Of a stretch of 64,000 nucleotides of DNA, positions 1 to 64,000 are shown piece by piece. The position numbers were made by a program, and so were the translations under genes. The stretch spans positions 358,591 through 422,590 of the forward strand of contig NZ_ML769313.1 in NCBI RefSeq assembly GCF_009720365.1, written 5' to 3'. Source of the DNA: Catellatospora paridis. Lineage in GTDB: Bacteria; Actinomycetota; Actinomycetes; Mycobacteriales; Micromonosporaceae. Position 1 is the first letter of the stretch, and the number at the start of each line of letters is the position of its first letter. The notes under the pieces were generated by a model. It was not told the DNA's origin and ran no database searches. It saw only the letters and a list, made by a program, of their open reading frames with translations.

Positions 1-19
1 CGGCCTGGCCGCGGCCACC

Positions 20-907
20 GTGGCCCGGGTCCGCGGATTCGGGGCGGGCGGCATCGCCGGGCTGCTGGCCCTCGTCGCCGTGGCGGTCGGCACGGCGGCC
101 GCGCACCTGCCGCTGCGCGCCGCCTACCGAGCGGACCCCGGCAGCTTCCCTGCCGTACCGAACCTCGGTGACGGCGACCTGCTGGTGCCGTTCGACATGT
201 TCCCCGCCGTGCTGGTCTGGGCCATGCCGTGGACCGTCCTCGGCGCGGCGCTCGGCGCCAGGGCGGTGACAGCGGGCCGACTCGCGCCGCGCGACGTCTG
301 GCAGCTCCTGCTCGACATGGCCACCGCCGACCTGCCCGAGAACCGGGCCGCCTGGGGTGCCGCGCTGCGGGCCGAGCTGGCCGCGATCGACCCACGGGCC
401 GAGCGGCGCAGGTTCGCCCTCGGCGGAGCGTGGGCCGCGTTGCGCTCCGGGCGGCCGCGCGGCACGTGGGCGATGGTCGCGGTGGTGGCGGTCGCGGTGG
501 CGGCCGGCAACTTCGCCGCCTCGCGGTGGTCCCTCGCCCATGACCGCGGCGGTGTACTCGACTTCTGGGTCGCCTTCCCGAGCGTGCTGCTGCTTGCTGT
601 CGCACTCGGCACGGCCTGGCGCAGCCGCTCCTTCGGCTCGGGGATGCGCGCCGGCGTCCTGTCCGGGCTCGCCGCCCTGGTGGCAGTGCTCGCCGTGAGC
701 ATTCCCGAGGCCGTGGTCTGGGCCAACCGGCAGGCCGGCTACCTGAGCACCGGCGACGCCGTGCCGCCGACCTGGCAATCGGCGGTTCTCGACGTGCTGC
801 GCCTGGAGTTCCTGGTCATGATGGTCGTCTTCTGGCTGGCGGGCACGGCGAGCGGCGCGGCCCTCGGCACGGCGCTCCGGCGGCGGCCCACCAGCGCTTC
901 CGACTGA
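20..907 (+). CDS. multi-pass membrane protein, probably 5'-truncated by the window edge
   Basis: A membrane protein of unknown function. I see about six hydrophobic segments: near residues 8-28, 55-78, 150-168, 180-200, 210-232 and 262-285. The hydrophilic stretch at about 95-140 contains a W-G-A-A-L-R-A-E-L motif followed by E-R-R-R-F-A-L-G. This kind of segment recurs in uncharacterised actinobacterial membrane proteins that often sit beside regulators or ABC transporters. The reading frame stays open upstream of the first GTG at 20 to the window edge, so the true start may lie outside. It stands apart from the next gene by about 195 bp. No enzymatic motif is visible. Confidence 0.6.
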   Translation: MARVRGFGAGGIAGLLALVAVAVGTAAAHLPLRAAYRADPGSFPAVPNLGDGDLLVPFDMFPAVLVWAMPWTVLGAALGARAVTAGRLAPRDVWQLLLDMATADLPENRAAWGAALRAELAAIDPRAERRRFALGGAWAALRSGRPRGTWAMVAVVAVAVAAGNFAASRWSLAHDRGGVLDFWVAFPSVLLLAVALGTAWRSRSFGSGMRAGVLSGLAALVAVLAVSIPEAVVWANRQAGYLSTGDAVPPTWQSAVLDVLRLEFLVMMVVFWLAGTASGAALGTALRRRPTSASD

Positions 908-1035
908 CCCGCAGCCGCTGACAGGACGTGTGTCGCCGCCGGGCCGGAATGGCGCGGCGGCGACATCTGATGTGCGTCGGGGGAGCGGGCACCACGGGTT
1001 GGCATGTCGCCGCGGCCGGTCCGGGAGACCCGGGG

Positions 1036-1077
1036 TTGACTTTGTCGCATGTTATGACTCATCGTATTGAGACAAAG
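1036..1077 (+). promoter_or_regulatory. candidate promoter/operator upstream of the membrane protein-GntR pair
   Basis: A TTGACT hexamer (1036-1041) resembles a -35 box. A perfect 7-bp inverted repeat, CTTTGTC (1040-1046) and GACAAAG (1071-1077), spans the presumed core promoter just ahead of the start at 1103. Placement fits autoregulation by the GntR protein encoded second in this operon, but the link is inferred. Confidence 0.4.
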
Positions 1078-1102
1078 CTTGCGACGTATCGGAGGTGCCG
1101 GC

Positions 1103-1879
1103 ATGCGCCAGGCAGATCACACAGAGGTCAAGCAGTGGCTGACCCAGCGCGGCCTGGCCGACGTCGAGCCGACCCCGCTGCTCGCGACGCGCCTGGCGGT
1201 GCGGCGGCGTGCCAAGGTCGCCGACAGCCTCCTGCTGGCGGCGTTCCTGATCGGTGCGGCACTCACCCACGCGCTGTCGCTGCCCGCCGACGGCACGTCC
1301 TGGCTGCCGCTGCTGGTGCTGGCGACACTGGTGGTCGGGTTGCTGGTGGCGCAGTGGCTGCTCGGCGGGTGGGTGCGCCGCGTCGACCAGCAGGCCGGCG
1401 GGGAACTGCCCCGGCGGGTGGCCCATCCGGTCGAGCTCGGCTGGCAGGCGGTGCTGGGCCGCCCGCATGCCGTGTTCGCGGTCGCCACGTTAACCGGCGC
1501 GTTGCTGCTCGCGCTGAGCGTGCTGCCGATCGCGGACTCCACGCTGCGCAACGGGGCGATCGTCGTGCTGATCGGCCTCTGCGGCACCGGCGTCGGTGTC
1601 GTCCTGCAGCTGCGCCAGGTGCTGGCGAGCCCCGCCGTGGCCGAGGACGAGGCGTCGCTCACGGCCGATGTCATCATGCGGGTCGAGGACGCCCGCGCCC
1701 TCGTCACGCCCAGCCTGGTGTGGTCGCTACCGGCCATCTTCCTGTACGGGGAATCGCTCGGCTGGTGGAACGCGGTCTCGGTGGCGCTCGTGGTGGCCGG
1801 CGTCCTCGCGCTCTGCCTGGTCCAATTCCGGACCGCGGACGTCGGGACGGCGGCACGGCGGGCCATGGCCACCCGATGA
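1103..1879 (+). CDS. six-helix integral membrane protein, partner of GntR regulator
   Basis: An uncharacterised integral membrane protein of 258 residues. About six hydrophobic helices are visible: residues 40-60, 65-90, 112-135, 145-167, 200-218 and 222-242. I chose ATG 1103 because GGAGG lies eight to nine bases upstream; a TTG at 1067 in the same frame has no such site. Its stop overlaps the start of the next gene (ATGA), so the two are translationally coupled. YtrA-type GntR regulators commonly control a membrane or transporter gene in the same operon, which suggests this protein belongs to a small envelope-stress or export unit. Substrate unknown. Confidence 0.75.
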   Translation: MRQADHTEVKQWLTQRGLADVEPTPLLATRLAVRRRAKVADSLLLAAFLIGAALTHALSLPADGTSWLPLLVLATLVVGLLVAQWLLGGWVRRVDQQAGGELPRRVAHPVELGWQAVLGRPHAVFAVATLTGALLLALSVLPIADSTLRNGAIVVLIGLCGTGVGVVLQLRQVLASPAVAEDEASLTADVIMRVEDARALVTPSLVWSLPAIFLYGESLGWWNAVSVALVVAGVLALCLVQFRTADVGTAARRAMATR

Positions 1880-2253
1880 TCGTCATCGACGCGGGCTCGC
1901 CGACGCCGCCGTACGAACAACTCCGAGCCCAGCTCGCCAGGCAGATCCAGGACCGCTCGCTCGCCGTCGGCACGAGACTGCCGACGATCCGCCGCCTCGC
2001 GGCCGACCTCAGCCTCGCCGTGAACACCGTCGGCCGGGCATACCGGGAGCTGGAGGAGGCCGGGCTGATCGAGACCCGCGGACGGGCCGGCTCGTTCGTC
2101 TCGGCGGCCGGCGAGCCCGCCCTCGAGCAGGCCCGCCGCGCCGCCCGTGACTACGCGGCGCTCATCGCCAGCGTCGGCATCGATCCCACCCAGGCGATCC
2201 GGATCGTCGAGGCGGCACTGTCCGCCACCGGGCCGCCCGGCACTGCTCGGTGA
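1876..2253 (+). CDS. GntR-family transcriptional regulator, YtrA type
   Basis: A 125-residue DNA-binding regulator. Residues 1-75 form a GntR winged helix. The family-typical P-P-Y-E-Q-L start, the T-R-L-P-T-I-R-R-L-A turn and the N-T-V-G-R-A-Y-R-E-L-E recognition helix are all visible, ending in an E-x-R-G-R-x-G-x-F-V wing. The C-terminal part is only about 50 residues, too short for a FadR or UTRA ligand domain, which is the YtrA-subfamily architecture. ATG 1876 overlaps the upstream stop by four bases. It probably represses its own two-gene operon through the inverted repeat near 1040-1077 (inference). Confidence 0.88.
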   Translation: MIVIDAGSPTPPYEQLRAQLARQIQDRSLAVGTRLPTIRRLAADLSLAVNTVGRAYRELEEAGLIETRGRAGSFVSAAGEPALEQARRAARDYAALIASVGIDPTQAIRIVEAALSATGPPGTAR

Positions 2254-2282
2254 CCGGCGCAGCACGCGAAGCGCATCCGAGG

Positions 2283-3383
2283 TCAAACCCCAAGCCGGCC
2301 GGTCTCGACCCGGGCCAGGAAGAAGTCCCGGACGTCCTCGGCGAGCAGGTCCGGCACCTCCATCGCGGCGAAGTGGCCGCCGCGCTCGAACTCCGACCAG
2401 TGCCTGATGTCGTACAGCCGCTCGGCCAGTGGCCGCACCGACTGCGTGATGTCGTGCGCGAACACCGCGACGCCGATCGGCACCGGGCACGGCTCGACCC
2501 GCCGCGGCGTGTCACGGTGCAGTCGCGCCGAGGAGGCAGCGGTGGCGGTCAGCCAGTACAGCGAGATGTCGGTGAGCATGCGATCGTCGCTGATCGGCGA
2601 GCGGGGGTCCGTCCACTGCGCGAAGCGCTCGGCGATCCAGGCGAGCTGGCCGACCGGCGAGTCGGTCAGCGCGTAACCGATGGTCTGTGGGGTGGTGGCC
2701 TGCAGCGTCTGGTACGGCGGACGGTTCGCCATCAGCTTCCTGATCTTGTCCAGCCGGGCCTCGTCCGCCGCGGACAGTTCGAGGCCGGCGTCCGGGTCCG
2801 GCCGGGTCGGCAGGTAGTTGACGTGCACCCCGACGACCTGCTCCGGTGCCACCGCGCCGAGCGCAAGTGAGATGCCCGCGCCGAAGTCGCCACCCTGCGC
2901 GCCGTAGCGCTCGTATCCGAGGCGGCGCATCAGCTCGGCCCAGGCCCGCGCGACCCGGACGATGTCCCAGCCGCGCTCGTGGGTCGGCCCGGAGAAGCCG
3001 TACCCCGGGATCGATGGGATGACCAGGTGGAAGTCGCGCGACAGCGGCTCGATCACGTCGAGGAACTCCAGGAACGAGCCGGGCCAGCCGTGGGTGAGGA
3101 TCAGCGCGAGCGCGTCCGGCTTCGCGGAGCGGACGTGCACGAAGTGGATGCGCTGCCCCTCGATCTCGGTGGTGAAGTGCGCCAGCTCGTTGAGCCCGGC
3201 CTCGTGCTCACGCCAGTCGTAGCCGGTGCGCCAGTGTTCGGCCAGCTCCTTGAGCCGCGCGAGGGGGAAGCCGTAGTCCCATCCTGCGTCGGCGACCTCG
3301 TTGGGCCAGCGGGTGCGGGCGAGTCGGTCGTTCAGATCGTCGAGGTCGGCCTGGGGAATGTCGATACGGAACGGCTTGATCAT
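2283..3383 (-). CDS. epoxide hydrolase, alpha/beta-hydrolase fold
   Basis: A 366-residue soluble hydrolase of the microsomal/juvenile-hormone epoxide hydrolase type, which opens epoxides with water. The N-terminal EHN lid (residues about 1-110) begins with the family-typical I-x-I-P-Q-x-D-L-D-D-L pattern. H-G-W-P-G-S near 118 is the oxyanion motif. Q-G-G-D-F near 182 carries the nucleophilic Asp. G-G-H-F-A-A-M-E near 340 carries the catalytic His. It is full length. It is transcribed divergently from a MarR regulator, with a strong operator between them, so it is probably repressed by MarR until a ligand (a phenolic or epoxide compound) appears. The ligand is inference. Confidence 0.92.
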   Translation of the reverse strand: MIKPFRIDIPQADLDDLNDRLARTRWPNEVADAGWDYGFPLARLKELAEHWRTGYDWREHEAGLNELAHFTTEIEGQRIHFVHVRSAKPDALALILTHGWPGSFLEFLDVIEPLSRDFHLVIPSIPGYGFSGPTHERGWDIVRVARAWAELMRRLGYERYGAQGGDFGAGISLALGAVAPEQVVGVHVNYLPTRPDPDAGLELSAADEARLDKIRKLMANRPPYQTLQATTPQTIGYALTDSPVGQLAWIAERFAQWTDPRSPISDDRMLTDISLYWLTATAASSARLHRDTPRRVEPCPVPIGVAVFAHDITQSVRPLAERLYDIRHWSEFERGGHFAAMEVPDLLAEDVRDFFLARVETGRLGV

Positions 3384-3402
3384 GGTCCGCGCTCCAGGGG
3401 AT

Positions 3403-3484
3403 TCGTTGGGTGCCTAAACGTTAGGACGACTAACGTTTGGTGGCCGAACGATACCACAGTCATTGGTGCCCCCAACGATTCGTT
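3403..3484. promoter_or_regulatory. divergent operator region between epoxide hydrolase and MarR genes
   Basis: The core is a perfect 9-bp inverted repeat, AAACGTTAG (3416-3424) and CTAACGTTT (3430-3438), with a 5-bp spacer. This is the size expected for a MarR dimer site. Nested around it are TCGTTGGG (3403-3410) matched by CCCAACGA (3471-3478), and AACGA-T-TCGTT at 3474-3484. The repeated AACG/CGTT half-sites suggest two or more dimers covering both promoters. Confidence 0.7.
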
Positions 3485-3495
3485 AAGCTGGTCAC

Positions 3496-3975
3496 ATGGA
3501 GGATCCGACCGAGCAGACGCCCGCCAGGTGGGAGAGCCTGCCCAGCTGGCTGCTCACCCAGACCGCCGGCCACGCGCAGCGCCTGGTGACTGACGGGTTC
3601 TCGTCCGTCAACGCCCGCGGCTACTACTACCGCCTGCTCGCGACGCTGGAGGAGTCCGGCCCGGCCAGTCAGGCCGCGCTGAGCCGGCGCAGCGGCATCC
3701 ATGTCAGCGACCTGGTCGCGACGATCAACGAGCTCGCCGACGGCGGCCTGGTCGAGCGCGCCCCGGACCCCTCCGATCGGCGGCGCAACATCATCTCGCT
3801 GACCGCCGCGGGCAAGCGGCAGCTGCGGCGACTGGAGAAGAGGCTGGCCGAGTGCCAGGACGAGCTGCTGGACCCGCTGTCACCGGAGGAGCGTCAGCGG
3901 TTGACCGAGCTGCTGTCCAAGCTGCTGGACCACCACCGGCGGCGCGCCGACGGCCCTGACGAGCCGTGGCGCTGA
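3496..3975 (+). CDS. MarR-family transcriptional regulator
   Basis: A 159-residue winged-helix repressor. The MarR fold covers residues about 30-140: a helix-turn-helix around S-Q-A-A-L-S-R-R-S-G-I, followed by the D-L-V-A-T-I-N-E-L recognition helix. Next comes the characteristic wing D-P-S-D-R-R-R-N-I-I-S-L-T-A-A-G. The signature D-x-R-S/R-x-x-x-x-x-L-T-x-x-G is fully preserved. It is divergent from the epoxide hydrolase and shares the AACG-type operator region, so autorepression plus control of the hydrolase is likely. No clear Shine-Dalgarno precedes ATG 3496, so leaderless translation is possible. Confidence 0.9.
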   Translation: MEDPTEQTPARWESLPSWLLTQTAGHAQRLVTDGFSSVNARGYYYRLLATLEESGPASQAALSRRSGIHVSDLVATINELADGGLVERAPDPSDRRRNIISLTAAGKRQLRRLEKRLAECQDELLDPLSPEERQRLTELLSKLLDHHRRRADGPDEPWR

Positions 3976-4035
3976 CCGCGAACGCGCCGGGCCGGCCTCC
4001 GCCGGGGCAGGCGCGCCGGACTTCGCGCAAAAGAA

Positions 4036-4069
4036 CAGGCCCGGGGCCGTGGTGCGGCTCCCGGGCCTG
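4036..4069 (-). terminator. rho-independent terminator of small gene copy 1
   Basis: A 10-bp perfect stem, CAGGCCCGGG (4036-4045) with CCCGGGCCTG (4060-4069). On the minus strand it is followed by a T-rich run (TTCTTTT), so it terminates transcription of the small minus-strand gene. Confidence 0.75.
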
Positions 4070-4080
4070 TCTGCTCGTGC

Positions 4081-4225
4081 TCATCGCGCCGTGTGGTCGC
4101 GCCTGGCGGCGCTTGCGGCCGTGACGGTGCAGCCTGTTGGCTACCCGCTCCTTCGCGGCCTCGTCGATGAGCTCTCGGTGATGCAACTTCGCGAGATCGA
4201 AGTACATCTCGGGCGATCCGAACAT
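4081..4225 (-). pseudogene. frameshifted copy of the 48-residue repeat-borne protein
   Basis: The first 43 codons match the intact copy at 6832-6978, starting from the same ATG with a GAGGAG ribosome site. A 2-bp deletion near the 3' end shifts the frame. The native end (R-D-H-T-A-R) is lost and the frame runs on antisense into the MarR gene to about 3791. Only the last few residues are affected, so the product might still be made as a long aberrant protein. Function unknown; the family looks like short, charged, helical actinobacterial proteins. Confidence 0.6.
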
Positions 4226-4347
4226 CGCAGACTCCTCAGTCCTTGACTCTGTGTCTTGCTGACGAGATGAATACTCCTCTCCAGACGGCCCCGCCCCATC
4301 CGCAGCGACGGCGTATCTTGCCTGGCCCAGACCTACCTAGAGGCATG

Positions 4348-4363
4348 CCTAGACCGGTCTAGG
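4348..4363. promoter_or_regulatory. 16-bp perfect palindrome upstream of small gene (copy 1)
   Basis: CCTAGACCGGTCTAGG is a perfect palindrome of the type bound by TetR-family dimers, followed by a second CTAG-containing element (AGGCATGCCT at 4341-4350). It lies about 120 bp upstream of the small minus-strand gene. The identical site occurs at 7101-7116 in the second repeat. Confidence 0.55.
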
Positions 4364-4429
4364 TATGCCTACACACCGTGACCGCGATCACCGGCCCGAC
4401 GCCGTTACGTCCCTTTCGGAATGATCCGC

Positions 4430-4817
4430 CGAGGTCGCAGGCGAGGCGCTGAGAACCCCGCCTCCGGGCTTCCATTGATGTCGCAGCGTCGATATCCTCA
4501 CTGCGACTACCGAACGGGGGAGGTTCCGGTGGGCACTGACGCCTGCCAGGCGCGGACGCAGACAGGTGCCACGGCCGGGTGCCCAGGCGAGGGCACACCG
4601 TGCGACGCACCGGTGAGACGCACATCAACGACGGCGACCGGATCCGCTGCCACCTGCGCGGGCACTGGCTTCGAGACCGGACCGCCCGCGTCGACCCTGC
4701 GCCGACACGCACCGCCGGCAATCGCCCGTGGTTCGCGGCCGTATGACTCCTCTCCCGCTTCGGGCAGGCGGCCGGCCTGCTGTCACCTCACCGTTCGTGA
4801 AAGGACGGGACCGCATC
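4430..4817. other. gene-free stretch upstream of SnoaL-like gene
   Basis: About 390 bp in which I see no gene with convincing codon usage on either strand. Open frames here are rich in Arg, Ser and Pro, as expected of shadow frames. It probably holds the promoter of the following gene. Confidence 0.5.
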
Positions 4818-5462
4818 GTGTCTGAAACCCCACTGTGGCTGCAGGGCCGCACCGCCGTCATCGACGCGGCCGACTCCTCGGCCTGGCGTGACGGCACCAC
4901 CCCCGACTACCACCTCTCCCACAGCGTCATGCCGGGCCAGCGCAGCACCCAGCACGCACCCGACTCGCTCGAAGCGATCGTCGAGAGCATCGTGCAGGTC
5001 TTCGAGATGGAGGTCTCCTACAAGAAGGACCCGGCCACCTGGGTGTCGATGGTGACCGAGCACTTCCGGACCAACGTCAACGGCGGGCCGTGGGCCAGCG
5101 CGCAGGACATCGTCGACATCGGCAGCTACAACATCCTCATCGGGGACAGCCCGTTCTACCGCAGCGGCCAGGAGTCGTTCGAGTCCTCGCACCACATCTT
5201 CCACAAGGCGTTCCCGGGCGGGTTCTACTGGGAGGTCCTGGAAGTCATCAGCCCGCCGCCGGTCGTCACGTTCAAGTGGCGGCACTGGGGCGCGTTCGAG
5301 GGCGAGTACCACGGCCACCAGCCGGACGGCAAGACCATCGAGATGTTCGGGATCAGCGTGGCCAAGGTCAGCGACGACCTGAAGCTGCTGGAGGTCGAGC
5401 ACTACTACGACCCGAACCAGTTCCTCGGCAAGCTCACGGGCGGCTGCCCCGTCGCGCACTGA
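4818..5462 (+). CDS. SnoaL/NTF2-like protein, cyclase-type fold
   Basis: A 214-residue protein with an NTF2/SnoaL-like core (residues about 40-200): F-E-M-E-V-S-Y-K-K-D-P-x-T-W helix, S-F-x-S-S-H-H-x-F-H, W-R-H-W-G-A-F-E-G, and a C-terminal E-H-Y-Y-D-P-N-Q-F-L. Family members bind small hydrophobic ligands; some are polyketide cyclases, and similar proteins in plants are called pathogen-related. The C-terminus ends in G-C-P-V-A-H. I chose GTG 4818, preceded by AAAGGA, over an in-frame GTG at 4728 because the upstream segment has poor codon character. Enzymatic activity cannot be assigned from sequence. It is convergent with the AraC regulator. Confidence 0.65.
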   Translation: MSETPLWLQGRTAVIDAADSSAWRDGTTPDYHLSHSVMPGQRSTQHAPDSLEAIVESIVQVFEMEVSYKKDPATWVSMVTEHFRTNVNGGPWASAQDIVDIGSYNILIGDSPFYRSGQESFESSHHIFHKAFPGGFYWEVLEVISPPPVVTFKWRHWGAFEGEYHGHQPDGKTIEMFGISVAKVSDDLKLLEVEHYYDPNQFLGKLTGGCPVAH

Positions 5463-5552
5463 CGACACCCGGCGGGGCCGCCCGGCACCACTCGGGTGGC
5501 CCCGCCGCTGTCAGCTGACCGGCAGGTCGGCGCCGGGCCGGCGCCGGCCGGA

Positions 5553-6305
5553 TCAGGGCCGGAAGGACGCCCGGTACTGGGTGGGCGTGCGGCCGGTCAG
5601 TTCGCGGAAGGCGGCGTTGAACGCCGACAGCGACGTGTAGCCGACGGTGTGGGCGATCCGGGTGACCGGGGTGTCGCCCGCGGCCAGTTCCTCGATCGCG
5701 CGCAGCACCCGCATCCGGCGCAGGACCGCCTGCCAGGTCAGGCCGGTCTCCTCCGCGAAGCGCCGGGCCAGCGAGCGCGGCGCCAGGCCGACCTCGGCGG
5801 CGACGTCCTCGAAGCGGACCTCCCCGGCGAGCTGCCGCTCGGTCGACGCGATCGCCCGGCGCAGTTCCGGCGACCGCCCCGCGGGCACGACGACGGGGCT
5901 CGGCTGTTCGGCCAGCCGCCAGGTCACCGCCGCGAGCGCTGCGAACAGCGTTTCGGCGTACGCGGTGAGGGGCTCGTCGCTCTCGCCCCAGGTGCCGCAC
6001 TCCTCGACCAGCGCCCGGGCCAGCGGGTTGAGGTCGAACACGGTCAGCGGCGACGGCGGCGCGGCGGTGAACCCGGTGTCGAACAGCACCGACGCCGTGG
6101 TGACCGGCTGGGGGATGCTGACCTGGATCGGCCGGCCCGCCTCGATCAGGGCAGCCCGCGCCGGGGGCAGCAGCCACGCCTGGCCCTGCGCTTCCAGCCG
6201 GAGCGTGCCGGCGGAGGCGCAGAGCAGGTAGTGGCGGTCGACGCGGAGCTCGCGAGCGGGCTCCGCCGGGAACGTGCGGACGAAGCTGTACGCCTTACGG
6301 GTCAT
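5553..6305 (-). CDS. AraC-family transcriptional regulator
   Basis: A 250-residue regulator. The N-terminal half (residues 1-130) is a cupin-like sensing domain. The C-terminal 100 residues contain two helix-turn-helix units. The second carries the AraC signature: A-H-T-V-G-Y-x-S-L-S-A-F-N-A-A-F-R-E-L-T-G-R-T-P-x-Q-Y-R. The first HTH lies around A-A-E-V-G-L-A-P-R-S-L-A-R-R-F. It lies 31 bp downstream of a small monooxygenase on the same strand, so the two probably form an operon, and the monooxygenase or the convergent SnoaL-like gene may be its target. Ligand unknown. Confidence 0.9.
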   Translation of the reverse strand: MTRKAYSFVRTFPAEPARELRVDRHYLLCASAGTLRLEAQGQAWLLPPARAALIEAGRPIQVSIPQPVTTASVLFDTGFTAAPPSPLTVFDLNPLARALVEECGTWGESDEPLTAYAETLFAALAAVTWRLAEQPSPVVVPAGRSPELRRAIASTERQLAGEVRFEDVAAEVGLAPRSLARRFAEETGLTWQAVLRRMRVLRAIEELAAGDTPVTRIAHTVGYTSLSAFNAAFRELTGRTPTQYRASFRP

Positions 6306-6336
6306 CGGCGGCCTCGCACGGACCCATCGTAGGTGG

Positions 6337-6639
6337 TCAGGCCACCGTTTCCAGCAGTTCGGCGTGGAATCGGCGGCTCACCGGCGGCGCGGTCATCATC
6401 GGGCGGATCACCTCGCCGGAGCGGGCGAACGCCTCCGACGCCAGGTAGCGGGCGAACGACTCCTCGTCGGCCCATTCGTGCACGACGGTGATCGTGGATT
6501 CGTCCGCGCGGGAGGCGTAGACCCGGAAGGCGACGTTGCCTGCCATGGCGCGGACCCCTGCGCTCTCGCCGTCGAGTTGGGCGAGGGCGGCGTCGCGGTC
6601 GGCGGCGGCGGTGCGGAAATCGAGGATCGCGATGAGCAT
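6337..6639 (-). CDS. antibiotic-biosynthesis-monooxygenase (ABM) domain protein
   Basis: A 100-residue single-domain protein of the dimeric alpha/beta ferredoxin-like ABM superfamily. The start at 6639 is preceded by GGAGG eight bases upstream; a longer TTG form would overlap that site. The N-terminal strand (M-L-I-A-I-L-D-F), the V-x-V-V-H-E-W-A-D-E-E-S-F strand/helix and the L-A-S-E-A-F-A motif fit the family. Members include cofactor-free oxygenases and quinone or heme-degrading enzymes, and many are of unknown substrate. It is cotranscribed with the AraC regulator downstream. Confidence 0.75.
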   Translation of the reverse strand: MLIAILDFRTAAADRDAALAQLDGESAGVRAMAGNVAFRVYASRADESTITVVHEWADEESFARYLASEAFARSGEVIRPMMTAPPVSRRFHAELLETVA

Positions 6640-6786
6640 CGAGGAGACCTCCAAGGACGGTGGCGGCGGCTGCCGCTGCTGGATTCGATCCTCGCCGCGT
6701 CTGCGCCGGTCGGCCGCCGTCAGGCGGACACGTTCACGTTCGTATCGGACGCAACGGCCTGTGGGGCCGGACGACGGGCAAAAGAA

Positions 6787-6820
6787 CAGGCCCGGGGCCG
6801 TGGTGCGGCTCCCGGGCCTG
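6787..6820 (-). terminator. rho-independent terminator of small gene copy 2
   Basis: Same 10-bp stem (6787-6796 with 6811-6820) and T-rich tail as in the first repeat copy, placed 12 bp after the stop of the small gene. Confidence 0.75.
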
Positions 6821-6831
6821 TCTGCTCGTGC

Positions 6832-6978
6832 TCATCGCGCCGTGTGGTCGCGCGCCTGGCGGCGCTTGCGGCCGTGACGGTGCAGCCTGTTGGCTACCCG
6901 CTCCTTCGCGGCCTCGTCGATGAGCTCTCGGTGATGCAACTTCGCGAGATCGAAGTACATCTCGGGCGATCCGAACAT
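6832..6978 (-). CDS. 48-residue charged helical protein, intact copy
   Basis: A short protein too small for standard gene calls but with every sign of being real. It has ATG with GAGGAG seven bases upstream, a terminator right after the stop, a palindromic upstream site, and a near-identical second copy nearby. Residues 4-30 (P-E-M-Y-F-D-L-A-K-L-H-H-R-E-L-I-D-E-A-A) look like an amphipathic helix, followed by a strongly basic tail rich in Arg, His and Lys. Basic tails like this often bind nucleic acid or acidic partners. I know similar short proteins are widespread in actinomycetes, but I know of no assigned function. Confidence 0.7.
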   Translation of the reverse strand: MFGSPEMYFDLAKLHHRELIDEAAKERVANRLHRHGRKRRQARDHTAR

Positions 6979-7236
6979 CGCAGACTCCTCAGTCCTTGAC
7001 TCTGTGTCTTGCTGACGAGATGAATACTCCTCTCCAGACGGCCCCGCCCCATCCGCAGCGACGGCGTATCTTGCCTGGCCCAGACCTACCTAGAGGCATG
7101 CCTAGACCGGTCTAGGTATGCCTACACACCGTGACCGCGATCACCGGCCCGACGCCGTTACGTCCCTTTCGGAGTGATCCGCTGATGTCGGACGGCCCGG
7201 TTAGGGTCGGGGCCGGCATAGGTGAGGAGGCACGTG

Positions 7237-7650
7237 GTGCAGGTCGAGGTGCGCAGCAGGATTCCCGGCGGGGACCGCCTGCCCGATGTGCTCGTGGAAC
7301 TGGCTCAGGAACGGACGACGGTGCGTGAGCTGGTCCGTGCCGCGGTCGCCGAGCAGGTCCGGGCCTGGCAGGCGGACAGCTCGCGATGCCGCGCCCTGCT
7401 GGACCGGCAGTACCTCACCGACGACGACATCCGCGCCCAGGCCGCGACCGGAGTGGTGCGCCTGCCCGACCGGCAGCACGGCGAACCCGACGTCGAAGCC
7501 GAGGTCGCCCGCGCCTGGCGGGCGTTCGAGCGCGGCGCGTTCGCGCTGTTCGTGGGCGGTCGGCAGGTGGACCTGCTGGACGAGGAGATCGTGCTGCGCC
7601 TGGGCGAGCCGATCGTGTTCGTGCGCCTCACCGCGCTGGTCGGCGGCTGA
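7237..7650 (+). CDS. small conserved partner of the DUF4132 protein
   Basis: A 137-residue soluble protein. The N-terminal 45 residues read like a beta strand and a long helix (V-E-V-R-S-R-I-P-G-G, then T-V-R-E-L-V-R-A-A-V-A-E-Q-V). The C-terminal 40 residues (F-A-L-F-V-G-G-R-Q-V-D-x-L-D-E) repeat the style of a small beta-rich domain ending V-R-L-T-A-L-V-G-G. AGGAGG sits six bases before GTG 7237, which decides the start over GTG 7222 or 7234. The DUF4132 gene begins two bases after the stop, so the products probably act together. No catalytic motif found. Confidence 0.7.
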   Translation: MQVEVRSRIPGGDRLPDVLVELAQERTTVRELVRAAVAEQVRAWQADSSRCRALLDRQYLTDDDIRAQAATGVVRLPDRQHGEPDVEAEVARAWRAFERGAFALFVGGRQVDLLDEEIVLRLGEPIVFVRLTALVGG

Positions 7651-7651
7651 C

Positions 7652-10156
7652 GTGCACCATCCCATCCCTGACATCTATCTGGAGGCGTTCGCGCAGGAGA
7701 GCGCCGCGCTGTGGCAGCGGGTCGAGCAGGTGCGCGCCGCGGTCAAGGACGGCGACCTGGCGCTGGTACGCGAGCTGGGGCCGATCGTCCGCGAGCAGTT
7801 GCGCCGCGGCGACGACCGCGTCGGCGGCCACCTGGACCGCCGCATCCCGGACCTCGACCAGGCGTTCAGCGACGCTTACGACGAGGCGTTCCCGCTCGCC
7901 CCCGACGCGGACCTGCGTACGGTGCTGGACACGCCCTGGCCGACCGCGTCTCGCGGCGCTGCGCTGCGGGCGCTGCTGGGATGCCCCTCAGTCTGGGTCA
8001 CCCCGCAGCTGGACGAGACGGCCGAGCGGTTCATCGCGGCCGGTGACGTCGCCGCGATGCGGGTGCTGGTGCTGACGCCGCTGGGGCGGCTGAACCGGCC
8101 CGCGGTGACCCGGCTGCTCGACGCCCTGCACGCCCACGACGCGCTCGACCAGGAACTGGTCGAGCATGCCTTCACCGTGGACCGCTGGCTGGGCTACACC
8201 ATCGTGGGCCGTGATCCGGCGGGCGGTCCGCCGACTCCGCCCGCGCCGTGCGCCGACGCCGTGCGGCCGTACGTCGACGAGATGCTGTGGCGGATGACCT
8301 CGGCCGGGGTGCCCGACGACGAACTGCCGCAGGTGATCGTGCCGCGCGGGTTGCGGTTCATGCTGCGCGGGCTGGACTGGACGGGTGAGGACAAGACCGG
8401 CCGGCGGCTCGGCGCGGCCGAACTGACCGAAGCCGAGCTGGCCGAGCTGCTCGCACACCTGGCCGAGCGCCCGCCGGAGATCCGGCTGCGCGCCTTCCAC
8501 CTGCGCCGCCCCGCGGGCGACGCGGAGGCCCTGCTGCCGCTGCTCGGGCTCGCTCCGGCGGCGGCGCTGCTGCGGCTGGTGGACCGGATCGAGGCGGGCG
8601 GGGTGGTCCGCCACGACCGCGAGCCGATCCTGGCGGCGGCCGCGGCGGCCGGACCCGACGCGACCGCCCGGCTGCTCGCGCAGACGCCATGCGAGCTGGT
8701 CAGCGCGGCCCTGGGGCGCAACCGAGCGGCGTTGCTCAAACGGGTCAAGCACAACGCCCTGGCGGGCATCTCCGCGTACGGCATGCTGCCGCTCGCCGAG
8801 GCCGAGACGCTGCTGGACCGGTACACGGCGCTGCGTGAGGTCGCCAAGCGCGGGCCGAAGCTCGGCCCGAGCCGGCGGCACAGCCACGCCGCCGCGGTCG
8901 AGGTCGCCCTGGAACACCTGGCGCAGGTCGCGGGCCTGCCCGACGCGAGCCGCCTGGAGACCGACTGCGAGGCGCGACTCGCCGACGACATCCCGCCGCC
9001 GTGGTCGGTCGGCGACCACACGGTCGCCGTGGTCATGGACGGTCCCGACCCGGTCATCACGGTGACGAGCAGTGACAGGACCCTCAAGAGCGTGCCCGCG
9101 GCGGTGCGCGCCGAGGCCCGCTACACGGCGAGCCGGGAATACCAGGACCTGCTGCGCGACCAGGCCCGGCGGCTGCGCACCGGCGTGATCGAACGGCTCG
9201 TCGCCACGGGCGCGGCGGTCGCCCCGGACGAGCTGGCCGCGCTGCGGCGGCTGCCCGCGGGCGCGTCGATGCTGCCCGCGCTGCTGTGGCGCGACCACAC
9301 CGGCCGGGTCGGGCTGCTCGACGGCGTCGACACCACCGGCCCGGTCACCGCGGTGCACTCCCACGACCTGTACGCCGCAGGACAGCTCGCCCACTGGCAG
9401 GCCGAAGTGGTGCGCCGCCGCCTGCGCCAGCCCGTCAAGCAGGCGTTCCGCGAGCTGTACGTGCTGACGCCCGCCGAACGCGACGCGGTCGACGCCTCGC
9501 GGCGGTTCGCGGGTCACACCGTTTCCGGCCGGGTCGCCGGGCAGCTGCTGTCGGGGCGGGGCTGGCGCACCCACGACTACTACGCCGACCACCAGGCCAC
9601 CCGGCCGGCGGGAGGCGGGCTGACGGCGGCCCTGCGCTGCGACTTCCACGGCTACTTCGGCATGGGCGACGTGGAGATCGGCGAGCTGCGCTTCCTGTCC
9701 GGACGCGACACCGTGCCGCTGGCCGACGTGCCGCCGATCGTGTTCTCCGAGGTCATGCGCGATCTCGACCTGGTCGTCTCGGTGGCGGGCACCGACCCGG
9801 CGCGGCTGGATTCACCGGCCCGCGCGCAGAGCCGCGCGCAGGTGCTCACCGCGCTCATCGAGGATCTCGGCCTGCGCCGGGTCATCGTCGAGGGCACGAC
9901 CGCCGTGGTGCACGGCTCGCGGGCGGTGTACCGGGTGCACCTGACCAGTGGCAGCATCCACGTCGAGCCGGGCGGCTACCTGTGCGTGGTCCCGGACGGC
10001 TTCGGCGGCAAGCCGCACCGGCGGCTGTTCCTGCCGTTCGCCGACGACGATCCGATGACGAGCGTCGTGCTCAGCAAGGTGCTGCTGCTGGCCGAGGACG
10101 AGAAGATCACCGACCCCTCGATCCTGGCGCAGCTGGCGGTTCTCGGCTCGCGCTGA
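7652..10156 (+). CDS. DUF4132 (MolR-like) protein
   Basis: An 834-residue cytoplasmic protein. Residues about 560-760 match DUF4132, the domain named from E. coli MolR: Q-P-V-K-Q-A-F-R-E-L-Y-V-L-T-P-A-E, then S-R-R-F-A-G-H-T-V and G-R-G-W. The C-terminus has the family-typical V-L-S-K-V-L-L-L-A-E-D-E-K-I-T-D-P-S-I-L pattern. The N-terminal 500 residues are helical repeats. GTG 7652 follows the upstream stop almost directly. Function is unknown. In actinomycetes DUF4132 genes are often neighbours of SWIM/MoxR/VWA operons such as the one at 29.6-36.8 kb, so a shared pathway is conceivable (inference). It is followed by a hairpin terminator. Confidence 0.82.
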   Translation: MHHPIPDIYLEAFAQESAALWQRVEQVRAAVKDGDLALVRELGPIVREQLRRGDDRVGGHLDRRIPDLDQAFSDAYDEAFPLAPDADLRTVLDTPWPTASRGAALRALLGCPSVWVTPQLDETAERFIAAGDVAAMRVLVLTPLGRLNRPAVTRLLDALHAHDALDQELVEHAFTVDRWLGYTIVGRDPAGGPPTPPAPCADAVRPYVDEMLWRMTSAGVPDDELPQVIVPRGLRFMLRGLDWTGEDKTGRRLGAAELTEAELAELLAHLAERPPEIRLRAFHLRRPAGDAEALLPLLGLAPAAALLRLVDRIEAGGVVRHDREPILAAAAAAGPDATARLLAQTPCELVSAALGRNRAALLKRVKHNALAGISAYGMLPLAEAETLLDRYTALREVAKRGPKLGPSRRHSHAAAVEVALEHLAQVAGLPDASRLETDCEARLADDIPPPWSVGDHTVAVVMDGPDPVITVTSSDRTLKSVPAAVRAEARYTASREYQDLLRDQARRLRTGVIERLVATGAAVAPDELAALRRLPAGASMLPALLWRDHTGRVGLLDGVDTTGPVTAVHSHDLYAAGQLAHWQAEVVRRRLRQPVKQAFRELYVLTPAERDAVDASRRFAGHTVSGRVAGQLLSGRGWRTHDYYADHQATRPAGGGLTAALRCDFHGYFGMGDVEIGELRFLSGRDTVPLADVPPIVFSEVMRDLDLVVSVAGTDPARLDSPARAQSRAQVLTALIEDLGLRRVIVEGTTAVVHGSRAVYRVHLTSGSIHVEPGGYLCVVPDGFGGKPHRRLFLPFADDDPMTSVVLSKVLLLAEDEKITDPSILAQLAVLGSR

Positions 10157-10160
10157 AAAC

Positions 10161-10193
10161 GGCCGCCCCGGCGCATTCCGCCTGCCGGGGCCG
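10161..10193 (+). terminator. GC-rich hairpin after the DUF4132 gene
   Basis: GCCCCGGC and GCCGGGGC arms flank an 11-base loop just after the stop codon, preceded by AAAA. There is no T-tract, as is common for actinomycete terminators. Confidence 0.55.
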
Positions 10194-10384
10194 TGGGCGC
10201 GGGCCTGGCCGGACATACCGCAGCCGGGCGACCGTGCGTGGTGCGGCGGTGAACGCCGGTTGTCCACCTGGTGACATGTCGCCTTTGCGCAGCCCGCACA
10301 GTGGTGACCTTGGACACGTTGCCGCTGAAGAATCCGATCAACTTCGCCGCGGCCAGCGGCGTTGATCGTGAGGAGCTGCACACG

Positions 10385-13300
10385 ATGTGGTCACCCCTGG
10401 GCCGCGCCACCGCCGCCGGCGGTATGGCGGCCGTACTCACCTTCACCGTGGTCGCCACGGCGCAGCAGACCGCTGCCGCTGCGGCGTCCGCGCCCGACCG
10501 GACCGCGGCGACCCCGACGGCCGGTTCGCAGTCCGTCACGCTGATCACCGGTGACGTCGTCACCCTGAGCGACGTCGGCGGTGGCCGGCACACCGCCGCG
10601 GTGCGCCCCGCGGCCGGTCGTGAGCGGATCACCTTCCACACCGTGGAGGTGGACGGCGGGCTGCGGGTGATGCCGTCCGATGTGGTGCCATACGTGTCCT
10701 CCGGCGCGGTCGACGCCGACCTGTTCGACGTGGAGGAGCTGCTCGCCGCCGGCTACGGCGACGCGTCCGCGACCGGCCTGCCGCTGATCGTCCGGTATGC
10801 CGAGGGCGGCGCCAACGCCATGCGTACCAGCACCGGCGTCACCGCGGTGCGCGACCTGCCCAGCATCGGCGGCGCGGCACTGACCGCCGGCCGGGACGGG
10901 CTCGCCGGGTTCTGGCGGGCCACCGCGCCGACTGCGCCGATCGCGGCGGACACGGCGGCCGCCGCGTCCACCGCGGGCAGCGCGCGCACGCGTGGTGAGG
11001 CCGGACGCCTCGGCGGCGGCATCGCGCGGATCTGGCTCGACGGCCGCGTCAAGGCCGCGCTGGACCGCAGCGTGGCGCAGATCGGCGCGCCCGCGGCCTG
11101 GGCCGCCGGCTACGACGGCAAGGGCGTCGACGTCGCGATCCTCGACACCGGCGTCGACGCGAACCACCCCGACCTGGCCGGGCGGATCGGCGAGGCCCGC
11201 AACTTCACGGACAGCCCGGACGCGGTGGACCGGCACGGGCACGGCACCCACGTCGCCGCCACCGTCGGCGGCACCGGCGCCGCCTCGGGCGGCACCCGCA
11301 AGGGCGTCGCCCCTGCCGCGAACCTGCTGGTGGGCAAGGTGCTCAACGACGGCGGGTCCGGCTACGAGTCGTGGATCGTCGCGGGCATGGAATGGGCCGT
11401 CGAGTCCGGCGCCGAGGTCGTCAGCATGAGCCTGGGCGGCTCGGCCACCGACGGCCAGGATCCGATGAGCCTGGCCGTGGACCGGCTGACCGCCGCCAGC
11501 GGGACGCTGTTCGTCATCGCCGCGGGCAACGAGGGCAGCGAGTACAGCGTAGGCTCGCCCGGCGCTGCCGCCTCCGCGCTGACCGTCGGGGCCGTGGACC
11601 GCGACGACAACCTCGCCGACTTCTCCAGCCGCGGCCCGCGCCTCGGCGACGAAGGCCTCAAGCCCGAGATCACCGCCCCGGGCGTCGGCATCGTCGCGGC
11701 CCGCGCGGCCGGGACGTCGATGGGCACCGTGGTCGACGCGAACTACACGACCGCGTCGGGCACCTCGATGGCCACCCCGCACGTGGCGGGCGCGGCCGCG
11801 CTACTGGCCCAGGCCCACCCGGGCTGGAAGGCCGGGCAGCTGAAGAACGCCCTGGTCAGCACCGCCCGCGCCAATGCCGCGCTGACGGTGTTCCAGCAGG
11901 GCGCGGGCCGGGTCGACCTGTCCCGGGCCGTCGCGCAGACCGTGTACGGCACCGCCACCGCCGACTTCGGCCTGATCACCGTCGCGCCGTCGGCGCAGGC
12001 CGCGAGCCGTACGCTGACGTTCACCAACACCGGCAGCGCCGCGGTCACCCTCGACCTCAAGGTCGACGTGCGCAACCTCGACCGCGGCGTCGCGGAGGCC
12101 GACGCGCTGACCACCGGCGCGTCCCAGGTGACCGTCCCGGCGGGCGGCACCGCCGACGTCACCGCCACCCTCGACCCGGCCAAGCTGGACCGGGGCCGCC
12201 ACAGCGGCGTCATCACCGCGACCGGCCCTGGCGGCATCGCCCTGCGCACCGCCGTCGGCGTCACCATGACCGGCCCGCGCCACAAGGTCACCCTGCGGGC
12301 GCTCGACCCGGCCGGAAACCCCGGCACCGCACCGGTCGTCATGCTGCACGGCGAGGACAGCCGCTCCGACACCCTCACCTGGCTCGTCGGCAACGACGGC
12401 ACCGTCGAGGTCGAGGAGGGCACCTACCTGCTGCAGGGCCTCATCGAACACGGCGCGCCCCTCGACGAGCAGGTCACCCTGGTCACCGACCCGGAGCTGA
12501 AGGTCACCCGGGACATGACCGTCCTGCTCGACGCGCGCAAGGGCACCCCGATCCGCGTCGAGACGCCCAAGCCCGCCGAGCAGCAGGCGATCCTCAGCTA
12601 CTACGTGCACCGGGTGCACGGCAACGGCCGCACCATCAGCCACGGTGTCATGCACTTCAGCACCGTGCAGCAGGTCAACGTCACCCCGACCAAGCCGGTC
12701 ACGGCAGGCACGTACGAGTTCTCCTCCCGCTGGCAGCTGGCCGCGCCGATCGTGCAGGCCGAGGTCGACGGGGTCAAGGGACCGCTCGACATCAACCTGC
12801 TGCACCTGTCGCCCGGCTACGACGGCCCGCGGCGGCTGAAGCTGGTCCGGGCCGGCACCGGCACCGCGCAGCAGCTCGCGGCGGCACGCGTACGCGGCGC
12901 GGTCGCGCTGGTCGAGACCGCATCCGACCGCACCGAGCAGGACCAGATCGCGGCAGCGGCCGCCGCGGGCGCGGCGGCGATCATCATCGTGCGGCCCGCC
13001 GACTGGTCGGCATGGACGGTGTGGGAGCCGCAGGGCGAGCGGGAGCCGATCCCGGCCATGGTGGCCGCCTACGACGACGGGCAGAAGCTGCTGGCCCGAG
13101 CGATGCGGCCCGGCGCGACGATCGAACTGACCGTGACCACGGTCAGCCCCTACCTGTACGACGTCATGCACGTCGAGAAGGGCCGCATCCCACAGCAGAT
13201 CGTGCACCGGGTCACCGCCGCCAACTCGATGCGCGTCGACACCCGCTACGCGCACAACGGCGGCGAGCCGTTCGCGCGGGAGCAGCGCTTCGGGTGGCGG

Positions 13301-14146
13301 CCGTGGCAGGACTACGCCTGGAACGACACGACCCGGTTCGTCGCCACGCCGTCCGTGCGCGAGGAGTGGGTGTCTGCCGGTGACTCGGTGTGGCAGCACC
13401 GGGTGCACCAGGAGTACCCGTGGGGCGGCTGGGGTCCGCTGGCCGGCGGTATCACCGACCAGCCGCGCAGCTACCGGCCGGGCCGTACGCAGGAGACGTG
13501 GTTCGGGCCCGTGGTCCGTCCGGCCGCGGTCAGTGGTCTGGTCTCCGCCCGCCGGGGCGACGTGCTGTCGCTGCGGGTGCCCGAGTTCGTCGACGCCGAC
13601 GGCCACGCCGGATTCCGGGAGGGCGACCAGGTCGCGGCCAAGCTGTGGCGCGACGGCACACCGATCGCCGACCTGCCCCACGCCATGTCCGACGTGGAGG
13701 TCCCGGCCGGAGCGGCCGGCTACCGGCTCCAGCTCACCACCGCGCGGGCGACCACCGAGTGGGCGCGGGCGACCCACACTGACACGACCTGGGATTTCCG
13801 GTCCGCGACGGTGTCCGGCGACAAGGCAGCGCCGCTGCCGCTGCTGCAGGTCGACTACCAGGCGCCGGCCGGGCTCGAGGGCTCGGTCGCCGGACGGCCG
13901 CACACCGTCGGGATCGGGCTGCGCCACCAGGCGGGGCTGCCCGCGCCGCGGCACACGACGCTGGTCGTCGAGGTGTCGTTCAACGAGGGCACGAGCTGGC
14001 GCGCCGTGCGGGTGACGGGGCGCGGTGACGCGTACACCGCGCACATCCCGGCCGGTGCCGGCAACGTGTCGCTGCGGACCCGGGCCACCGACGGGGCGGG
14101 GAACACGGTCACCCAGACCGTCGTCCACGCGTACGACCTGCGCTAG
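10385..14146 (+). CDS. secreted subtilisin-like serine protease (S8) with PA domain and C-terminal extension
   Basis: A 1253-residue secreted protease. A signal peptide covers residues 1-37 (basic start, hydrophobic core, A-x-A). The S8 catalytic domain spans about 215-520, with Asp254 in I-L-D-T-G-V-D, His286 in G-H-G-T-H-V-A and Ser461 in G-T-S-M-A-T-P-H. The Asn oxyanion residue is in A-A-G-N-E-G. A region at about 810-890 (R-G-A-V-A-L-V, then A-A-A-A-I-I-I-V) fits a protease-associated domain. The remaining C-terminal 350 residues look beta-rich. ATG 10385 has AGGAG nine bases upstream. It ends at a strong hairpin. Likely an extracellular nutrient protease of Streptomyces/Micromonospora type. 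Confidence 0.93.
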   Translation: MWSPLGRATAAGGMAAVLTFTVVATAQQTAAAAASAPDRTAATPTAGSQSVTLITGDVVTLSDVGGGRHTAAVRPAAGRERITFHTVEVDGGLRVMPSDVVPYVSSGAVDADLFDVEELLAAGYGDASATGLPLIVRYAEGGANAMRTSTGVTAVRDLPSIGGAALTAGRDGLAGFWRATAPTAPIAADTAAAASTAGSARTRGEAGRLGGGIARIWLDGRVKAALDRSVAQIGAPAAWAAGYDGKGVDVAILDTGVDANHPDLAGRIGEARNFTDSPDAVDRHGHGTHVAATVGGTGAASGGTRKGVAPAANLLVGKVLNDGGSGYESWIVAGMEWAVESGAEVVSMSLGGSATDGQDPMSLAVDRLTAASGTLFVIAAGNEGSEYSVGSPGAAASALTVGAVDRDDNLADFSSRGPRLGDEGLKPEITAPGVGIVAARAAGTSMGTVVDANYTTASGTSMATPHVAGAAALLAQAHPGWKAGQLKNALVSTARANAALTVFQQGAGRVDLSRAVAQTVYGTATADFGLITVAPSAQAASRTLTFTNTGSAAVTLDLKVDVRNLDRGVAEADALTTGASQVTVPAGGTADVTATLDPAKLDRGRHSGVITATGPGGIALRTAVGVTMTGPRHKVTLRALDPAGNPGTAPVVMLHGEDSRSDTLTWLVGNDGTVEVEEGTYLLQGLIEHGAPLDEQVTLVTDPELKVTRDMTVLLDARKGTPIRVETPKPAEQQAILSYYVHRVHGNGRTISHGVMHFSTVQQVNVTPTKPVTAGTYEFSSRWQLAAPIVQAEVDGVKGPLDINLLHLSPGYDGPRRLKLVRAGTGTAQQLAAARVRGAVALVETASDRTEQDQIAAAAAAGAAAIIIVRPADWSAWTVWEPQGEREPIPAMVAAYDDGQKLLARAMRPGATIELTVTTVSPYLYDVMHVEKGRIPQQIVHRVTAANSMRVDTRYAHNGGEPFAREQRFGWRPWQDYAWNDTTRFVATPSVREEWVSAGDSVWQHRVHQEYPWGGWGPLAGGITDQPRSYRPGRTQETWFGPVVRPAAVSGLVSARRGDVLSLRVPEFVDADGHAGFREGDQVAAKLWRDGTPIADLPHAMSDVEVPAGAAGYRLQLTTARATTEWARATHTDTTWDFRSATVSGDKAAPLPLLQVDYQAPAGLEGSVAGRPHTVGIGLRHQAGLPAPRHTTLVVEVSFNEGTSWRAVRVTGRGDAYTAHIPAGAGNVSLRTRATDGAGNTVTQTVVHAYDLR

Positions 14147-14153
14147 CAGGACA

Positions 14154-14188
14154 GGATGGGCGTCCTCTGAGCGGGAGGGCGCCCATCC
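14154..14188. terminator. strong hairpin between protease and sulfotransferase genes
   Basis: A perfect 9-bp outer stem, GGATGGGCG (14154-14162) with CGCCCATCC (14180-14188), extended inward by CCTC/GAGG. It lies between convergent genes and could stop both. Confidence 0.75.
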
Positions 14189-14227
14189 GGCGCGACGCGG
14201 CGTCGTCAACGTGGAGGGCCAGAGCCG

Positions 14228-15184
14228 TCACTCATACCCCATTGCCGGGATGATCTTGCCGAGTGCTTCTTCGACGAACTCGCGGGTTTCGTCGTCGAAC
14301 TGGTTGTTGCGGTTCATCAGCTTGTGCGACTCAAACGTCGAACGGGTGGCGAAGTCGTCGACGTCGAGCCGTTCGAACAGGGCGCGGCGCTGCCCTGGCC
14401 AGTCGGCTGCGAGATCCTCTGCCTTCACCTCGATGTACCGCCTGCCCGTCAGATCGACCGTGTTCTTCCAGGTGAGCCATTGGTGGTAGACCGGCTTGAG
14501 GTAGGCGAGCGCCCCATCGACGGTGGACGGTGCCCATGGCTGGGCCAGGTGGGATGCGAGCACGGAGACCGGGTGACGCTTGATGTGCACGATCGTCGCC
14601 TCGGGGACCAGTTCCCAGAGGAACTCCATGCACAGCAGGTTGAACGGTGTCTTCTCGCACCAGGTCGGCTTGCCCGCGTCGGCGGCTGCTCCGCCGAACA
14701 TGGTGTCGACCAGGTTCCGCAGGATGCCCAGCAGTTCGCCCCGGTCGCTGAAGAACCTGGGAACCACCCGCCGGCGGCTCAGCGGCTCGAACGGCCCGGC
14801 AGGCCGGTCGCCGTTCCCGAAGCCTTCCGCGGGCGCAGGTTCGTCAAATGTGTACGCGATCAACTGCGGCCAGAGCTGTTGCACCGCGTCCCGGTAGCGC
14901 TGCTCGCCGACCAGCTCGGGAACGGTTTTGCCGCGATCGTCGCGCCGGCCGGGCACCCGCACGGTGAGGAAGTCGCTCAACCGGTGCAGGGCGTCCTCAC
15001 CGACGGTGGGATCGTATCGATCGGTGAGCGCGTCGGCCAGGTCACGCAGGCCACCCGGGTCGATGATGAACTTGGTCTCCATGGGAATCCGATGGATCAG
15101 CGGATGTTGGCCGATGATGTCGGCGATCCGTGACGTTCCCGAACGACCCGTACCAGCAACGAAGATCGGTGAGGCGGAAGGCAT
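14228..15184 (-). CDS. sulfotransferase family protein (PAPS-dependent)
   Basis: A 318-residue enzyme predicted to transfer sulfate from PAPS to a hydroxyl or amine acceptor. The 5'-phosphosulfate loop G-T-G-R-S-G-T-S is at residues 11-18. The 3'-phosphate motif is around I-K-R-H-P-V-S-V-L-A-S (about 200-210). Length fits single-domain bacterial sulfotransferases of the Sulfotransfer_3 type. The start at 15184 leaves only four residues before the first strand, as usual. The acceptor cannot be predicted; the divergent neighbour is a uridine-kinase-like gene with no obvious functional link. Confidence 0.85.
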   Translation of the reverse strand: MPSASPIFVAGTGRSGTSRIADIIGQHPLIHRIPMETKFIIDPGGLRDLADALTDRYDPTVGEDALHRLSDFLTVRVPGRRDDRGKTVPELVGEQRYRDAVQQLWPQLIAYTFDEPAPAEGFGNGDRPAGPFEPLSRRRVVPRFFSDRGELLGILRNLVDTMFGGAAADAGKPTWCEKTPFNLLCMEFLWELVPEATIVHIKRHPVSVLASHLAQPWAPSTVDGALAYLKPVYHQWLTWKNTVDLTGRRYIEVKAEDLAADWPGQRRALFERLDVDDFATRSTFESHKLMNRNNQFDDETREFVEEALGKIIPAMGYE

Positions 15185-15338
15185 GGCGAGCAGTCAAACT
15201 CCCAGGCCGACGCCTGTGCAAGCCATTTATCCCCTTCACCCGTGCTACGGGACGGACCCGCCGCGCCGAGTGCGTGCCGGACGGCGGATAAGGTCGGCTC
15301 GACACGGCGTCCTTCGCGGAACCAGGACGGGGCAGGAC

Positions 15339-16013
15339 ATGGACCAGGGCACCCGCGACGAGCTGCTCGGCCGCCTGGCTGAGGCAGTCGGGTCCGTCAC
15401 CGCCGCACACCCGACGCGGGTTGCCGTCGACGGACCGCCCGCCGCAGGCAAGACCACGCTCGCCGACGAACTGGCCGTCGTCTTGCGCGAACAGGGCCGC
15501 TGCGTCATCCGCGCGACGATCGACGATTTCCTCTTCCCCCGGGCACAGCGCTATCCGCGCGGCGAGTACTCGGCCGAAGGCTGCTATTTCGACGCCCACG
15601 ACTACGACGCGCTGAACCGGGTTCTGCTCGATCCGCTCGGCCCGGGCGGAGATCGACGCTTCCAACACGCGGTCTACGACCACGCAGCGGATACTGCGCT
15701 GTCCCCGCCGATCACGACTGCCCCCGCCGACGCCGTGCTGGTCTTCGACGGCGTCTTCCTCATGCGCCCGGAACTGATCGATCGGTGGGAGCTGCGTGTC
15801 TTCGTGTCGACCGCGCTCGAGAAGACCGTGGATCGTGCCGTGATCCGAGAGCGCCAGGTGTCATCTCGGGCCGAAGTCGAACGGCGCTGGCGCGAGCGGT
15901 ACATCCCCTCCCAGCAGTTCTACTTCGCTGCGGTCCGCCCGACCGATCATGTCGACATCATCGTGCACAACGACGAGCCCCGGCAGCCGGTCTGGGAGAC
16001 CCGACCACACTGA
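15339..16013 (+). CDS. uridine kinase-like P-loop kinase
   Basis: A 224-residue P-loop kinase. Walker A is G-P-P-A-A-G-K-T-T at about residues 30-38. A D-D-F near 65 is the substrate-binding Asp pair of uridine/panthothenate-type kinases, and V-F-D-G-V-F-L near 135 is the Walker B-like segment. The lid has several Arg residues (R-E-R-Q-V-S-S-R). Such proteins phosphorylate uridine or related nucleosides, and many actinobacterial homologues have an untested substrate. I chose ATG 15339, since the upstream in-frame extension overlaps the divergent sulfotransferase start. Confidence 0.82.
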   Translation: MDQGTRDELLGRLAEAVGSVTAAHPTRVAVDGPPAAGKTTLADELAVVLREQGRCVIRATIDDFLFPRAQRYPRGEYSAEGCYFDAHDYDALNRVLLDPLGPGGDRRFQHAVYDHAADTALSPPITTAPADAVLVFDGVFLMRPELIDRWELRVFVSTALEKTVDRAVIRERQVSSRAEVERRWRERYIPSQQFYFAAVRPTDHVDIIVHNDEPRQPVWETRPH

Positions 16014-16202
16014 CCGCGTTCAATGCGGCACGACCGCACAGCGGCCGCGGCTCGATTCAACGCCCGATCTGCGCAGGTGCGGGTGTCGATTCGTCACCGA
16101 CTGTCCGATGCTGCTGTTGTGTCGAGCCTCGCTGATCGGAGATCGAGGAAACGATCCTGCGCCTTGACGAGCTCCCTCGGCAGCGGTTGTCGCCGTGTCC
16201 CG

Positions 16203-16994
16203 TCAGAGTCCCGTGAGGAACAGCAGCCCCGCGATGACGAGGCCGCCTTCGACGAGGTGCACGAACACCTTGTCGCTGATCTTGCCGACGAGCCTCTTGC
16301 CGGCCCAGGCTCCGGCCAGGGTCGCGGGGATCAGGGCCACACCCAGCAGGAGTACCTGACCGGTGAGCAGGTCGCCGGCACCGTAGGCGGTGATCTTCGC
16401 GGCGTGCAGGGTCAGCGCGCACGCGGCCTCCGTGCCGAGGTAGGCGGCGCGGCGCAGGCCCTTGGCGAGGAAGAACGGTGCGGTGAGCGGGCCGACGGAG
16501 CCGAGCAGCGCGGAGCCGAATCCGGAAGCCGCCCCCACGGCGACGAACGCCCTGTCGGAGAGCGGCTTCGGGTGCGGATTCGCTCTCCGCCACACCACCA
16601 CCGCCAGCAGGAAGACGCCCAGCAGTCGTTTGAGCGGGGACAGGGGCGCGTGCGCGAGGAGCAGCCCCGAGGTGACGGCCAGGGGCACCGCACCGATGGC
16701 GAATCGGCCGATCAGCTGCCGGTTCAGTTCGCGGCGGTGGAGCCAGACCCGCCCGGCATTGCTGGAAAACTGCACGATCGTGAGCGCCGGAACGGCGACC
16801 CGTAGTCCGAACAGGCCGGTGAACACCGGCAGCAGCAACACACCCCCGCCGAAGCCGGCGACTCCCGACAACAGCGCCAAGCTGAACGCGGCCGCTGAAG
16901 CCCACACCAGAGTCAGGACCACCGCCGCATCTGCCCCCCCCACGAACGAGACCGCGGCGATTCCACGATCAGCGCGCCACGCTGCCCCGACCAT
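16203..16994 (-). CDS. TauE/SafE (TSUP) family membrane transporter
   Basis: A 263-residue integral membrane protein with about eight hydrophobic segments in two similar halves. The TSUP signatures are present: G-V-A-G-F-G-G-G-V-L-L-L-P near residue 45 and the related S-G-F-G-S-A-L-L-G-S-V-G-P near 155. Members export or import sulfite, sulfoacetate, sulfonates or other organic anions. The start is uncertain: an internal GTG at about residue 15 would give a more typical N-terminus. Substrate unknown; monocistronic by position. Confidence 0.85.
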   Translation of the reverse strand: MVGAAWRADRGIAAVSFVGGADAAVVLTLVWASAAAFSLALLSGVAGFGGGVLLLPVFTGLFGLRVAVPALTIVQFSSNAGRVWLHRRELNRQLIGRFAIGAVPLAVTSGLLLAHAPLSPLKRLLGVFLLAVVVWRRANPHPKPLSDRAFVAVGAASGFGSALLGSVGPLTAPFFLAKGLRRAAYLGTEAACALTLHAAKITAYGAGDLLTGQVLLLGVALIPATLAGAWAGKRLVGKISDKVFVHLVEGGLVIAGLLFLTGL

Positions 16995-17052
16995 TGCAGA
17001 TCATCATTGCCCCAGCAACGCCATTACCAGCTCCATGAGGAGTGAACCGACG

Positions 17053-17090
17053 GCGGAGCGGACGTCCTCGCATCGAGGCGTCCGCTCCGC
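17053..17090. terminator. terminator downstream of the dehydrogenase gene
   Basis: A perfect 12-bp stem, GCGGAGCGGACG (17053-17064) with CGTCCGCTCCGC (17079-17090), extended by CCTC/GAGG around a 5-base loop. It immediately follows the stop of the minus-strand oxidoreductase. Confidence 0.75.
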
Positions 17091-17099
17091 GTTCGCGCG

Positions 17100-18296
17100 C
17101 TACGCCGTCACCCCGGCGACCGAGCCCGCGGCGGCCCGGTCCTTTGCGACGCGGTGGCGGCGGGTCGGGAGTCCGAGCATCGGGTTGGCCACGCCCCAGG
17201 CTGCGCCCTTGCAGATCATTTCCTTGTACGCGGCAGCGAGCCGCCCGGTCAGCACGGCCGACACGGCACGGTCGTCGGCGGTGACGTACTGGATCAGTCC
17301 TTCCTTGCGGCCCAGCGAGATGCACTGGTTGAAGTAGCGCAGGTGTGCGTCGGGGAGCTTGCCGCCGGTCAGGCGCGCGGCGATGGCGTCGGCGGCCTGC
17401 CATGCCATCGGGGTTCCCGAGGCGCACGACATCCGCAGCGGCTTGTCCCCGGCGCCCAACGCCATGGCCGCGTCGCCGACGGCGTACACGTCCGGGTGCG
17501 AGACCGAGCGCATGGTCCCGTCGACCACGATCTGGCCGGTGCCGGTGACCTCCAGGGCGGTCGCCTGCGCGATCGGGTGGACCGCGAAGCCGGTGGTCCA
17601 CACGGTGACGGCGGCCGGGATGGCCCGGCCGTCGGCGGTGGCGACGTGATCGGCGGCGACGGCGGTGACGGCGGCGTGCTCGTACGCGGTGATCCCGAGC
17701 TTGCCGAAGACCTTGCCGAGGTGCTCGCGGCCCTTGGGGGAGAGCCAGTCGCCGAGGCCGCCGCGGGCGGCGAGCGCGACGCTGAGGTCGGGGCGGGCCT
17801 CGGCGATCTCGGTCGCGGCCTCCAGGCCGGTGAGGCCGCCGCCGACGACGAGCACGGTCTGCCCGGCGTCGAGGCGGGCCAGGCGCTCCCGCAGCCGGAG
17901 TGCTCCGGGGCGGCCGGCGACCTCGTAGGCGTGCTCGGCGGTCCCGGGCACGCCCTGGGCGTTCCAGCCGCTGCCGAGGGCGTAGACGAGCGTGTCGTAG
18001 GCGAGTTCGTCGGCGCCGTTCGCGTCGGTGACCGCGACGGTCTTGCGCTCGACGTCGACGCCGGTGACCCTCGCGAGCCGCAGTTGGACGCCGGTGCCCG
18101 CGAACATCTCGGTGAAAGGCCGGGGCTTGAGGTCCTGACCGACCGCGAGCTGGTGCATGCGGACGCGTTCGACGAAGTCGGGCTCGGGGTTGACCAGGGT
18201 GATGGCGACGTCGTCGCGGTGCAGCCGCTTGGCGAGGCGGCCGGCGGCGATCGCGCCGGTGTATCCGGCGCCGAGGACGATGATGCGGTGCTGCAT
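17100..18296 (-). CDS. FAD-dependent NAD(P)H dehydrogenase (NDH-2-like), ECF41-associated
   Basis: A 398-residue flavoprotein. An FAD-binding Rossmann motif G-A-G-Y-T-G-A-I-A-A-G opens the protein (residues 8-18). A second dinucleotide motif, V-V-G-G-G-L-T-G-L-E-A-A-T, at about 152-164 binds NAD(P)H. D-V-Y-A-V-G-D-A-A near 280 is the conserved FAD/Asp segment. It resembles type II NADH dehydrogenases and sulfide:quinone-type reductases but lacks an obvious C-terminal membrane anchor. It sits 92 bp downstream of an ECF41 sigma factor gene on the same strand. Oxidoreductases in this position are the standard ECF41 targets, and a matching promoter is visible in the gap. Confidence 0.87.
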   Translation of the reverse strand: MQHRIIVLGAGYTGAIAAGRLAKRLHRDDVAITLVNPEPDFVERVRMHQLAVGQDLKPRPFTEMFAGTGVQLRLARVTGVDVERKTVAVTDANGADELAYDTLVYALGSGWNAQGVPGTAEHAYEVAGRPGALRLRERLARLDAGQTVLVVGGGLTGLEAATEIAEARPDLSVALAARGGLGDWLSPKGREHLGKVFGKLGITAYEHAAVTAVAADHVATADGRAIPAAVTVWTTGFAVHPIAQATALEVTGTGQIVVDGTMRSVSHPDVYAVGDAAMALGAGDKPLRMSCASGTPMAWQAADAIAARLTGGKLPDAHLRYFNQCISLGRKEGLIQYVTADDRAVSAVLTGRLAAAYKEMICKGAAWGVANPMLGLPTRRHRVAKDRAAAGSVAGVTA

Positions 18297-18331
18297 GTTC
18301 CTACTCCTGTCCTTCGCGGGTTCGCCTCTTG

Positions 18332-18358
18332 AACCGGGCGGCCCGCCGTTTCCTGACA
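18332..18358 (-). promoter_or_regulatory. candidate ECF41-type promoter of the dehydrogenase
   Basis: On the minus strand TGTCAGG (complement of 18352-18358), a 15-base spacer and CGGTT (complement of 18332-18336) resemble the published ECF41 consensus, TGTCACA at -35 and CGTC at -10. The -10 match is imperfect. It lies 36 bp upstream of the dehydrogenase start. Confidence 0.5.
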
Positions 18359-18388
18359 GGAAGCGGTGTGAAGCACCTCACGTGGCGG

Positions 18389-19333
18389 TCAGAACGCGTG
18401 GAAGAGGGGGCGGCCGTGGTCGGCGGCCGCCCACTGCGTGGTCGCGCGTGCCAGCTTGTCAGGGTTGACCTGGTTGCGGAACGCGGCGATGCCGTCGGCG
18501 GTGACCTCCAGGCACATGATGCCGACGACCCGGCCGTCCAGCACGGCCACGACGGCGGGGTCGCCGTTGGCGGTCCACGCGTGGACCTCGGGCGTGCCGC
18601 CGACCAGGGCGCGTTTGGCCGCGCCGGGTTTGAACAGGCCCCACAGGAACTTCGCGACCGCGACCGCCCCCTCGAACGCCTTGGCGCGGGCGGGGACCTT
18701 GCCGCCGCCGTCGCCGATCGCGACGGCGTCCGCGGTGAGCAGGCGTACGAGCGGCTCGGTCCGGCCGCTGGCCGCGGCCGCCAGGAACTCCTCGACGATC
18801 CGCCGGGCGGCGGCCCCGTCGATCTCCGTGCGGGCCTTGCCGTTCGCGACGTGCTGCTTGGCGCGGTGGAAGATCTGCTGGCTGCCGGCCTCGGTGAGGT
18901 CGAGGATCTCGGCGATCTCCCGGTGCGGGTAGTCGAACGCCTCCCGCAGCACGTACACCGCGCGCTCGTTGGGGGACAGGCGCTCCATGAGGGTGAGGAC
19001 CGCGTACGAGACCGACTCGCGCTGCTCGGCCGTGTCGGCGGGGCCGAGCATCGGGTCGCCGCCGAGCAGCGGCTCGGGCAGCCACTCGCCCACGTAGGAC
19101 TCGCGGCGCGCCCGCGCGGAGGTGAGCTGGTTGAGGCACAGGTTGGTGAGGACTCTCGTCAGCCAGGCCTCGGGGACCTCGATGCGGTCGACGTCGGTGG
19201 CCTGCCAGCGCAGGAACGTCTCCTGCACGGCGTCCTCCGCCTCCGCGGCGGAGCCGAGCAGGCGGTAGGCCACGGCCTCCAGGCGGGGTCTGGAGGCCTC
19301 GAACCGGTCGACGTCTTCCGCGGTCAACGGCAT
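18389..19333 (-). CDS. ECF41-group RNA polymerase sigma factor (SigJ-like)
   Basis: A 314-residue sigma factor. Region 2 (residues about 10-75, A-E-D-A-V-Q-E-T-F-L-R-W) and region 4 (about 110-165, H-R-E-I-A-E-I-L-D-L) are followed by a SnoaL-like C-terminal domain. All three ECF41 hallmarks are present: W-L-P-E-P between regions 2 and 4, D-G-G-G-K near 215 and N-P-D-K-L near 292. In this group the C-terminal domain acts as a built-in anti-sigma switch, so no separate anti-sigma gene is needed. It probably drives the downstream flavoprotein gene. Inducing signal unknown. Confidence 0.94.
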   Translation of the reverse strand: MPLTAEDVDRFEASRPRLEAVAYRLLGSAAEAEDAVQETFLRWQATDVDRIEVPEAWLTRVLTNLCLNQLTSARARRESYVGEWLPEPLLGGDPMLGPADTAEQRESVSYAVLTLMERLSPNERAVYVLREAFDYPHREIAEILDLTEAGSQQIFHRAKQHVANGKARTEIDGAAARRIVEEFLAAAASGRTEPLVRLLTADAVAIGDGGGKVPARAKAFEGAVAVAKFLWGLFKPGAAKRALVGGTPEVHAWTANGDPAVVAVLDGRVVGIMCLEVTADGIAAFRNQVNPDKLARATTQWAAADHGRPLFHAF

Positions 19334-19401
19334 GGCCCGATCCTAGCCAGCGGCACGATGCGGCCGCCACGACGGGCACGGGCGGACCTGTCCGCCTCGC
19401 T

Positions 19402-20379
19402 TCAGAGCCAGCCGTGGCGGGCGGCGTGGTAGGCCAGGCCGGGGCGGGTGTCGACGCGGGCCAGCGCCATGAGCCGGTCGAGTCGGCGTTGGACGGTGCG
19501 GCGGCTGACGCCGAGCTGGGAGGCGATGGCCTTGTCGGGCAGGCCGCCGATCATCAGGGACAGCACGTACAGCTCGGCGTCGTCGGGGGCGTCGGGGGTC
19601 GCGGTGTCGGTCTCGCCGGGGGCGTGGACCGGGGTGGCCATGGCCCAGTAGGCGTCGAACAGCGCGGTGAGGGCGTTGAGCAGCTCGCTGGGGCCGATCA
19701 CGGCGGCGGTGGTCTCGCCGGCGCCCGTCTCGCGGACCAGCGGGCAGATCGCGGTGGTGCGGTCGGCGATGGCGACCCGGATCGGCAGGCTCGGCAGGAT
19801 CCGCGCCTGCTGCCCGAGCCGCACGCCGGCCAGCGCGTTGTCCAGGACGCCGGGGGACTGCAGGAACTCGCGGTCGTAGATCACCTGGTAGCGCACCCCT
19901 CGACGCAGCGCGTCCAGTTCGGCGGTGTTCTCGCCGCTGGGCAGCGCCACCGGGTTGGACCGGCAGAACCAGAGCATCTCCTCGCGGGCGCCGTCCTGCA
20001 ACTGCTGCAACCGGTCGCGCAGCGCGCCGCCGCCGATGATCACCTCGACCAGGTGGTCGGCTTCCAACCGGCGCACCCCGGTCCGGTACTCGTCGTTCAG
20101 CTCGGCGACCAGCTGCCGGGCCCGTTCCAGGGCCTCGTGGCGGCGCAGCAGCAGGTTGCCGAGGGCGACGTCGGGCGGCAGGGGCCGGAACACGGCGTCC
20201 TCGCCGGGCTGCGCAGCAGCCAGGCCCCGGGCCTGTAGTGCGTGCAGCACCCGGGTCGCCTCGGCGAACGACAGGGTGGTGAGCGCGGCGAGTTCGTCGG
20301 GCCGGGCCCGGTCCAGTTTCACCAGGATGCGGTAGGCGTGTTCTTCCAGCGCGGGGAGCAACTCCAGCTCGTCAGGCAT
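19402..20379 (-). CDS. TrmB/LuxR-type regulator with two HTH domains
   Basis: A 325-residue regulator. The N-terminal 70 residues form a TrmB-like winged helix (A-Y-R-I-L-V-K-L, then E-A-T-R-V-L-H-A-L-Q-A-R-G-L). The central 170 residues are a PLD-like or sensory domain with R-Y-Q-V-I-Y-D-R-E. The last 60 residues are a LuxR-type HTH (A-S-Q-L-G-V-S-R-R-T-V-Q-R-R-L-D-R-L). I chose the ATG at 20379, with GGAGGT ten bases upstream; a GTG at 20391 would overlap that site. This architecture is common in Streptomyces and relatives, often as a cluster or morphology regulator. Target unknown. Confidence 0.78.
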   Translation of the reverse strand: MPDELELLPALEEHAYRILVKLDRARPDELAALTTLSFAEATRVLHALQARGLAAAQPGEDAVFRPLPPDVALGNLLLRRHEALERARQLVAELNDEYRTGVRRLEADHLVEVIIGGGALRDRLQQLQDGAREEMLWFCRSNPVALPSGENTAELDALRRGVRYQVIYDREFLQSPGVLDNALAGVRLGQQARILPSLPIRVAIADRTTAICPLVRETGAGETTAAVIGPSELLNALTALFDAYWAMATPVHAPGETDTATPDAPDDAELYVLSLMIGGLPDKAIASQLGVSRRTVQRRLDRLMALARVDTRPGLAYHAARHGWL

Positions 20380-20576
20380 CGTGCGGGGCACCTCCGTTGT
20401 GCGGATCTTGCGGGTGGACCACCGTTACTGACCTTCGCGGGCGGCTCGCGGTTCCCTTACCCGAATCCGGACTTTCGGTGTGTTCCGGAACCGGGCGGCG
20501 GTCCAGGCATGGCATGCGCCGCGGGCGGGCAATACCCGGTGGTGTCGCGACGACGGGACGGCCGGTCCAGACTCGG

Positions 20577-20730
20577 GCCAACGAGGCGGTGCAGCACAAG
20601 CTGAACGTGATCGCCGACGGGCTGGCCGACCTGATGGAGGCCCACAGCGAGGACAAGGAGCAGCTGGGTCCAGGACATGGTGGAGCTGCGCGACGGGGTC
20701 GGCCTGGAGCACCGGGAGGGCACCCGCTGA
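20577..20730 (+). pseudogene. frameshifted C-terminal remnant of a small helical/membrane protein
   Basis: Two frames read as one protein end. N-E-A-V-Q-H-K-L-N-V-I-A-D-G-L-A-D-L-M-E is in one frame. After a shift of one base near 20667, V-Q-D-M-V-E-L-R-D-G-V-G-L-E then a stop follows in the next. This resembles the C-terminal cytoplasmic helices of actinobacterial low-affinity iron permease-like or similar small membrane proteins. The upstream membrane part is not recognisable. The identification of the parent family is tentative. Confidence 0.45.
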
Positions 20731-20733
20731 CGG

Positions 20734-21635
20734 TCAGGACCGCTCGCGGCGGGTCCAGGCCAGCAGCCCGTCCACCGGCCAGGTGTTGACCACCCGGTCC
20801 ACCGGCACGCCGCACCGCGCGGCCCGCTCGCAGCCGAAGCGCAGCCAGTCCAGCTGGACGCCGTAGTGGGCGTCGGAGTCGATGGCGAACAGGCAACCCG
20901 CCTCGACGGCCAGCCGCAGCAGCCGCTTGGGCGGGTCCAGCCGGTCCGGCCGGGAGTTGATCTCGACGGCGACGCCGCGGTCCGCGCACGCGGCGAAGAC
21001 GACCTCGGCGTCGAAGGCGCTCTCCGGCCTGGTCTCGGTGGCGGTGCCGCCGCCGGCGCGCCGCAGCACACGGCCGGTGCAGTGGCCCAGGATGTCGGTG
21101 TGCGGGTCGGCGACGGCGGCGAGCATCCGCGGGGTCATCACCTCGGTCGGCGCGCGCAGCTTGCTGTGCACGCTGGCCACCACGACGTCGAGGCGGCCGA
21201 GCAGCTCGTCGGTCTGGTCCAGCGACCCGTCGTCGAGGATGTCGACCTCGATGCCGGACAGCAGGCGGAAGCCGTCGCCGTAACCGGCGTTGAGGCGTTC
21301 GACCTCGGCCAGTTGCTGCTCCAGGCGCTGTGCGGTGAGGCCGCGGGCGACGGTGAGGCGGGGCGGCGCAGATAGACGGGTTCCTCCCCGGCCAGGGACT
21401 CGGCCACGCAGCGGGCGGTCACCTCGCCCAGGCCGGGCAGCTTGGCCAGGGTGCCCTGGGCAGCGCGGTCGGCCAGTTCGGCCGGGTCGGTGCCGGCGAC
21501 GGTCTGCGCGGCGCGGCGAAAAGCCCGGATGCGGTAGCCGGCCTCCCCAGCGCGCTCCAGCTCGACGGCGATGGCCAGCAGGTCGGCGGCGGCGTCCCGG
21601 GTCACCCCCGAGTTGTACCCCGTCGTATCGGACAT
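20734..21635 (-). pseudogene. PHP-domain / PolX-like protein with internal deletion
   Basis: The N-terminal part in one frame is a helix-hairpin-helix region (G-Y-R-I-R-A-F-R-R-A-A, then L-A-K-L-P-G-L-G). The C-terminal part in another frame is the second half of a PHP phosphoesterase (V-V-V-A-S-V-H-S-K-L, H-T-D-I-L-G-H, V-E-I-N-S-R-P-D-R-L-D-P, A-I-D-S-D-A-H). They join at about 21361. The segment normally in between, with the first PHP metal motif (D-L-H-x-H-S-D-W-S-D-G), is missing, and the reading frame changes at the junction. In intact homologues the HhH module is followed by about 100 residues before the R-L-T-V-A-x-G-L segment seen here. Almost certainly non-functional, or reduced to fragments. 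Confidence 0.8.
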
Positions 21636-21782
21636 GTCACATCCTTGCGGCCCGCTGAGCGTACGCAATCAAGATCATGGAACGCTGCCCGGCTCGGTCC
21701 TGGCTAACATTGCTGATCCTCGCTGGCCCCAGCGGGGCAGGCCGCACCGCCGCGGCCTCGTGCCACCCCGAATGAGGTAGTC

Positions 21783-22310
21783 GTGACCGCAGGCCTGGCC
21801 CCCGTCATCGCCGCCACCACCCACTGGCTGACCCGGGCGTACCCCTCCGACGGCGGGCCTGCCCAGGCGGCCCGCCTGCTCGCGCAGGCGCGCCAGGCCG
21901 CCACCGTGGCCGCCTGGCTGCGCTACCCGACGTCGGTGGATGCCGGGCTGCTGGCGATGGTCGGCACGGGCGGCTCCGGCGGGCTGGACCGGGTCATGCG
22001 CCGGGACGAGCACGTCGAGGACGACGCCAACGACCGCATCTGGCGGGGCTGGGTCGACGAGGTCGTCGCCAGCTGGGCGTCCTGCCTGCTGTCCGACCCG
22101 CGCCTGGCCGCCGACGCGGTCGCCGCGACCGCCGACTGCGAGCACGCCGAGGCCGGTCCGCGGGACTTCGGCCGCCTCACCGCGCCCGACGCCGAGGACA
22201 GCCGCGCCGCCGCCCTGCTGCGCCACCCGGACCTGGTCGCCCCCGTCGCGAACATGCACCGCGCGAACCTGATCGAGCGCCTGCGCCTCGACCCGGTCGA
22301 GGTCGGCTGA
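21783..22310 (+). CDS. conserved hypothetical protein
   Basis: A 175-residue soluble protein rich in Ala, Asp and Arg, mostly predicted helix. I do not recognise a family. Conserved-looking features are A-T-T-H-W-L-T-R-A-Y near the start, a central D-D-A-N-D-R-I-W-R-G-W-V-D segment, and a C-terminal N-M-H-R-A-N-L-I-E-R-L. GTG 21783 follows a short intergenic gap. Codon usage is typical of real genes here. No partner in the immediate context explains it. Confidence 0.55.
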   Translation: MTAGLAPVIAATTHWLTRAYPSDGGPAQAARLLAQARQAATVAAWLRYPTSVDAGLLAMVGTGGSGGLDRVMRRDEHVEDDANDRIWRGWVDEVVASWASCLLSDPRLAADAVAATADCEHAEAGPRDFGRLTAPDAEDSRAAALLRHPDLVAPVANMHRANLIERLRLDPVEVG

Positions 22311-22430
22311 CCGCCGGCTCCATGAGTCGGGATGCCTGGCTGCTGCCGCGGCGTGGTGGACCGACCCGGTGATCGCCCGGACGCGGGCGGTGTGTCCTTG
22401 GCGATCGCTCGGTGTCCGTACCATCGCCTC

Positions 22431-23450
22431 ATGGATGCGCGGACTGCGGAATCATTGCGGGATTACGCCGAACGCGCGACGCGGGAACTGATGGGCCTCG
22501 GCGGCAAGGCGGCGCTGGCCGACCTCGATCGGCGCTATGACGCGGTGCGGGCCGCCATACGCTGGTTCCTCGACGAGGGTCGCACGGACGAGGCCCTTCG
22601 GCTCGGATCGTCACTGGCTCCGTTCTGGATGGCGAACAAGCTTCTCGCCGACGGATCGGCGTGCCTTGAGGAGGCGCTCGCGGCCCCGGGAGGTATCGCC
22701 GCCGTGCGTGGCCGGGCCTACTTCGAGCAAGGTCTGCTGGTCTTCTGGGCGGGCGATGACGGCCAAGCGGCGTCGCTTCATCGCCAGGCGCTGACGATCG
22801 GGCGGGACGCGGGCGACGCGAACGTCACCGCCCTGGCCCTGACCGGCCTGGCGAGGATCGCATTGCGCTCGGATGTCGACGAAGCCCGCCGGTTGTGTCG
22901 CGAGGCGCTCGCCGTCAGCGACGGTGCGGAGGATCGCACCGGCCGATCGGGCGCCCTGCATGTCATGGGAGTCGCCGCGCAGATGGCAGGCGACTTCGCG
23001 GCGGCGCGCACACTCATGAACGAGCGGATCGCCCTGGCCAGACAGGCCGGAAACCTGGCGGCCGTCAGCGCAGAGTGCAGCAACCTCAGCATGGTGGAGC
23101 GCCAGCTCGGCAACCTCGAGGTGGCGCAAGGGCTGGCACACGAGGCCCTGGAGATCACCTACAGGCGCGGCGACGACTGGGCCATGCCGTACAACGTCAA
23201 TGGTCTGGCGGCGATAGCCACCGACCGGGGGGAGTTCGAGCGCGCGGCGACCCTGCTGGGAGCCGCCGAGTCCATGATGGAAGCCGCCGGCGCGCAGTGG
23301 CCTCCCGACGAACGACCACACTACGACCGGATGCTCGTCGTATTGCCGGCCGAGATGGGCGCAGCACCCTTCAAGAAGGCCCGCGCCACGGGCCGGGGCA
23401 TGGCGCCGGGCAGCGCGGTGGCCTTCGCTTTCGGAACCGCAGGCGCGTGA
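22431..23450 (+). CDS. TPR-repeat protein (C-terminal part of a LuxR/AfsR-type regulator)
   Basis: A 339-residue protein made mostly of tetratricopeptide-like helical pairs: R-R-Y-D-A-V-R-A-A-I-R-W-F-L, E-A-L-R-L-G, Q-A-A-S-L-H-R-Q-A-L, A-R-T-L-M-N-E-R-I-A-L-A, then A-A-T-L-L-G-A-A-E. This is the pattern of the helical C-terminal part of large signal-transduction ATPases (AfsR/LuxR/STAND type), where the E-A-L-R-L-G helix follows an ATPase. Here the ATPase and DNA-binding parts are absent, so it is either a stand-alone scaffold or a truncated relative. The start is placed at ATG 22431; the upstream extension is poor in codon character. Confidence 0.65.
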   Translation: MDARTAESLRDYAERATRELMGLGGKAALADLDRRYDAVRAAIRWFLDEGRTDEALRLGSSLAPFWMANKLLADGSACLEEALAAPGGIAAVRGRAYFEQGLLVFWAGDDGQAASLHRQALTIGRDAGDANVTALALTGLARIALRSDVDEARRLCREALAVSDGAEDRTGRSGALHVMGVAAQMAGDFAAARTLMNERIALARQAGNLAAVSAECSNLSMVERQLGNLEVAQGLAHEALEITYRRGDDWAMPYNVNGLAAIATDRGEFERAATLLGAAESMMEAAGAQWPPDERPHYDRMLVVLPAEMGAAPFKKARATGRGMAPGSAVAFAFGTAGA

Positions 23451-23471
23451 GGCGACTCGTCGGCTCGATCA

Positions 23472-23497
23472 GTTTGACATGTTTCAACCTGGGGTAC
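23472..23497 (+). promoter_or_regulatory. candidate SigB/SigF-type stress promoter
   Basis: GTTT (23472-23475), a 16-base spacer and GGGTAC (23492-23497) match the general-stress sigma consensus G-T-T-T-N14-16-GGGTA of actinobacteria. It lies about 100 bp upstream of the small membrane protein gene. Confidence 0.5.
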
Positions 23498-23599
23498 CCG
23501 GAATGTCATGCGGGCTCGGTCGGCCAGATTTGATCGACCTGGTTCGCCAACCGGAGTCGGGCCCAACCGGGGCCGGCAGGTCACCCGAGGGAGCAAGAG

Positions 23600-23743
23600 A
23601 TGGCCACGCTGCTGTGGATTCTCGCGGTCGTGCTAGTGGTCGCGGGTATCTTCGCCCTGATTCGCAGGGAGATCCTCTGGGGCATCGTGCTGATCGTCGT
23701 CGGCCTGCTGGTAGGCCCCGGAGGCGTCAGCATCTTCACGTGA
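23600..23743 (+). CDS. GPGG-motif small membrane protein
   Basis: A 47-residue protein too short for usual gene calling. Residues 3-22 and 25-38 are two hydrophobic helices joined by R-R-E-I-L-W-G. The C-terminus is V-G-P-G-G-V-S-I-F-T. The G-P-G-G-V-S-x-F ending is a hallmark of a small two-helix membrane protein family widespread in actinomycetes, whose function I do not know. A GAGGGAG site lies upstream of ATG 23600. The upstream SigB/SigF-like promoter suggests expression under osmotic or stationary-phase stress (inference). Confidence 0.8.
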   Translation: MATLLWILAVVLVVAGIFALIRREILWGIVLIVVGLLVGPGGVSIFT

Positions 23744-23834
23744 TCCCGTTCCGCTCGAATCGGACCATTTAATGGCGTTTAGCCCGATCTGAGCGGGGAA
23801 TGCGGTGTGAGCACGGAAAGCCACGTGGAGCTGT

Positions 23835-25037
23835 TCAGTCGACGGCATGGGCGCGCAGCTGCTCCATGACGGCCGGGGCAGGCCAGTCGCCGACCTGGTA
23901 GCGAGCCGGCGCGAGCAGCGGCTCGGGCGTCAGCTCGACGAGCCGGGCGACCTCGCGCCACGGCACGCGGCCCCAGGCCTCGCCGTCGCGGACGAAGGAG
24001 ATGAAGTCGGCCTCCGGCAGCAGCGAGGTGATGCCGTCGGTCCAGGTGGTGACGGTGATCGCGGGCTCGTCGGGGCGGGCCGCGGCGATGAGTGCGGCAA
24101 CGAACACGTCGATGTCGTGCTCGGCGTACTGGGCGGACAGCCAGCGGGTCTGCGCGCCGTACTCGTTGTGGGCGAGCACGACCGCAGCCCGTCGTGCGGG
24201 CACGTGGTCGGGGTGGCCGGGCGGCGGCGCGTACGAGGTGACCCGGCCGCGCTCGTCGGCGATGTAGCCGACCGGCGAGATCCCGCGGGTCGCCTCGTTG
24301 AACTCGTTCTCGATGAGGGAGAACAGGCCCGGCATGCCGCCCTCGCCGATCGGGCACAGCAGCACCGTGTTGACGTCGGGCACGAACGCGACGACCTGGG
24401 CCTGCATCGCCTCGCTGATCCCGGCGAGCCAGCCGGGCGCCAGCAGTAGCGAGGTGAAGTAGCCGTCACCGGTGTCGACCATGCGGATCAGCGCGCCGGC
24501 GTCCGGCCAGGCGCGGCTCAGCGAGCGCTCGGCGATGCGCTGCAGGTTCTCGCGGGCCGCGGCGAAGACCTCGTCGGCGGTGACCTTCCAGTCGTCGAGC
24601 CGGGGCGGGGTCACGTAGGCCATGGACTCGGGACGGTCGACGACGACCAGCTCGCGCAGGTGCGGCAGGGCCGCTCGGGACAGCGGCGGCACCATGCCCA
24701 TCGGGCCGCCCTGCCCGAAGGTCGCCGCGCGCAGCACCGGCCGCAGCCGCGGGCGCACCTGCTCCCAGGTCTCGTCCTCGTGCGGGGTCATGATGATGCG
24801 CACGAGCTGGGTGATCCGGGCGTGCCGGGCGGACGCCCCGGCGCCCTCGCACTCGGCGAAGACGTTCGCAAGGTAGATCCACACCGGGCCGGTGGCGGCG
24901 TCACGCCAGGCCGCGATGGCGAACCTGCCCGCGTCGTAGCTCGCCCGCCGGACCCCCGGAGCCTGCCGGGTGATCCTGAGCGCCTCGGCCGCGAACCTGT
25001 CCCGGGGCGATCCGAACAACCTTCCCAGCAATCCCAT
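23835..25037 (-). CDS. DUF1444-like (YtpQ-type) conserved protein
   Basis: A 400-residue cytoplasmic protein of unknown function. M-A-Y-V-T-P-P-R-L-D-D-W near residue 155 is followed by V-F-A-A-A-R-E-N-L-Q-R-I. A later L-C-P-I-G-E-G-G and I-S-P-V-G-Y-I complete the resemblance to YtpQ/DUF1444, whose members have a similar V-x-E-x-x-L-x-x-A-x-x-N-L segment. The start is set at ATG 25037 (M-G-L-L-G-R-L-F-G); a TTG nine bases earlier is less likely. It lies 47 bp downstream of the TMEM175-like gene on the same strand, so cotranscription is possible. Family assignment is tentative. Confidence 0.6.
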   Translation of the reverse strand: MGLLGRLFGSPRDRFAAEALRITRQAPGVRRASYDAGRFAIAAWRDAATGPVWIYLANVFAECEGAGASARHARITQLVRIIMTPHEDETWEQVRPRLRPVLRAATFGQGGPMGMVPPLSRAALPHLRELVVVDRPESMAYVTPPRLDDWKVTADEVFAAARENLQRIAERSLSRAWPDAGALIRMVDTGDGYFTSLLLAPGWLAGISEAMQAQVVAFVPDVNTVLLCPIGEGGMPGLFSLIENEFNEATRGISPVGYIADERGRVTSYAPPPGHPDHVPARRAAVVLAHNEYGAQTRWLSAQYAEHDIDVFVAALIAAARPDEPAITVTTWTDGITSLLPEADFISFVRDGEAWGRVPWREVARLVELTPEPLLAPARYQVGDWPAPAVMEQLRAHAVD

Positions 25038-25084
25038 GGCGGCCAACGTAGTGGATGGCCGTCGGCCGCGTGGGGTCGGCCAGG

Positions 25085-25762
<678 letters not shown>

Positions 25763-25799
25763 CGCGCTACCGCCCTTCTTGCCGCTGTCGCCGGGTGGA

Positions 25800-25833
25800 G
25801 GGGGTGAGGCCTCGGGGAGGGAACCTCACCCCC
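25800..25833 (-). terminator. hairpin terminator after the alpha/beta hydrolase gene
   Basis: A perfect 10-bp stem, GGGGGTGAGG (25800-25809) with CCTCACCCCC (25824-25833), lies just beyond the hydrolase stop on the minus strand. Confidence 0.75.
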
Positions 25834-25841
25834 GGATCGGG

Positions 25842-26558
25842 TTACGCCGCGTCCACGGCCTCGATGATCGACGCCGTCACGGCGTCGGGCTGGGAGACGC
25901 TGATCGCGTGGGACGCACCGGGAACCTCCCGGATGCCCTTGGCGCCCGCCCGGTTCGCCATGAAGTGCTGCAGGGCGGCCGGGATGCACAGGTCGGCGTC
26001 GCTGAAGACGAACCACGGCGGGATCGACGACCATGCGGGCGCGTCCGTCGGCAGCCCCGTGGTGAGGGCGATCTCCGTGACGGGGCGCTGCGTCGCGCAC
26101 ATGACGGCGGCCCGCGCGGGCGCCACGTCGGCGGCGAACTGGTGGTGGAAGGCGTCGGGTCGGATGGCGAGCTCCTGGCCGCCGGACGCGACCGGGTAGG
26201 CGGTCAGCGCCTGGCCGAGGGTGCTGCCCGGGAACCTGGTCGACAGCTCGAACGCGGACTCGCCCGTGTCGGGCGCGAAGGCGCACACGTAGACCAGGCC
26301 GGCGACCTTGTCGTTGCGGGAGGCGGCCTCGGTGATGACCATGCCACCGTACGAGTGGCCGACGAGCACCACCGGCCCGTCGATAGTCGCGATCACGTCG
26401 CGGACGTAGGCGGCGTCGCCCGACACGCTGCGCAGCGGGTTGGCGATCGCGACGACGTCGATCGAGCGTTCCTGCAACCGCTGGACCACCCCGGCCCAGC
26501 TCGCGGACTCGGCGAAGGCGCCGTGCACGAGGACGACCGTCGGCTTGTGGTCGGTCAT
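25842..26558 (-). CDS. alpha/beta hydrolase
   Basis: A 238-residue serine hydrolase of the small esterase/AB hydrolase 6 type. H-G-A-F (residues 12-15) is the oxyanion segment. G-H-S-Y-G-G near 70 holds the nucleophilic Ser. A late Asp (F-S-D-A-D) and G-A-S-H-A-I-S near 220 provide the rest of the triad. It is full length with no lid insert. Proteins of this type act on esters or lactones; no context narrows the substrate. Preceded by a divergent gene for a secreted protein across a 280-bp gap. Confidence 0.88.
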   Translation of the reverse strand: MTDHKPTVVLVHGAFAESASWAGVVQRLQERSIDVVAIANPLRSVSGDAAYVRDVIATIDGPVVLVGHSYGGMVITEAASRNDKVAGLVYVCAFAPDTGESAFELSTRFPGSTLGQALTAYPVASGGQELAIRPDAFHHQFAADVAPARAAVMCATQRPVTEIALTTGLPTDAPAWSSIPPWFVFSDADLCIPAALQHFMANRAGAKGIREVPGASHAISVSQPDAVTASIIEAVDAA

Positions 26559-26840
26559 GTTGTTCTCCAGTTCGTAAGGTTTGCCCTGCTCGAACAGCTA
26601 AGACAGAGCAGCCGCGGAGCCTGTGACGGCCGGTGAGCTACGTCACTATCCGCAGTTGTCACCTCACGGAAAGTCGATGTCAGAGTGCATCGGTAACAGA
26701 CGGTGATGGCGCGCGAGGGTCGGCGAGCATGTGCACATGCGGGTGAATGAGGCGAACACGTCGCATGTCGTAGTCGAACAACTACGCAGCGTCAGATAGT
26801 GTGACCGGGCTCTGACAACCCGGATCCACAAGGAGTGTGT
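26559..26840. other. divergent intergenic region (282 bp)
   Basis: Less GC-rich than its surroundings. It contains a small inverted repeat, GTAGT/ACTAC around 26770-26785, and GTTGTCAC and CACGTCGC-type patches. It must hold promoters for both the hydrolase (minus) and the secreted protein (plus). AAGGAG lies six bases before the ATG at 26841. I see no hidden gene. Confidence 0.45.
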
Positions 26841-27650
26841 ATGAAGACTCGCATCGGTGCGCGCCGCTGGGCCACGGCGCTGCTGGCCCTGCCACTGCTC
26901 GCCATCATCGCCGCGGTGGCTCCCGGATCCGCGTCCGCGGGACCCGACGGCGGCGGCGGCCATCGGGACCAGCGTGATTACTGGGGTGTGATCGCCCGCA
27001 ACACGATCGGTTCCCCCGTCGCCGAGCTGCGCAACGGCCCGTTCACCAGGTTCAACGCGACCGGCACGCTGGTGCGTCCGCCGTACGGCCAGGGCAGCCT
27101 CGGCATCGAGGTGGCCAACGACTCCACCACCCTCAGCCCGTCCAGCGAGAAGGTCGACTTCGGCAACGAGGTCGACTTCTTCGGCAAGCCCGTGGCGGAC
27201 CTGACCCGGGTCGGCTTCCACGTGTTCCAGACGGGCGAGAACATCTCGTACGGCGGCACGACGGTGAACATGCCGAACATCCGGTTCGAGATCAACCCGA
27301 ATCTGGCCGCGAACACGACCACGTACTCCTCGCTGGTGTGGGTGCCGGACGAGTCCCCCACGCCGAACGGCTGGAGCCCGTTCCTCGACGCCACCCTGAC
27401 CGGCAGGTGGTTCCTCACCGGTGCCGCGGGCACCGTGACCGGCTGCAACCAGACCACCCTGTGCACCTTCGCCGCCGTGCAGACCGCGCTCGCGGACGGC
27501 GGTGCCCCGGCGACCATCTACACCGCCGCGGTGGGCAAGGGCCGGGACTTCATCTGGGTCGGCGCCGTCGACGGCCTGCGGATCAACGACACCATCTACG
27601 ACTTCGAGGAGTCGGGCGTCAAGACCATCCGGCCCCGTCCGGGTGCCTGA
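26841..27650 (+). CDS. secreted protein of unknown function
   Basis: A 269-residue secreted protein. Residues 1-33 form a classical signal peptide (K-T-R start, A-L-L-A-L-P-L-L-A core, A-S-A cleavage). The mature part is beta-rich, with repeated N-D-S-T-T and G-N-E-V-D-F patches and two Cys residues (G-C-N-Q-T-T-L-C) likely to form a disulfide. The end reads F-I-W-V-G-A-V-D-G-L-R-I-N-D-T-I-Y-D-F-E, reminiscent of lectin or hydrolase beta-sandwiches, but I do not recognise a named family. AAGGAG precedes ATG 26841. Confidence 0.72.
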   Translation: MKTRIGARRWATALLALPLLAIIAAVAPGSASAGPDGGGGHRDQRDYWGVIARNTIGSPVAELRNGPFTRFNATGTLVRPPYGQGSLGIEVANDSTTLSPSSEKVDFGNEVDFFGKPVADLTRVGFHVFQTGENISYGGTTVNMPNIRFEINPNLAANTTTYSSLVWVPDESPTPNGWSPFLDATLTGRWFLTGAAGTVTGCNQTTLCTFAAVQTALADGGAPATIYTAAVGKGRDFIWVGAVDGLRINDTIYDFEESGVKTIRPRPGA

Positions 27651-27676
27651 CCTGTAGACACACGAGGCGTGGCCCG

Positions 27677-27701
27677 CCCCCCCCCCCCCCCCCCCCCCCC
27701 C
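27677..27701 (+). repeat. 25-nt poly-C homopolymer
   Basis: An uninterrupted run of 25 C in the gap between the secreted-protein gene and the quinone-reductase-like gene. Homopolymers this long are rare even in GC-rich genomes and prone to length change. Exact length may also be affected by sequencing error. Confidence 0.9.
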
Positions 27702-27829
27702 GCCTCCGCCGTCCTATTAGGGGGCGGGTTCAGGGTTCACGCCGATGCGGCGGTCCCGTGGGCGGACCTAACGTGGCGGACATCGGCCGACGTCGTCCGT
27801 CCAATGCCGTCTCACGGTTGGGGACCTCC

Positions 27830-28807
27830 ATGCGAGCGATCGTGCACACCGCCTACGGTTCCCCCGACGTCCTGCGCCTGGCCGAGGTGGACATTCCCGT
27901 GCCCGGCCACCGCGACGTCCTCGTCAAGGTCGTCGCGACGACCGTCACCGCGGCCGAGTGCGCGATGCGGCGCGGCGAGCCCCGCTGGGGCCGGGTGGTC
28001 CTCGGGTTCACCCGGCCGCGCCGGCGGATGCGCCGGCTCGGCATGGAACTGGCCGGCGAGGTCGCCGCAGTGGGCGCGGAGGTGACCCGTTTCCGGCCCG
28101 GCGACCGTGTCTTCGGCTTCACCGGCTTCGGGCTGGGCGCGTACGCCGACTACAAGTGCATGCCGGAGCAGCGCTCGCTCGCGGTCATGCCCGCGAACGT
28201 GACCTTCGAGCAGGCCGCCGCCGCGGTCGACGGGGCGACCACCGCGCTGTTCTTCCTGCGAGACCTGGCTCGGGTGCGGCCGGGCCAGCGGGTGCTGGTC
28301 GTCGGCGCGTCCGGCAGCGTCGGCACGTACGCGGTCCAGCTGGCCAAGCACCTCGGCGCGCACGTCACCGGGGTGTGCGGCACCCGCAACACCGCACTGG
28401 TCGCCGAGCTCGGCGCGGACCACGTCATCGACTACACGAAGGATGACTTCACGGCCAACGGCGAGCGCTACGACGTCGTCTTCGACACGGTCGGGCGGAG
28501 CTCCTTCGGCGCCAGCCGGGCGTCCCTCACCGCTCGGGGCTGCTACGCCCCGACGACGGGTCTGCGCAACGTTCCGCTGACCTGGCTGACCAGGCTGTCC
28601 GGTGGCCGCCGCGTCGTCGGCGGCATGTCCGTGGACAAGACCGCACTGCTGGCCTACGTGCGCGACCTCATCGAGCAGGACCGGCTGCGGATCGTCATCG
28701 ACCGGACCTATCCGCTGGAGCAGATCGCCCAGGCGCATCGCTACGTCGACACCGGCCACAAGACCGGCAACGTCGTCATCACCGTCGGCAGCGCCGAAGC
28801 TAGTTGA
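27830..28807 (+). CDS. NAD(P)-dependent quinone oxidoreductase-like (MDR) enzyme
   Basis: A 325-residue medium-chain dehydrogenase/reductase without zinc-binding Cys clusters. The GroES-like domain comprises residues 1-120 (G-x-P-D-V-L-R-L-A-E-V near the start; G-M-E-L-A-G-E-V-A-A-V-G near 80). The Rossmann motif G-A-S-G-S-V-G-T-Y-A-V-Q is at about 160-171. The family-typical D-x-V-I-D-Y and V-F-D-T-V-G follow. Members reduce quinones or enones with NADPH. It begins about 130 bp after the poly-C tract, and the in-frame region upstream of ATG 27830 has poor codon use. Confidence 0.88.
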   Translation: MRAIVHTAYGSPDVLRLAEVDIPVPGHRDVLVKVVATTVTAAECAMRRGEPRWGRVVLGFTRPRRRMRRLGMELAGEVAAVGAEVTRFRPGDRVFGFTGFGLGAYADYKCMPEQRSLAVMPANVTFEQAAAAVDGATTALFFLRDLARVRPGQRVLVVGASGSVGTYAVQLAKHLGAHVTGVCGTRNTALVAELGADHVIDYTKDDFTANGERYDVVFDTVGRSSFGASRASLTARGCYAPTTGLRNVPLTWLTRLSGGRRVVGGMSVDKTALLAYVRDLIEQDRLRIVIDRTYPLEQIAQAHRYVDTGHKTGNVVITVGSAEAS

Positions 28808-28833
28808 TCAGTATTACGGTATACAGTTATCGT

Positions 28834-29100
28834 ATGAACAGAGAACAGGTGGACCGCACCTCGATCAGCCTGCCTGTGGACCTGGCCGAATACGCCCGCG
28901 CCAAGGGCAACGGCAACACCTCGGCATACCTGGCGAGCCTGATCGAGAAGGACCGCCGCCTCGACCGGATCAAGGCGATGCTGGTCGAGCACGGATACGC
29001 CGGCGACCAGGCGATCACCGACGACGGCGTGGCGGCCATGCGCGACCGCCTGCACCGGGTGCGCCGGGAGCGGGCCAACCGCCGCCAGCAGGCCGCGTGA
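28834..29100 (+). CDS. antitoxin of a type II toxin-antitoxin pair
   Basis: An 88-residue protein. The N-terminal R-T-S-I-S-L-P-V-D-L-A-E-Y-A-R fits the ribbon-helix-helix DNA-binding fold, followed by a charged helical tail (R-L-D-R-I-K-A-M-L-V-E) of the kind that wraps a toxin. The stop overlaps the start of the next gene (GTGA), typical of toxin-antitoxin operons. The region immediately upstream (28804-28833) contains AT-rich near-palindromic elements (TACGGTATAC) suitable for autoregulation. ATG 28834 is placed so close to that region that the mRNA may be leaderless. Confidence 0.8.
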   Translation: MNREQVDRTSISLPVDLAEYARAKGNGNTSAYLASLIEKDRRLDRIKAMLVEHGYAGDQAITDDGVAAMRDRLHRVRRERANRRQQAA

Positions 29101-29486
29101 ACATCACCGTCGTGCTGGACGCCTCCGCGCTGCGCGCCTACGCCCGGCTGGACAGCGTGTCCGTGGGGGAGTTGCTGCAGACGGTCGCCGAGGACGGCGA
29201 CCTGGCGGGGATACCGGTCCTCGCCCTGGTCGACCTGTGGCCCGACCTCGGCAAGGAGGAGCAGAACCTGGTCACCGACCTGATCGGGCGCGCGGACAGC
29301 CCGGTGCAGGTGCTGCCGATGCACACCGACCTGGTCCCCGCGGTGGCCGCCTCGGCCCGCACGCTCGGGCACGGCCCGGCCCACGCCGTCGCCGTCGTCC
29401 AGGACCTCGGCGCGACTCTGGCGACCTTCCACCCGGACCGCTACACCGGCATCCTCGACCCCTACGACGTGCTCGAACTGTCGTAG
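29097..29486 (+). CDS. PIN-like toxin of a type II toxin-antitoxin pair
   Basis: A 129-residue protein. The start I-T-V-V-L-D-A-S-A-L is the classic first strand and acidic residue of PIN-domain RNases. Further acidic positions (D-L-W-P-D-L, D-L-G-A-T-L-A-T-F-H-P-D-R-Y) are in the right order but the middle motif is diverged. Coupled to the antitoxin by a 4-bp overlap. A VapBC-like role, cleavage of tRNA or rRNA when the antitoxin is degraded, is inferred. The pair sits directly upstream of the SWIM/MoxR/VWA operon. Confidence 0.75.
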   Translation: MNITVVLDASALRAYARLDSVSVGELLQTVAEDGDLAGIPVLALVDLWPDLGKEEQNLVTDLIGRADSPVQVLPMHTDLVPAVAASARTLGHGPAHAVAVVQDLGATLATFHPDRYTGILDPYDVLELS

Positions 29487-29599
29487 TCCACGAACGACGG
29501 GCGCCCGAATGGAAATTGTCGGGCGGCGACGGTAATTTCACCGCGCCGCCGGAGCCGACCTTGGCCGGTGGAACCGCCGTTCAAGGAGGTGCAGGCAGG

Positions 29600-30103
29600 G
29601 TGAACGCTGCCCAGAAACCGTGGGAGGAGCGCAGCGCCGCGCGCGTGGTCGCGCCCGCGCGGCCGCGCAAACTCGCCAAGGTGCCGTTCGTGGAGCTGGC
29701 CGACGGCCGGCTGCAGGGAGTGGTGTCCAGCGGCTCGGACATCGAGCGGGTGTACGTCTCCTCGCTGACCGCCGCGAACCACTCGTTCCACTGCAGCACC
29801 AACAACAACCGCCCCTGCGGCGGCATCCGCTCCGGCGGCTGCAACCACCTGCGCGCCCTGGCCGACGAGGCCGTGCTGCAGTACGGCGTCGAGCGGGTCG
29901 CCCGCTACCTGCGCGCCGACGTGGCCGCCGACGCCACGACCGGCGCAGCGGTGCTGGCGGCGGTCAACGCGTGGCACGAGCCGTCGGCCGGTGCGCCGGT
30001 GTTCAGCCGCTTCCTGCGCCACCTGGCTTACCTGGAGCTGCCGGCCACGACCGAGCCGATGCCTGAGCTGCACTGGTTCCCGGCGGGCGGGGCGGTGCGC
30101 TGA
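29600..30103 (+). CDS. SWIM-type zinc-finger protein, first gene of MoxR/VWA operon
   Basis: A 167-residue protein. The metal motif is C-x7-C-x7-C-x-H (H-C-S-T-N, P-C-G-G, G-G-C-N-H-L) at residues about 70-92. A canonical SWIM finger is C-x-C-xn-C-x-H, so this is a variant spacing with the last C-x-H kept. SWIM domains bind DNA or protein. The rest is helical. GTG 29600 has AAGGAGGT nine bases upstream. The stop and the next start overlap (TGATG). Proteins like this open a conserved actinobacterial operon with VWA, MoxR and DUF5682 proteins. Confidence 0.8.
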   Translation: MNAAQKPWEERSAARVVAPARPRKLAKVPFVELADGRLQGVVSSGSDIERVYVSSLTAANHSFHCSTNNNRPCGGIRSGGCNHLRALADEAVLQYGVERVARYLRADVAADATTGAAVLAAVNAWHEPSAGAPVFSRFLRHLAYLELPATTEPMPELHWFPAGGAVR

Positions 30104-31485
30104 TGAGGTTCGACCTGCTGACGGCCCCGGTCGACGGGGTGTCCGAGGCGTACGACGTGGTGGGCGGGTTCGACGGCACGCTGGTGGCCGGGCTGCTGCG
30201 GCCGGGGGCGGAGCAGATCGCGGCGCTGCACGGGCTCGCGGCAGCCGTGTCGGGCACGCCGCTGGCCGCCCGGGTGGCCGAGGCGGTGGACAAGACCGTC
30301 GCCGGCTCGATCTCCGACGAGCACCTGGCGGCGCTGGTCGCGGCCCGGTCGGCGCTGCTCGGCGCGGCCCACGACGCCCTGCTGGCCCAGCTCGACGAGG
30401 CGGCCGGGCGCAGCCGCGACCTGTGGCCCGCGGCCGTGCCCAGCGCCCCGGCGGGTGCGGAAAACCTGCTGGCCGCCGCACGGTCCTGGCTGTCCGATCT
30501 GGCCATCGCGGGCTGGCGCGGCATCGACCACGACCTGGTGTCGCACGCCGACCAAGCGGTGCAGGCGCTGCTCGCCGAACCGCGGCTGCGCCGGCTCGGC
30601 GCGCTGCTCGACGGGTTCGCCGGTGAGCTGCGGGCCTGCGCGCCGGGCGCGACGATGCCGCGGGTGCCGGTGCGCCGCTGGGCCGACCTGTGGGCACGAG
30701 CGCTGCTGCTGGCCCAGCCGGGCGCGCTCGCCGCCGCCGAGGCGGGCACGGTGTCGGGGCGGCTGCTGCCGCTCGGGATCGACCTGCACGAGCACCCGAC
30801 CGCCGTGCAGGCGCAGGTGCACGCGGTGCTGGAGACGGCCGACGGTCCGCGGCTGGTGCGCGCGAGCGTCGCCGCGCCGAAGGTCGACACGCTGGTCGGG
30901 TCGGGCGTGTGGCAGCTGCTGCGTGGCCACAGCTCGCTGCTGGCGGCCGTCACCGAGCAGCGCGCCATGGACCTGGTCGACATGCCCGTCACCGCGGGAG
31001 GCGACCTGATCTGGACCGACGGGCACGCGAGACCGGGCGCGCCCGCCGAGCCGTTCGCGACGGCCCGGGTGCAGCTCGCGACCGCAGCCGCGGCACCGGT
31101 CCCGCCGCTGGAGCGGCACCCGGTGCGCCTGGCGGAGCCCGTTCTCCTGGAGGGGTACACCGTGACGCCGCACGACGACGGCGTCACGCTCGCCCTGCCA
31201 GGGCTGACCATCGAGGTCGACGTCGAGCGGATGCACAGCGCCGGGCCGCTCACGCCCGCGCTGGTCGCGACGTCGACAGCGTGCATCGGGCTGCTGCGCT
31301 GGGACGGGTGCTGGACGATCCAGCCGCTCGCCGTCGAGGCGGCGGTCAAGCGCAAGACGGTCGCCGTGCACGCGGGCGCGTGGGCGGGCGGGGCCGGTGA
31401 CGCCGCCGGAGCCAAGGCGGAGGCCGCCGCCGCCGACGCGGTCAAGGTGCTGCGCGAGCGGGCCGGAAGGTTGCTGCGCAGATGA
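30103..31485 (+). CDS. unknown operon protein of the SWIM/MoxR/VWA system
   Basis: A 460-residue cytoplasmic protein I cannot assign to a named family. The first 200 residues are helical and rich in Ala and Leu. The second half contains beta-strand-rich segments (L-P-L-G-I-D-L-H-E-H-P, L-R-W-D-G-C-W-T-I-Q-P). The last 40 residues are a charged helix (A-D-A-V-K-V-L-R-E-R-A-G-R-L-L). Both ends overlap neighbouring genes (1 bp and 4 bp), so it must be made in fixed ratio to the SWIM and VWA proteins and is probably a stable partner of that complex. Confidence 0.6.
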   Translation: MRFDLLTAPVDGVSEAYDVVGGFDGTLVAGLLRPGAEQIAALHGLAAAVSGTPLAARVAEAVDKTVAGSISDEHLAALVAARSALLGAAHDALLAQLDEAAGRSRDLWPAAVPSAPAGAENLLAAARSWLSDLAIAGWRGIDHDLVSHADQAVQALLAEPRLRRLGALLDGFAGELRACAPGATMPRVPVRRWADLWARALLLAQPGALAAAEAGTVSGRLLPLGIDLHEHPTAVQAQVHAVLETADGPRLVRASVAAPKVDTLVGSGVWQLLRGHSSLLAAVTEQRAMDLVDMPVTAGGDLIWTDGHARPGAPAEPFATARVQLATAAAAPVPPLERHPVRLAEPVLLEGYTVTPHDDGVTLALPGLTIEVDVERMHSAGPLTPALVATSTACIGLLRWDGCWTIQPLAVEAAVKRKTVAVHAGAWAGGAGDAAGAKAEAAAADAVKVLRERAGRLLRR

Positions 31486-32867
31486 CGGTCGGCGCGGACT
31501 TCAACCGCCGCCAGGTCATCTACTGGCGGCTCATCGCGCGGCTGTTCAGCCGCGAGGAGCAGAGCACCCTGGAAGCGGCCAGCCTGGCCGTCATCGAGGA
31601 CATCGGCCTGCCCGCCGCGCTGCTCGACCCGTCGGTGTCGATCGACAACATCGTGCAGCGCTTCCCCGACCTGGCCAAGGAGTTCGACGGCCTGATGGCG
31701 GCCGACAACCTCGGACCCGCGGCACACGACGACGCCACGGCCACCGTCGGTGAGCTAGCGGCCGCGCCGCCGGAGGAGGTCGGTCGCGACGCGGCCGCTG
31801 AGGTGCGGCGGGCCGCGCTCGCGGCGAAGCTGCTGCTCAACGTGTTCGACACCGGGTCGGGTGCGGTGTCGGCGACGCAGCTGGCGCGCTGGCAGTCCGA
31901 CGCGGGCTGGCTGGAGCGGGCCGTCGGCGAGGAGCCGGGCAGCCTGCGCCGCCAGGGTGGCGGGGGCAGCGGGCAGGGTATGGGCGGCACGCTCGGCGAG
32001 CTGGAAGGTGACCTGGTGAGCCGGATGCAGTTGCGCGAGGTGCTGGCCGACCCGAAGCTCGCCGCGCAGCTCACCCCGAGCATGTCGCTGATCGAGCAGC
32101 TGCTGCGCGACAAGTCGAACCTGTCCGGGCTCGCGCTGGCCAACGCCAAGTCGCTGATCCGGCGGTTCGTCGACGACGTCGCGGCGGTGCTGCGTACGCA
32201 GGTGGAACGCACCGCGACGGGCAAGATCGACCGGAGCGTGACGCCTAAGCGGGTGTTCCGCAACCTGGACCTGGACCGCACCATCTGGAAGAACCTCACC
32301 AACTGGAGCCCGGACGACCAGAAGCTCTACGTCGACCGGCTGTTCTACCGCCACACCGCCAGCAAGACCACGCCGTCGCGGCTGATCGTGGTGGTGGACC
32401 AGTCCGGCTCGATGGTCGACTCGATGGTGAACTGCACCATCCTGGCCTCGATCTTCGCCGGGCTGCCGAAGGTCGACGTGCACCTGATCGCGTACGACAC
32501 CCGGGCCATCGACCTGACTCCGTGGGTGCACGACCCGTTCGAGGTCCTGCTGCGCACCAACCTCGGCGGCGGCAACGACGGCCCCGTCGCGATGGCGATG
32601 GCCCGCCCGAAGATCGCCGAACCGGCCAACACCGCGATGGTATGGATCTCGGACTTCTACGAGTTCGGCGCATCCCAGCCGCTGTACGACAGCATCGTCG
32701 CCGTGCAGCGCTCCGGGGTGCGGTTCATCCCCGTCGGCTCGGTGACCAGCTCCGGCCAGAACATCGTCAACCCGTGGTTCCGTCAGCGTTTCAAGGACCT
32801 CGGCACGCCGGTCGTGTCCGGCCATATCCGCAAGCTCGTGTTCGAACTCAAGAACTTCCTGGCCTAG
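31482..32867 (+). CDS. VWA-domain protein
   Basis: A 461-residue protein with a C-terminal von Willebrand A domain (about 295-461). The metal-ion-dependent adhesion site D-Q-S-G-S-M begins at Asp306. A conserved Thr (R-T-N-L-G-G-G) and Asp (W-I-S-D-F-Y-E) complete the MIDAS. The N-terminal 280 residues are helical and Asp/Glu-rich. VWA proteins commonly pair with MoxR ATPases, which bind or remodel the VWA partner. Overlaps the previous gene (ATGA) and is 12 bp from the MoxR gene. Confidence 0.92.
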   Translation: MTVGADFNRRQVIYWRLIARLFSREEQSTLEAASLAVIEDIGLPAALLDPSVSIDNIVQRFPDLAKEFDGLMAADNLGPAAHDDATATVGELAAAPPEEVGRDAAAEVRRAALAAKLLLNVFDTGSGAVSATQLARWQSDAGWLERAVGEEPGSLRRQGGGGSGQGMGGTLGELEGDLVSRMQLREVLADPKLAAQLTPSMSLIEQLLRDKSNLSGLALANAKSLIRRFVDDVAAVLRTQVERTATGKIDRSVTPKRVFRNLDLDRTIWKNLTNWSPDDQKLYVDRLFYRHTASKTTPSRLIVVVDQSGSMVDSMVNCTILASIFAGLPKVDVHLIAYDTRAIDLTPWVHDPFEVLLRTNLGGGNDGPVAMAMARPKIAEPANTAMVWISDFYEFGASQPLYDSIVAVQRSGVRFIPVGSVTSSGQNIVNPWFRQRFKDLGTPVVSGHIRKLVFELKNFLA

Positions 32868-32879
32868 GAGAACCGACCG

Positions 32880-33992
32880 ATGACCGAAATGCTGCGCGCC
32901 CCCGCCGAGACCAAGTACGCCGAGGAGCTGGACTGGCTGGAGTCGATCGACGACGGCCCGAGGCCGTTCTCGTGGCGGCTGAGCCCGAAGATGGTGCGGC
33001 TGTTCGTCCTGGGCAGCGAGCGCGCCGACGGCCTTGACCGCGACGTCGCCCAGAAGTGGTTCGGCGACCGCAGTTTCGTCGAGCGGGCCATCGTCACCCT
33101 CGCCTCCGACCGGGGCCTGCTGCTCATCGGCGACCCGGGCACCGGCAAGAGCTGGCTGGCTGAGCTGCTGGCCGCCGCGATCAGCCGCAACTCGACGCTG
33201 GTCGTGCAGGGCACCGCGGGCACCACCGAGGACCACATCAAGTACTCCTGGAACGTGTCCGCGGTCATCGCCAACGGCCAGTCCCGCGCCTCGATGATCC
33301 CGTCGCCGATCATGACGGCGATGGAGCAGGGCGTCATCGGCCGGTTCGAGGAGCTGACCCGTTCCACCAGCGACGTGCAGGACGCCCTGATCTCGATCCT
33401 GTCCGAGAAGTACGTCTCCATCCCCGAACTCGACGACGACAACATCGTGTTCGCCAAGCCCGGCTTCTCCATCATCGCCACGGCCAACAGCCGCGACCGG
33501 GGCGTCAACGACCTGTCGTCGGCGCTCAAGCGCCGGTTCAACTTCGTGCGTATCCCGGTGGTCACCAACAAGAAGAGCGAAGCCGAGATCGTACGGTTCC
33601 GCACCGTCGAACTGCTGCGACGTCACCAGATCGAGCTGGACGTGCCGCCGACGCTGCTCGACATCCTGCTGCAGAGCTTCGCCGACCTGCGCGCCGCCGC
33701 GGCGTCGGCGGGCAGCGACGACGAGAAGCTGGAGTCGGCGCTGTCCACCGCCGAGCAGATCGGCGTCCTCGAAGACGCGATCCTGCACAGCAACTTCTTC
33801 GGCGACCGGTCACTGCGGGCGCAGACCCTCGCCGGTTCGCTGGTCGGGTCGCTGGCCCGCCGCACCCCCGAGGACCTGGCCATCCTCAACAAGTACTGGC
33901 ACGGGGTCGTCGAGCCGCGCAGCAAGGCCGAGGGCGGGTCGTGGACCGAGTTCCTCGAAGGCGGCCGCGAAGCGATCAAGACCCTGTCATGA
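32880..33992 (+). CDS. MoxR-type AAA+ ATPase
   Basis: A 370-residue AAA+ ATPase. Walker A is G-D-P-G-T-G-K-S near residues 84-91. The Walker B region reads V-I-G-R-F-E-E-L (about 155-162), lacking the usual Asp-Glu pair, with Glu at both positions. Sensor 1 is A-T-A-N-S-R-D and the arginine finger region is L-K-R-R-F-N-F. AAA+ ATPases of this group unfold or remodel partner proteins, here presumably the VWA or DUF5682 product. The stop overlaps the next start by ATGA. Confidence 0.93.
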   Translation: MTEMLRAPAETKYAEELDWLESIDDGPRPFSWRLSPKMVRLFVLGSERADGLDRDVAQKWFGDRSFVERAIVTLASDRGLLLIGDPGTGKSWLAELLAAAISRNSTLVVQGTAGTTEDHIKYSWNVSAVIANGQSRASMIPSPIMTAMEQGVIGRFEELTRSTSDVQDALISILSEKYVSIPELDDDNIVFAKPGFSIIATANSRDRGVNDLSSALKRRFNFVRIPVVTNKKSEAEIVRFRTVELLRRHQIELDVPPTLLDILLQSFADLRAAAASAGSDDEKLESALSTAEQIGVLEDAILHSNFFGDRSLRAQTLAGSLVGSLARRTPEDLAILNKYWHGVVEPRSKAEGGSWTEFLEGGREAIKTLS

Positions 33993-36793
33993 GCACACCG
34001 ACCTTCGGAGTGCTGCGCTCGCAGCTGCTCGACGCGGCGGCGGCGCTGGCCGACGGCCCGGACGCGCTCGCCGGGATCCTGTCCGGCATCGTGGACGACG
34101 TCGACCGGGCGCTCGCCGAGCCGCTGGAGATCTTCCCGGTGTGCCACCACTCGCCCGCGTCGGCGATGGCGATGGCCCGACGGCTGCGCGAGAAGCAGCC
34201 GAAGGTCATCTACCTGGAGCTGTGCGAGGACATGACGCCGCTGCTCACCGAGCTGCGCAACTGCCGCCTGCCGGTGGCGGTGCAGGCGTTCGCGTCCGAA
34301 CTGGACGGCTTCCCGCAGGACTGGGCGCCGCTGTCGGTGGTCGCGCCGATCACCGAGGCGTCGGCCGAATACCAGGCCATCGGGTACGCCCTGGACACGC
34401 CCGGGGTCGAGTTGGTGCTCGTGGACCGGTCCACCGACCACGTGTTCCAGTGGCAGCCGCGCAAGGACAAAGCGGCCGAGCAGCCCGCCGAACCCGGCAC
34501 GGAACCCGCCGAGGACGCCGACCTGCACGGTGACGCGGTCGGCGTGGAGATCGGCGACCTGCGGCCGCGTTTCGCCGAACTGGAGGAGCACCTGCTGCAC
34601 CACGGCAAGGTGCGGCACTGGTCGGAGTGGTGGGACCAGTACGTCGAGCAGCCCCTCGGCGACGCCGACTACGACACGTACCGGCAGGTCATGGTCCTGA
34701 TCGGCAGCCTGTTCCGGCGCCTGGCCCCGGGCGCGCACCACCGGGTCACCTCCGACGAGGAACGCGAGCGCTACATGTGGACCCGGATGCGGCAGCACCT
34801 CGCCGCATCCGGCGTCGACGCGGCCGACACCCTCTACGTCTGCGGGGCGTTCCACGCCGCCAGCCACGTCGACGAGTTCGGCCTGCACGGCGCGGACACC
34901 TACGAGATCAGCCCCCGCACCGCCACGAAGTGGCACTACGGCCTGATCCCGTCCAGCCACTCCTCGATCGAGGCCCAGTTCGGGCTGGCCTCAGGCTCGG
35001 TGTCGATCGCAGCGGCGGTCTTCGCCAAGTCGCTGACCCGCACCGGCGTGGTCCCGTACCAGCTGGAGGGCCAGCAGGGCGGCCGGGCGGCGAAGAAGAA
35101 GGCCAAGCCGGTTCCGCCGGTGTTGGCGCAGTCGCAGCAGGTCGCCGACCGGCTGTCCGGGTTCCTCGCCCGGCCGCCGGTGCTCGACACGCTCGACGAG
35201 GACGAGCTGCTCGGCTGGTCCGTGGAGATCGTCCGGCTGGCCCGGCGCAACGGCTACCTGTCCAGCACCGCCGACGCCATCGCCGTGTTCGAGACCTCGA
35301 TCCTGCTCGCCGGGATGCGCGGCCGTGCCCGTCCTACGCCGTACGACTTCCAGGATGCGGCCGTCACCTGTATCGAGAAGGAGTCCGTGCCCGGCCGCCG
35401 CGACGTGCGGCGGCTCTGCGAGATCATGCTCGGCGGCGACCGGATCGGCCAGGTCGGCTACGAGTCGCTGCCGCCGCTGGCCCGCGACGTGCACGACCGG
35501 CTCGCGCCGCTCGGCCTCAAACTGGAGCAGCGCGGCGTGCAGCGGGCCCTGCTCGACATCGCCGGCGATCCCGTGCTGGGCAGGTGCTCCGACCTGCTGT
35601 GGATCCTGCGCCACCTGCTGCCCAAAGGCGCGGCCCGCCCGATCATGGGCGAGCGGCGGCTCGGCCACCGGGCCATCCAGGAGTCCTGGGACCTGGCGCT
35701 CGGCACCCACGAGCGGGAGCTGATCGAACTCGGCTACGAGGGCATCACCGTCGAGCAGGTGCTCGAACAGCGGCTGCGCCGCTCGGTATGGGGCCCGCAG
35801 GCCACCGCCGCGGTCGCCCTCGGCGCGGTCGAGGACGCCACGCTGTACCTGCGCAGCCGCCGCTTCGCCGACGAGCTGGGCGCCCGCGCGGTCGACCTGC
35901 TGGCCGCCGAGCGCACCGTCGACGACGCCCCGGACGTGCTGCGCCGGGCCCGCCGCCTGCTGGCCCACTACCGGGCCACCGAGCCGGTGCTGCCCGCCTG
36001 GCTGGAGGCGTTCGTCAAGGCCGGGTACGCGCACTACTGCACCCTGCTGCCGAACGCCTTCGTGGAGGAGGAGACCGGCACCAAGCAGGTCGCCGCGATG
36101 CTGGGCTTCCTGTTCAGCATGGAGAGCCTGGCGCTGTCGCTGGGCTGCGACCGGGCCCAGCTGGAGCTGGCCGTGGCGCAGTCGCACCCGACCACGCCCG
36201 GCAAGACCGCGCTGCTGTGGGCCGCACAGCACCAGCTCGGCGTGCTGCCCCGGGCCGAGCTGCGCGAACGCTGCGCGCAACTGCTGGACAACCCGCTGGT
36301 GCTGCCCGCGTATCCGCAGTATCTGAGCGGGTTCGTGCAGGCCCTGGAACCGGTGCCGGCGCTGGCCGGGTTCGTGGTCGAGGCGATCTCGCAGGCGTTC
36401 GGGCGCCTGCCCGACGCGGTGCTGCTGCCCTGGCTGCCGACACTGATCACGACCCTGCGCAAGGAGGGCGGCGACCACGTCGGCCTGCTGGTCCGCGAGG
36501 CCGGCCGGGTGTTCCCGGGCGATCTGGCGGCACTGGACGCGTGGACGCCGCCCTGGTCGGCGACGGCCGTGGACCCCGCGGCCGCGGCCGCCGCGCCGCG
36601 TGGCCAAGCCGGTCCGGTCGCGGTGCTGCTCGCCGCGCACCCCGAGCCGACCGACGCGCTGGCCGCCCTGCTCGGCTGCGACGGCACCTGGGCGGAGCCG
36701 GAGCAGGCACCGGGCACCGGCCCGGTCAACGACCTGCTGATCCGGTATCCGGAGTCGGCCGCCGAGCTGGCCATGGCCATCGGCATCGGTTAG
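33989..36793 (+). CDS. DUF5682-like large protein of the MoxR/VWA operon
   Basis: A 934-residue protein. Near the N-terminus, C-H-H-S-P-A-S-A-M-A-M-A-R (about 52-64) matches the H-H-x-P-x-S motif that opens DUF5682/TraB-TIKI-like proteins. I-Y-L-E-L-C-E-D-M and a later L-Y-V-C-G-A-F-H-A-A-S (about 285-295) match the other conserved His/Glu positions, which in the related TIKI/TraB fold bind metal. The C-terminal 550 residues are alpha-helical repeats. It is the last gene of the five-gene operon and is followed by a terminator. Confidence 0.8.
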   Translation: MSTPTFGVLRSQLLDAAAALADGPDALAGILSGIVDDVDRALAEPLEIFPVCHHSPASAMAMARRLREKQPKVIYLELCEDMTPLLTELRNCRLPVAVQAFASELDGFPQDWAPLSVVAPITEASAEYQAIGYALDTPGVELVLVDRSTDHVFQWQPRKDKAAEQPAEPGTEPAEDADLHGDAVGVEIGDLRPRFAELEEHLLHHGKVRHWSEWWDQYVEQPLGDADYDTYRQVMVLIGSLFRRLAPGAHHRVTSDEERERYMWTRMRQHLAASGVDAADTLYVCGAFHAASHVDEFGLHGADTYEISPRTATKWHYGLIPSSHSSIEAQFGLASGSVSIAAAVFAKSLTRTGVVPYQLEGQQGGRAAKKKAKPVPPVLAQSQQVADRLSGFLARPPVLDTLDEDELLGWSVEIVRLARRNGYLSSTADAIAVFETSILLAGMRGRARPTPYDFQDAAVTCIEKESVPGRRDVRRLCEIMLGGDRIGQVGYESLPPLARDVHDRLAPLGLKLEQRGVQRALLDIAGDPVLGRCSDLLWILRHLLPKGAARPIMGERRLGHRAIQESWDLALGTHERELIELGYEGITVEQVLEQRLRRSVWGPQATAAVALGAVEDATLYLRSRRFADELGARAVDLLAAERTVDDAPDVLRRARRLLAHYRATEPVLPAWLEAFVKAGYAHYCTLLPNAFVEEETGTKQVAAMLGFLFSMESLALSLGCDRAQLELAVAQSHPTTPGKTALLWAAQHQLGVLPRAELRERCAQLLDNPLVLPAYPQYLSGFVQALEPVPALAGFVVEAISQAFGRLPDAVLLPWLPTLITTLRKEGGDHVGLLVREAGRVFPGDLAALDAWTPPWSATAVDPAAAAAAPRGQAGPVAVLLAAHPEPTDALAALLGCDGTWAEPEQAPGTGPVNDLLIRYPESAAELAMAIGIG

Positions 36794-36801
36794 TGGTTCC
36801 T

Positions 36802-36833
36802 GGGCCGTGGTGGAACCGTCTCCGCCACGGCCC
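36802..36833 (+). terminator. terminator of the SWIM/MoxR/VWA operon
   Basis: GGGCCGTGG (36802-36810) pairs with CCACGGCCC (36825-36833) just downstream of the DUF5682 stop. Confidence 0.7.
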
Positions 36834-36974
36834 TCGGCGGGGGAGTAACCCAAATCCGGGCATTCCTGCGCAGATCAGCCATCATTCGTGCTCACCTGCC
36901 CGAACGTGAGGCACGGCGACCCTGCTCGGTGCGGACATCGGCTATCGTCTGGCCCCGACGGGTGGGGGTGACGG

Positions 36975-37232
36975 GTGTTTGACCTGGTGGCAGGGCTGAT
37001 CGGCGGCTTGATCGGTGGGAGTTGGGCCGAGCGGAGCGAAGTTCGGCGCGCTGAGGCGCGACGGGCGGCGCTCGCCGCGGGCGAGCCCGTGCGCGTGCCG
37101 TGCGGGATCAGGGACACCGGCGCCGGGCAGACCCAGTGGCGTCATGGTGACCTGCTCATCACGGCGGATGGCGCGTGGTGGACCCCGCCGGGCATGAACA
37201 CCCGTCGCATCCCGCTCGGACCCCAGGGGTGA
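36975..37232 (+). CDS. small protein with N-terminal hydrophobic segment (first half of a possible split gene)
   Basis: An 85-residue protein. Residues 1-16 (V-A-G-L-I-G-G-L-I-G-G) are hydrophobic and Gly-rich, followed by a basic Arg-rich helix and a beta-rich C-terminal part (V-P-C-G-I-R, W-R-H-G-D-L-L-I, W-W-T-P-P). Its stop lies in GTGA, whose GTG opens the following 52-residue frame. Together the two frames read like one compact actinobacterial protein interrupted by a frameshift in a C/G run (CCCCAGGGG). Which reading is correct cannot be settled from sequence alone. Confidence 0.55.
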   Translation: MFDLVAGLIGGLIGGSWAERSEVRRAEARRAALAAGEPVRVPCGIRDTGAGQTQWRHGDLLITADGAWWTPPGMNTRRIPLGPQG

Positions 37233-37387
37233 CCGTGCACGGCAACCGTCCGGTCGCCATGGGCGAGAGCTGGGACGTCAACCCGTCGTGCCGGATCCTG
37301 GCCGTGCGGATCGGCGAGCGCTCGCTGGAACTCGCCGTGCCCGAGGCGGATCTCGCCGCGGTCGGCGACGTGCTGCCGCTGACCTGA
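37229..37387 (+). CDS. 52-residue overlapping frame (second half of possible split gene)
   Basis: Begins with GTG overlapping the previous stop (GTGA). It encodes W-D-V-N-P-S-C-R-I-L-A-V-R and E-L-A-V-P-E-A-D-L-A-A-V-G, beta-rich and of good codon use. Either a translationally coupled small gene or the displaced C-terminus of the preceding one. Confidence 0.5.
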   Translation: MTVHGNRPVAMGESWDVNPSCRILAVRIGERSLELAVPEADLAAVGDVLPLT

Positions 37388-37451
37388 TCCGCCGATCCGT
37401 GGCCGTGCACCGCAGGTCGTCAGAGGCGTGGTGCCGAACCGGTGGGGGCGA

Positions 37452-37958
37452 TCAGCGCCATCTCGCCACCAGGTCACGCATGCGGGACTCGTCGTCAGGG
37501 AAGTAGCTCTCCCAGCCCTGATCCAGCCTCATCCAGGCGGCGGGTTGCCCACTCTCGCCGGTCAAGGGCGTCGAGGGGTCGACGACCGCGACGTAGGAGA
37601 GCGACAGCGTCGCCGGCAATTCGGGATGGAACGAGCGCACGGCCACCGCCGCCGGCTGGGCCAGGAGCTCGACCTGCAGCCCGGTCTCCTCGAACAACTC
37701 TCGCGCCGCGGCCTCGCGAGGCGTCTCCCCAGGCTCGACCTTGCCGCCCGGTGGCACCCAGGCCCGCCAGGGGTGCCGGACCAGCACGACCTGGGTGAAC
37801 TCCGGGTCGAACACCCACGCCTCGGCTCCCAGAGGCTGCATCGGTTCTTGCGCCGCGGCGTCGAGCCATGCGCGCGCGTCGTCGAACTCCCGCTCGGCCG
37901 CCGCCACGTCACTGCGCACCGCGTCGAGGATGTGCTGGTCGAGTCGGCCACGAGTCAT
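37452..37958 (-). CDS. Nudix hydrolase
   Basis: A 168-residue hydrolase cleaving nucleoside diphosphate-linked substrates. A complete Nudix box G-x5-E-x7-R-E-x2-E-E-x-G is present (G-K-V-E-P-G-E at about 81-87, then R-E-L-F-E-E-T-G-L). The N-terminal 45 residues are a helical extension, and P-P-G-G directly precedes the box as usual. I placed the start at the ATG at 37958; the upstream in-frame stretch has no ribosome site. Substrate unknown (ADP-ribose, dNTP or similar). Confidence 0.9.
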   Translation of the reverse strand: MTRGRLDQHILDAVRSDVAAAEREFDDARAWLDAAAQEPMQPLGAEAWVFDPEFTQVVLVRHPWRAWVPPGGKVEPGETPREAAARELFEETGLQVELLAQPAAVAVRSFHPELPATLSLSYVAVVDPSTPLTGESGQPAAWMRLDQGWESYFPDDESRMRDLVARWR

Positions 37959-38096
37959 GGATGCAAGGTAGAGCGCAGGTCTGACATCGACCGGCGGCAC
38001 GTAAGAGGCCGGTTCCTTTCGCGGACGTCGGCGGAGCGCTGCCGCGGACCTGATCCGTCGGCACCACCACGGCCCGGCGGTTGACAGCTCGTCCCA

Positions 38097-38987
38097 CTAC
38101 CGGCGGACGAGTGCGCTCAGGATCCGTTCGCAGCGGGCGGGGTCGATGGTGAGACCGTGTTCCAGGCCCCAGAGCCAGTAGTCGACGCAGCGGGTGACGG
38201 TCCAGCCGTGGGCTGCCTCGGCGTCCAGGTCCCCGGCCGCGACGACGATGTCGAGAATCCGCCGCACGTCGGCATCGGTGTGCAACTCGTCGGCGCGGGT
38301 CCACATCAGTTCGGGCACGGAGTACTCCGGGGCGCCCACAAGGGCCCGGGGGTCGACGGCCAGCCACGGTTGCCGTGCCGCGGCCAGCACGTTGCCATAG
38401 TGCAGGTCGGCGTGGAGCAGAACCTGCTCCCCGGCCTCCCCCCACTCGAGGGCGTGGCCGCAGGCCGCCTCCACCCACCCCGGTGGGATCGGGAAGCCGA
38501 GAGCCCGCTGGCGCCGGGTCACCGATTCCGGGATTCCCGCCGCGACGTCGGACAGCGTGCGCAGCCCCGCTGGCGGCGCGACGGCAAGGGTGCGGATGAG
38601 CGAGCCGGCGACCTCCGCCGCTTCCGGCAGCGGCAGCGTGTGCAGGGATCTCGTGTGGTCCAGGCGCTCCAGCAGCAGGGCACCCGCGTCGGGTGCTGCA
38701 TCCACCAGCGTGACCACACCTCGGCCCCGCCACGCCCGCAGCGCGCGGACCTCTTCCGCGACGGAGTCCTTCAGCCAGGTCAGCCTCAGGGCCAGCGGCT
38801 GCTCGCGACGACGGACCAGCACCACCAGACTCTGGCCGCCATGCAGCGGCTCGGTGTCGTCGACGACTAGGTCCCACCGCTCGCGAAGCCGCTCCACCAG
38901 TGTCGGCAGCGACCGCACCCACCTGCGCCCGGGCTCGCCGCCGACGCGCGTACGCCACTCGGCGAACTGCTCGGGCACCCTGATCAC
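38097..38987 (-). CDS. aminoglycoside 6-phosphotransferase-like kinase (APH(6) family)
   Basis: A 296-residue small-molecule kinase. The catalytic loop is L-L-H-A-D-L-H-Y-G-N-V-L (about residues 190-201) with the base Asp and Asn. A following W-L-A-V-D-P-R supplies the magnesium-binding Asp. The N-terminal lobe has G-G-Q-S-L-V-V-L-V and a conserved L-R-L-T-W. The closest family I recognise is the streptomycin 6-kinase/hydroxyurea kinase family, which inactivates aminoglycosides; many chromosomal members act on unknown metabolites, so resistance is not certain. Confidence 0.85.
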   Translation of the reverse strand: MIRVPEQFAEWRTRVGGEPGRRWVRSLPTLVERLRERWDLVVDDTEPLHGGQSLVVLVRRREQPLALRLTWLKDSVAEEVRALRAWRGRGVVTLVDAAPDAGALLLERLDHTRSLHTLPLPEAAEVAGSLIRTLAVAPPAGLRTLSDVAAGIPESVTRRQRALGFPIPPGWVEAACGHALEWGEAGEQVLLHADLHYGNVLAAARQPWLAVDPRALVGAPEYSVPELMWTRADELHTDADVRRILDIVVAAGDLDAEAAHGWTVTRCVDYWLWGLEHGLTIDPARCERILSALVRR

Positions 38988-39223
38988 GAGTCTGGTCCTG
39001 CTCTCGCCGGAAGGCGATCACGTTCCTGGCCGGTCCTGGACACCTCAGGCTCGCAAAGCCCGCACGGCGGTGGACGACATGCGGCGCGACCGGTCGACAA
39101 CATCAAAATGACCCGGCGTGAAGGGATCGACCGTCCCTGGATAAACCGCTCGGGCCGACCCGAGACCGCCATCAGAGGCATGAGGCACCGAGCCAGAGTA
39201 TGCCAACGCCTACCCCGCCACGA
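38988..39223. other. intergenic region between minus-strand genes
   Basis: About 240 bp with no convincing gene. It contains no strong hairpin. Probably the promoter region of the kinase gene. Confidence 0.4.
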
Positions 39224-39643
39224 TCAGCTGTTGGGCGAGGGGAGAGCGACCCGGGCGACGAGGAACTTCGGGGCCATCTCGCAGTAGCTGTCGGTGATCA
39301 GTTCGGCGATCTCGGTCCAGTCGGTGTGGTCACCGAGGATGGCAGCGGCGACGTTGTGGCCCCAGGGGGCGCGGAAGAACGGGAAGCCGCGGGTGGTCAG
39401 GCTGAGGAGGTCGGCCACGGGTGCGCGAAACGTCATCACGGTCGGCGCCTCGCCGGCGATCATTTGCTGGGCGTAGACCGGGAAACGTTCCGGGTCCGGC
39501 GTGTAGACGTGGGCGACTGTCCGCGCGCGGATCCGCCAGCGGACGCCGATCCAGGCCGGTTCCTCGTACGTGTCGGGCAATTGTCGGCAGATCTGTCGCA
39601 GCCGGTCCAGGATCTCGTTTGGTACGTCGCCAGGGCCGGACAT
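39224..39643 (-). CDS. MmcQ/YjbR-like protein
   Basis: A 139-residue protein. L-P-D-T-Y-E-E-P-A-W near residue 20 and the R-A-P-W-G-H-N-V-A-A segment near 95 match the YjbR/CyaY-like small DNA-binding fold. Family members have a basic surface and unknown role. The start is chosen at ATG 39643; the longer in-frame extension to 39838 overlaps the divergent gene and looks non-coding. Transcribed divergently from a membrane-anchored protein. Confidence 0.75.
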   Translation of the reverse strand: MSGPGDVPNEILDRLRQICRQLPDTYEEPAWIGVRWRIRARTVAHVYTPDPERFPVYAQQMIAGEAPTVMTFRAPVADLLSLTTRGFPFFRAPWGHNVAAAILGDHTDWTEIAELITDSYCEMAPKFLVARVALPSPNS

Positions 39644-39759
39644 ACGCCGACAGTAGCGGTTGCCAGCGAACTTCGCGCACCGGTCGCCCGTCGTATTGCA
39701 CCAAATGTGCACCATTCGCCGGGCAACCGAAGGTCGCCTCGTCGCCCTAGAGTCGTGAC

Positions 39760-40302
39760 GTGAGCCGAGCGCGCAGACGGTGGATGTGGACGGGCACGAT
39801 CGCGCTGCTCGGGATAGCGGCGGGCGGTCTGTTCGCATGCCTGACCTACGAGTTGGAGCACGGCGACAGCTGGAACGTGGGGGAAGGGGCCGTCTTCGAG
39901 GAAGCCAGCCAAGGCGTCGCCGTGCATGAGCTTCGACCAGGCAACACGGTGCGGATCGCCATCACGGTCCGCAATCCGGGGCCGCTGCCGATAGCCGTCG
40001 ACGAGGTCGCGCTCAGGAGCCCGGACGTGGCTGTCGACGCCGTGACGATGCTCGAACACGCCGGCGAGAGCGCCGAGTGTTGCCGGCCTGAAGACGCCGG
40101 GCCGTTCCGGCCGGTGACCGTCAGCCCGGACGACCAGGTCATGATCTGGCTGACGCTGCGGGTCACCGGCGCCAACCCGTACCCGCCGTGCTCAGGCTTC
40201 GCCCTGGAAGCCGCCGACGTCAGCTACCACGTGCTGCGTTTTCCCCGAACACAGTCGTTACCACTGCGCACAGACATCGCATTTCGCACTTCATGTTCGT
40301 AG
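39760..40302 (+). CDS. membrane-anchored extracellular beta-domain protein
   Basis: A 180-residue protein with a single N-terminal hydrophobic segment (residues 9-29) after a basic start, then an extracellular part. The region 55-120 (R-I-A-I-T-V-R-N-P-G-P-L-P-I-A-V) reads like a CARDB/DUF11-type immunoglobulin-like domain. Two adjacent Cys (C-C) and another pair near the end may form disulfides. No enzymatic motif. Probably an envelope protein. Confidence 0.6.
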   Translation: MSRARRRWMWTGTIALLGIAAGGLFACLTYELEHGDSWNVGEGAVFEEASQGVAVHELRPGNTVRIAITVRNPGPLPIAVDEVALRSPDVAVDAVTMLEHAGESAECCRPEDAGPFRPVTVSPDDQVMIWLTLRVTGANPYPPCSGFALEAADVSYHVLRFPRTQSLPLRTDIAFRTSCS

Positions 40303-40408
40303 TACGTCGGCCGCGGTCGGTGTTTCCGCCAGCCGATCAGCGCGAGATGCGCCCTCCAGGCCGTTTCCGGGCACGCCGGGTGCGCTGAAGATCGCCTAGG
40401 CTCGCCGG

Positions 40409-40900
40409 ATGGACAGCGGTCATGTTTCCGTGCCCGGCGGGGCACTCTATTTCGAGCGAATCGGCCGCGGATCGCCGATCGTGTTCGTACATGCGGGAAT
40501 CGCGGACCTGACCATGTGGAAACCGCAGGTCGACGAGTTCGCCAGGGACCATACGGTGGTGTGCTTCGACAGCCGGGGCTTCGGCCGGTCGAGGACGGAT
40601 GCGGTCGAGTTCTCCCCGGTCGACGACCTGCGCGCGGTGTTCGACCACCTGGAGATAGGACAGGCCGTGCTCGTCGGCTGCTCGCGCGGCGGTCAGCAGA
40701 GCCTCGACTTCACCCTGGAGCAGCCGGATCGGGTCACTGGGTTGGTCTGGGTCTGCGGTGGTGTCAGTGGCTCGTCGCACGAGGGACCTGCGGAGCAGAC
40801 CGCGATCTTCGACCAGATCGAGGCGCTCTGGCAGGCCAAGGACTGGGACGCGCTCGTCGATCTGGAGACCGACTTCGCCGCCGGGCACCGCCGGTGCTGA
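40409..40900 (+). pseudogene. truncated alpha/beta hydrolase
   Basis: A 163-residue fragment of an alpha/beta hydrolase. V-H-A-G (residues 27-30), the D-S-R-G-F-G-R-S motif and G-C-S-R-G-G (nucleophile elbow near 92) are intact. The normal cap and the C-terminal part with catalytic Asp and His, about 100 residues, are missing. The sequence stops at a frame ending in H-R-R-C, 22 bp before the next gene. Complete relatives of this subfamily are about 260-280 residues. Probably not catalytic. Confidence 0.75.
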
Positions 40901-40924
40901 CCTGCCGCGTGAAATGATCCACCC

Positions 40925-42019
40925 ATGCTGACCCGACGCGCTCTCAACCGTGCCCTGCTCGCGCGGCAGCTGCTGCTGGAGCGCTCGCCCCTGGGCCCGC
41001 TGGAGGCGATCGAGCACCTCGCCGGCCTGCCCGCCCAGTCGCCGAATCCGCCCTACCTCGGGCTGTGGACGCGGCTGCGGGAGTTCCGCATCGAGGACCT
41101 GTCGGAGCTGCTCACCTCGCGCGCGGCCGTCCGGATCGGGCTGATGCGGGCCACCCCGCACCTGGTCGGCGCCCGTGACGCCCGGGGCCTGCGCCCGTTG
41201 CTGCAGGGTGTGCAGGAACGGCACCTCAGCGCCGCGCACCGCGAGCGGGTGCGCGGAGCGGACCTCGGCGAGATCGCCGCGGCGGGACGGGCGCTGGTCG
41301 AGCAGCGGCCGTACACGGTCAAGGAGCTGGGCGCCGCGCTCGCCGAGCGCTGGCCCGACGCCGATCCCGCCGCGCTCGGGGCGGCGGCGCGGGCCGGCCT
41401 GCCGCTGGTGCAGGTGCCGCCGCACAGCCTGTGGGGCGCGGTCGGGCAGCCCGCCTACACCACTGCTGAGCACTGGCTCGGCGCGGGCGACGGGCCGCCG
41501 GCCACTGTCGACGACCTGGTGCTGCGGTATCTGGCCGCGTTCGGGCCGGCGACGGTCCGGGACATGCAGACCTGGTCGGGGCTCGGCGGGCTGGGCGAGG
41601 TCGTCGACCGGCTCGGCGACCGGCTGGTGGCCGACCGCGACGAGCAGGGAGCCGAGCTGCTCGACCTGCCCGACGGCCCGCTGCCGCACCCGGACACCCC
41701 CGCGCCCGCGCGTTACCTCGCGGAGTTCGACGCGATGCTGGACGCGTACGACGACAGCACCCGGATCATGGACGACCGGGACCGGCGCGACATCTTCGCG
41801 GTGCCCGGGGTCGTGCCCGGCACGGTCCTGGTCGACGGCTTCGTCCAGGCGATCTGGACGATGACCAGGAAGAAGGGCGTGGTGACGCTGGTCGTACGTC
41901 CCCTGTTCCAGATACCGACCAGGGACGTGCAGGACCTGACGGAGGAGGGCGAGCGGCTGCTCGCGTTCGCGGCTCCCGACGCCACCCGCCGTGACGTGCG
42001 TTTCAACTCCCGCTGGTGA
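40925..42019 (+). CDS. AlkZ-like winged-helix DNA-binding protein (HTH_42 family)
   Basis: A 364-residue protein of the HTH_42/AlkZ family, which includes DNA glycosylases that unhook interstrand crosslinks and protect producers of DNA-alkylating antibiotics. The opening L-N-R-A-L-L-A-R-Q-L-L-L-E-R helix and the loop L-P-A-Q-S-P-N-P-P-Y-L-G-L-W (about 35-48) mark the family. The catalytic Q-x-Q of AlkZ is replaced by A-Q-S-P. The central part has three tandem winged helices and the C-terminus L-V-V-R-P-L. It may be a non-catalytic or general member. Ends at a bidirectional terminator. Confidence 0.82.
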   Translation: MLTRRALNRALLARQLLLERSPLGPLEAIEHLAGLPAQSPNPPYLGLWTRLREFRIEDLSELLTSRAAVRIGLMRATPHLVGARDARGLRPLLQGVQERHLSAAHRERVRGADLGEIAAAGRALVEQRPYTVKELGAALAERWPDADPAALGAAARAGLPLVQVPPHSLWGAVGQPAYTTAEHWLGAGDGPPATVDDLVLRYLAAFGPATVRDMQTWSGLGGLGEVVDRLGDRLVADRDEQGAELLDLPDGPLPHPDTPAPARYLAEFDAMLDAYDDSTRIMDDRDRRDIFAVPGVVPGTVLVDGFVQAIWTMTRKKGVVTLVVRPLFQIPTRDVQDLTEEGERLLAFAAPDATRRDVRFNSRW

Positions 42020-42034
42020 ACGGCCTGCCACAGC

Positions 42035-42074
42035 GGTGAGCCGGTGCCACGCGGTTGCGCGGCACCGGCTCACC
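42035..42074. terminator. bidirectional terminator, 14-bp perfect stem
   Basis: GGTGAGCCGGTGCC (42035-42048) and GGCACCGGCTCACC (42061-42074) with a 12-base loop, placed between convergent genes. Confidence 0.85.
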
Positions 42075-42088
42075 GGGACGGGCCGGCG

Positions 42089-45000
42089 TTATGAGGTGTA
42101 CGCCTCGAATTCGGAGAACTGCCCGGCCGGCCAGCCGCTGTTGGCGGTGACGGTCAGCCGCAGGTGTCGCGCCGCGGCCGCCGGGAAGGTGATGGTCACC
42201 GTGTTTCCGGTGGCCGGGTCGAAGGTGTAGGTCGCGGTCGCCTTCAGGGTGTTGAAAGTGGACCCGTCGGTGCTGCCGGTGACGGCGACGGCCTGGGTGC
42301 GGGTGGCCCAGGCAGTGGCCGGCGGCAGCTTGAGCACGACCCGGCCGACCGTCTGCGCGGAGCCCAGGTCGACCTGCACCCACTGCGGGAACGCGTTGTT
42401 GTTGCTCTCCCAGTAGCTGTTGGCGTTGCCGTCCGTGACGTTGCCCGAGCCGTAGTTCTGGGTGTTGGACGACTGGCTGGTCGCCTTGTTCAGGGCCAGG
42501 TTGACGTTCGCCGCCGGGGTGCCCGTGCCGCTCAGCGTCACCGTGGCCGGGCTGTTGACCGCGCTGCTGGTGACGGTCAGGGCACCGGTGCGGGTGCCGG
42601 TCGCGGTCGGCCGGAACACCGCGGTGACCAGGCAGGACGCCCCGGCCGCGAGGGTGCTGCCGCAGTTGTTGGTCTGCGTGAAGTCACCCGTCACCGTGAT
42701 CGAGGAGACGGTCGCGGCGGCGGTGCCGCTGTTCGACACCGTGACCGTCTGGCCGGTGCTCGATCCGCCGACGGTGGTCGCCGCGAACGTGATCGCGGTG
42801 GGGGCGGCGGACACCGACGCGGTGCCGTTCGTGGTGCCGGTCCCGGTCAGCGCGACCGTCCTGGGGCTGTTGGTCGCGTTGCCGGCGATGGTCAGCGTGC
42901 CGTTGCGGACGCCGGCCGCCGTGGGGTGGAACGTGACCGTGACGGTGCAGTTCGCCCCGGGTGCGAGGGTGGCGCCGCAGGTGGTGACCAGGGTGTAGTC
43001 GCCGGTCGCGGTGATCGACGAGACGGTGGCGGTGGCGGTGCCCGTGTTGGACAGCGTGACCGTCTGCCACTCGCTGTTGTCGTTGACGGTGGTCGGCTCG
43101 AACGTCAGCGACGACGGGTTCGTCGCGAACGTGGCCGACCCGGTGCCCGTGCCGGTGGCGTACACCTCGAAGGCCGAGAGCTGGCCCGCGGGCCAGCCGG
43201 TGTTCGCGGTGATGTTGAGCCGCAGGTGGCGGGCGTTGACGGCCGGGAAGACGATGCTGACCGTGTTGCCGGTGGCCGGGTCGAAGGTGTAGCCCGTCGA
43301 CGCGACGACGGTCGAGAAGTTCGACCCGTCGAGGCTGCTCTGCACCGACAGGGTCTGCACCCGGGTCGCCCAGGCCGCCGGCGGCGGAAGCTTCAGCGTC
43401 ACCTTGCCGACGCTGGTCGACGCACCGAGGTCGACCTGGACCCACTGCGGGAACGCGTTGTTGGCGCTCTCCCAGTACGAGCCGGCGTCGGTGTCGGTGA
43501 CGTTGCCTGCCGGGTAGCCGCCCTGCGCCGAGGAGGCCGAGGTCGGCTTGCCCGCCGCGACGTTGACGGTGCCGGTCCCGGTGACGCCGGTGCCGGTGAG
43601 CTGGACCGCGATGGCGCCCTGGCCGTCGTCGCCGGTGATCGAGTAGACCGCGGACTGGGCCCCGACGGCCGACGGCGTGAAGGTGACCGTCTGGTGGATG
43701 ACGTCGCCGGGGGAGAGCTGCTGGCCCTCGGAGACGGGGGTGGTGGTGTTGAACGCGCCGACCGGCGGCGCGGCCTTGGTCAGGGTGAGGGTGATGTTGC
43801 CGGTGTTGGCGATGTCGAAGGTGTGCGTGGCGGTCTGGCCGACCGGCACCGAGCCGAACGCGACCGGGTTGGGGGTGATGGTCAGGTGCGGCGCGCCGGT
43901 GACCGCGGTGCCGGAGATGGGCACCGTCACCGCACCCGCGTTGCTGGTCACCGTCAGCGAGCCGGTCTGGTTGCCCGCGGCCGTCGGGGTGTACTTCACC
44001 GAGACCGAGACGGACGCGCCGGGGGCCAGGGTCGAGCCGTTGGCGGGGAAGCCGGTGGCGGTGAACGGCGCCGCGGGCGGGGTGGAACCGGTGATGGTGA
44101 CCGCCGAGGTGCCGGTGTTGGCGATGCTCACGCTGATCGTCTTGTTCGCGCCGGTCGGCACGGTGCCGAACGACAGCGCCGACGGCGTCGCGCCCAGGCC
44201 GGTCTGCGTGCCGGTGCCGTGCAGGTCGAATGACACGACGCCGCTGTCGGTGGTGAAGGTCAGGCTGCCGGTCGCGCCGCCGGTGCCGGTCGGGGTGAAC
44301 CGGACCGGCACGGCCAACGTCTGCCCGGTGGACAGGCTGCGCGGCAGCGCGGGCGGGGTCGCCCCGAACGGGGCCGCGGTCGTGATCGCCGAGATGGTCA
44401 CCGCGCGGGTGGCGGTCACCGTGACGGTGGCGTTGGCGGTGCTGGCGACCGCGACGTTGCCGAAGTCGGTCGGCGGGCTGTTCAGAGCCGAGGTGGTGGG
44501 CCGGCCGAAGCCGTAGATCCGGCCGTCACGGGTGCCGACGTAGACGCGGCCGTTGTCGGTGGCGGGCGTGGCGAACTTGGTGGCGGTGCCGATGGGCGCG
44601 GAGTAGCGCAGGTTCAGCCGCCCGTTGACGGGCAGCGCGTCGTACGCCCGCAGCTGGCCGTTCGCGCCGGTGGACCCGTCGCTGTAGACGACCCAGACGA
44701 TGGCGGTGCCCGAGGTGGTTCCGGTGGACGTGACGACCGGCGAGCCCGAGGTGTAGCCGAACGTCGACGAGCTGGTGCCGGCGGAGCTGAGCACGGGCAG
44801 TCCGCTGCCGTTGACGCCGTATTTCAGCGCGCGCAGGAAGCCCTGGTTCTCGACGTTGTAGACGTAGCCGCCGTCGCCGCCCCAGAACGCGGGATGGCCC
44901 CAGACGCCGTTGTACGGCCCGGCGGGTGCGCCGACCGAGGCGTCCGTGCCGCCGGGGCCCTGCGCGTTGCCGCCGAGGTTGTCGCGGTCGAGCAGGTAGA

Positions 45001-46075
45001 CGCGGCCGTCCTTGCCGGTCTGCACGAGCAGCCGCGGGTGCGCCGGGGTGCCGAACCCGGCGGGCAGCGCCATCGGGCCGCCGGAGCCGAAGTCGGTGTC
45101 GTCCTGGTCCAGCCTGGTGTTGTTGAACGGGCTGAAGAAGTCGCGGGCGGTCAGCGAGCCGTCGCCGTTGACCTGCAGCCGGATGACCGACTCGGCCAGC
45201 GTGCCGGGCGGGCTGAAACCGGGGCCGGGCGCGGGGGAGACGCCGTTGCCGGTGGCCACGATGATCCGGCCGGGGCCGTCGGAGACCAGACCGCCGCCGG
45301 ACTGCCAGATGCCGGCCATGCCGTTGGACCGGCCGGCCTCGGTCGACCAGAGCGTCGACATGGCAGGGGTGCTCGTCCGGACGCCGGCGACGTAACCGAC
45401 GTACGGGCCGTAGTCGCAGTGGCTGGCGAAGCCCGCGTAGATCACGCCGTCGAGCAGCAGCAGGCCCGGCCGCTGGGCGGCGGTACGCGGGTTGAACACG
45501 TTGGCCGGGTCGTTGGTCGGCGAGCCCTGGATGGTGACCGGCCAGCCGGCCCGTTCGACGCCGGTCGCCGGGTTGACCGAGTGCAGGTAGAAGTGGGGGT
45601 GCGCGGTGTCCGGGCCGTCATTGACCTTGGCCATGAAGTACACGGCGTTGGTCGCCGGGTCGTACACCGGAGTGCTGGTGATGCCGATGTTGGGCACCAG
45701 GTCGCCGCAGCCGATGGCCGAGGCGGGCCAGGACGGGCCGACGTTACGTGACCAGGTGACCGCGCCGGTCACCGCGTTGAGGCCGTAGACCCAGTTGTTC
45801 TCGGTGACGGCGATGACGGTGCCGGCCACGACGATCGGCTGGGCGTACACCTGGCCGTCGACCGCGGTCGAGAACAGCTGGCCGAAGTCGGCGGCCGACA
45901 CCGCCGAGGGCGCCAGGCCGGGTTCGTTCTGGTCCCAGCCGGTGCGCAGGGTGTCGACCGAGATCGTGGTCTCGTCGGCGGAGGCGTTGCGGGGCAGCAC
46001 CAGGACGGCGGCCAGGAGCAGCGTTCCTGGGAGGAGCCCGGCGAGCAATCGACGTATGCGGGTGGAGAGATGCAC
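42089..46075 (-). CDS. secreted PQQ-like beta-propeller / Ig / discoidin multidomain protein
   Basis: A 1328-residue secreted protein. Residues 1-33 form a signal peptide (R-R-L-L-A-G start, A-S-A end). Residues about 40-490 are a PQQ-type beta-propeller (W-V-Y-G-L-N-A-V-T-G-A-V-T-W, G-R-V-Y-L-L-D and similar blades). Then come three choice-of-anchor D Ig-like domains, an F5/8-type discoidin domain, two more Ig-like domains with paired Cys, and a second discoidin domain ending the protein. The two discoidin domains are close paralogues. GTG 46075 has GAGGAG six bases upstream. Likely an extracellular carbohydrate- or surface-binding protein. Confidence 0.9.
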   Translation of the reverse strand: MHLSTRIRRLLAGLLPGTLLLAAVLVLPRNASADETTISVDTLRTGWDQNEPGLAPSAVSAADFGQLFSTAVDGQVYAQPIVVAGTVIAVTENNWVYGLNAVTGAVTWSRNVGPSWPASAIGCGDLVPNIGITSTPVYDPATNAVYFMAKVNDGPDTAHPHFYLHSVNPATGVERAGWPVTIQGSPTNDPANVFNPRTAAQRPGLLLLDGVIYAGFASHCDYGPYVGYVAGVRTSTPAMSTLWSTEAGRSNGMAGIWQSGGGLVSDGPGRIIVATGNGVSPAPGPGFSPPGTLAESVIRLQVNGDGSLTARDFFSPFNNTRLDQDDTDFGSGGPMALPAGFGTPAHPRLLVQTGKDGRVYLLDRDNLGGNAQGPGGTDASVGAPAGPYNGVWGHPAFWGGDGGYVYNVENQGFLRALKYGVNGSGLPVLSSAGTSSSTFGYTSGSPVVTSTGTTSGTAIVWVVYSDGSTGANGQLRAYDALPVNGRLNLRYSAPIGTATKFATPATDNGRVYVGTRDGRIYGFGRPTTSALNSPPTDFGNVAVASTANATVTVTATRAVTISAITTAAPFGATPPALPRSLSTGQTLAVPVRFTPTGTGGATGSLTFTTDSGVVSFDLHGTGTQTGLGATPSALSFGTVPTGANKTISVSIANTGTSAVTITGSTPPAAPFTATGFPANGSTLAPGASVSVSVKYTPTAAGNQTGSLTVTSNAGAVTVPISGTAVTGAPHLTITPNPVAFGSVPVGQTATHTFDIANTGNITLTLTKAAPPVGAFNTTTPVSEGQQLSPGDVIHQTVTFTPSAVGAQSAVYSITGDDGQGAIAVQLTGTGVTGTGTVNVAAGKPTSASSAQGGYPAGNVTDTDAGSYWESANNAFPQWVQVDLGASTSVGKVTLKLPPPAAWATRVQTLSVQSSLDGSNFSTVVASTGYTFDPATGNTVSIVFPAVNARHLRLNITANTGWPAGQLSAFEVYATGTGTGSATFATNPSSLTFEPTTVNDNSEWQTVTLSNTGTATATVSSITATGDYTLVTTCGATLAPGANCTVTVTFHPTAAGVRNGTLTIAGNATNSPRTVALTGTGTTNGTASVSAAPTAITFAATTVGGSSTGQTVTVSNSGTAAATVSSITVTGDFTQTNNCGSTLAAGASCLVTAVFRPTATGTRTGALTVTSSAVNSPATVTLSGTGTPAANVNLALNKATSQSSNTQNYGSGNVTDGNANSYWESNNNAFPQWVQVDLGSAQTVGRVVLKLPPATAWATRTQAVAVTGSTDGSTFNTLKATATYTFDPATGNTVTITFPAAAARHLRLTVTANSGWPAGQFSEFEAYTS

Positions 46076-46396
46076 GACCTGCTCCTCGGTGAGGCACCGG
46101 AGACCGGCGGATCCGGATGGCCGTGGCGGCGGGCACCGTTCGGCCTGAATGGAGCGAACGGTAATCTTGTCGATACCTGGATGCAAGATACCGACATTCA
46201 TTCGAAATATTTATAGGTCAAAGCTCTCAAGATTTTGCACGACGGGCATCCGTGGCTGGCCGGGACCGTGCTGTCCGATATGTAGCGGCGTCGCTGGGAT
46301 GTGCAGCGTGAACAGGAAACGAACGTGTCGACGTAGAGGTCGTCCATAGACGAGTCCCGTTCCCTCGACAATCCGCCGTGTGGTAGGACTGTCGCC
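46076..46396. other. divergent promoter region, start of the biosynthetic cluster (321 bp)
   Basis: An AT-rich island (46180-46250) within otherwise GC-rich DNA, with an ATCTTG (46164-46169) / CAAGAT (46184-46189) inverted repeat. It must contain promoters of the discoidin protein (minus) and of the P450-led cluster (plus). No gene is seen. Confidence 0.5.
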
Positions 46397-47596
46397 ATGG
46401 ACCTGGGGATGCTCCTTTCCGAGCAGGGACGCGTGGATCCGCCCGCGCACTACGCGAGCCTGCACCGCGAGGGCGTCGCGCAGGCCGTGGACGAGAACGC
46501 GCAGGGCTTCGCCGTCGCCGTGTACGGCTTCGAGGCGGTCGGCCAGGTGCTCAAGGACTCCAGGTTCCGCCAGCTCGACGCGGCCTACCTGGACCTGCAC
46601 ACCCCACAGTGGCGGCGGCACCCCGCGCTGAGGGTGCTGCGCGACTCGATGTTCTTCACCGACGGCCCTGCCCACGACGGCGTACGGCAGATCATCGGGC
46701 GGGCCTTCACCGCGCGGCGGGTGGCCGCGCTGGAGCACGCGATGACCGACCTCACCCACCGGCTGCTCGACCGGCTGGCGCAGCTGGCCGCCGACGGGCC
46801 GGTCGAGTTCATGGGCGAGTTCGCCTACCTGCTGCCGAGCAGCGTGATGGCCGAGCTGCTGGGCGTGCCGCAGGATGACCTGGCCTGGTTCCGGCCGCGG
46901 GTGCTGGCGATCGGGGCGATCCTCGAACTCGACGGCGCGAACTGGCGCAACATGGTCCGCGCCGACGCGGCGGCCCGGGAGCTGTCGGCGTACTTCGCCG
47001 ACCTGGTCGCGCTGCGGCGCGCGGAGCCCCGCGACGACCTGATCAGCCTGCTGGCCGCCACCGATCTGGGCGACGACGCGCTCGTCGCCAACCTGATCAC
47101 CACCTTCAACGCCGGGTTCGTGACGACCACGCACCTGCTCGGCAACGGCCTGACGATGCTGCTGGAACGGCCGCAGCTGCGCGCGGAGCTGGCCGCCCAC
47201 AACGTCGGGTCCTACGTGGACGAGATGCTGCGGTTCGAGCCGCCGGTGCAGATCCTGGTCCGGTACGCGCCGGAGGACGCCGAGATCGAGGGCGTGCCCT
47301 GCCCGGCGGGCCAGGCGGTGCTCGTGATGATCGGCGCGGCGAACCGGGACCCGGCGCGGTTCACCGACCCGGACGCCTTCGACCCGGCCCGGCCCGACCC
47401 GGGGTCGCTCAGTTTCGGCTTCGGCCCGCACTACTGCCTCGGCGCGGCGCTGAGCCGCCTGGAAGGCCAGGTCGCGTTCCCGGCGCTGTTCGAAAGGTTC
47501 CCCGAGCTGGCCCTGGCACAGCAGCCCGGCAACGCGCCCAAGCCGCTGATCCTGCGGGGACACGACACGCTCACCGTCGCGTGCCATGGTGTCTGA
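46397..47596 (+). CDS. cytochrome P450, first gene of the biosynthetic cluster
   Basis: A 399-residue cytochrome P450 of the CYP105/107-like bacterial type. The I-helix has A-G-F-V-T-T-T-H-L (usual A-G-x-x-T). The E-x-x-R motif E-M-L-R is at Glu276-Arg279. The heme loop F-G-F-G-P-H-Y-C-L-G carries the Cys347 ligand. It likely oxidises the product or an intermediate of the NRPS/PKS assembly line. Electron partners (ferredoxin, reductase) are not seen nearby. It overlaps the next gene by 11 bp, so the two are coupled. Confidence 0.95.
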   Translation: MDLGMLLSEQGRVDPPAHYASLHREGVAQAVDENAQGFAVAVYGFEAVGQVLKDSRFRQLDAAYLDLHTPQWRRHPALRVLRDSMFFTDGPAHDGVRQIIGRAFTARRVAALEHAMTDLTHRLLDRLAQLAADGPVEFMGEFAYLLPSSVMAELLGVPQDDLAWFRPRVLAIGAILELDGANWRNMVRADAAARELSAYFADLVALRRAEPRDDLISLLAATDLGDDALVANLITTFNAGFVTTTHLLGNGLTMLLERPQLRAELAAHNVGSYVDEMLRFEPPVQILVRYAPEDAEIEGVPCPAGQAVLVMIGAANRDPARFTDPDAFDPARPDPGSLSFGFGPHYCLGAALSRLEGQVAFPALFERFPELALAQQPGNAPKPLILRGHDTLTVACHGV

Positions 47597-49130
47597 GGGC
47601 GACTACGTCAGGCGCGGGCTGGAGCTGTTCGCGCATCACGGCACGGCCGAGGCGATCGTGCACGGCGACCGGCGGATCACGTACGCGCAGCTGCGCGCGG
47701 GGGTGCTGGGCATGGCCGAGCGGCTGCGCGGGCACGGCGTCGCGGCGGGCTCGGCGATCGCGGTCCTGGCGGGCAACCAGCCCGAGGCCGTGTACGTGCA
47801 GCTGGCACTGCACCTGCTCGGCTGCCGCTCGGTGTGGGTGGCGCCCAACGCCCCGCCCTCGCTCAGCGCGCAGTACCTCGCGCTGGCCGAGGTGGACGGG
47901 TTCGTCTACGACGCCCGCACCCATGCCGCGCCGGGCGCGGCACTGGCCGGTCAGCTGCCGCACCTGCGGGTGCTGTGCATCGGTGCGGGCGGGACCGGAC
48001 CCGACCTGGCCGGGTCGTCCGGTGCCGCGCTGCCGCCGGCCGCCGACGCCGAGCCGCAGTCGCTGTTCCAGACCGGCGGCACGACGGGCCTGCCGAAACT
48101 GGTGCACCACCGGCACGACTTCTTCGCCGGCGTGCTCGCCGCGGCGCAGCGGCACCTGGACGCCGACGCCCCGCGGCTGCGGCAGCTGGCGGTGGCCGGC
48201 TTCTGGCACTCCAGCCAGCAGGCCGCGGGCCTGATCACCCTGTTCAGCGGCGGGCTGCTGGTGCAGCACGACGGCTTCGACGCGGGGCGGTTCCTGGCCA
48301 CCGTGCAGCGGGAGCGGATCACCGTGGCGACGCTGCCGCCGCCGATGCTGTACCAGGTGCTCGACCATCCCGACCTGGCGGGCACCGACACCGGCAGCCT
48401 GACCATGCTGTCGTGCGCGGGCAGCGCGATCGCGCCGTCCCGGCTGGCGCAGGCCATGGCGCGATTCGGGCCGGTGCTGCTGGTCGCGTACGGCATGAGC
48501 GAGGCGACGCTGCTCGCCGCGTACCCGACCGCGCAGCACGATCCGGGCCGTCCCGAGCGGCTGGCCTCGTGCGGCAGGCCGCTGCCCCCGTCCCGGGTCG
48601 AGATCCGCGACGGCGCGGGCCGGCCCGCCGCTGTCGGCGAGGTGGGGGAGGTGTGGGCGGCGGCGCGGCTGATGACCTCCGGCTACTGGGGCCGTCCCGA
48701 ACTGACCGCGCAGACGCTGGTCGACGGCTGGCTGCGCACCGGGGACGTCGGCTACTTCGACGCGGACGGCTACCTGTACCTCGTCGACCGGGCCAAGGAC
48801 ATGATCGTGACCGGCCTGACCTCGTCCAACGTGTACTCCCGCACGGTGGAGGACGTGCTGGCCGCCCATCCGGCGGTCAGTGCCGCCGCGGTGATCGGCG
48901 TGCCCGACGACGAGTGGGGCGAGGCCGTGCACGCGGTGCTCCAGCTCCATCCGGGCGTCTCGGTCGACGTCGACGAATTGCGGCAATGGTGTGTGGAGCG
49001 CCTCAATTCACTATGGGCGCCGCAGACCGCGGACATCGTGGAGCGCCTTCCACTGACCGCGCTAGGCAAGATCGACAAACGGTTGCTGCGGGAGAAATAC
49101 CTGGAAAACAGGGGTATTGTCGCGCGATAG
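47586..49130 (+). CDS. AMP-forming acyl-CoA/aryl-acid ligase
   Basis: A 514-residue adenylating enzyme (ANL family). The phosphate-binding loop T-G-G-T-T-G-L-P-K is at 163-171. The Y-G-M-S-E-A motif and G-W-L-R-T-G-D follow. The C-terminal catalytic Lys495 is in L-G-K-I-D-K. It activates a carboxylic acid as an acyl-AMP, then to CoA or a carrier protein. Stand-alone ligases of this kind supply the starter acid of NRPS/PKS lines. It is not attached to a carrier domain. Substrate cannot be read from sequence. Confidence 0.92.
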   Translation: MVSEGDYVRRGLELFAHHGTAEAIVHGDRRITYAQLRAGVLGMAERLRGHGVAAGSAIAVLAGNQPEAVYVQLALHLLGCRSVWVAPNAPPSLSAQYLALAEVDGFVYDARTHAAPGAALAGQLPHLRVLCIGAGGTGPDLAGSSGAALPPAADAEPQSLFQTGGTTGLPKLVHHRHDFFAGVLAAAQRHLDADAPRLRQLAVAGFWHSSQQAAGLITLFSGGLLVQHDGFDAGRFLATVQRERITVATLPPPMLYQVLDHPDLAGTDTGSLTMLSCAGSAIAPSRLAQAMARFGPVLLVAYGMSEATLLAAYPTAQHDPGRPERLASCGRPLPPSRVEIRDGAGRPAAVGEVGEVWAAARLMTSGYWGRPELTAQTLVDGWLRTGDVGYFDADGYLYLVDRAKDMIVTGLTSSNVYSRTVEDVLAAHPAVSAAAVIGVPDDEWGEAVHAVLQLHPGVSVDVDELRQWCVERLNSLWAPQTADIVERLPLTALGKIDKRLLREKYLENRGIVAR

Positions 49131-49196
49131 AGCGCGCTCTGGCATATCTGTGACAGCAACTATCAGTGCGAGTATTTCCATGTGACAATGGCTTCC

Positions 49197-49216
49197 GCGA
49201 AGGACGGGGCCTTCGC
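49197..49216 (+). terminator. short hairpin between ligase and panD genes
   Basis: GCGAAGG (49197-49203) and CCTTCGC (49210-49216) with a 6-base loop. It may attenuate transcription into panD or mark a promoter boundary. There is no T-tract. Confidence 0.4.
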
Positions 49217-49266
49217 TGTCGAACCCCCACTCGGACGTGTTCGTGTCATCGGAGGCTGCGCGGAAT

Positions 49267-49638
49267 ATGTACCGCACCATGCTCAAGTCCAAGGTCCACC
49301 GGGCCACCGTCACCCAGGCCGAGCTGCACTACGTCGGCTCGCTGACGCTGGACCCCGACCTGATGGACGCCGCCGACCTGCTCCCCGGTGAACTCATCCA
49401 CGTCCTGGACGTCACCAACGGGGCCAGGCTCGAGACATACGTCATCGAGGGTGTGCGGGGCAGCGGCGTGGTCTGTGTCAACGGCGCGGCCGCGCACCTG
49501 ATCCACCCGGGCGACCTGGTCATCATCGCGGCGTACGCGCTCATGACCGACGACGAGGCGCGCGACGCCAAGCCGAAGGTCGTCTTCGTCGACGAGGCCA
49601 ACCGCATCGCCTCGGTGCACAGCGATCCCGCCGTCTGA
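49267..49638 (+). CDS. panD: aspartate 1-decarboxylase (pyruvoyl-type)
   Basis: A 123-residue proenzyme that cleaves itself at Gly24-Ser25 to create a pyruvoyl cofactor and converts L-aspartate to beta-alanine. The cleavage site Y-V-G-S (residues 22-25) and the conserved [10 protein letters not shown] start are present. V-N-G-A-A-A-H and H-P-G-D-L-V-I-I complete the family match. GGAGG lies 11 bases before ATG 49267. Normally this enzyme serves pantothenate synthesis. Here, inside a biosynthetic operon and without panB/panC, it more likely supplies beta-alanine as a building block. This is inference. Confidence 0.93.
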
Positions 49639-49641
49639 GCC

Positions 49642-50733
49642 ATGACTAACCGGCACCACATCGCCGTCGTCGGCAGCGGCGCGCTGGCGACCTCGATCTG
49701 CGAGTCGCTGGCCTCGCTCGCGCCGCCGCTCGGCGCGCTGAACGCGGCCCCGATCGAGGTCACCGTGCTCGCCCGCAACCCCGACGCGGTGGCGGTGATC
49801 GCCCGGCAGTGCCGGGCCCGGGCCGCCGTCGCCGGCACGGCGATCAGCTTCACCGGCGAACGGCTCGGCGACGAGACCGCCACCCTGGCCCGGCTGCAGC
49901 CGACCTACCTGGTGTGCTGCGCGTCCGCGCAGTCGCCGTACGAGAAGGTGCACCGGCCGTCGCCGTGGACCGCGCTGACCGCCGCGGCCGGGTTCGGGGC
50001 GACGCTGCCGCTGCAGGCCACCGTCGCGGTGCGGCTGGCCCGCGCGATCGGCACGGCCAGCCCGCACACCGCGCTGATCAACGGCTGCTTCCCCGACGCG
50101 GTCAACCCGCTGCTGGCCGCCATGGGGCTGCCGGTGCTCTGCGGCATCGGCAACGTCGCCACCCTGGCGGCCTGCCTGCAGGCGGCGCTGGGGCTGCCCG
50201 ACCAGCGCCGCCTCGCGGTGCTCGGCCACCACGCGCACCTCGACGCCCCGGACGATCCGGGCGACGACGTGCTGGCGTGGCGCGACGGCAGGCCGGTGTC
50301 CGGGGTGTCGGCGCTGCTGGCACCCGACCGGGCCCTGCCGCGTCCGGCGCTCAACGCGATCGCCGGGCACGCCGCGGCACGCCTGCTCATCGACCTGCTG
50401 TCGGGCGCGGAGGTGTACACCAGCCTGCCCGGACCGCTCGGCCTGCCCGGCGGCTACCCGGTCCGGCTGGCCGACGGCGGCCTCGCGCTGAACCTGCCGG
50501 GGTTCAGCCCGGCGGAGGCGATCGAGTGGAACGTGCGCGCCGGCCGCCGGGACGGGATCGAGCTCGGCGGCGGCCGCGTCCGGCACCTGCCGGCGGCGGT
50601 CTCCGCCCTGGAGCCCCACCTGCCCGAGCTGGCGCAGGGCTGGGACGCCACCGACTACGACGCGGTGCAGGACCTGTTCCGCGTGCTGCGCCGACGGCTG
50701 CGGGCCACGAGCCCGCGCCCGGCACTCATCTGA
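49642..50733 (+). CDS. NAD-dependent dehydrogenase, LDH/MDH-like fold
   Basis: A 363-residue oxidoreductase with an N-terminal Rossmann motif (A-V-V-G-S-G-A-L-A-T-S). The mid-region N-G-C-F-P-D-A-V-N-P-L-L and G-I-G-N-V-A-T-L correspond to the N-P-x-D and G-x-G-T segments of lactate/malate dehydrogenases, and G-H-H-A-H to the catalytic His loop. Overall similarity is remote, and the usual substrate-binding Arg residues are not obvious. It begins three bases after panD. It may reduce or oxidise a keto/hydroxy acid used by the assembly line (inference). Confidence 0.65.
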   Translation: MTNRHHIAVVGSGALATSICESLASLAPPLGALNAAPIEVTVLARNPDAVAVIARQCRARAAVAGTAISFTGERLGDETATLARLQPTYLVCCASAQSPYEKVHRPSPWTALTAAAGFGATLPLQATVAVRLARAIGTASPHTALINGCFPDAVNPLLAAMGLPVLCGIGNVATLAACLQAALGLPDQRRLAVLGHHAHLDAPDDPGDDVLAWRDGRPVSGVSALLAPDRALPRPALNAIAGHAAARLLIDLLSGAEVYTSLPGPLGLPGGYPVRLADGGLALNLPGFSPAEAIEWNVRAGRRDGIELGGGRVRHLPAAVSALEPHLPELAQGWDATDYDAVQDLFRVLRRRLRATSPRPALI

Positions 50734-50768
50734 CCGAACCATCGAGCCGACCTCACGAAGGAGCAACG

Positions 50769-52139
50769 GTGCTCACGACAGCGACCGTCCCGGTGACCCG
50801 CAATCTCATCGTCGACTACTACGAGGTCATCGCGGCCGCCGTCGACCGGCTGGGCGCGGGCCCCGGCGGCGCGGCGGGCACCGCCGCCTTCGCACCCGGG
50901 TTCGACCTGCCCGCCCTGACCGACGACGTGCGCCAGTTCTTCGCCGCGGCCACCGCGACGTGGCGGGAGCTGGGCGCGCACGGCGGCCACGGCGTGCAGT
51001 TCATGGATCTGACCGGCAACCCCGGCACGCACACCACCAAGACGTTCCCGTCCATGCTCATCGTGGCGCGGGCGGTGGAGCACATCCGGCGCACCGGTGA
51101 GTCGATCTGCATCTTCACCCCCACCTCGGCGAACAAGGGCATCGCCCTGCGCGACGCGGTCGGCCGGGCGATCGCCGCGAAGCTGGTCACGCCCGAGCAG
51201 CTGCGCGTCGTCGTGCTCGCCCCCGGCTCGACGCGGCACAAGTTCCGCCGCGACCCGCTGTCGGCCGACGCCGCGCTGCGGGTCGCGAACCCGCTGCTGC
51301 GCTTCGGGGGCGACGAGCCCGAGGGGGTCAAGGCGCTCGGCCGGGCCTTCGTCGACGCATACGCGCAGGAGGCGTACGACAAGCACGGCACCACCCTGTG
51401 GTTCTCCCTGGCCCTGCCGAACTACCTCGTCGCCGACGCCGCCCGCGCCGCGTTCGAGCTGGACGCCGCCCCGGCGATCGCCGCCGCCCCGCGCTGGCAC
51501 GCGCACGCCGTCTCCAGCGCGTTCGGCCTGCTGGGCTACAACCTGGGCCGCGACGTGCTGGAGGACTCGGGCCGCGCGGACGGCTCGCCGCGTCCCGGAT
51601 TCCTGCTCGTGCAGCATCTGGGCACCCCGGACATGGTCCTCAACCTGCGGCACGGCTCGTTCTCCCGGGACCGGCTGCCGGCATACCGCAGGGACGCCGC
51701 GACCGGGCTGTGGGCGCAGGACGCCGACTCGCACTTCCCGGCCGTGACCGGCGACCCCGGCGAGGTGCTCGACCCGACCTTCTACACGCACCAGCCGGTC
51801 ACCTCGCCCGCGATGAACGACCTCATCGCCCGGTACGGCGGCGACGGCATCACGGTGTCGCGGCACGAGTGCGTCGCCCGCTACCCGCAGCTGCGCGACT
51901 GGCTGCGCAACACTCCCTGCGAGCTGCCCGCAGACCCGGCCGACCTGCGCGAATGGTCGATCGTCATGGCGCTCACCGGGGTACTCAACGCCATCGACCG
52001 GGGGCTCGTGCCCGCCGGGCGGGAGATCGTCGTGCACGGCTCGGGCAGCTACCGCGACGACGACTACGCGGTGTGCGAGCCGGACGCCGAGGTGTCCACG
52101 GTGGAGGAGATCGCGGCGGCGGTCCTGGGCGGCCGCTGA
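50769..52139 (+). CDS. PLP-dependent threonine-synthase-like (DUF6002-like) enzyme
   Basis: A 456-residue protein with the fold-type II PLP enzyme pattern. L-T-G-N-P-G-T-H-T-T-K-T-F (about 80-92) provides the Lys Schiff base (T-T-K). F-T-P-T-S-A-N-K-G-I-A-L-R (about 115-127) resembles the P-T-S-G-N substrate loop of threonine synthase, cysteine synthase and diaminopropionate synthases. A late H-G-S-G-S-Y-R-D-D closes it. Such enzymes make unusual amino acids such as 2,3-diaminopropionate or dehydro amino acids by beta replacement. I think related proteins are catalogued as DUF6002. GTG 50769 with GAAGGAGC upstream. Confidence 0.65.
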   Translation: MLTTATVPVTRNLIVDYYEVIAAAVDRLGAGPGGAAGTAAFAPGFDLPALTDDVRQFFAAATATWRELGAHGGHGVQFMDLTGNPGTHTTKTFPSMLIVARAVEHIRRTGESICIFTPTSANKGIALRDAVGRAIAAKLVTPEQLRVVVLAPGSTRHKFRRDPLSADAALRVANPLLRFGGDEPEGVKALGRAFVDAYAQEAYDKHGTTLWFSLALPNYLVADAARAAFELDAAPAIAAAPRWHAHAVSSAFGLLGYNLGRDVLEDSGRADGSPRPGFLLVQHLGTPDMVLNLRHGSFSRDRLPAYRRDAATGLWAQDADSHFPAVTGDPGEVLDPTFYTHQPVTSPAMNDLIARYGGDGITVSRHECVARYPQLRDWLRNTPCELPADPADLREWSIVMALTGVLNAIDRGLVPAGREIVVHGSGSYRDDDYAVCEPDAEVSTVEEIAAAVLGGR

Positions 52140-54568
52140 TGGCGATCGTCGTGCCCCGGGCGGCGCTGGACGCGCTGGCCCGTGCCTGCGCCGTGCCCGC
52201 CGAGCACGCCGCCCGCGCAGCCGTGGCCCTGCTGGCCCGCCGCTACACCGGTCGCGCCGTGCAGACCGTGCGGTCGCCCGACGGCATCGCCACGTTCGAC
52301 CTGACCACCGACCAGGCCGTCCGGGACCTGGTCGCCACCGATGAGGTTGTCCGGGACCAGGTCGCGCCGCATGGCGGCGAACAGCTCGCCGACCTGGCCG
52401 TGCTGCCCGGCGGCGGCGGTCTGGTCGTGTCCGGCTGCCCGGCGGAGCTGGCCGCGCCGTTCGCGGCGGACATGGCGACACTGCTCGCCGTGATGGCCGC
52501 CGAGCCGGAGCGGTCCACCGTGGACCTGCTGCCGGAGTCCGCGTACGAGGACGCTCGCCCGGTCGACCGGGCGGCGCTGCACGGCGGGCCGCGCCGGGAG
52601 CCGACCGGATGGGGGCCGGGGGACACGATCTGTTCGGCGTTCGCCGCGCAGGTGGCCCGGCACCCGGACCGGGCCGCGGTGCTCGCCGACGACGGGGAGC
52701 CGACGTACCGGCAGCTCGGATCGGCCGTGGTCGCCACCGCGGCGGCCGTTCAAGCCGCGGCCGGTGACGGCGGCGGCACGCGCCGGGCGGCGCTGCTGTG
52801 CCGCCACGGCGCGACCACGGTCACCGGGCTGCTCGCGGCGCTGACGAGCGGCCGGGCGTACGTGCCGCTGGAGCCCAGCTTCCCGGCCGCGCGCCTGGCG
52901 CACATCCTCGCCGACAGCGACGCCGACGTGCTGCTCGTCGACGCCGCGCATGCCGACCTGGCCCACCGGATCGCCGCCGAGGCGGGCCGCCCGGACCTGA
53001 CGACGGTCCACATCGTCACGACGGCCCCGCCGGGTGACCTCGACGAGCTGGTGGCGGCTCTGGTCGGACCGGCGACGCCGGACGATGCGGCGTACCTGCT
53101 CTACACCTCCGGCTCGACCGGCGCGCCCAAGGCCGTGGTGCAGAGCCACGGCAACGTGCTGTTCGGGGTCGCCAACCACATCCGCAACTTCGCGCTCACC
53201 CCGGCCGACCGGACCAGCGTGCTGACCTCGTTCGGGTACGACATGGCGGTCACCGACCTGTTCGGCGCGATCCTGTCCGGGGCCGCCGCGGTGCCGTCCG
53301 ACATCCGCGAGCACGGCCTCGGCCACCTCGCGCAGACCATCGCCCGGCACGCGGTGACGGTCTACCACTCCACCCCGACCGTCTACCGCTACCTGATCGC
53401 CGGGCTCGGCGCCGGCGGACGGCTGCCGAGCGTGCGGGCGGTGCTGCTCGGCGGCGAGGAGGTCACCCGCCACGACGTGGAGCTGTGCCGCCGCCACTTC
53501 GCCGCCGGGGCGGTGTTCGTCAACGGGTACGGCACCACGGAGATCAGCTTCGCGGCGCAGCACCACCTCGGTCCCGGCGCCGCGCTGGAGCACGCGGTGG
53601 TGCCGATCGGGCACCCGCTGCCCGGCATCGACGTGGTGCTCGTGGACGCCGCCGGGCGTCCGGCCTGCCTGACCGGCGAGGTGGTGGTCCGCTGCGCGCA
53701 CGTGGCGCTCGGCTACCACGGGCAGCCGGAGCTGACCGCCGGTCGGTTCCGCGAGTATCGCGGCACGCGCGCCTACTGGACCGGCGACGTCGCCCGGCGG
53801 CTGCCGGACGGGCGGCTGGTCTTCCTGGGCCGCGCCGACCGCCTCGTCAAGATCCGTGGTTACCGCGTCGAGCTGGGCGAGGTCGAGTCGCGGCTGGCCG
53901 CGCTGCCCGGCGTCGGCCAGGCCGCCGTCGTCGCCCGTCCGGCCAGGGACGGCACCAAAGAGATCATCGCGTACGCCGTGCCCGCGCGCGACGCGGCCGT
54001 GGAGCCGGACCGGCTGCGGGCGGCGCTGGCCGAGACGCTGCCCGAGTACATGGTGCCGCGGGCCGTGGTCGTGGTCGGCGCGCTGCCGATGGGCGACACC
54101 GGCAAGCTCGACGTGCGGGCACTGCCGGAACCTGCCGCCGTCCCGGCGCAGCCGCGCCGCGGCCCGGACGGGCCTGATCCGCTGGAGCAGGTGATCGCGG
54201 CGGCGTGGTGCGAAGCGCTCGGTGTCGCCCAGGTCGACCGGCACACCGCGTTCTTCGACCTCGGCGGGCATTCGCTGTTGCTGGCGCTGGTCCAGGAGCG
54301 GCTGGCGGCGGTGCTCGGCGAGCGGATCTCGATGCTGCGGCTGCTGGAGTTCCCGACCGTCGCCGGACTCGCCGCCCACCTGCGACCCGCCAGCCTCACG
54401 GCTGCCGCCGACGCGCCGCCGTCGGTGGACGTCGGGTCGGCAGGCGCGCCGTCCACGGCAGATGTGCCCGCCACGGCCGACGCCGGGCAGGCGCACGTCG
54501 CCGATCGGATGCGTCGCCGGCGCGCGGCGCGGCAGGGCTCGGCGGCACAGGTGGAGACGGCGTCATGA
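52139..54568 (+). CDS. NRPS: vestigial C region, adenylation, carrier (A-T)
   Basis: An 809-residue NRPS protein. Residues 1-150 look like a shortened condensation-domain remnant without the H-H-x3-D-G motif. The adenylation domain follows (about 165-600): T-S-G-S-T-G near 325, F-G-Y-D-M-A with the amino-group-binding Asp kept, and G-Y-G-T-T-E. The carrier domain has G-G-H-S-L with Ser712. The Asp at the position known as 235 suggests an alpha-amino acid rather than beta-alanine. It starts one base inside the previous stop and overlaps the next gene by ATGA. The C-terminal 70 residues are a low-complexity A/P/D linker. Confidence 0.9.
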   Translation: MAIVVPRAALDALARACAVPAEHAARAAVALLARRYTGRAVQTVRSPDGIATFDLTTDQAVRDLVATDEVVRDQVAPHGGEQLADLAVLPGGGGLVVSGCPAELAAPFAADMATLLAVMAAEPERSTVDLLPESAYEDARPVDRAALHGGPRREPTGWGPGDTICSAFAAQVARHPDRAAVLADDGEPTYRQLGSAVVATAAAVQAAAGDGGGTRRAALLCRHGATTVTGLLAALTSGRAYVPLEPSFPAARLAHILADSDADVLLVDAAHADLAHRIAAEAGRPDLTTVHIVTTAPPGDLDELVAALVGPATPDDAAYLLYTSGSTGAPKAVVQSHGNVLFGVANHIRNFALTPADRTSVLTSFGYDMAVTDLFGAILSGAAAVPSDIREHGLGHLAQTIARHAVTVYHSTPTVYRYLIAGLGAGGRLPSVRAVLLGGEEVTRHDVELCRRHFAAGAVFVNGYGTTEISFAAQHHLGPGAALEHAVVPIGHPLPGIDVVLVDAAGRPACLTGEVVVRCAHVALGYHGQPELTAGRFREYRGTRAYWTGDVARRLPDGRLVFLGRADRLVKIRGYRVELGEVESRLAALPGVGQAAVVARPARDGTKEIIAYAVPARDAAVEPDRLRAALAETLPEYMVPRAVVVVGALPMGDTGKLDVRALPEPAAVPAQPRRGPDGPDPLEQVIAAAWCEALGVAQVDRHTAFFDLGGHSLLLALVQERLAAVLGERISMLRLLEFPTVAGLAAHLRPASLTAAADAPPSVDVGSAGAPSTADVPATADAGQAHVADRMRRRRAARQGSAAQVETAS

Positions 54569-55950
54569 GCGACGACGACCTGATCGCCGTCGTCGGCCTG
54601 GCCTGCCGGGTGCCCGGTGCGCCGGACGTCGCGACGCTCTGGCGCAACCTGCTGGACGGGGTGGACGCGGTCCGCCGATCCACGCCGGCGGAGCTGGCGG
54701 CCGCGGGTCTGCCCGTGGACGGCACGTACGTGCCCGCGTTCGGCCTGCTGGACGGGCTGGAGGACTTCGACGCCGCGCTGTTCGGATACGGCGGGCACGA
54801 GGCCGCGCTGCTGGACCCGCAGCACCGGATCTTCCTGGAGACGGCCTGGCACGCGCTGGAGGACGCCGGGCTCGACCCCGCGCGGGCACCGGCCCCGATC
54901 GGGGTGTTCGCGAGCTGCGGCGTGAACCGCTACCTGCGCCACCACCTGCTCGGCAACCCGGCCGTGAAACCGGCGGGCGCACTGCCCGACGACTGGGACG
55001 ATGCGCTGGCCGGGGGCACCTGTGACTACCTGCCGACCCGGGTCGCGTACGCGATGGGGCTGACCGGACCGGCCGTGGCCGTGCAGACGGCGTGCTCGTC
55101 GTCGCTGGTCGCGGTGTGCCAGGCGGCACAGGGCCTGCTCGACTTCCGCTGCGACGCCGCGATCGCGGGCGGGGCGGCGGTCGTGTCGACCCGGCAGCTC
55201 GGCTACCGCTACCGCCCCGGCGGGACGTGGGCCGCCGACGGGGTGTGCCGCCCGTACGACGCGGACGCCACCGGGCAGGTCTTCGGCAACGGCGGCGGTG
55301 CCGTGGTGCTCAAGCGGCTGGCCGACGCGGTCGCGGACGGCGATCACGTGTACGCGGTGCTGGCCGGCTGGGCGGTGAACAACGACGGCTCGGCGCGTGC
55401 CGGGTTCAGCGTGCCCGGCGTGGCGGGTCAGGCGGCCGTGGTCGCCGAGGCCCTGGCCGCCGCCGACTGGGACGCGGGCAGCGTCGGCTTCGTCGAGGGC
55501 CACGGCAGCGGCACGCCCTTCGGCGACGCGATCGAGGTCGAGGCGCTGACCCGCGCCTTCCGGGCGTCGGGCGCGCAGCAGGGACGATGCGTGCTCGGCT
55601 CGATGAAGCCCAACACCGGCAACCTCGACGCCGCCGCCGGAGTGCTCGGCCTGATCAAAGCCGTGCTCGCCGTACGCGACGGGCAGATCCCGCCCACCCT
55701 GCACTTCCGCCACCCGCACCCCGATGTGGACCTGGCGGCGTCGCCCTTCACCGTCAGCGCCGAGGTCCGCGACTGGCCGGGTCCGCGCCGGGCCGGGGTC
55801 AGCTCGTTCGGGCTGGGCGGCACCAATGCGCACGTGCTCGTCGCGCAGGCTCCCGCGCACGTGTCGGCCGAGCCGCGGATGCCGGTGCCCGGCTACGCGT
55901 TCCAGCGCAGCCGCCATTGGATCGAGCCCGTGGCGGCCGGCCATGCGTGA
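54565..55950 (+). CDS. stand-alone ketosynthase (KS) with altered active site
   Basis: A 461-residue KS of modular-PKS type. Cys177 in T-A-C-S-S-S is present, and His313 in E-G-H-G-S-G-T. The second catalytic His, normally in N-I-G-H-L, is replaced: the sequence reads P-N-T-G-N-L, giving Asn353. The KS is followed directly by the post-AT linker motif Y-A-F-Q-R-S-R-H-W, with no AT domain. Without the second His, decarboxylative condensation is doubtful; transacylation or condensation of a preformed nucleophile remain possible. Overlaps both neighbours. Confidence 0.92.
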   Translation: MSDDDLIAVVGLACRVPGAPDVATLWRNLLDGVDAVRRSTPAELAAAGLPVDGTYVPAFGLLDGLEDFDAALFGYGGHEAALLDPQHRIFLETAWHALEDAGLDPARAPAPIGVFASCGVNRYLRHHLLGNPAVKPAGALPDDWDDALAGGTCDYLPTRVAYAMGLTGPAVAVQTACSSSLVAVCQAAQGLLDFRCDAAIAGGAAVVSTRQLGYRYRPGGTWAADGVCRPYDADATGQVFGNGGGAVVLKRLADAVADGDHVYAVLAGWAVNNDGSARAGFSVPGVAGQAAVVAEALAAADWDAGSVGFVEGHGSGTPFGDAIEVEALTRAFRASGAQQGRCVLGSMKPNTGNLDAAAGVLGLIKAVLAVRDGQIPPTLHFRHPHPDVDLAASPFTVSAEVRDWPGPRRAGVSSFGLGGTNAHVLVAQAPAHVSAEPRMPVPGYAFQRSRHWIEPVAAGHA

Positions 55951-58429
55951 GCCGGACCAGGCAGGGCGGCCGAAGGAACCACTCGAGGTGGCCCCGGACC
56001 CGGGCTGGGTGCGCGCGGTCGGGCGGCCCGTCGTGGCCGGTGACTTACCGCCGGACGGGCTCGTGCCGCTGGGCGACACCGGGTGGCAGGTGTGGCGGTC
56101 GGCCGTGCTGCGCGCACCCGGCTTCCCGGCGACGGGCCTGGACCTGCTGGCCGCGCCCGAGTGCGCAAAGGAGGCCGACGCGCTGCTCGGCACGGGCGGC
56201 GACCGGGCCGCGTTCGACGGCGTGTTCGCGGCCGCGACCCGGCGGATGACCGCGCGCCTGCACGACATCGCCGCCGATCCGCTGTTCCGCGAGGCCGTGA
56301 CCTGGCAGAGCCTCAACGCCGTCGAAGCCCTCGACGGACTGCTGCGCGCCGGTCCGGACGCGAACCGCAACTCGCGCCACCGCCCGCGCGAGATCCTGGT
56401 GACCCGCTACTGGCAGCGCTACTGCGCCAAGAACGACACCATCGGGTTCTTCGGCCCCGTCTGCTGGGCGTCGTTCACCGACGGCGATGTCGCCGCCCGG
56501 GTCGAGCCCGGTCCGGACCTGGTCCGCGCCCGCGTGGTCGACCTCGAACGGCGGGTCCTGTCCGCGTACGCCGACCGGCTCGCCGCCGACCCCCGCTTCG
56601 GGCCGTGGCTGCCCGTGACCCGGCAACCCCACCTGGCGGTGCGCGGCGACGAGCTGCTGGAGGCGGGCCTGCCGCCGCGCCCGCTGACCCCGGCGCAGGC
56701 CGCCCTGCTCGGCGCGAGCGACGGCACGCGCAGCGCCCACGAGGTGGCCGCGCTCGCGCTCGCCGATCCGCGGACCGGGCTGCGCGTCGCGTCCGACGCC
56801 CTGCTGGCGCTGGCCCAACTGGCCGACCAGGGCTTGCTGCGCCGGGGCGTCGAGCTGCCGTTGACCGTCGCCGCCGAAGCCGAACTGCGCCGACGCCTGG
56901 CCGCCATCGCCCACCCGGCATTGCGCGACGAGGCGCTCGCCGGTTTGGCCCGGCTGCTCACCGCCCGCGACGGGCTCGCGGACGCGGCGGGCGACGCCGA
57001 CGCGGTCCGGGCAGCCCTGCTGCGTCTCCAGAACGAGTTCGTCGCGGTGACCGGCGGCGACGTGCTCCACCGCCCCGGGGCCACCTACGCCGGGCGCGGT
57101 CTCGCCTACGAGGAGACGCTGCGCGACCTCGACGTCTCCTTCGGCGAGCCGCTGCTGACCATGCTCGCCGACACGCTCGTGCCGCTGCTGGAGGCTGCCC
57201 GGTGGCTGACCGCCGCGATCGCCGCCGCGTTCACCGCCGCGCTGCGCGAGCTGTACGACGATGCCGCTGCTGACAGACCGGTCGCGCTGGGCGACATCTT
57301 CGACGCCGCCCTCGGTGTCCTGTTCGGGCAGGGGCCGGTCGCCGACGTGCTCGCCGACTTCACCTCCCGGTGGACGCGGCTGCTCGGCCTGACCGGGTCG
57401 AGCGCGCCCGATGAGCTGGACCGGACCGGCTCCGGCCCGATCACCCTCGATCCGGCCGGTGAGCTGGACGGGACCGGCTCCGGCCCGATCACCCTCGATC
57501 CGGCCGAGGTGCGCGCCGGAGTCGCGCGGTTGTTCGGCGCGGCCGCGCCCGGCTGGACCGCGGCCCGTCTGCACAGCCCCGACCTGCACCTGTGCGCGCC
57601 GAACGCGCAGACCCTGGCTGACGGCGACTTCACCGTGGTGCTCGGCGAGCTGCACGTCTCCTGGCTCACCTGCGACAGCGGCACCCTCACCCGCTTCCAC
57701 CCCGATCCCGGCGCGCTGCGCGCCGCGCTGCACCGCGACCTGGGTGACCGGACCCTGCTGCTCTACCCGACGGACTTCCCCGAGTTCACGGCCCGGATCG
57801 CGTTCACCCTCGACGGTCCTGACGACGTCCGGCTCGGCTACACCCCGGCGCCGGTGCCGGATCCGGCGCAGGTCCTGCCGCTGGCCGCGGTGACCGTGTC
57901 GCCGGTGGACGGTGAGCTGACCGGCCGGGCCCCGGACGGGCGGACCTGGCCGCTGCTGGAACTGTTCGGCCCGTTCCTGTCGTCGCGGGCGGTCAACGCG
58001 TTCAAGGTCGCCGCCGACGGCGCGTACACCCCGCGGGTGAGCATCGGCCGCCTCGTCGTGCACCGCCAGACCTGGCGCACCACCGTCGCGGACTGCGCAG
58101 TGGACCCCGAACTCGCCGACGAGGCTGCCCGCTACCTGGCCGTACGCCGGTGGCGGGACCGCCTTGGGCTGCCCGAGCAGGTGTTCGTCCGGGTCGGCAC
58201 CGAGGTGAAACCGGTCTACGTCGACTTCACCAGCCCGGCGTACGTGGCCGCCTTCGTCGCGATGGTCCGGGCCGCGTCGCGCACCGGCGGCAGCCGCACG
58301 CCGCTGACGGTCTCCGAGATGCTGCCGGGCCCCGAGCAGGCGTGGGTGCCGGACGCGGCCGGCCGGCGCTACTTCAGCGAGCTGCGGATGGCGATCCGCG
58401 ACCCGGCGTCCGCGCCGACGAGGAGATGA
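55943..58429 (+). CDS. LanB-type lantibiotic-dehydratase-like protein
   Basis: An 828-residue protein matching the N-terminal glutamylation domain of class I lantibiotic dehydratases. R-Y-W-Q-R-Y-C-A-K-N-D-T-I-G-F-F-G-P near 155-173 corresponds to the family's conserved motif. LanB enzymes use glutamyl-tRNA to activate Ser/Thr, and relatives (PEARLs) add amino acids from aminoacyl-tRNA. No lanthipeptide precursor or cyclase gene is visible here, so it probably acts on a carrier- or assembly-line-bound intermediate. A 16-residue tandem repeat occurs at about 491-522. It overlaps the KS gene by 8 bp. Confidence 0.85.
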   Translation: MREPDQAGRPKEPLEVAPDPGWVRAVGRPVVAGDLPPDGLVPLGDTGWQVWRSAVLRAPGFPATGLDLLAAPECAKEADALLGTGGDRAAFDGVFAAATRRMTARLHDIAADPLFREAVTWQSLNAVEALDGLLRAGPDANRNSRHRPREILVTRYWQRYCAKNDTIGFFGPVCWASFTDGDVAARVEPGPDLVRARVVDLERRVLSAYADRLAADPRFGPWLPVTRQPHLAVRGDELLEAGLPPRPLTPAQAALLGASDGTRSAHEVAALALADPRTGLRVASDALLALAQLADQGLLRRGVELPLTVAAEAELRRRLAAIAHPALRDEALAGLARLLTARDGLADAAGDADAVRAALLRLQNEFVAVTGGDVLHRPGATYAGRGLAYEETLRDLDVSFGEPLLTMLADTLVPLLEAARWLTAAIAAAFTAALRELYDDAAADRPVALGDIFDAALGVLFGQGPVADVLADFTSRWTRLLGLTGSSAPDELDRTGSGPITLDPAGELDGTGSGPITLDPAEVRAGVARLFGAAAPGWTAARLHSPDLHLCAPNAQTLADGDFTVVLGELHVSWLTCDSGTLTRFHPDPGALRAALHRDLGDRTLLLYPTDFPEFTARIAFTLDGPDDVRLGYTPAPVPDPAQVLPLAAVTVSPVDGELTGRAPDGRTWPLLELFGPFLSSRAVNAFKVAADGAYTPRVSIGRLVVHRQTWRTTVADCAVDPELADEAARYLAVRRWRDRLGLPEQVFVRVGTEVKPVYVDFTSPAYVAAFVAMVRAASRTGGSRTPLTVSEMLPGPEQAWVPDAAGRRYFSELRMAIRDPASAPTRR
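57413..57508 (+). repeat. in-frame 48-bp tandem duplication in the LanB gene
   Basis: Two adjacent 48-bp units (57413-57460 and 57461-57508) encode nearly identical 16-residue blocks (E-L-D-x-T-G-S-G-P-I-T-L-D-P-A). It looks like a recent duplication, probably in a flexible linker. Confidence 0.9.
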
Positions 58430-58431
58430 TC

Positions 58432-61400
58432 ATGTCGACGGAACACGGTGCGGTCCTGTCCTACCCCGACCGCAGGTATCCCGACCTGGTCGCCGACCAC
58501 GCGGCGAGGTCCCCGGACGCGGTCGCGGTCCGGCAGTGGGACACCGTGCTCACGTACCGGCAGCTGGGCGCGGCCGCCGGAGAAATCGCTGCCCGGCTGC
58601 GGGCGCACGGCCCGCAGCCGCTGGTCGGGGTGTGTGCCGATCGGCAGCCGATGCTGGTCGCCGGCCTGCTCGGGGTCCTGGCGTCGGGCGCTGCCTACGT
58701 GCCGCTGGACCCGGCCCTGCCGCCCGCCCGGCTGCGCGACATCGCCCGCGAGGCGGGCCTGCGCACGGTCTTCTGCGACCCGCTGGGCGCGAACCTGCTG
58801 GCCGATGCGGACCTGGAGTTGCTGCCCCTCCCCGACGCGCCGTCTCCCGGCCCGTCGAGCGACGGCACGCCCGACCGCGCCCCGGCAGGTAGCGCGCCAG
58901 CCGGTAGCGCGCCAGGCGATCATGCATCAGACGGTCACGCACCAGCCGGTCACGGATCGGCCGACGCGTCCTCGGCCGATCGCGGACTTCTCGGCGGTGC
59001 CGCGGCGGCCGACGATCTCGCCTACGTGATGTTCACGTCGGGGTCGACCGGCCGTCCGAAGGGCGTGATGATCTCGCACGAGGCGCTGACCGAGTTCGTC
59101 ACCAGCCTCGCCGACCTCACGGGCCTCCGCCGCGACAGCGTCTCGCTCGGGTTCGCGTCGATCGGGTTCGACGCCTCCGTCATCGACGTGCTGGCACCGC
59201 TCGCGGCGGGCGGCACGGTCGCGCTCGCCGGGACGGCCGACCGGGCGGACCCGACCCGGCTGCAGCGGTTCTGCGCCGAGCACCGGGTCACGGTCGCGTT
59301 CGTGCCCCCGGCGGTGCTGCCGGTGCTCGACCCGTCCGGCCTGCCGGACCTCCGGGTGGTGCTCACCGGCAGCGAGGCTCCCGGCCCGGAGCAGGTGGCC
59401 CGCTGGACGGCAGGCGGCCGCCGCTTCCTCAACCTGTTCGGGCCCACCGAGACGACCGTGCTGGTCACCTGGTTCGAGGCGAGCGGCGACTGGGACCGGC
59501 CGCTGCCGATCGGCCGCCCGGCCGCCAACCACCGGGTGTACGTCGTCGACGAGCGGCTGCGCCGGGTCCCCGACGGCGTGCCGGGCGAGCTGCTGGCCGG
59601 GGGCGCGGGGCTGGCCCGCGGCTACCTGGGCGCACCGGACCTCACCGAGGAGCGCTTCGTGCCCGACTCGTTCTCCGGGGTGCCCGGCGCGCGGCTCTAC
59701 CGCACCGGCGACCTGGTGGTCCGGCAACCGGACGGGCTGCTGCACTTCCTCGGACGGGTCGACCGGCAGGTGAAGATCCGCGGTCAGCGCGTCGAGATCG
59801 GCGAGGTCGAGGCGGTGCTACGCAGCCATCCCGCGGTCGGGCACGCGGCCGTCGCCGCGGTGGACGGTCCCGGGGGCACGACGCTGACGGCGTTCACGAC
59901 CGGTGCCGCGAGCCCGCAGGAGCTGCACGAGCACTGCGCCGCCCGGCTCGGGGCCGCGATGGTCCCCACCCGGATCACCGTCGTGCCGCGGCTGCCGCTG
60001 CTGTCCAGCGGCAAGGTCGACCTCGACCGGCTCGTCGCGGACACCGCGTCGCCCGTCGACGAGACGCCGTTCGCCGCGCCGGCCACGCCGGTGGAGACCG
60101 AGGTCGCCGCCGTCTGGGCCGAGCTGCTGGGCCTGGCCCGGGTCGGCCGCGACGACGACTTCTTCGACACCGGCGGGCATTCCATCACCGCGATGCGACT
60201 GGTCGCCGCGCTGCGCCCGCGGCTGCGCCGCGACGTGGCCATCGAGGACGTGCTGCAGGGCCGCACCCTGCGGGCGATCGCGGCCCGCGCGTCGGCGGCG
60301 GCCGCGCTGGGCGACGAGCCGCCGGTACGCGGACGCCCGCCCGCGCTGTCGCCAGCGCAGCAGCGCCTGTGGTTCCTGGAGCGCTACTCGCCCGAAGCGG
60401 CGGCCGCCTACAACATCGTGCTCGCCGAACGCCTGCGCGGACCCCTCGACCGGCAGGCGCTCGGTGACGCGCTGACCGCCGTCGCCGCCCGCCACGAGGT
60501 GCTGCGCTGGCGTATCCCGGACGCGGACGGGGTGCCGTACGCGGTGGTCGACCCGGTCGGTCCGGTGCCGCTGCCGGTGACCGACCTGAGCGCGCTGCCC
60601 CCGGCCGAACGCGAACGTGAGCTCGCCGCACAGCTGGCCGCCGAGGCCGGCGGCCGGTTCCGGCTCGCCGCCGACGCGCTGTGGCGGCACCGGCTGTTCC
60701 GGCTGGGCGAGGACGAGCACGTGTGGGCGGTCACCGCCCACCACGCCGTGTTCGACGGCTGGTCACAGGCGATGCTCTACGACGACCTGGCCACCGCGTA
60801 CGCCGGCACGGCCCTGCCGCCGCTGCCCGCCACCTACGGCGACTACGTGGCCTGGCGGGCCGACCGGCGCGAGCAGCGCGCCGACAGCGACCTCGACTGG
60901 TGGACGTCCCACCTGGACGGCGCCCCGACCGTGCTGGAGGTGTCCGGCGACCGGCCGCGCCCCGCCGAGCAGACCTACCCCGCCGGATACTGCGGCACCT
61001 GGCTCGACACCGACACCACCGCCGACCTGCACCGCTTCGCCCGCGTGCACGGCGCGACCCCGTCGGCGGTGCTGCTGGCCGCGTTCGGGCTGGTCCTGGC
61101 GAGCTGGGCCGGGCAGGACGAACTCGTCGTCGGCACCCCGGCCGTCGACCGCCGCCACCCCGACTTCGAGCCCATGGTCGGGTTCTTCGTCGACATCACG
61201 CCGCTGCGCCTGCACACCGATCCCGGCGGCAGCTTCGCCGCCCACGTGCGCGCGGCCCGCGACGAGCTGATCGCCGCGCTGGCCCACCCGGAAGCGCCCC
61301 TGGAACGCCTGGTGCAGGCGTTCAGGCTGGGCGGCCAGACGGTCCGCAGCCCGCTGGTCCAGGTGCTGTTCAACGTGTTCAACTTCGCCGCGCCCCGGCT

Positions 61401-62034
61401 GGACCTCAAGGGCCTGGTCAGCGAGCCGGTGCCGGTGCCCGCGCCGGGTTCGGCGTTCGACCTGACCCTCTACGGCGTGGAGCGCGACGGCCGGATGCGC
61501 CTGGAGGTCGTCCACAACAGCGACCTCTACGACACGTCCCGGATGGACCTGCTGCTCGACTCGCTACGGCAGGTGATCACACGCGGTGTCGCCGACGGCG
61601 ACCTGACCGGCGGCGAGCTCGCTCCTTCGCGTGGCGTGGTCGCCGTCGAGGTTCCCCGAGCCCGTGTGCGACCAGTGCGGCCGGACCAATCCGTCGGTGT
61701 GCCGCCGGTGACGGCGACCGAGCTCGCCGTCGCCGCCGTGTGGTGCGAGGTGCTGGGCCGTGAGGCCGTCGGGGCCGTGGACAACTTCTTCGACTCCGGC
61801 GGCGGCTCGCTGGCCGCGGTCACCGTGCAGCAGCGACTCAACCGGATGCTGGGCCGCGAACTGCGCGTCGTGGACCTGTTCCGTTATCCGACCGTCCGGG
61901 CGCTGGCGTCGTTCCTGGACGGCGCGACGGCCGCCGACGGCACCGACGACGCGGTCGCACAGGCGTTGCGGCGGGGCGCGGCCCGGCGCGCGCGGACCCG
62001 GCACCGCGCCGCAAGCGAAGGAGAGCCCCAGTGA
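58432..62034 (+). CDS. NRPS: A-T-C-T
   Basis: A 1200-residue NRPS. Adenylation domain about 10-545 with T-S-G-S-T-G-R-P-K (about 202-210) and F-D-A-S-V-I (amino-group Asp kept). Carrier T1 has G-G-H-S-I, Ser584. The condensation domain (about 620-1050) has an intact H-H-A-V-F-D-G motif (His770, His771, Asp775, Gly776). Carrier T2 is G-G-G-S-L, Ser1126. An unusual Ala/Gly/His-rich insertion (about 140-190) interrupts the A domain before the T-S-G-S-T-G loop. ATG 58432 has GAGGAG six bases upstream, overlapping the LanB stop. Confidence 0.93.
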   Translation: MSTEHGAVLSYPDRRYPDLVADHAARSPDAVAVRQWDTVLTYRQLGAAAGEIAARLRAHGPQPLVGVCADRQPMLVAGLLGVLASGAAYVPLDPALPPARLRDIAREAGLRTVFCDPLGANLLADADLELLPLPDAPSPGPSSDGTPDRAPAGSAPAGSAPGDHASDGHAPAGHGSADASSADRGLLGGAAAADDLAYVMFTSGSTGRPKGVMISHEALTEFVTSLADLTGLRRDSVSLGFASIGFDASVIDVLAPLAAGGTVALAGTADRADPTRLQRFCAEHRVTVAFVPPAVLPVLDPSGLPDLRVVLTGSEAPGPEQVARWTAGGRRFLNLFGPTETTVLVTWFEASGDWDRPLPIGRPAANHRVYVVDERLRRVPDGVPGELLAGGAGLARGYLGAPDLTEERFVPDSFSGVPGARLYRTGDLVVRQPDGLLHFLGRVDRQVKIRGQRVEIGEVEAVLRSHPAVGHAAVAAVDGPGGTTLTAFTTGAASPQELHEHCAARLGAAMVPTRITVVPRLPLLSSGKVDLDRLVADTASPVDETPFAAPATPVETEVAAVWAELLGLARVGRDDDFFDTGGHSITAMRLVAALRPRLRRDVAIEDVLQGRTLRAIAARASAAAALGDEPPVRGRPPALSPAQQRLWFLERYSPEAAAAYNIVLAERLRGPLDRQALGDALTAVAARHEVLRWRIPDADGVPYAVVDPVGPVPLPVTDLSALPPAERERELAAQLAAEAGGRFRLAADALWRHRLFRLGEDEHVWAVTAHHAVFDGWSQAMLYDDLATAYAGTALPPLPATYGDYVAWRADRREQRADSDLDWWTSHLDGAPTVLEVSGDRPRPAEQTYPAGYCGTWLDTDTTADLHRFARVHGATPSAVLLAAFGLVLASWAGQDELVVGTPAVDRRHPDFEPMVGFFVDITPLRLHTDPGGSFAAHVRAARDELIAALAHPEAPLERLVQAFRLGGQTVRSPLVQVLFNVFNFAAPRLDLKGLVSEPVPVPAPGSAFDLTLYGVERDGRMRLEVVHNSDLYDTSRMDLLLDSLRQVITRGVADGDLTGGELAPSRGVVAVEVPRARVRPVRPDQSVGVPPVTATELAVAAVWCEVLGREAVGAVDNFFDSGGGSLAAVTVQQRLNRMLGRELRVVDLFRYPTVRALASFLDGATAADGTDDAVAQALRRGAARRARTRHRAASEGEPQ

Positions 62035-64000
62035 CCGACGACCTGACCGACGGACCCGAGCCCATCGCCGTGATCGGCATGGCCTGCCGGGTGCCGGGCG
62101 CCGCCGACCTCGCCCGGTTCTGGGACAACCTGGTCGCCGGGCGGAGCGCGCGCACCGAGCTGAGCCGCGAGCACCTGCTGCGCGCCGGGGTCCCGGCGGA
62201 GCAGGTCGACGACCCCGACTTCGTACCGGTCGGCTACCTGCTCGACGACGTCGAGAACTTCGACGCGGGCCTGTTCGGGCTGACCCCGCGCGAGGCCGCG
62301 CTGGCCGACCCGCAGCACCGGCTGTTCCTGGAGCTGTGCCACGCCGCGCTGGAACACGCGGGCTGGGACCCGGCCCGCTACCCCGGCGACATCGGCGTCT
62401 ACGGCGGACGGGGCATGGAGACCTACCGCTGGCAGCACATCCACGCCAACCGGGCGGTCATGGCGGTCACCGACCACACCACCATCGGCAACGGCAACCA
62501 CGCCGACACGTTCACCACGCTCGCCTCGTACCACCTGAACCTGCGCGGTCCCAGCGTCGGCGTCTACACGGCCTGCTCGACCTCGCTGGTCGCGGTGCAC
62601 ACGGCCGCCGAGGCGCTGCGCGCGGGCGAGTGCGACATGGCCCTGGCCGGCGGCGTCAGCATCGAGCTGCCCGCCGATCGCGGCTACCTGCACCGCGAGG
62701 GCGCGGCCGACTCCGCCGACGGGCACTGCCGCCCGTTCGACGCGGCCGCCTCCGGGGTCGTGGCGGGCAGCGGCGGGGGAGTCGTGCTGCTCAAGCGGCT
62801 CGCCGACGCCGTCGACGACGGCGATCACGTGTACGCGGTCGTGCTCGGCAACGCGGTCAACAACGACGGCGCGGCCAAGGTCGGCTTCACCGCGTCCGGG
62901 GTCGCCGGGCAGGCCGCCGCCATCGCCAATGCGCTGGCCACCGCCGGGGTCGACGCGCGCACCGTGACCTACGTCGAAGCCTCCGCTACCGGCAGCCCAC
63001 TCGGCGACGCCATCGAGGTCGAGGCACTGACCTCCGTGTACGGCCGCGGCCGCGCCGACCGGCAGTGGTGCGCCCTGGGCTCGGTGAAGTCGAACATCGG
63101 CCACCTCAGCCAGGGCGCGGGCGTCGTCGGTCTCATCAAGACCGCGCTCGCCCTCGACCACGGCCTGATCCCGGCGAGCCTGGGCTACACGGCCCCGAAC
63201 CCGGCCCTCGGCCTGGACACGACGCCGTTCTACGTCAACGCGACCCTCGCCACCTGGGAGTCCGGCGCGACACCGCGCCGCGCGGCGGTCAGCTCGTTCG
63301 GCATCGGCGGCACCAACGCCCACGTCGTGCTCCAGCAGGCCCCGGTCCGGGCGCCGGAGCTCGCGGTCCGGGTGCTGCCCGCCAATGACCCAGGCAGCCC
63401 GCAGCACGCTCTTCCGTCGCGGCCTGGCTCGTCGGTGGGCAGCACGTCACACGCTCTGCCGTCGCGGCCCGGATCGTCGGCGGGCAGCGCGCCGCACACC
63501 TCCCCGGCGTCGCCCGGATCGTCGATAGGCAGGCCGGAGATCCTGACGGTTTCCGCGCGTTCCGCCACGGCCCGTGACACGGCCGCCGCGCGGCTCGCCG
63601 ACCATCTCGCGACGACCGCTGACCTGAACCTCGCCGACGTGGCGCACACGCTGCGGGTCGGCCGGGCCGAGCACCCGTACCGCGCCGCGGTCGTCGCCAC
63701 CGGCGTCGCCGACGCCGCGGCCGCGCTGCGCGACCCGCAGCGCCGCCTGTCGGCCGTCGCCGCCGCGACGCCGCGCGTGGTCCTGCTCTTCGGCGACCAG
63801 TCCGCCGTGCCCTCGGGGCTCGGCCTGTACGCCGCCGAACCGGCCTTCGCCGACGCCGTCGACCGGTGCGCGGCGGCAGCCGGTCGCGACGCCCGTGACC
63901 TGCTGGCCGACCCGCTGCTGGCGTCGTTCACCGTCGGGTTTGCGATGGCCCGGCTCTGGCAGTCGTGGGGCGTTCGCCCCGCCACGATGCTCGGCCACGG
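62031..64000 (+). CDS. PKS: KS-AT, truncated by window end
   Basis: The start of a modular PKS with GTG 62031 overlapping the upstream stop. KS: Cys182 in T-A-C-S-T-S, His358 in N-I-G-H-L, but the H-G-T-G-T histidine is replaced (E-A-S-A-T-G-S, Ser318). A KS-AT linker with three P-G-S-S repeats follows (63395-63535). An AT then begins: the usual F-P-G-Q-G reads L-F-G-D-Q, and the nucleophile motif at the last bases reads G-H-G (codon GGN = Gly) instead of G-H-S. So both domains look altered. The frame continues beyond 64000. Confidence 0.9.
   Translation, partial: MTDDLTDGPEPIAVIGMACRVPGAADLARFWDNLVAGRSARTELSREHLLRAGVPAEQVDDPDFVPVGYLLDDVENFDAGLFGLTPREAALADPQHRLFLELCHAALEHAGWDPARYPGDIGVYGGRGMETYRWQHIHANRAVMAVTDHTTIGNGNHADTFTTLASYHLNLRGPSVGVYTACSTSLVAVHTAAEALRAGECDMALAGGVSIELPADRGYLHREGAADSADGHCRPFDAAASGVVAGSGGGVVLLKRLADAVDDGDHVYAVVLGNAVNNDGAAKVGFTASGVAGQAAAIANALATAGVDARTVTYVEASATGSPLGDAIEVEALTSVYGRGRADRQWCALGSVKSNIGHLSQGAGVVGLIKTALALDHGLIPASLGYTAPNPALGLDTTPFYVNATLATWESGATPRRAAVSSFGIGGTNAHVVLQQAPVRAPELAVRVLPANDPGSPQHALPSRPGSSVGSTSHALPSRPGSSAGSAPHTSPASPGSSIGRPEILTVSARSATARDTAAARLADHLATTADLNLADVAHTLRVGRAEHPYRAAVVATGVADAAAALRDPQRRLSAVAAATPRVVLLFGDQSAVPSGLGLYAAEPAFADAVDRCAAAAGRDARDLLADPLLASFTVGFAMARLWQSWGVRPATMLGH

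Follow-up and report, generated by a model that had tools for sequence, protein, structure and literature searches.

A putative aminoacyl-tRNA-dependent PEARL-type ligase in an NRPS/PKS gene cluster of Catellatospora paridis

The gene cluster and the position of the PEARL-type gene

The window, that is, the whole stretch of 64,000 nucleotides of Catellatospora paridis DNA that was analysed, carries the genes collected in Table 1. The PEARL-type gene is an open reading frame free of internal stops, and thus intact. It starts 8 bp inside the KS1 gene, the stop of which ends at 55950, while its own stop codon (58427–58429) shares bases with the start codon (ATG at 58426) of the A-T-C-T gene. This overlap with both neighbours agrees with the first-pass annotation, which placed it, cotranslated, between a KS and an NRPS. 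Comparison with three Catellatospora orthologues gave dN/dS values of 0.30, 0.30 and 0.41, which indicates purifying selection.

Table 1. Genes of the cluster, with the evidence for each assignment
Feature	Coordinates	Strand	Evidence
Cytochrome P450	46397..47596	+	PF00067, E 1.7e-29
Stand-alone acyl-CoA-ligase-like AMP ligase	47586..49130	+	PF00501/PF13193
Aspartate 1-decarboxylase PanD	49237..49638	+	PF02261, E 1.9e-51
Rossmann-fold dehydrogenase-like protein (U363), occurs with DUF6002	49642..50733	+	alignment A2
DUF6002 protein, start uncertain	50769..52139	+	PF19465, E 3.6e-193
NRPS A-T	52139..54568	+	PF00501, PF13193, PF00550
KS1, stand-alone ketosynthase	54565..55950	+	PF00109/PF02801
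PEARL-type (LanB-like) ligase, 828 aa	55943..58429	+	PF04738, E 1.7e-29; residue test by alignment
NRPS A-T-C-T	58426..62034	+	domains by Pfam; C-domain motif AHHAVFDG
KS2-AT-T, runs on to 65108 beyond the window	62031..64000	+	Pfam domains

KS1 retains the Cys and HGSGT motifs and has NTGN in place of NxGH, while in the KS2-AT-T protein EAHGTG is changed to EASATG (KS2) and GHSxG to GHGAG (AT). The lineage of the window has lost the AT Ser and a His of KS2, and together with this has a stand-alone C domain plus an acyl ligase. The AT dN/dS (0.29–0.46) is not elevated over that of the intact A-T gene (0.35–0.39) or the PEARL gene (0.30–0.41), and so gives no sign of decay. Thioesterase domains were not detected by Pfam among the scanned cluster proteins of the window.

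Among the 99 related loci described below, close relatives of the P450 (84% or more) occur only in three Catellatospora loci, and those of the acyl ligase (66% or more) are confined to one Rhizocola and three Catellatospora loci; the nearest solved chains to the acyl ligase are fatty-acyl-CoA ligases. The genome has two copies of PanD, the second on another contig (C17), and the cluster copy probably supplies beta-alanine. An attempt to name U363 by structure was abandoned, as alignment A2 gave nothing other than weak Rossmann matches in Pfam and the PDB (saccharopine and shikimate dehydrogenases and others; best E 0.014). The DUF6002 proteins (alignment A3) share invariant Lys and S-x-N motifs, which we take to resemble those of fold-type II PLP enzymes; the alignment had no match in the PDB, and nothing on DUF6002 was found in the open-access literature.

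The protein carries most of the PEARL residue set

The first-pass annotation had recognised a lantibiotic dehydratase N-domain, and this was borne out by the match to PF04738 (Lant_dehydr_N), which scored 102.9 bits (cut-off 28). At E<=0.001 Pfam gave nothing else in the 828-aa protein, and the elimination domain PF14028 was absent. Of 8000 scored candidates 588 matched at E<=1e-3, so the family match is not due to chance. A profile search against solved structures matched TbtB (6ec7, E 1.6e-10) and left NisB and MibB unmatched; the single sequence P0001, used as a query against the PDB, gave nothing at E<=1.

To place residues we used alignment A1 (41 sequences, the window protein included), and the 49 loci of one locus set were tested as well. 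In the numbering of the window protein the key residues are R57, Y156, R159, D547, E569, H571, R708, F748, E813 and R815; columns are given hereafter in P0002 numbering, to which 15 is added to obtain the window numbering. Published ATP- or tRNA-linked PEARL residues were taken from the available portions of PMC11117183 and PMC11962472, and since the sequences of TglB, BhaB and SnaE lie outside A1, columns were matched to them through published residue numbers and spacing. On this basis D532, E554 and H556, which correspond to TglB 542, TglB 564 and a conserved His, are present in 41/41 sequences, as are R693 (BhaB 715), E798 and R800 (TglB 801 and 803) and Y141 and R144 (BhaB 205 and 208); the F733 column holds Phe in 39 sequences and Tyr in two. 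As far as the published excerpts give the numbering, the Asp-Glu (22) and Glu-x-Arg spacings are the same as in TglB, and Arg-Phe (40) and Tyr-Arg (3) the same as in BhaB, whereas BhaB Asp558-Glu575 are 17 apart versus 22 in the window family. Some tRNA-contact residues reported for BhaB are likewise unmatched: the position of Gln201 is a V/L/I/A column and that of Arg197 a variable one. Most of the PEARL residue set is therefore present in the 828-aa protein, as judged by alignment.

These columns bear on whether the protein could be a dehydratase-type LanB that glutamylates a Ser/Thr hydroxyl of a carrier-bound peptide and leaves the elimination to the product of a gene located elsewhere. 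Membership of the same PF04738 family and a PF14028 protein elsewhere in the genome (contig C8) would be in keeping with this. However, Asp542 and Arg803 (TglB numbering) are described in the available part of PMC11117183 as PEARL-only, and both are present. As controls we tried PF14028-linked LanBs from 20 loci and L007, several of these alignments scoring <15 bits. The R800 column held V or T in 7/7 loci where it could be aligned, against Arg in 41/41 PEARL-type sequences, the equivalence to Arg803 being by spacing; at D532 the sole dehydratase locus aligned in the LanB frame (L088) also has Asp, which would be in keeping with the dehydratase reading. Furthermore, PF14028 was found in none of the cluster proteins scanned with Pfam, neither fused nor adjacent, and the single match in the genome belongs to a separate RiPP-type (YcaO-type) locus. 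We consider dehydration quite improbable. The term LanB in its dehydratase sense is contradicted by the missing elimination domain and by residues that fit PEARLs: while the protein shares its family with NisB, MibB and TbtB, unlike these it lacks a nearby PF14028 partner, and it carries the Asp and Arg reported as PEARL-only.

No convincing lanthipeptide partners were found in the cluster

The absence of LanC and a precursor gene from the window, as first annotated, was upheld: the single LanC-like match in the genome (PF05147) lies on another contig (C5). ORFs were listed to ~37.4 kb past the window end, the first few of them being scanned with Pfam. Between 46.2 and 68.3 kb the intergenic gaps measure 195, 106, 29, 52 and 119 bp, and seven ORFs of 20–110 aa lie mostly within them. 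None of the seven matched over its full length in all four relatives L008–L011; two overlap conserved gap DNA, one of 28 aa partly matching in two of these relatives and one of 84 aa in three. No convincing gene for a precursor or ribosomal scaffold peptide was thus found in this interval, including the gaps just outside the window, where a precursor had been named as the finding that would speak against the annotation. With PF14028, LanC and a convincing precursor all absent nearby and the PEARL residues present, the lanthipeptide/RiPP reading was rejected.

Most related loci share an assembly-line context

We collected 99 loci related by descent, with flanks of 10 kb or less, as sets of 49 and 50 that overlap (L039 = L132, L052 = L147 and possibly more). 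Of 69 further distinct match places 50 were taken; the remaining 19 are G004, G006, G033, G058:C7, G073, G090, G111, G163:C95, G168, G171 (two), G181:C60, G209, G367 (second place), G389:C28, G393 (two) and G394 (two). An A or KS domain lies within the stretch covered in 42/49 loci of the first set and 49/50 of the second, and was not seen there in the other seven and one, respectively. Since four of the loci without either domain (L014, L044, L053 and L056) are 14–22 kb long, its absence does not merely reflect short contigs. An NRPS/PKS context is present in most relatives.

The recurring genes are A-T, KS, PEARL, A-T-C-T and KS-AT-T, with DUF6002 in 29/99 loci. Two PEARL genes are often found, and three in one locus; 43 of the 99 rows, which come from overlapping sets, have two or more copies. 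The PEARL protein itself is annotated with a thioesterase domain in 35 of the 120 homologues listed, and one relative (P0068) has NRPS domains on the same protein.

The ureido explanation given for SnaE does not seem to apply

An NRPS-linked PEARL has been described already: SnaE, from the threopeptin cluster of Stackebrandtia nassauensis (2024; PMC11212132). The first-pass annotation called aminoacyl-tRNA chemistry on an assembly-line intermediate not standard; as a new idea this is not supported. In that study, inactivation of snaE by gene deletion abolished the Thr-containing products, SnaE being needed for Thr addition; about two thousand NRPS/PKS clusters encode SnaE-like proteins; and the need for SnaE is attributed to a carboxylate that stays unactivated once the chain has been reversed through a ureido group by a C domain with the signature EHHXXHDG (PMC11212132). 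Related literature includes a reported tRNA-utilising enzyme with a C-minus NRPS (PMC10548850) and the review PMC12945691.

As described there, SnaE is likewise a PF04738 LanB-like protein without the elimination domain, encoded in an NRPS-PKS cluster for which no precursor gene is known. Compared by cluster description, sna has A-T-Curea-A-T and one KS-AT-T; in the window, an A-T protein and the free-standing KS1 are accompanied by A-T-C-T, whose C motif is an ordinary one, by KS2-AT-T and by the dehydrogenase-like and DUF6002 proteins. NRPS and KS-AT-T thus meet in one cluster as in the SnaE type, but here with altered AT and KS2 motifs.

Family, annotation and NRPS-PKS context, as far as PMC11212132 presents them, would all agree with an enzyme that acts once a ureido-forming C domain has reversed the chain. 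However, the C domain of the window reads AHHAVFDG, and we rejected SnaE-like chain reversal on this motif. EHHXXHDG was absent in six frames from the window, the following 37.4 kb, all 99 loci and also loci L001–L086; a DNA match was found in 19 of 59 genomes with a PEARL protein, the nearest same-contig pair of motif and PEARL gene being ~43 kb apart (G145). Chain reversal is accordingly highly improbable here, and the published reason for SnaE does not seem to apply to this cluster type. Since none of the 99 loci has the ureido motif and more than one PEARL gene occurs in 43 of the 99 rows, our results suggest that the ureido explanation covers only part of the approximately two thousand NRPS-linked PEARL clusters.

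A model for the PEARL-type ligase

On the whole, we consider it likely that the enzyme is an amide ligase of PEARL type that works for a non-ribosomal assembly line. By analogy, the product of the gene is probably an ATP-dependent ligase that uses aminoacyl-tRNA to add an amino acid to a non-ribosomal small molecule, and we infer the chemistry from TglB, BhaB and SnaE. ATP would be bound in an ATP-grasp-like site, a free carboxylate on a small product of the NRPS/PKS would be phosphorylated, and the alpha-amine of the aminoacyl-tRNA would attack the acyl phosphate; the enzyme would then hydrolyse the tRNA ester, so that the molecule ends up one amino acid longer, with no glutamylation-elimination step. 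TglB, BhaB and AmmB, as presented in PMC11117183 and PMC11962472, resemble it in lacking an elimination domain and in the majority of the ATP-grasp and tRNA residues on record, which for the most part are equally spaced. They act on ribosomal scaffold peptides, whereas the window cluster has no convincing scaffold gene; SnaE, as far as its description is available, shows that such a peptide is not needed in NRPS clusters. Aminoacyl-tRNA chemistry in the service of an assembly line, as the first-pass annotation proposed, is probable and PEARL-type rather than RiPP-related, on a substrate that may be carrier-bound or already released; its novelty was not supported, and the dehydratase sense of LanB was contradicted.

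Alternatively, the amine of the aminoacyl-tRNA could attack the carrier thioester directly and off-load the chain with no need for ATP. The overlapping genes, the NRPS domains on P0068 and the lack of a Pfam-detectable thioesterase domain in the window cluster are all compatible with chain release of this kind, but the conserved ATP-grasp residues would then have no purpose, and the homologues with a thioesterase domain (35 of 120 listed) suggest hydrolysis followed by ligation; we regard it as unlikely. Because many relatives have a thioesterase on the same protein, we favour a PEARL-type ligase predicted to act after product release.

More tentatively, these loci could represent a second tRNA-fed assembly line common in Actinobacteria, in which a short acid from the NRPS/PKS would be extended from charged tRNAs by one to three serial PEARLs without chain reversal. 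In the Catellatospora/Rhizocola lineage the C-C step would have been switched off (AT Ser and a KS His lost, KS2 and its T domain still constrained), with amide chemistry by the additional C domain and the acyl ligase taking its place. If this is true, many non-ribosomal pathways are fed by charged tRNAs, the PEARL gene count may predict how many residues are added, and annotation tools calling such genes ‘lantibiotic dehydratase’ mispredict the products.

An intact LanB-like gene within an NRPS/PKS cluster

The 828-aa product of the LanB-like gene has a single Pfam match (E ≤ 0.001), PF04738 Lant_dehydr_N (E 1.7e-29), confirming the lantibiotic dehydratase N-domain reported by the first-pass annotation. 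The placement given there, between a ketosynthase and an NRPS, also holds: the gene's start overlaps the preceding KS gene by 8 bp and its end overlaps the following A-T-C-T gene by 4 bp. Among the matches listed, both homologues of >80% identity that carry an organism name are from Catellatospora.

Features of the cluster, with domain calls from Pfam
Feature	Coordinates	Strand	Source
P450	46397-47596	+	Pfam
AMP ligase	47586-49130	+	Pfam
PanD	49237-49638	+	Pfam
Rossmann-type protein	49642-50733	+	Pfam scan
DUF6002 (PF19465)	50769-52139 (start uncertain)	+	Pfam
A-T	52139-54568	+	Pfam
KS1	54565-55950	+	Pfam
LanB-like protein, 828 aa	55943-58429	+	PF04738
A-T-C-T	58426-62034	+	Pfam
KS2-AT-T	62031-65108 (beyond window end at 64000)	+	Pfam
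Stand-alone C domain	65116-66489	opposite (-)	Pfam
MFS transporter	–	opposite (-)	Pfam

The reported lack of LanC was likewise borne out, and no small ORF near the gene made a convincing precursor candidate. The sole LanC-like match in the 9.0-Mb genome lies on contig C5 and the sole PF14028 match on contig C8; Pfam found neither PF14028 nor a thioesterase among the cluster proteins. None of seven small ORFs, mostly within gaps, matched full length across all four of the related Catellatospora (L008-L010) and Rhizocola (L011) loci, and two matched conserved gap DNA in part. Since the genome has a second copy of PanD elsewhere, the cluster PanD is probably a source of beta-alanine.

Contig C8 carries a separate RiPP-type locus (L007) with a LanB-like protein, a PF14028 protein, YcaO, an M50 peptidase-like protein and an ABC transporter. 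The cluster is adjoined by a 1370-aa ORF (42089-46201, -) whose product combines F5/8 type C domains with Ig-like domains of the ASH type. Elsewhere in the window, 31482-36793 contains consecutive genes for VWA CoxE-like, AAA ATPase and DUF5682 proteins. DUF6002 is strongly conserved, with motifs that we take to resemble those of fold-type II PLP enzymes; a PDB profile search gave no match, and we found no publication on it in the open-access literature searched.

Residues characteristic of PEARLs

According to PMC11117183, TglB Asp542 and Arg803 are conserved only in PEARLs; split LanBs carry Tyr and Leu at these positions, and one Arg, one Phe and one Glu are common to both groups. The BhaB equivalents are given in PMC11962472, together with Tyr205 and Arg208 as residues that bind tRNA. 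Across 41 aligned sequences, including the window's own protein (P0002, whose numbering is used), D532, E554, H556, R693, E798, R800, Y141 and R144 are each present in 41/41, and the F733 column has Phe in 39 and Tyr in two. Columns were equated with TglB and BhaB residues through published residue numbers, not by aligning a PEARL sequence: the Asp-Glu and Glu-x-Arg spacings are those of TglB and the Arg-Phe and Tyr-Arg spacings those of BhaB, but BhaB Asp558-Glu575 spans 17 residues versus 22 here, and the residue kind at BhaB Gln201 and Arg197 is not kept.

As a control, the profile from this alignment was run on 20 PF14028-carrying loci and L007. The R800 column was V or T in all seven that aligned (L088, L089, L092, L096, L097, L098, L102), several control alignments scoring <15 bits; the D532 column in PF14028-linked L088 was Asp, which counts against a clean PEARL/LanB split. 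Against the PDB, the PEARL profile matched TbtB (6ec7; E 1.6e-10).

In the 49-locus set of relatives, some of which contain only a gene fragment, full-length copies keep the PEARL residues, except that the conserved Phe is Tyr in several, E554 is Asp in L046, L048 and L055, and L018 is unaligned at E798 and R800. Of two short Allokutzneria proteins without the middle part, L053 deviates at R42 and L056 at D532 and R800. Both (~413-428 aa) match the profile chiefly in its N- and C-terminal regions, and are possibly like the half-size ATP-grasp-like relatives that PMC11117183 mentions.

Distribution of the family

At E ≤ 1e-20, PEARL-type proteins occur in 59 of the 397 genomes examined from the order and in 11 of the 394 that make up the class sample, the host genome being counted in both. 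Within the stretches examined, an A or KS domain is present in 49/50 loci of the 50-locus set and 42/49 of the 49-locus set, both together in 39/50 and 37/49, at least two PEARL copies in 32/50 and 11/49, and DUF6002 in 6/50 and 23/49, respectively. Tandem PEARL pairs lie inside one NRPS/PKS cluster in L021 (three consecutive copies), L026, L027, L032, L109 and others. Of the 120 homologues listed, 35 have an annotated thioesterase domain within the PEARL-type protein itself; in P0056, as read by eye, it apparently lies ahead of the PEARL part.

Relation to SnaE and a proposed route

The observation is real, and the first-pass interpretation, aminoacyl-tRNA chemistry serving an assembly line, is partly right: family and context stand, but novelty does not. 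The core idea is already published in PMC11212132, where gene inactivation showed SnaE to be required for Thr addition to a bis-arginyl ureido compound, and which puts the number of NRPS/PKS clusters encoding LanB-like proteins of this kind at about two thousand. The rationale offered there is chain reversal via a C domain with an EHHXXHDG motif, whereas the window C domain reads AHHAVFDG. Six-frame searches did not find EHHXXHDG in the window, the following 37.4 kb or the 99 loci of the two overlapping sets. A DNA match to it occurs in 19 of the 59 genomes with a PEARL-type protein, the closest same-contig pair, the only kind for which distance is measurable, lying ~43 kb apart (G145). The explanation in PMC11212132 does not account for the family's occurrence where the ureido motif is absent, for the PEARL pairs or for the altered KS and AT motifs.

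The best-supported reading is PEARL chemistry on the carboxylate of a small molecule. The NRPS/PKS acid would be released and activated by ATP, the amine of an aminoacyl-tRNA would attack it, and the tRNA would then be hydrolysed off. Release first is suggested because relatives carry a thioesterase on the PEARL-type protein; the window cluster itself has no recognised one.

Altered ketosynthase and acyltransferase motifs

Among DUF6002-bearing loci with a readable KS1, NxGN replaces NxGH in 26/27, and the remaining locus (L016) has lost the first KS His instead; for L039 and L132, a single record, the second KS row was used, the first being the KS of KS-AT-T. In first rows from loci lacking DUF6002, both His residues are kept in 45, some of them distant KSs, and two have Asn, namely L018, whose contig measures 12 kb, and L143, whose KS is distant; L054, also lacking DUF6002, has Asn in its second row. 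These His residues serve decarboxylation. The loss of one of them in 27/27 DUF6002 loci with a readable KS1 and the retention of both in 45/47 first rows without DUF6002 suggest a non-decarboxylating role of KS1, linked to DUF6002.

In the window KS2-AT-T, both the AT nucleophile Ser and a KS2 His motif are gone. Of 70 matched rows, 66 keep the AT motif GHS; the exceptions are L008-L011, with the window as a fifth case; among the relatives examined, Ser loss is confined to Catellatospora and Rhizocola. Of the 99 loci, only L008-L011 have close relatives of the stand-alone C domain (at least 65%, the next best reaching 40%), the acyl ligase (at least 66%, the next best 31%) and the MFS transporter (at least 61%, with no match in any other locus). 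From this co-occurrence we hypothesise that the lineage exchanged carbon-carbon for amide chemistry. Against three Catellatospora orthologues, dN/dS of the AT (0.29-0.46) is close to the values for the A-T gene and the PEARL gene and so gives no sign of decay beyond the lost Ser, and KS2 (0.13-0.22) and its T domain (0.03-0.32) are under constraint.
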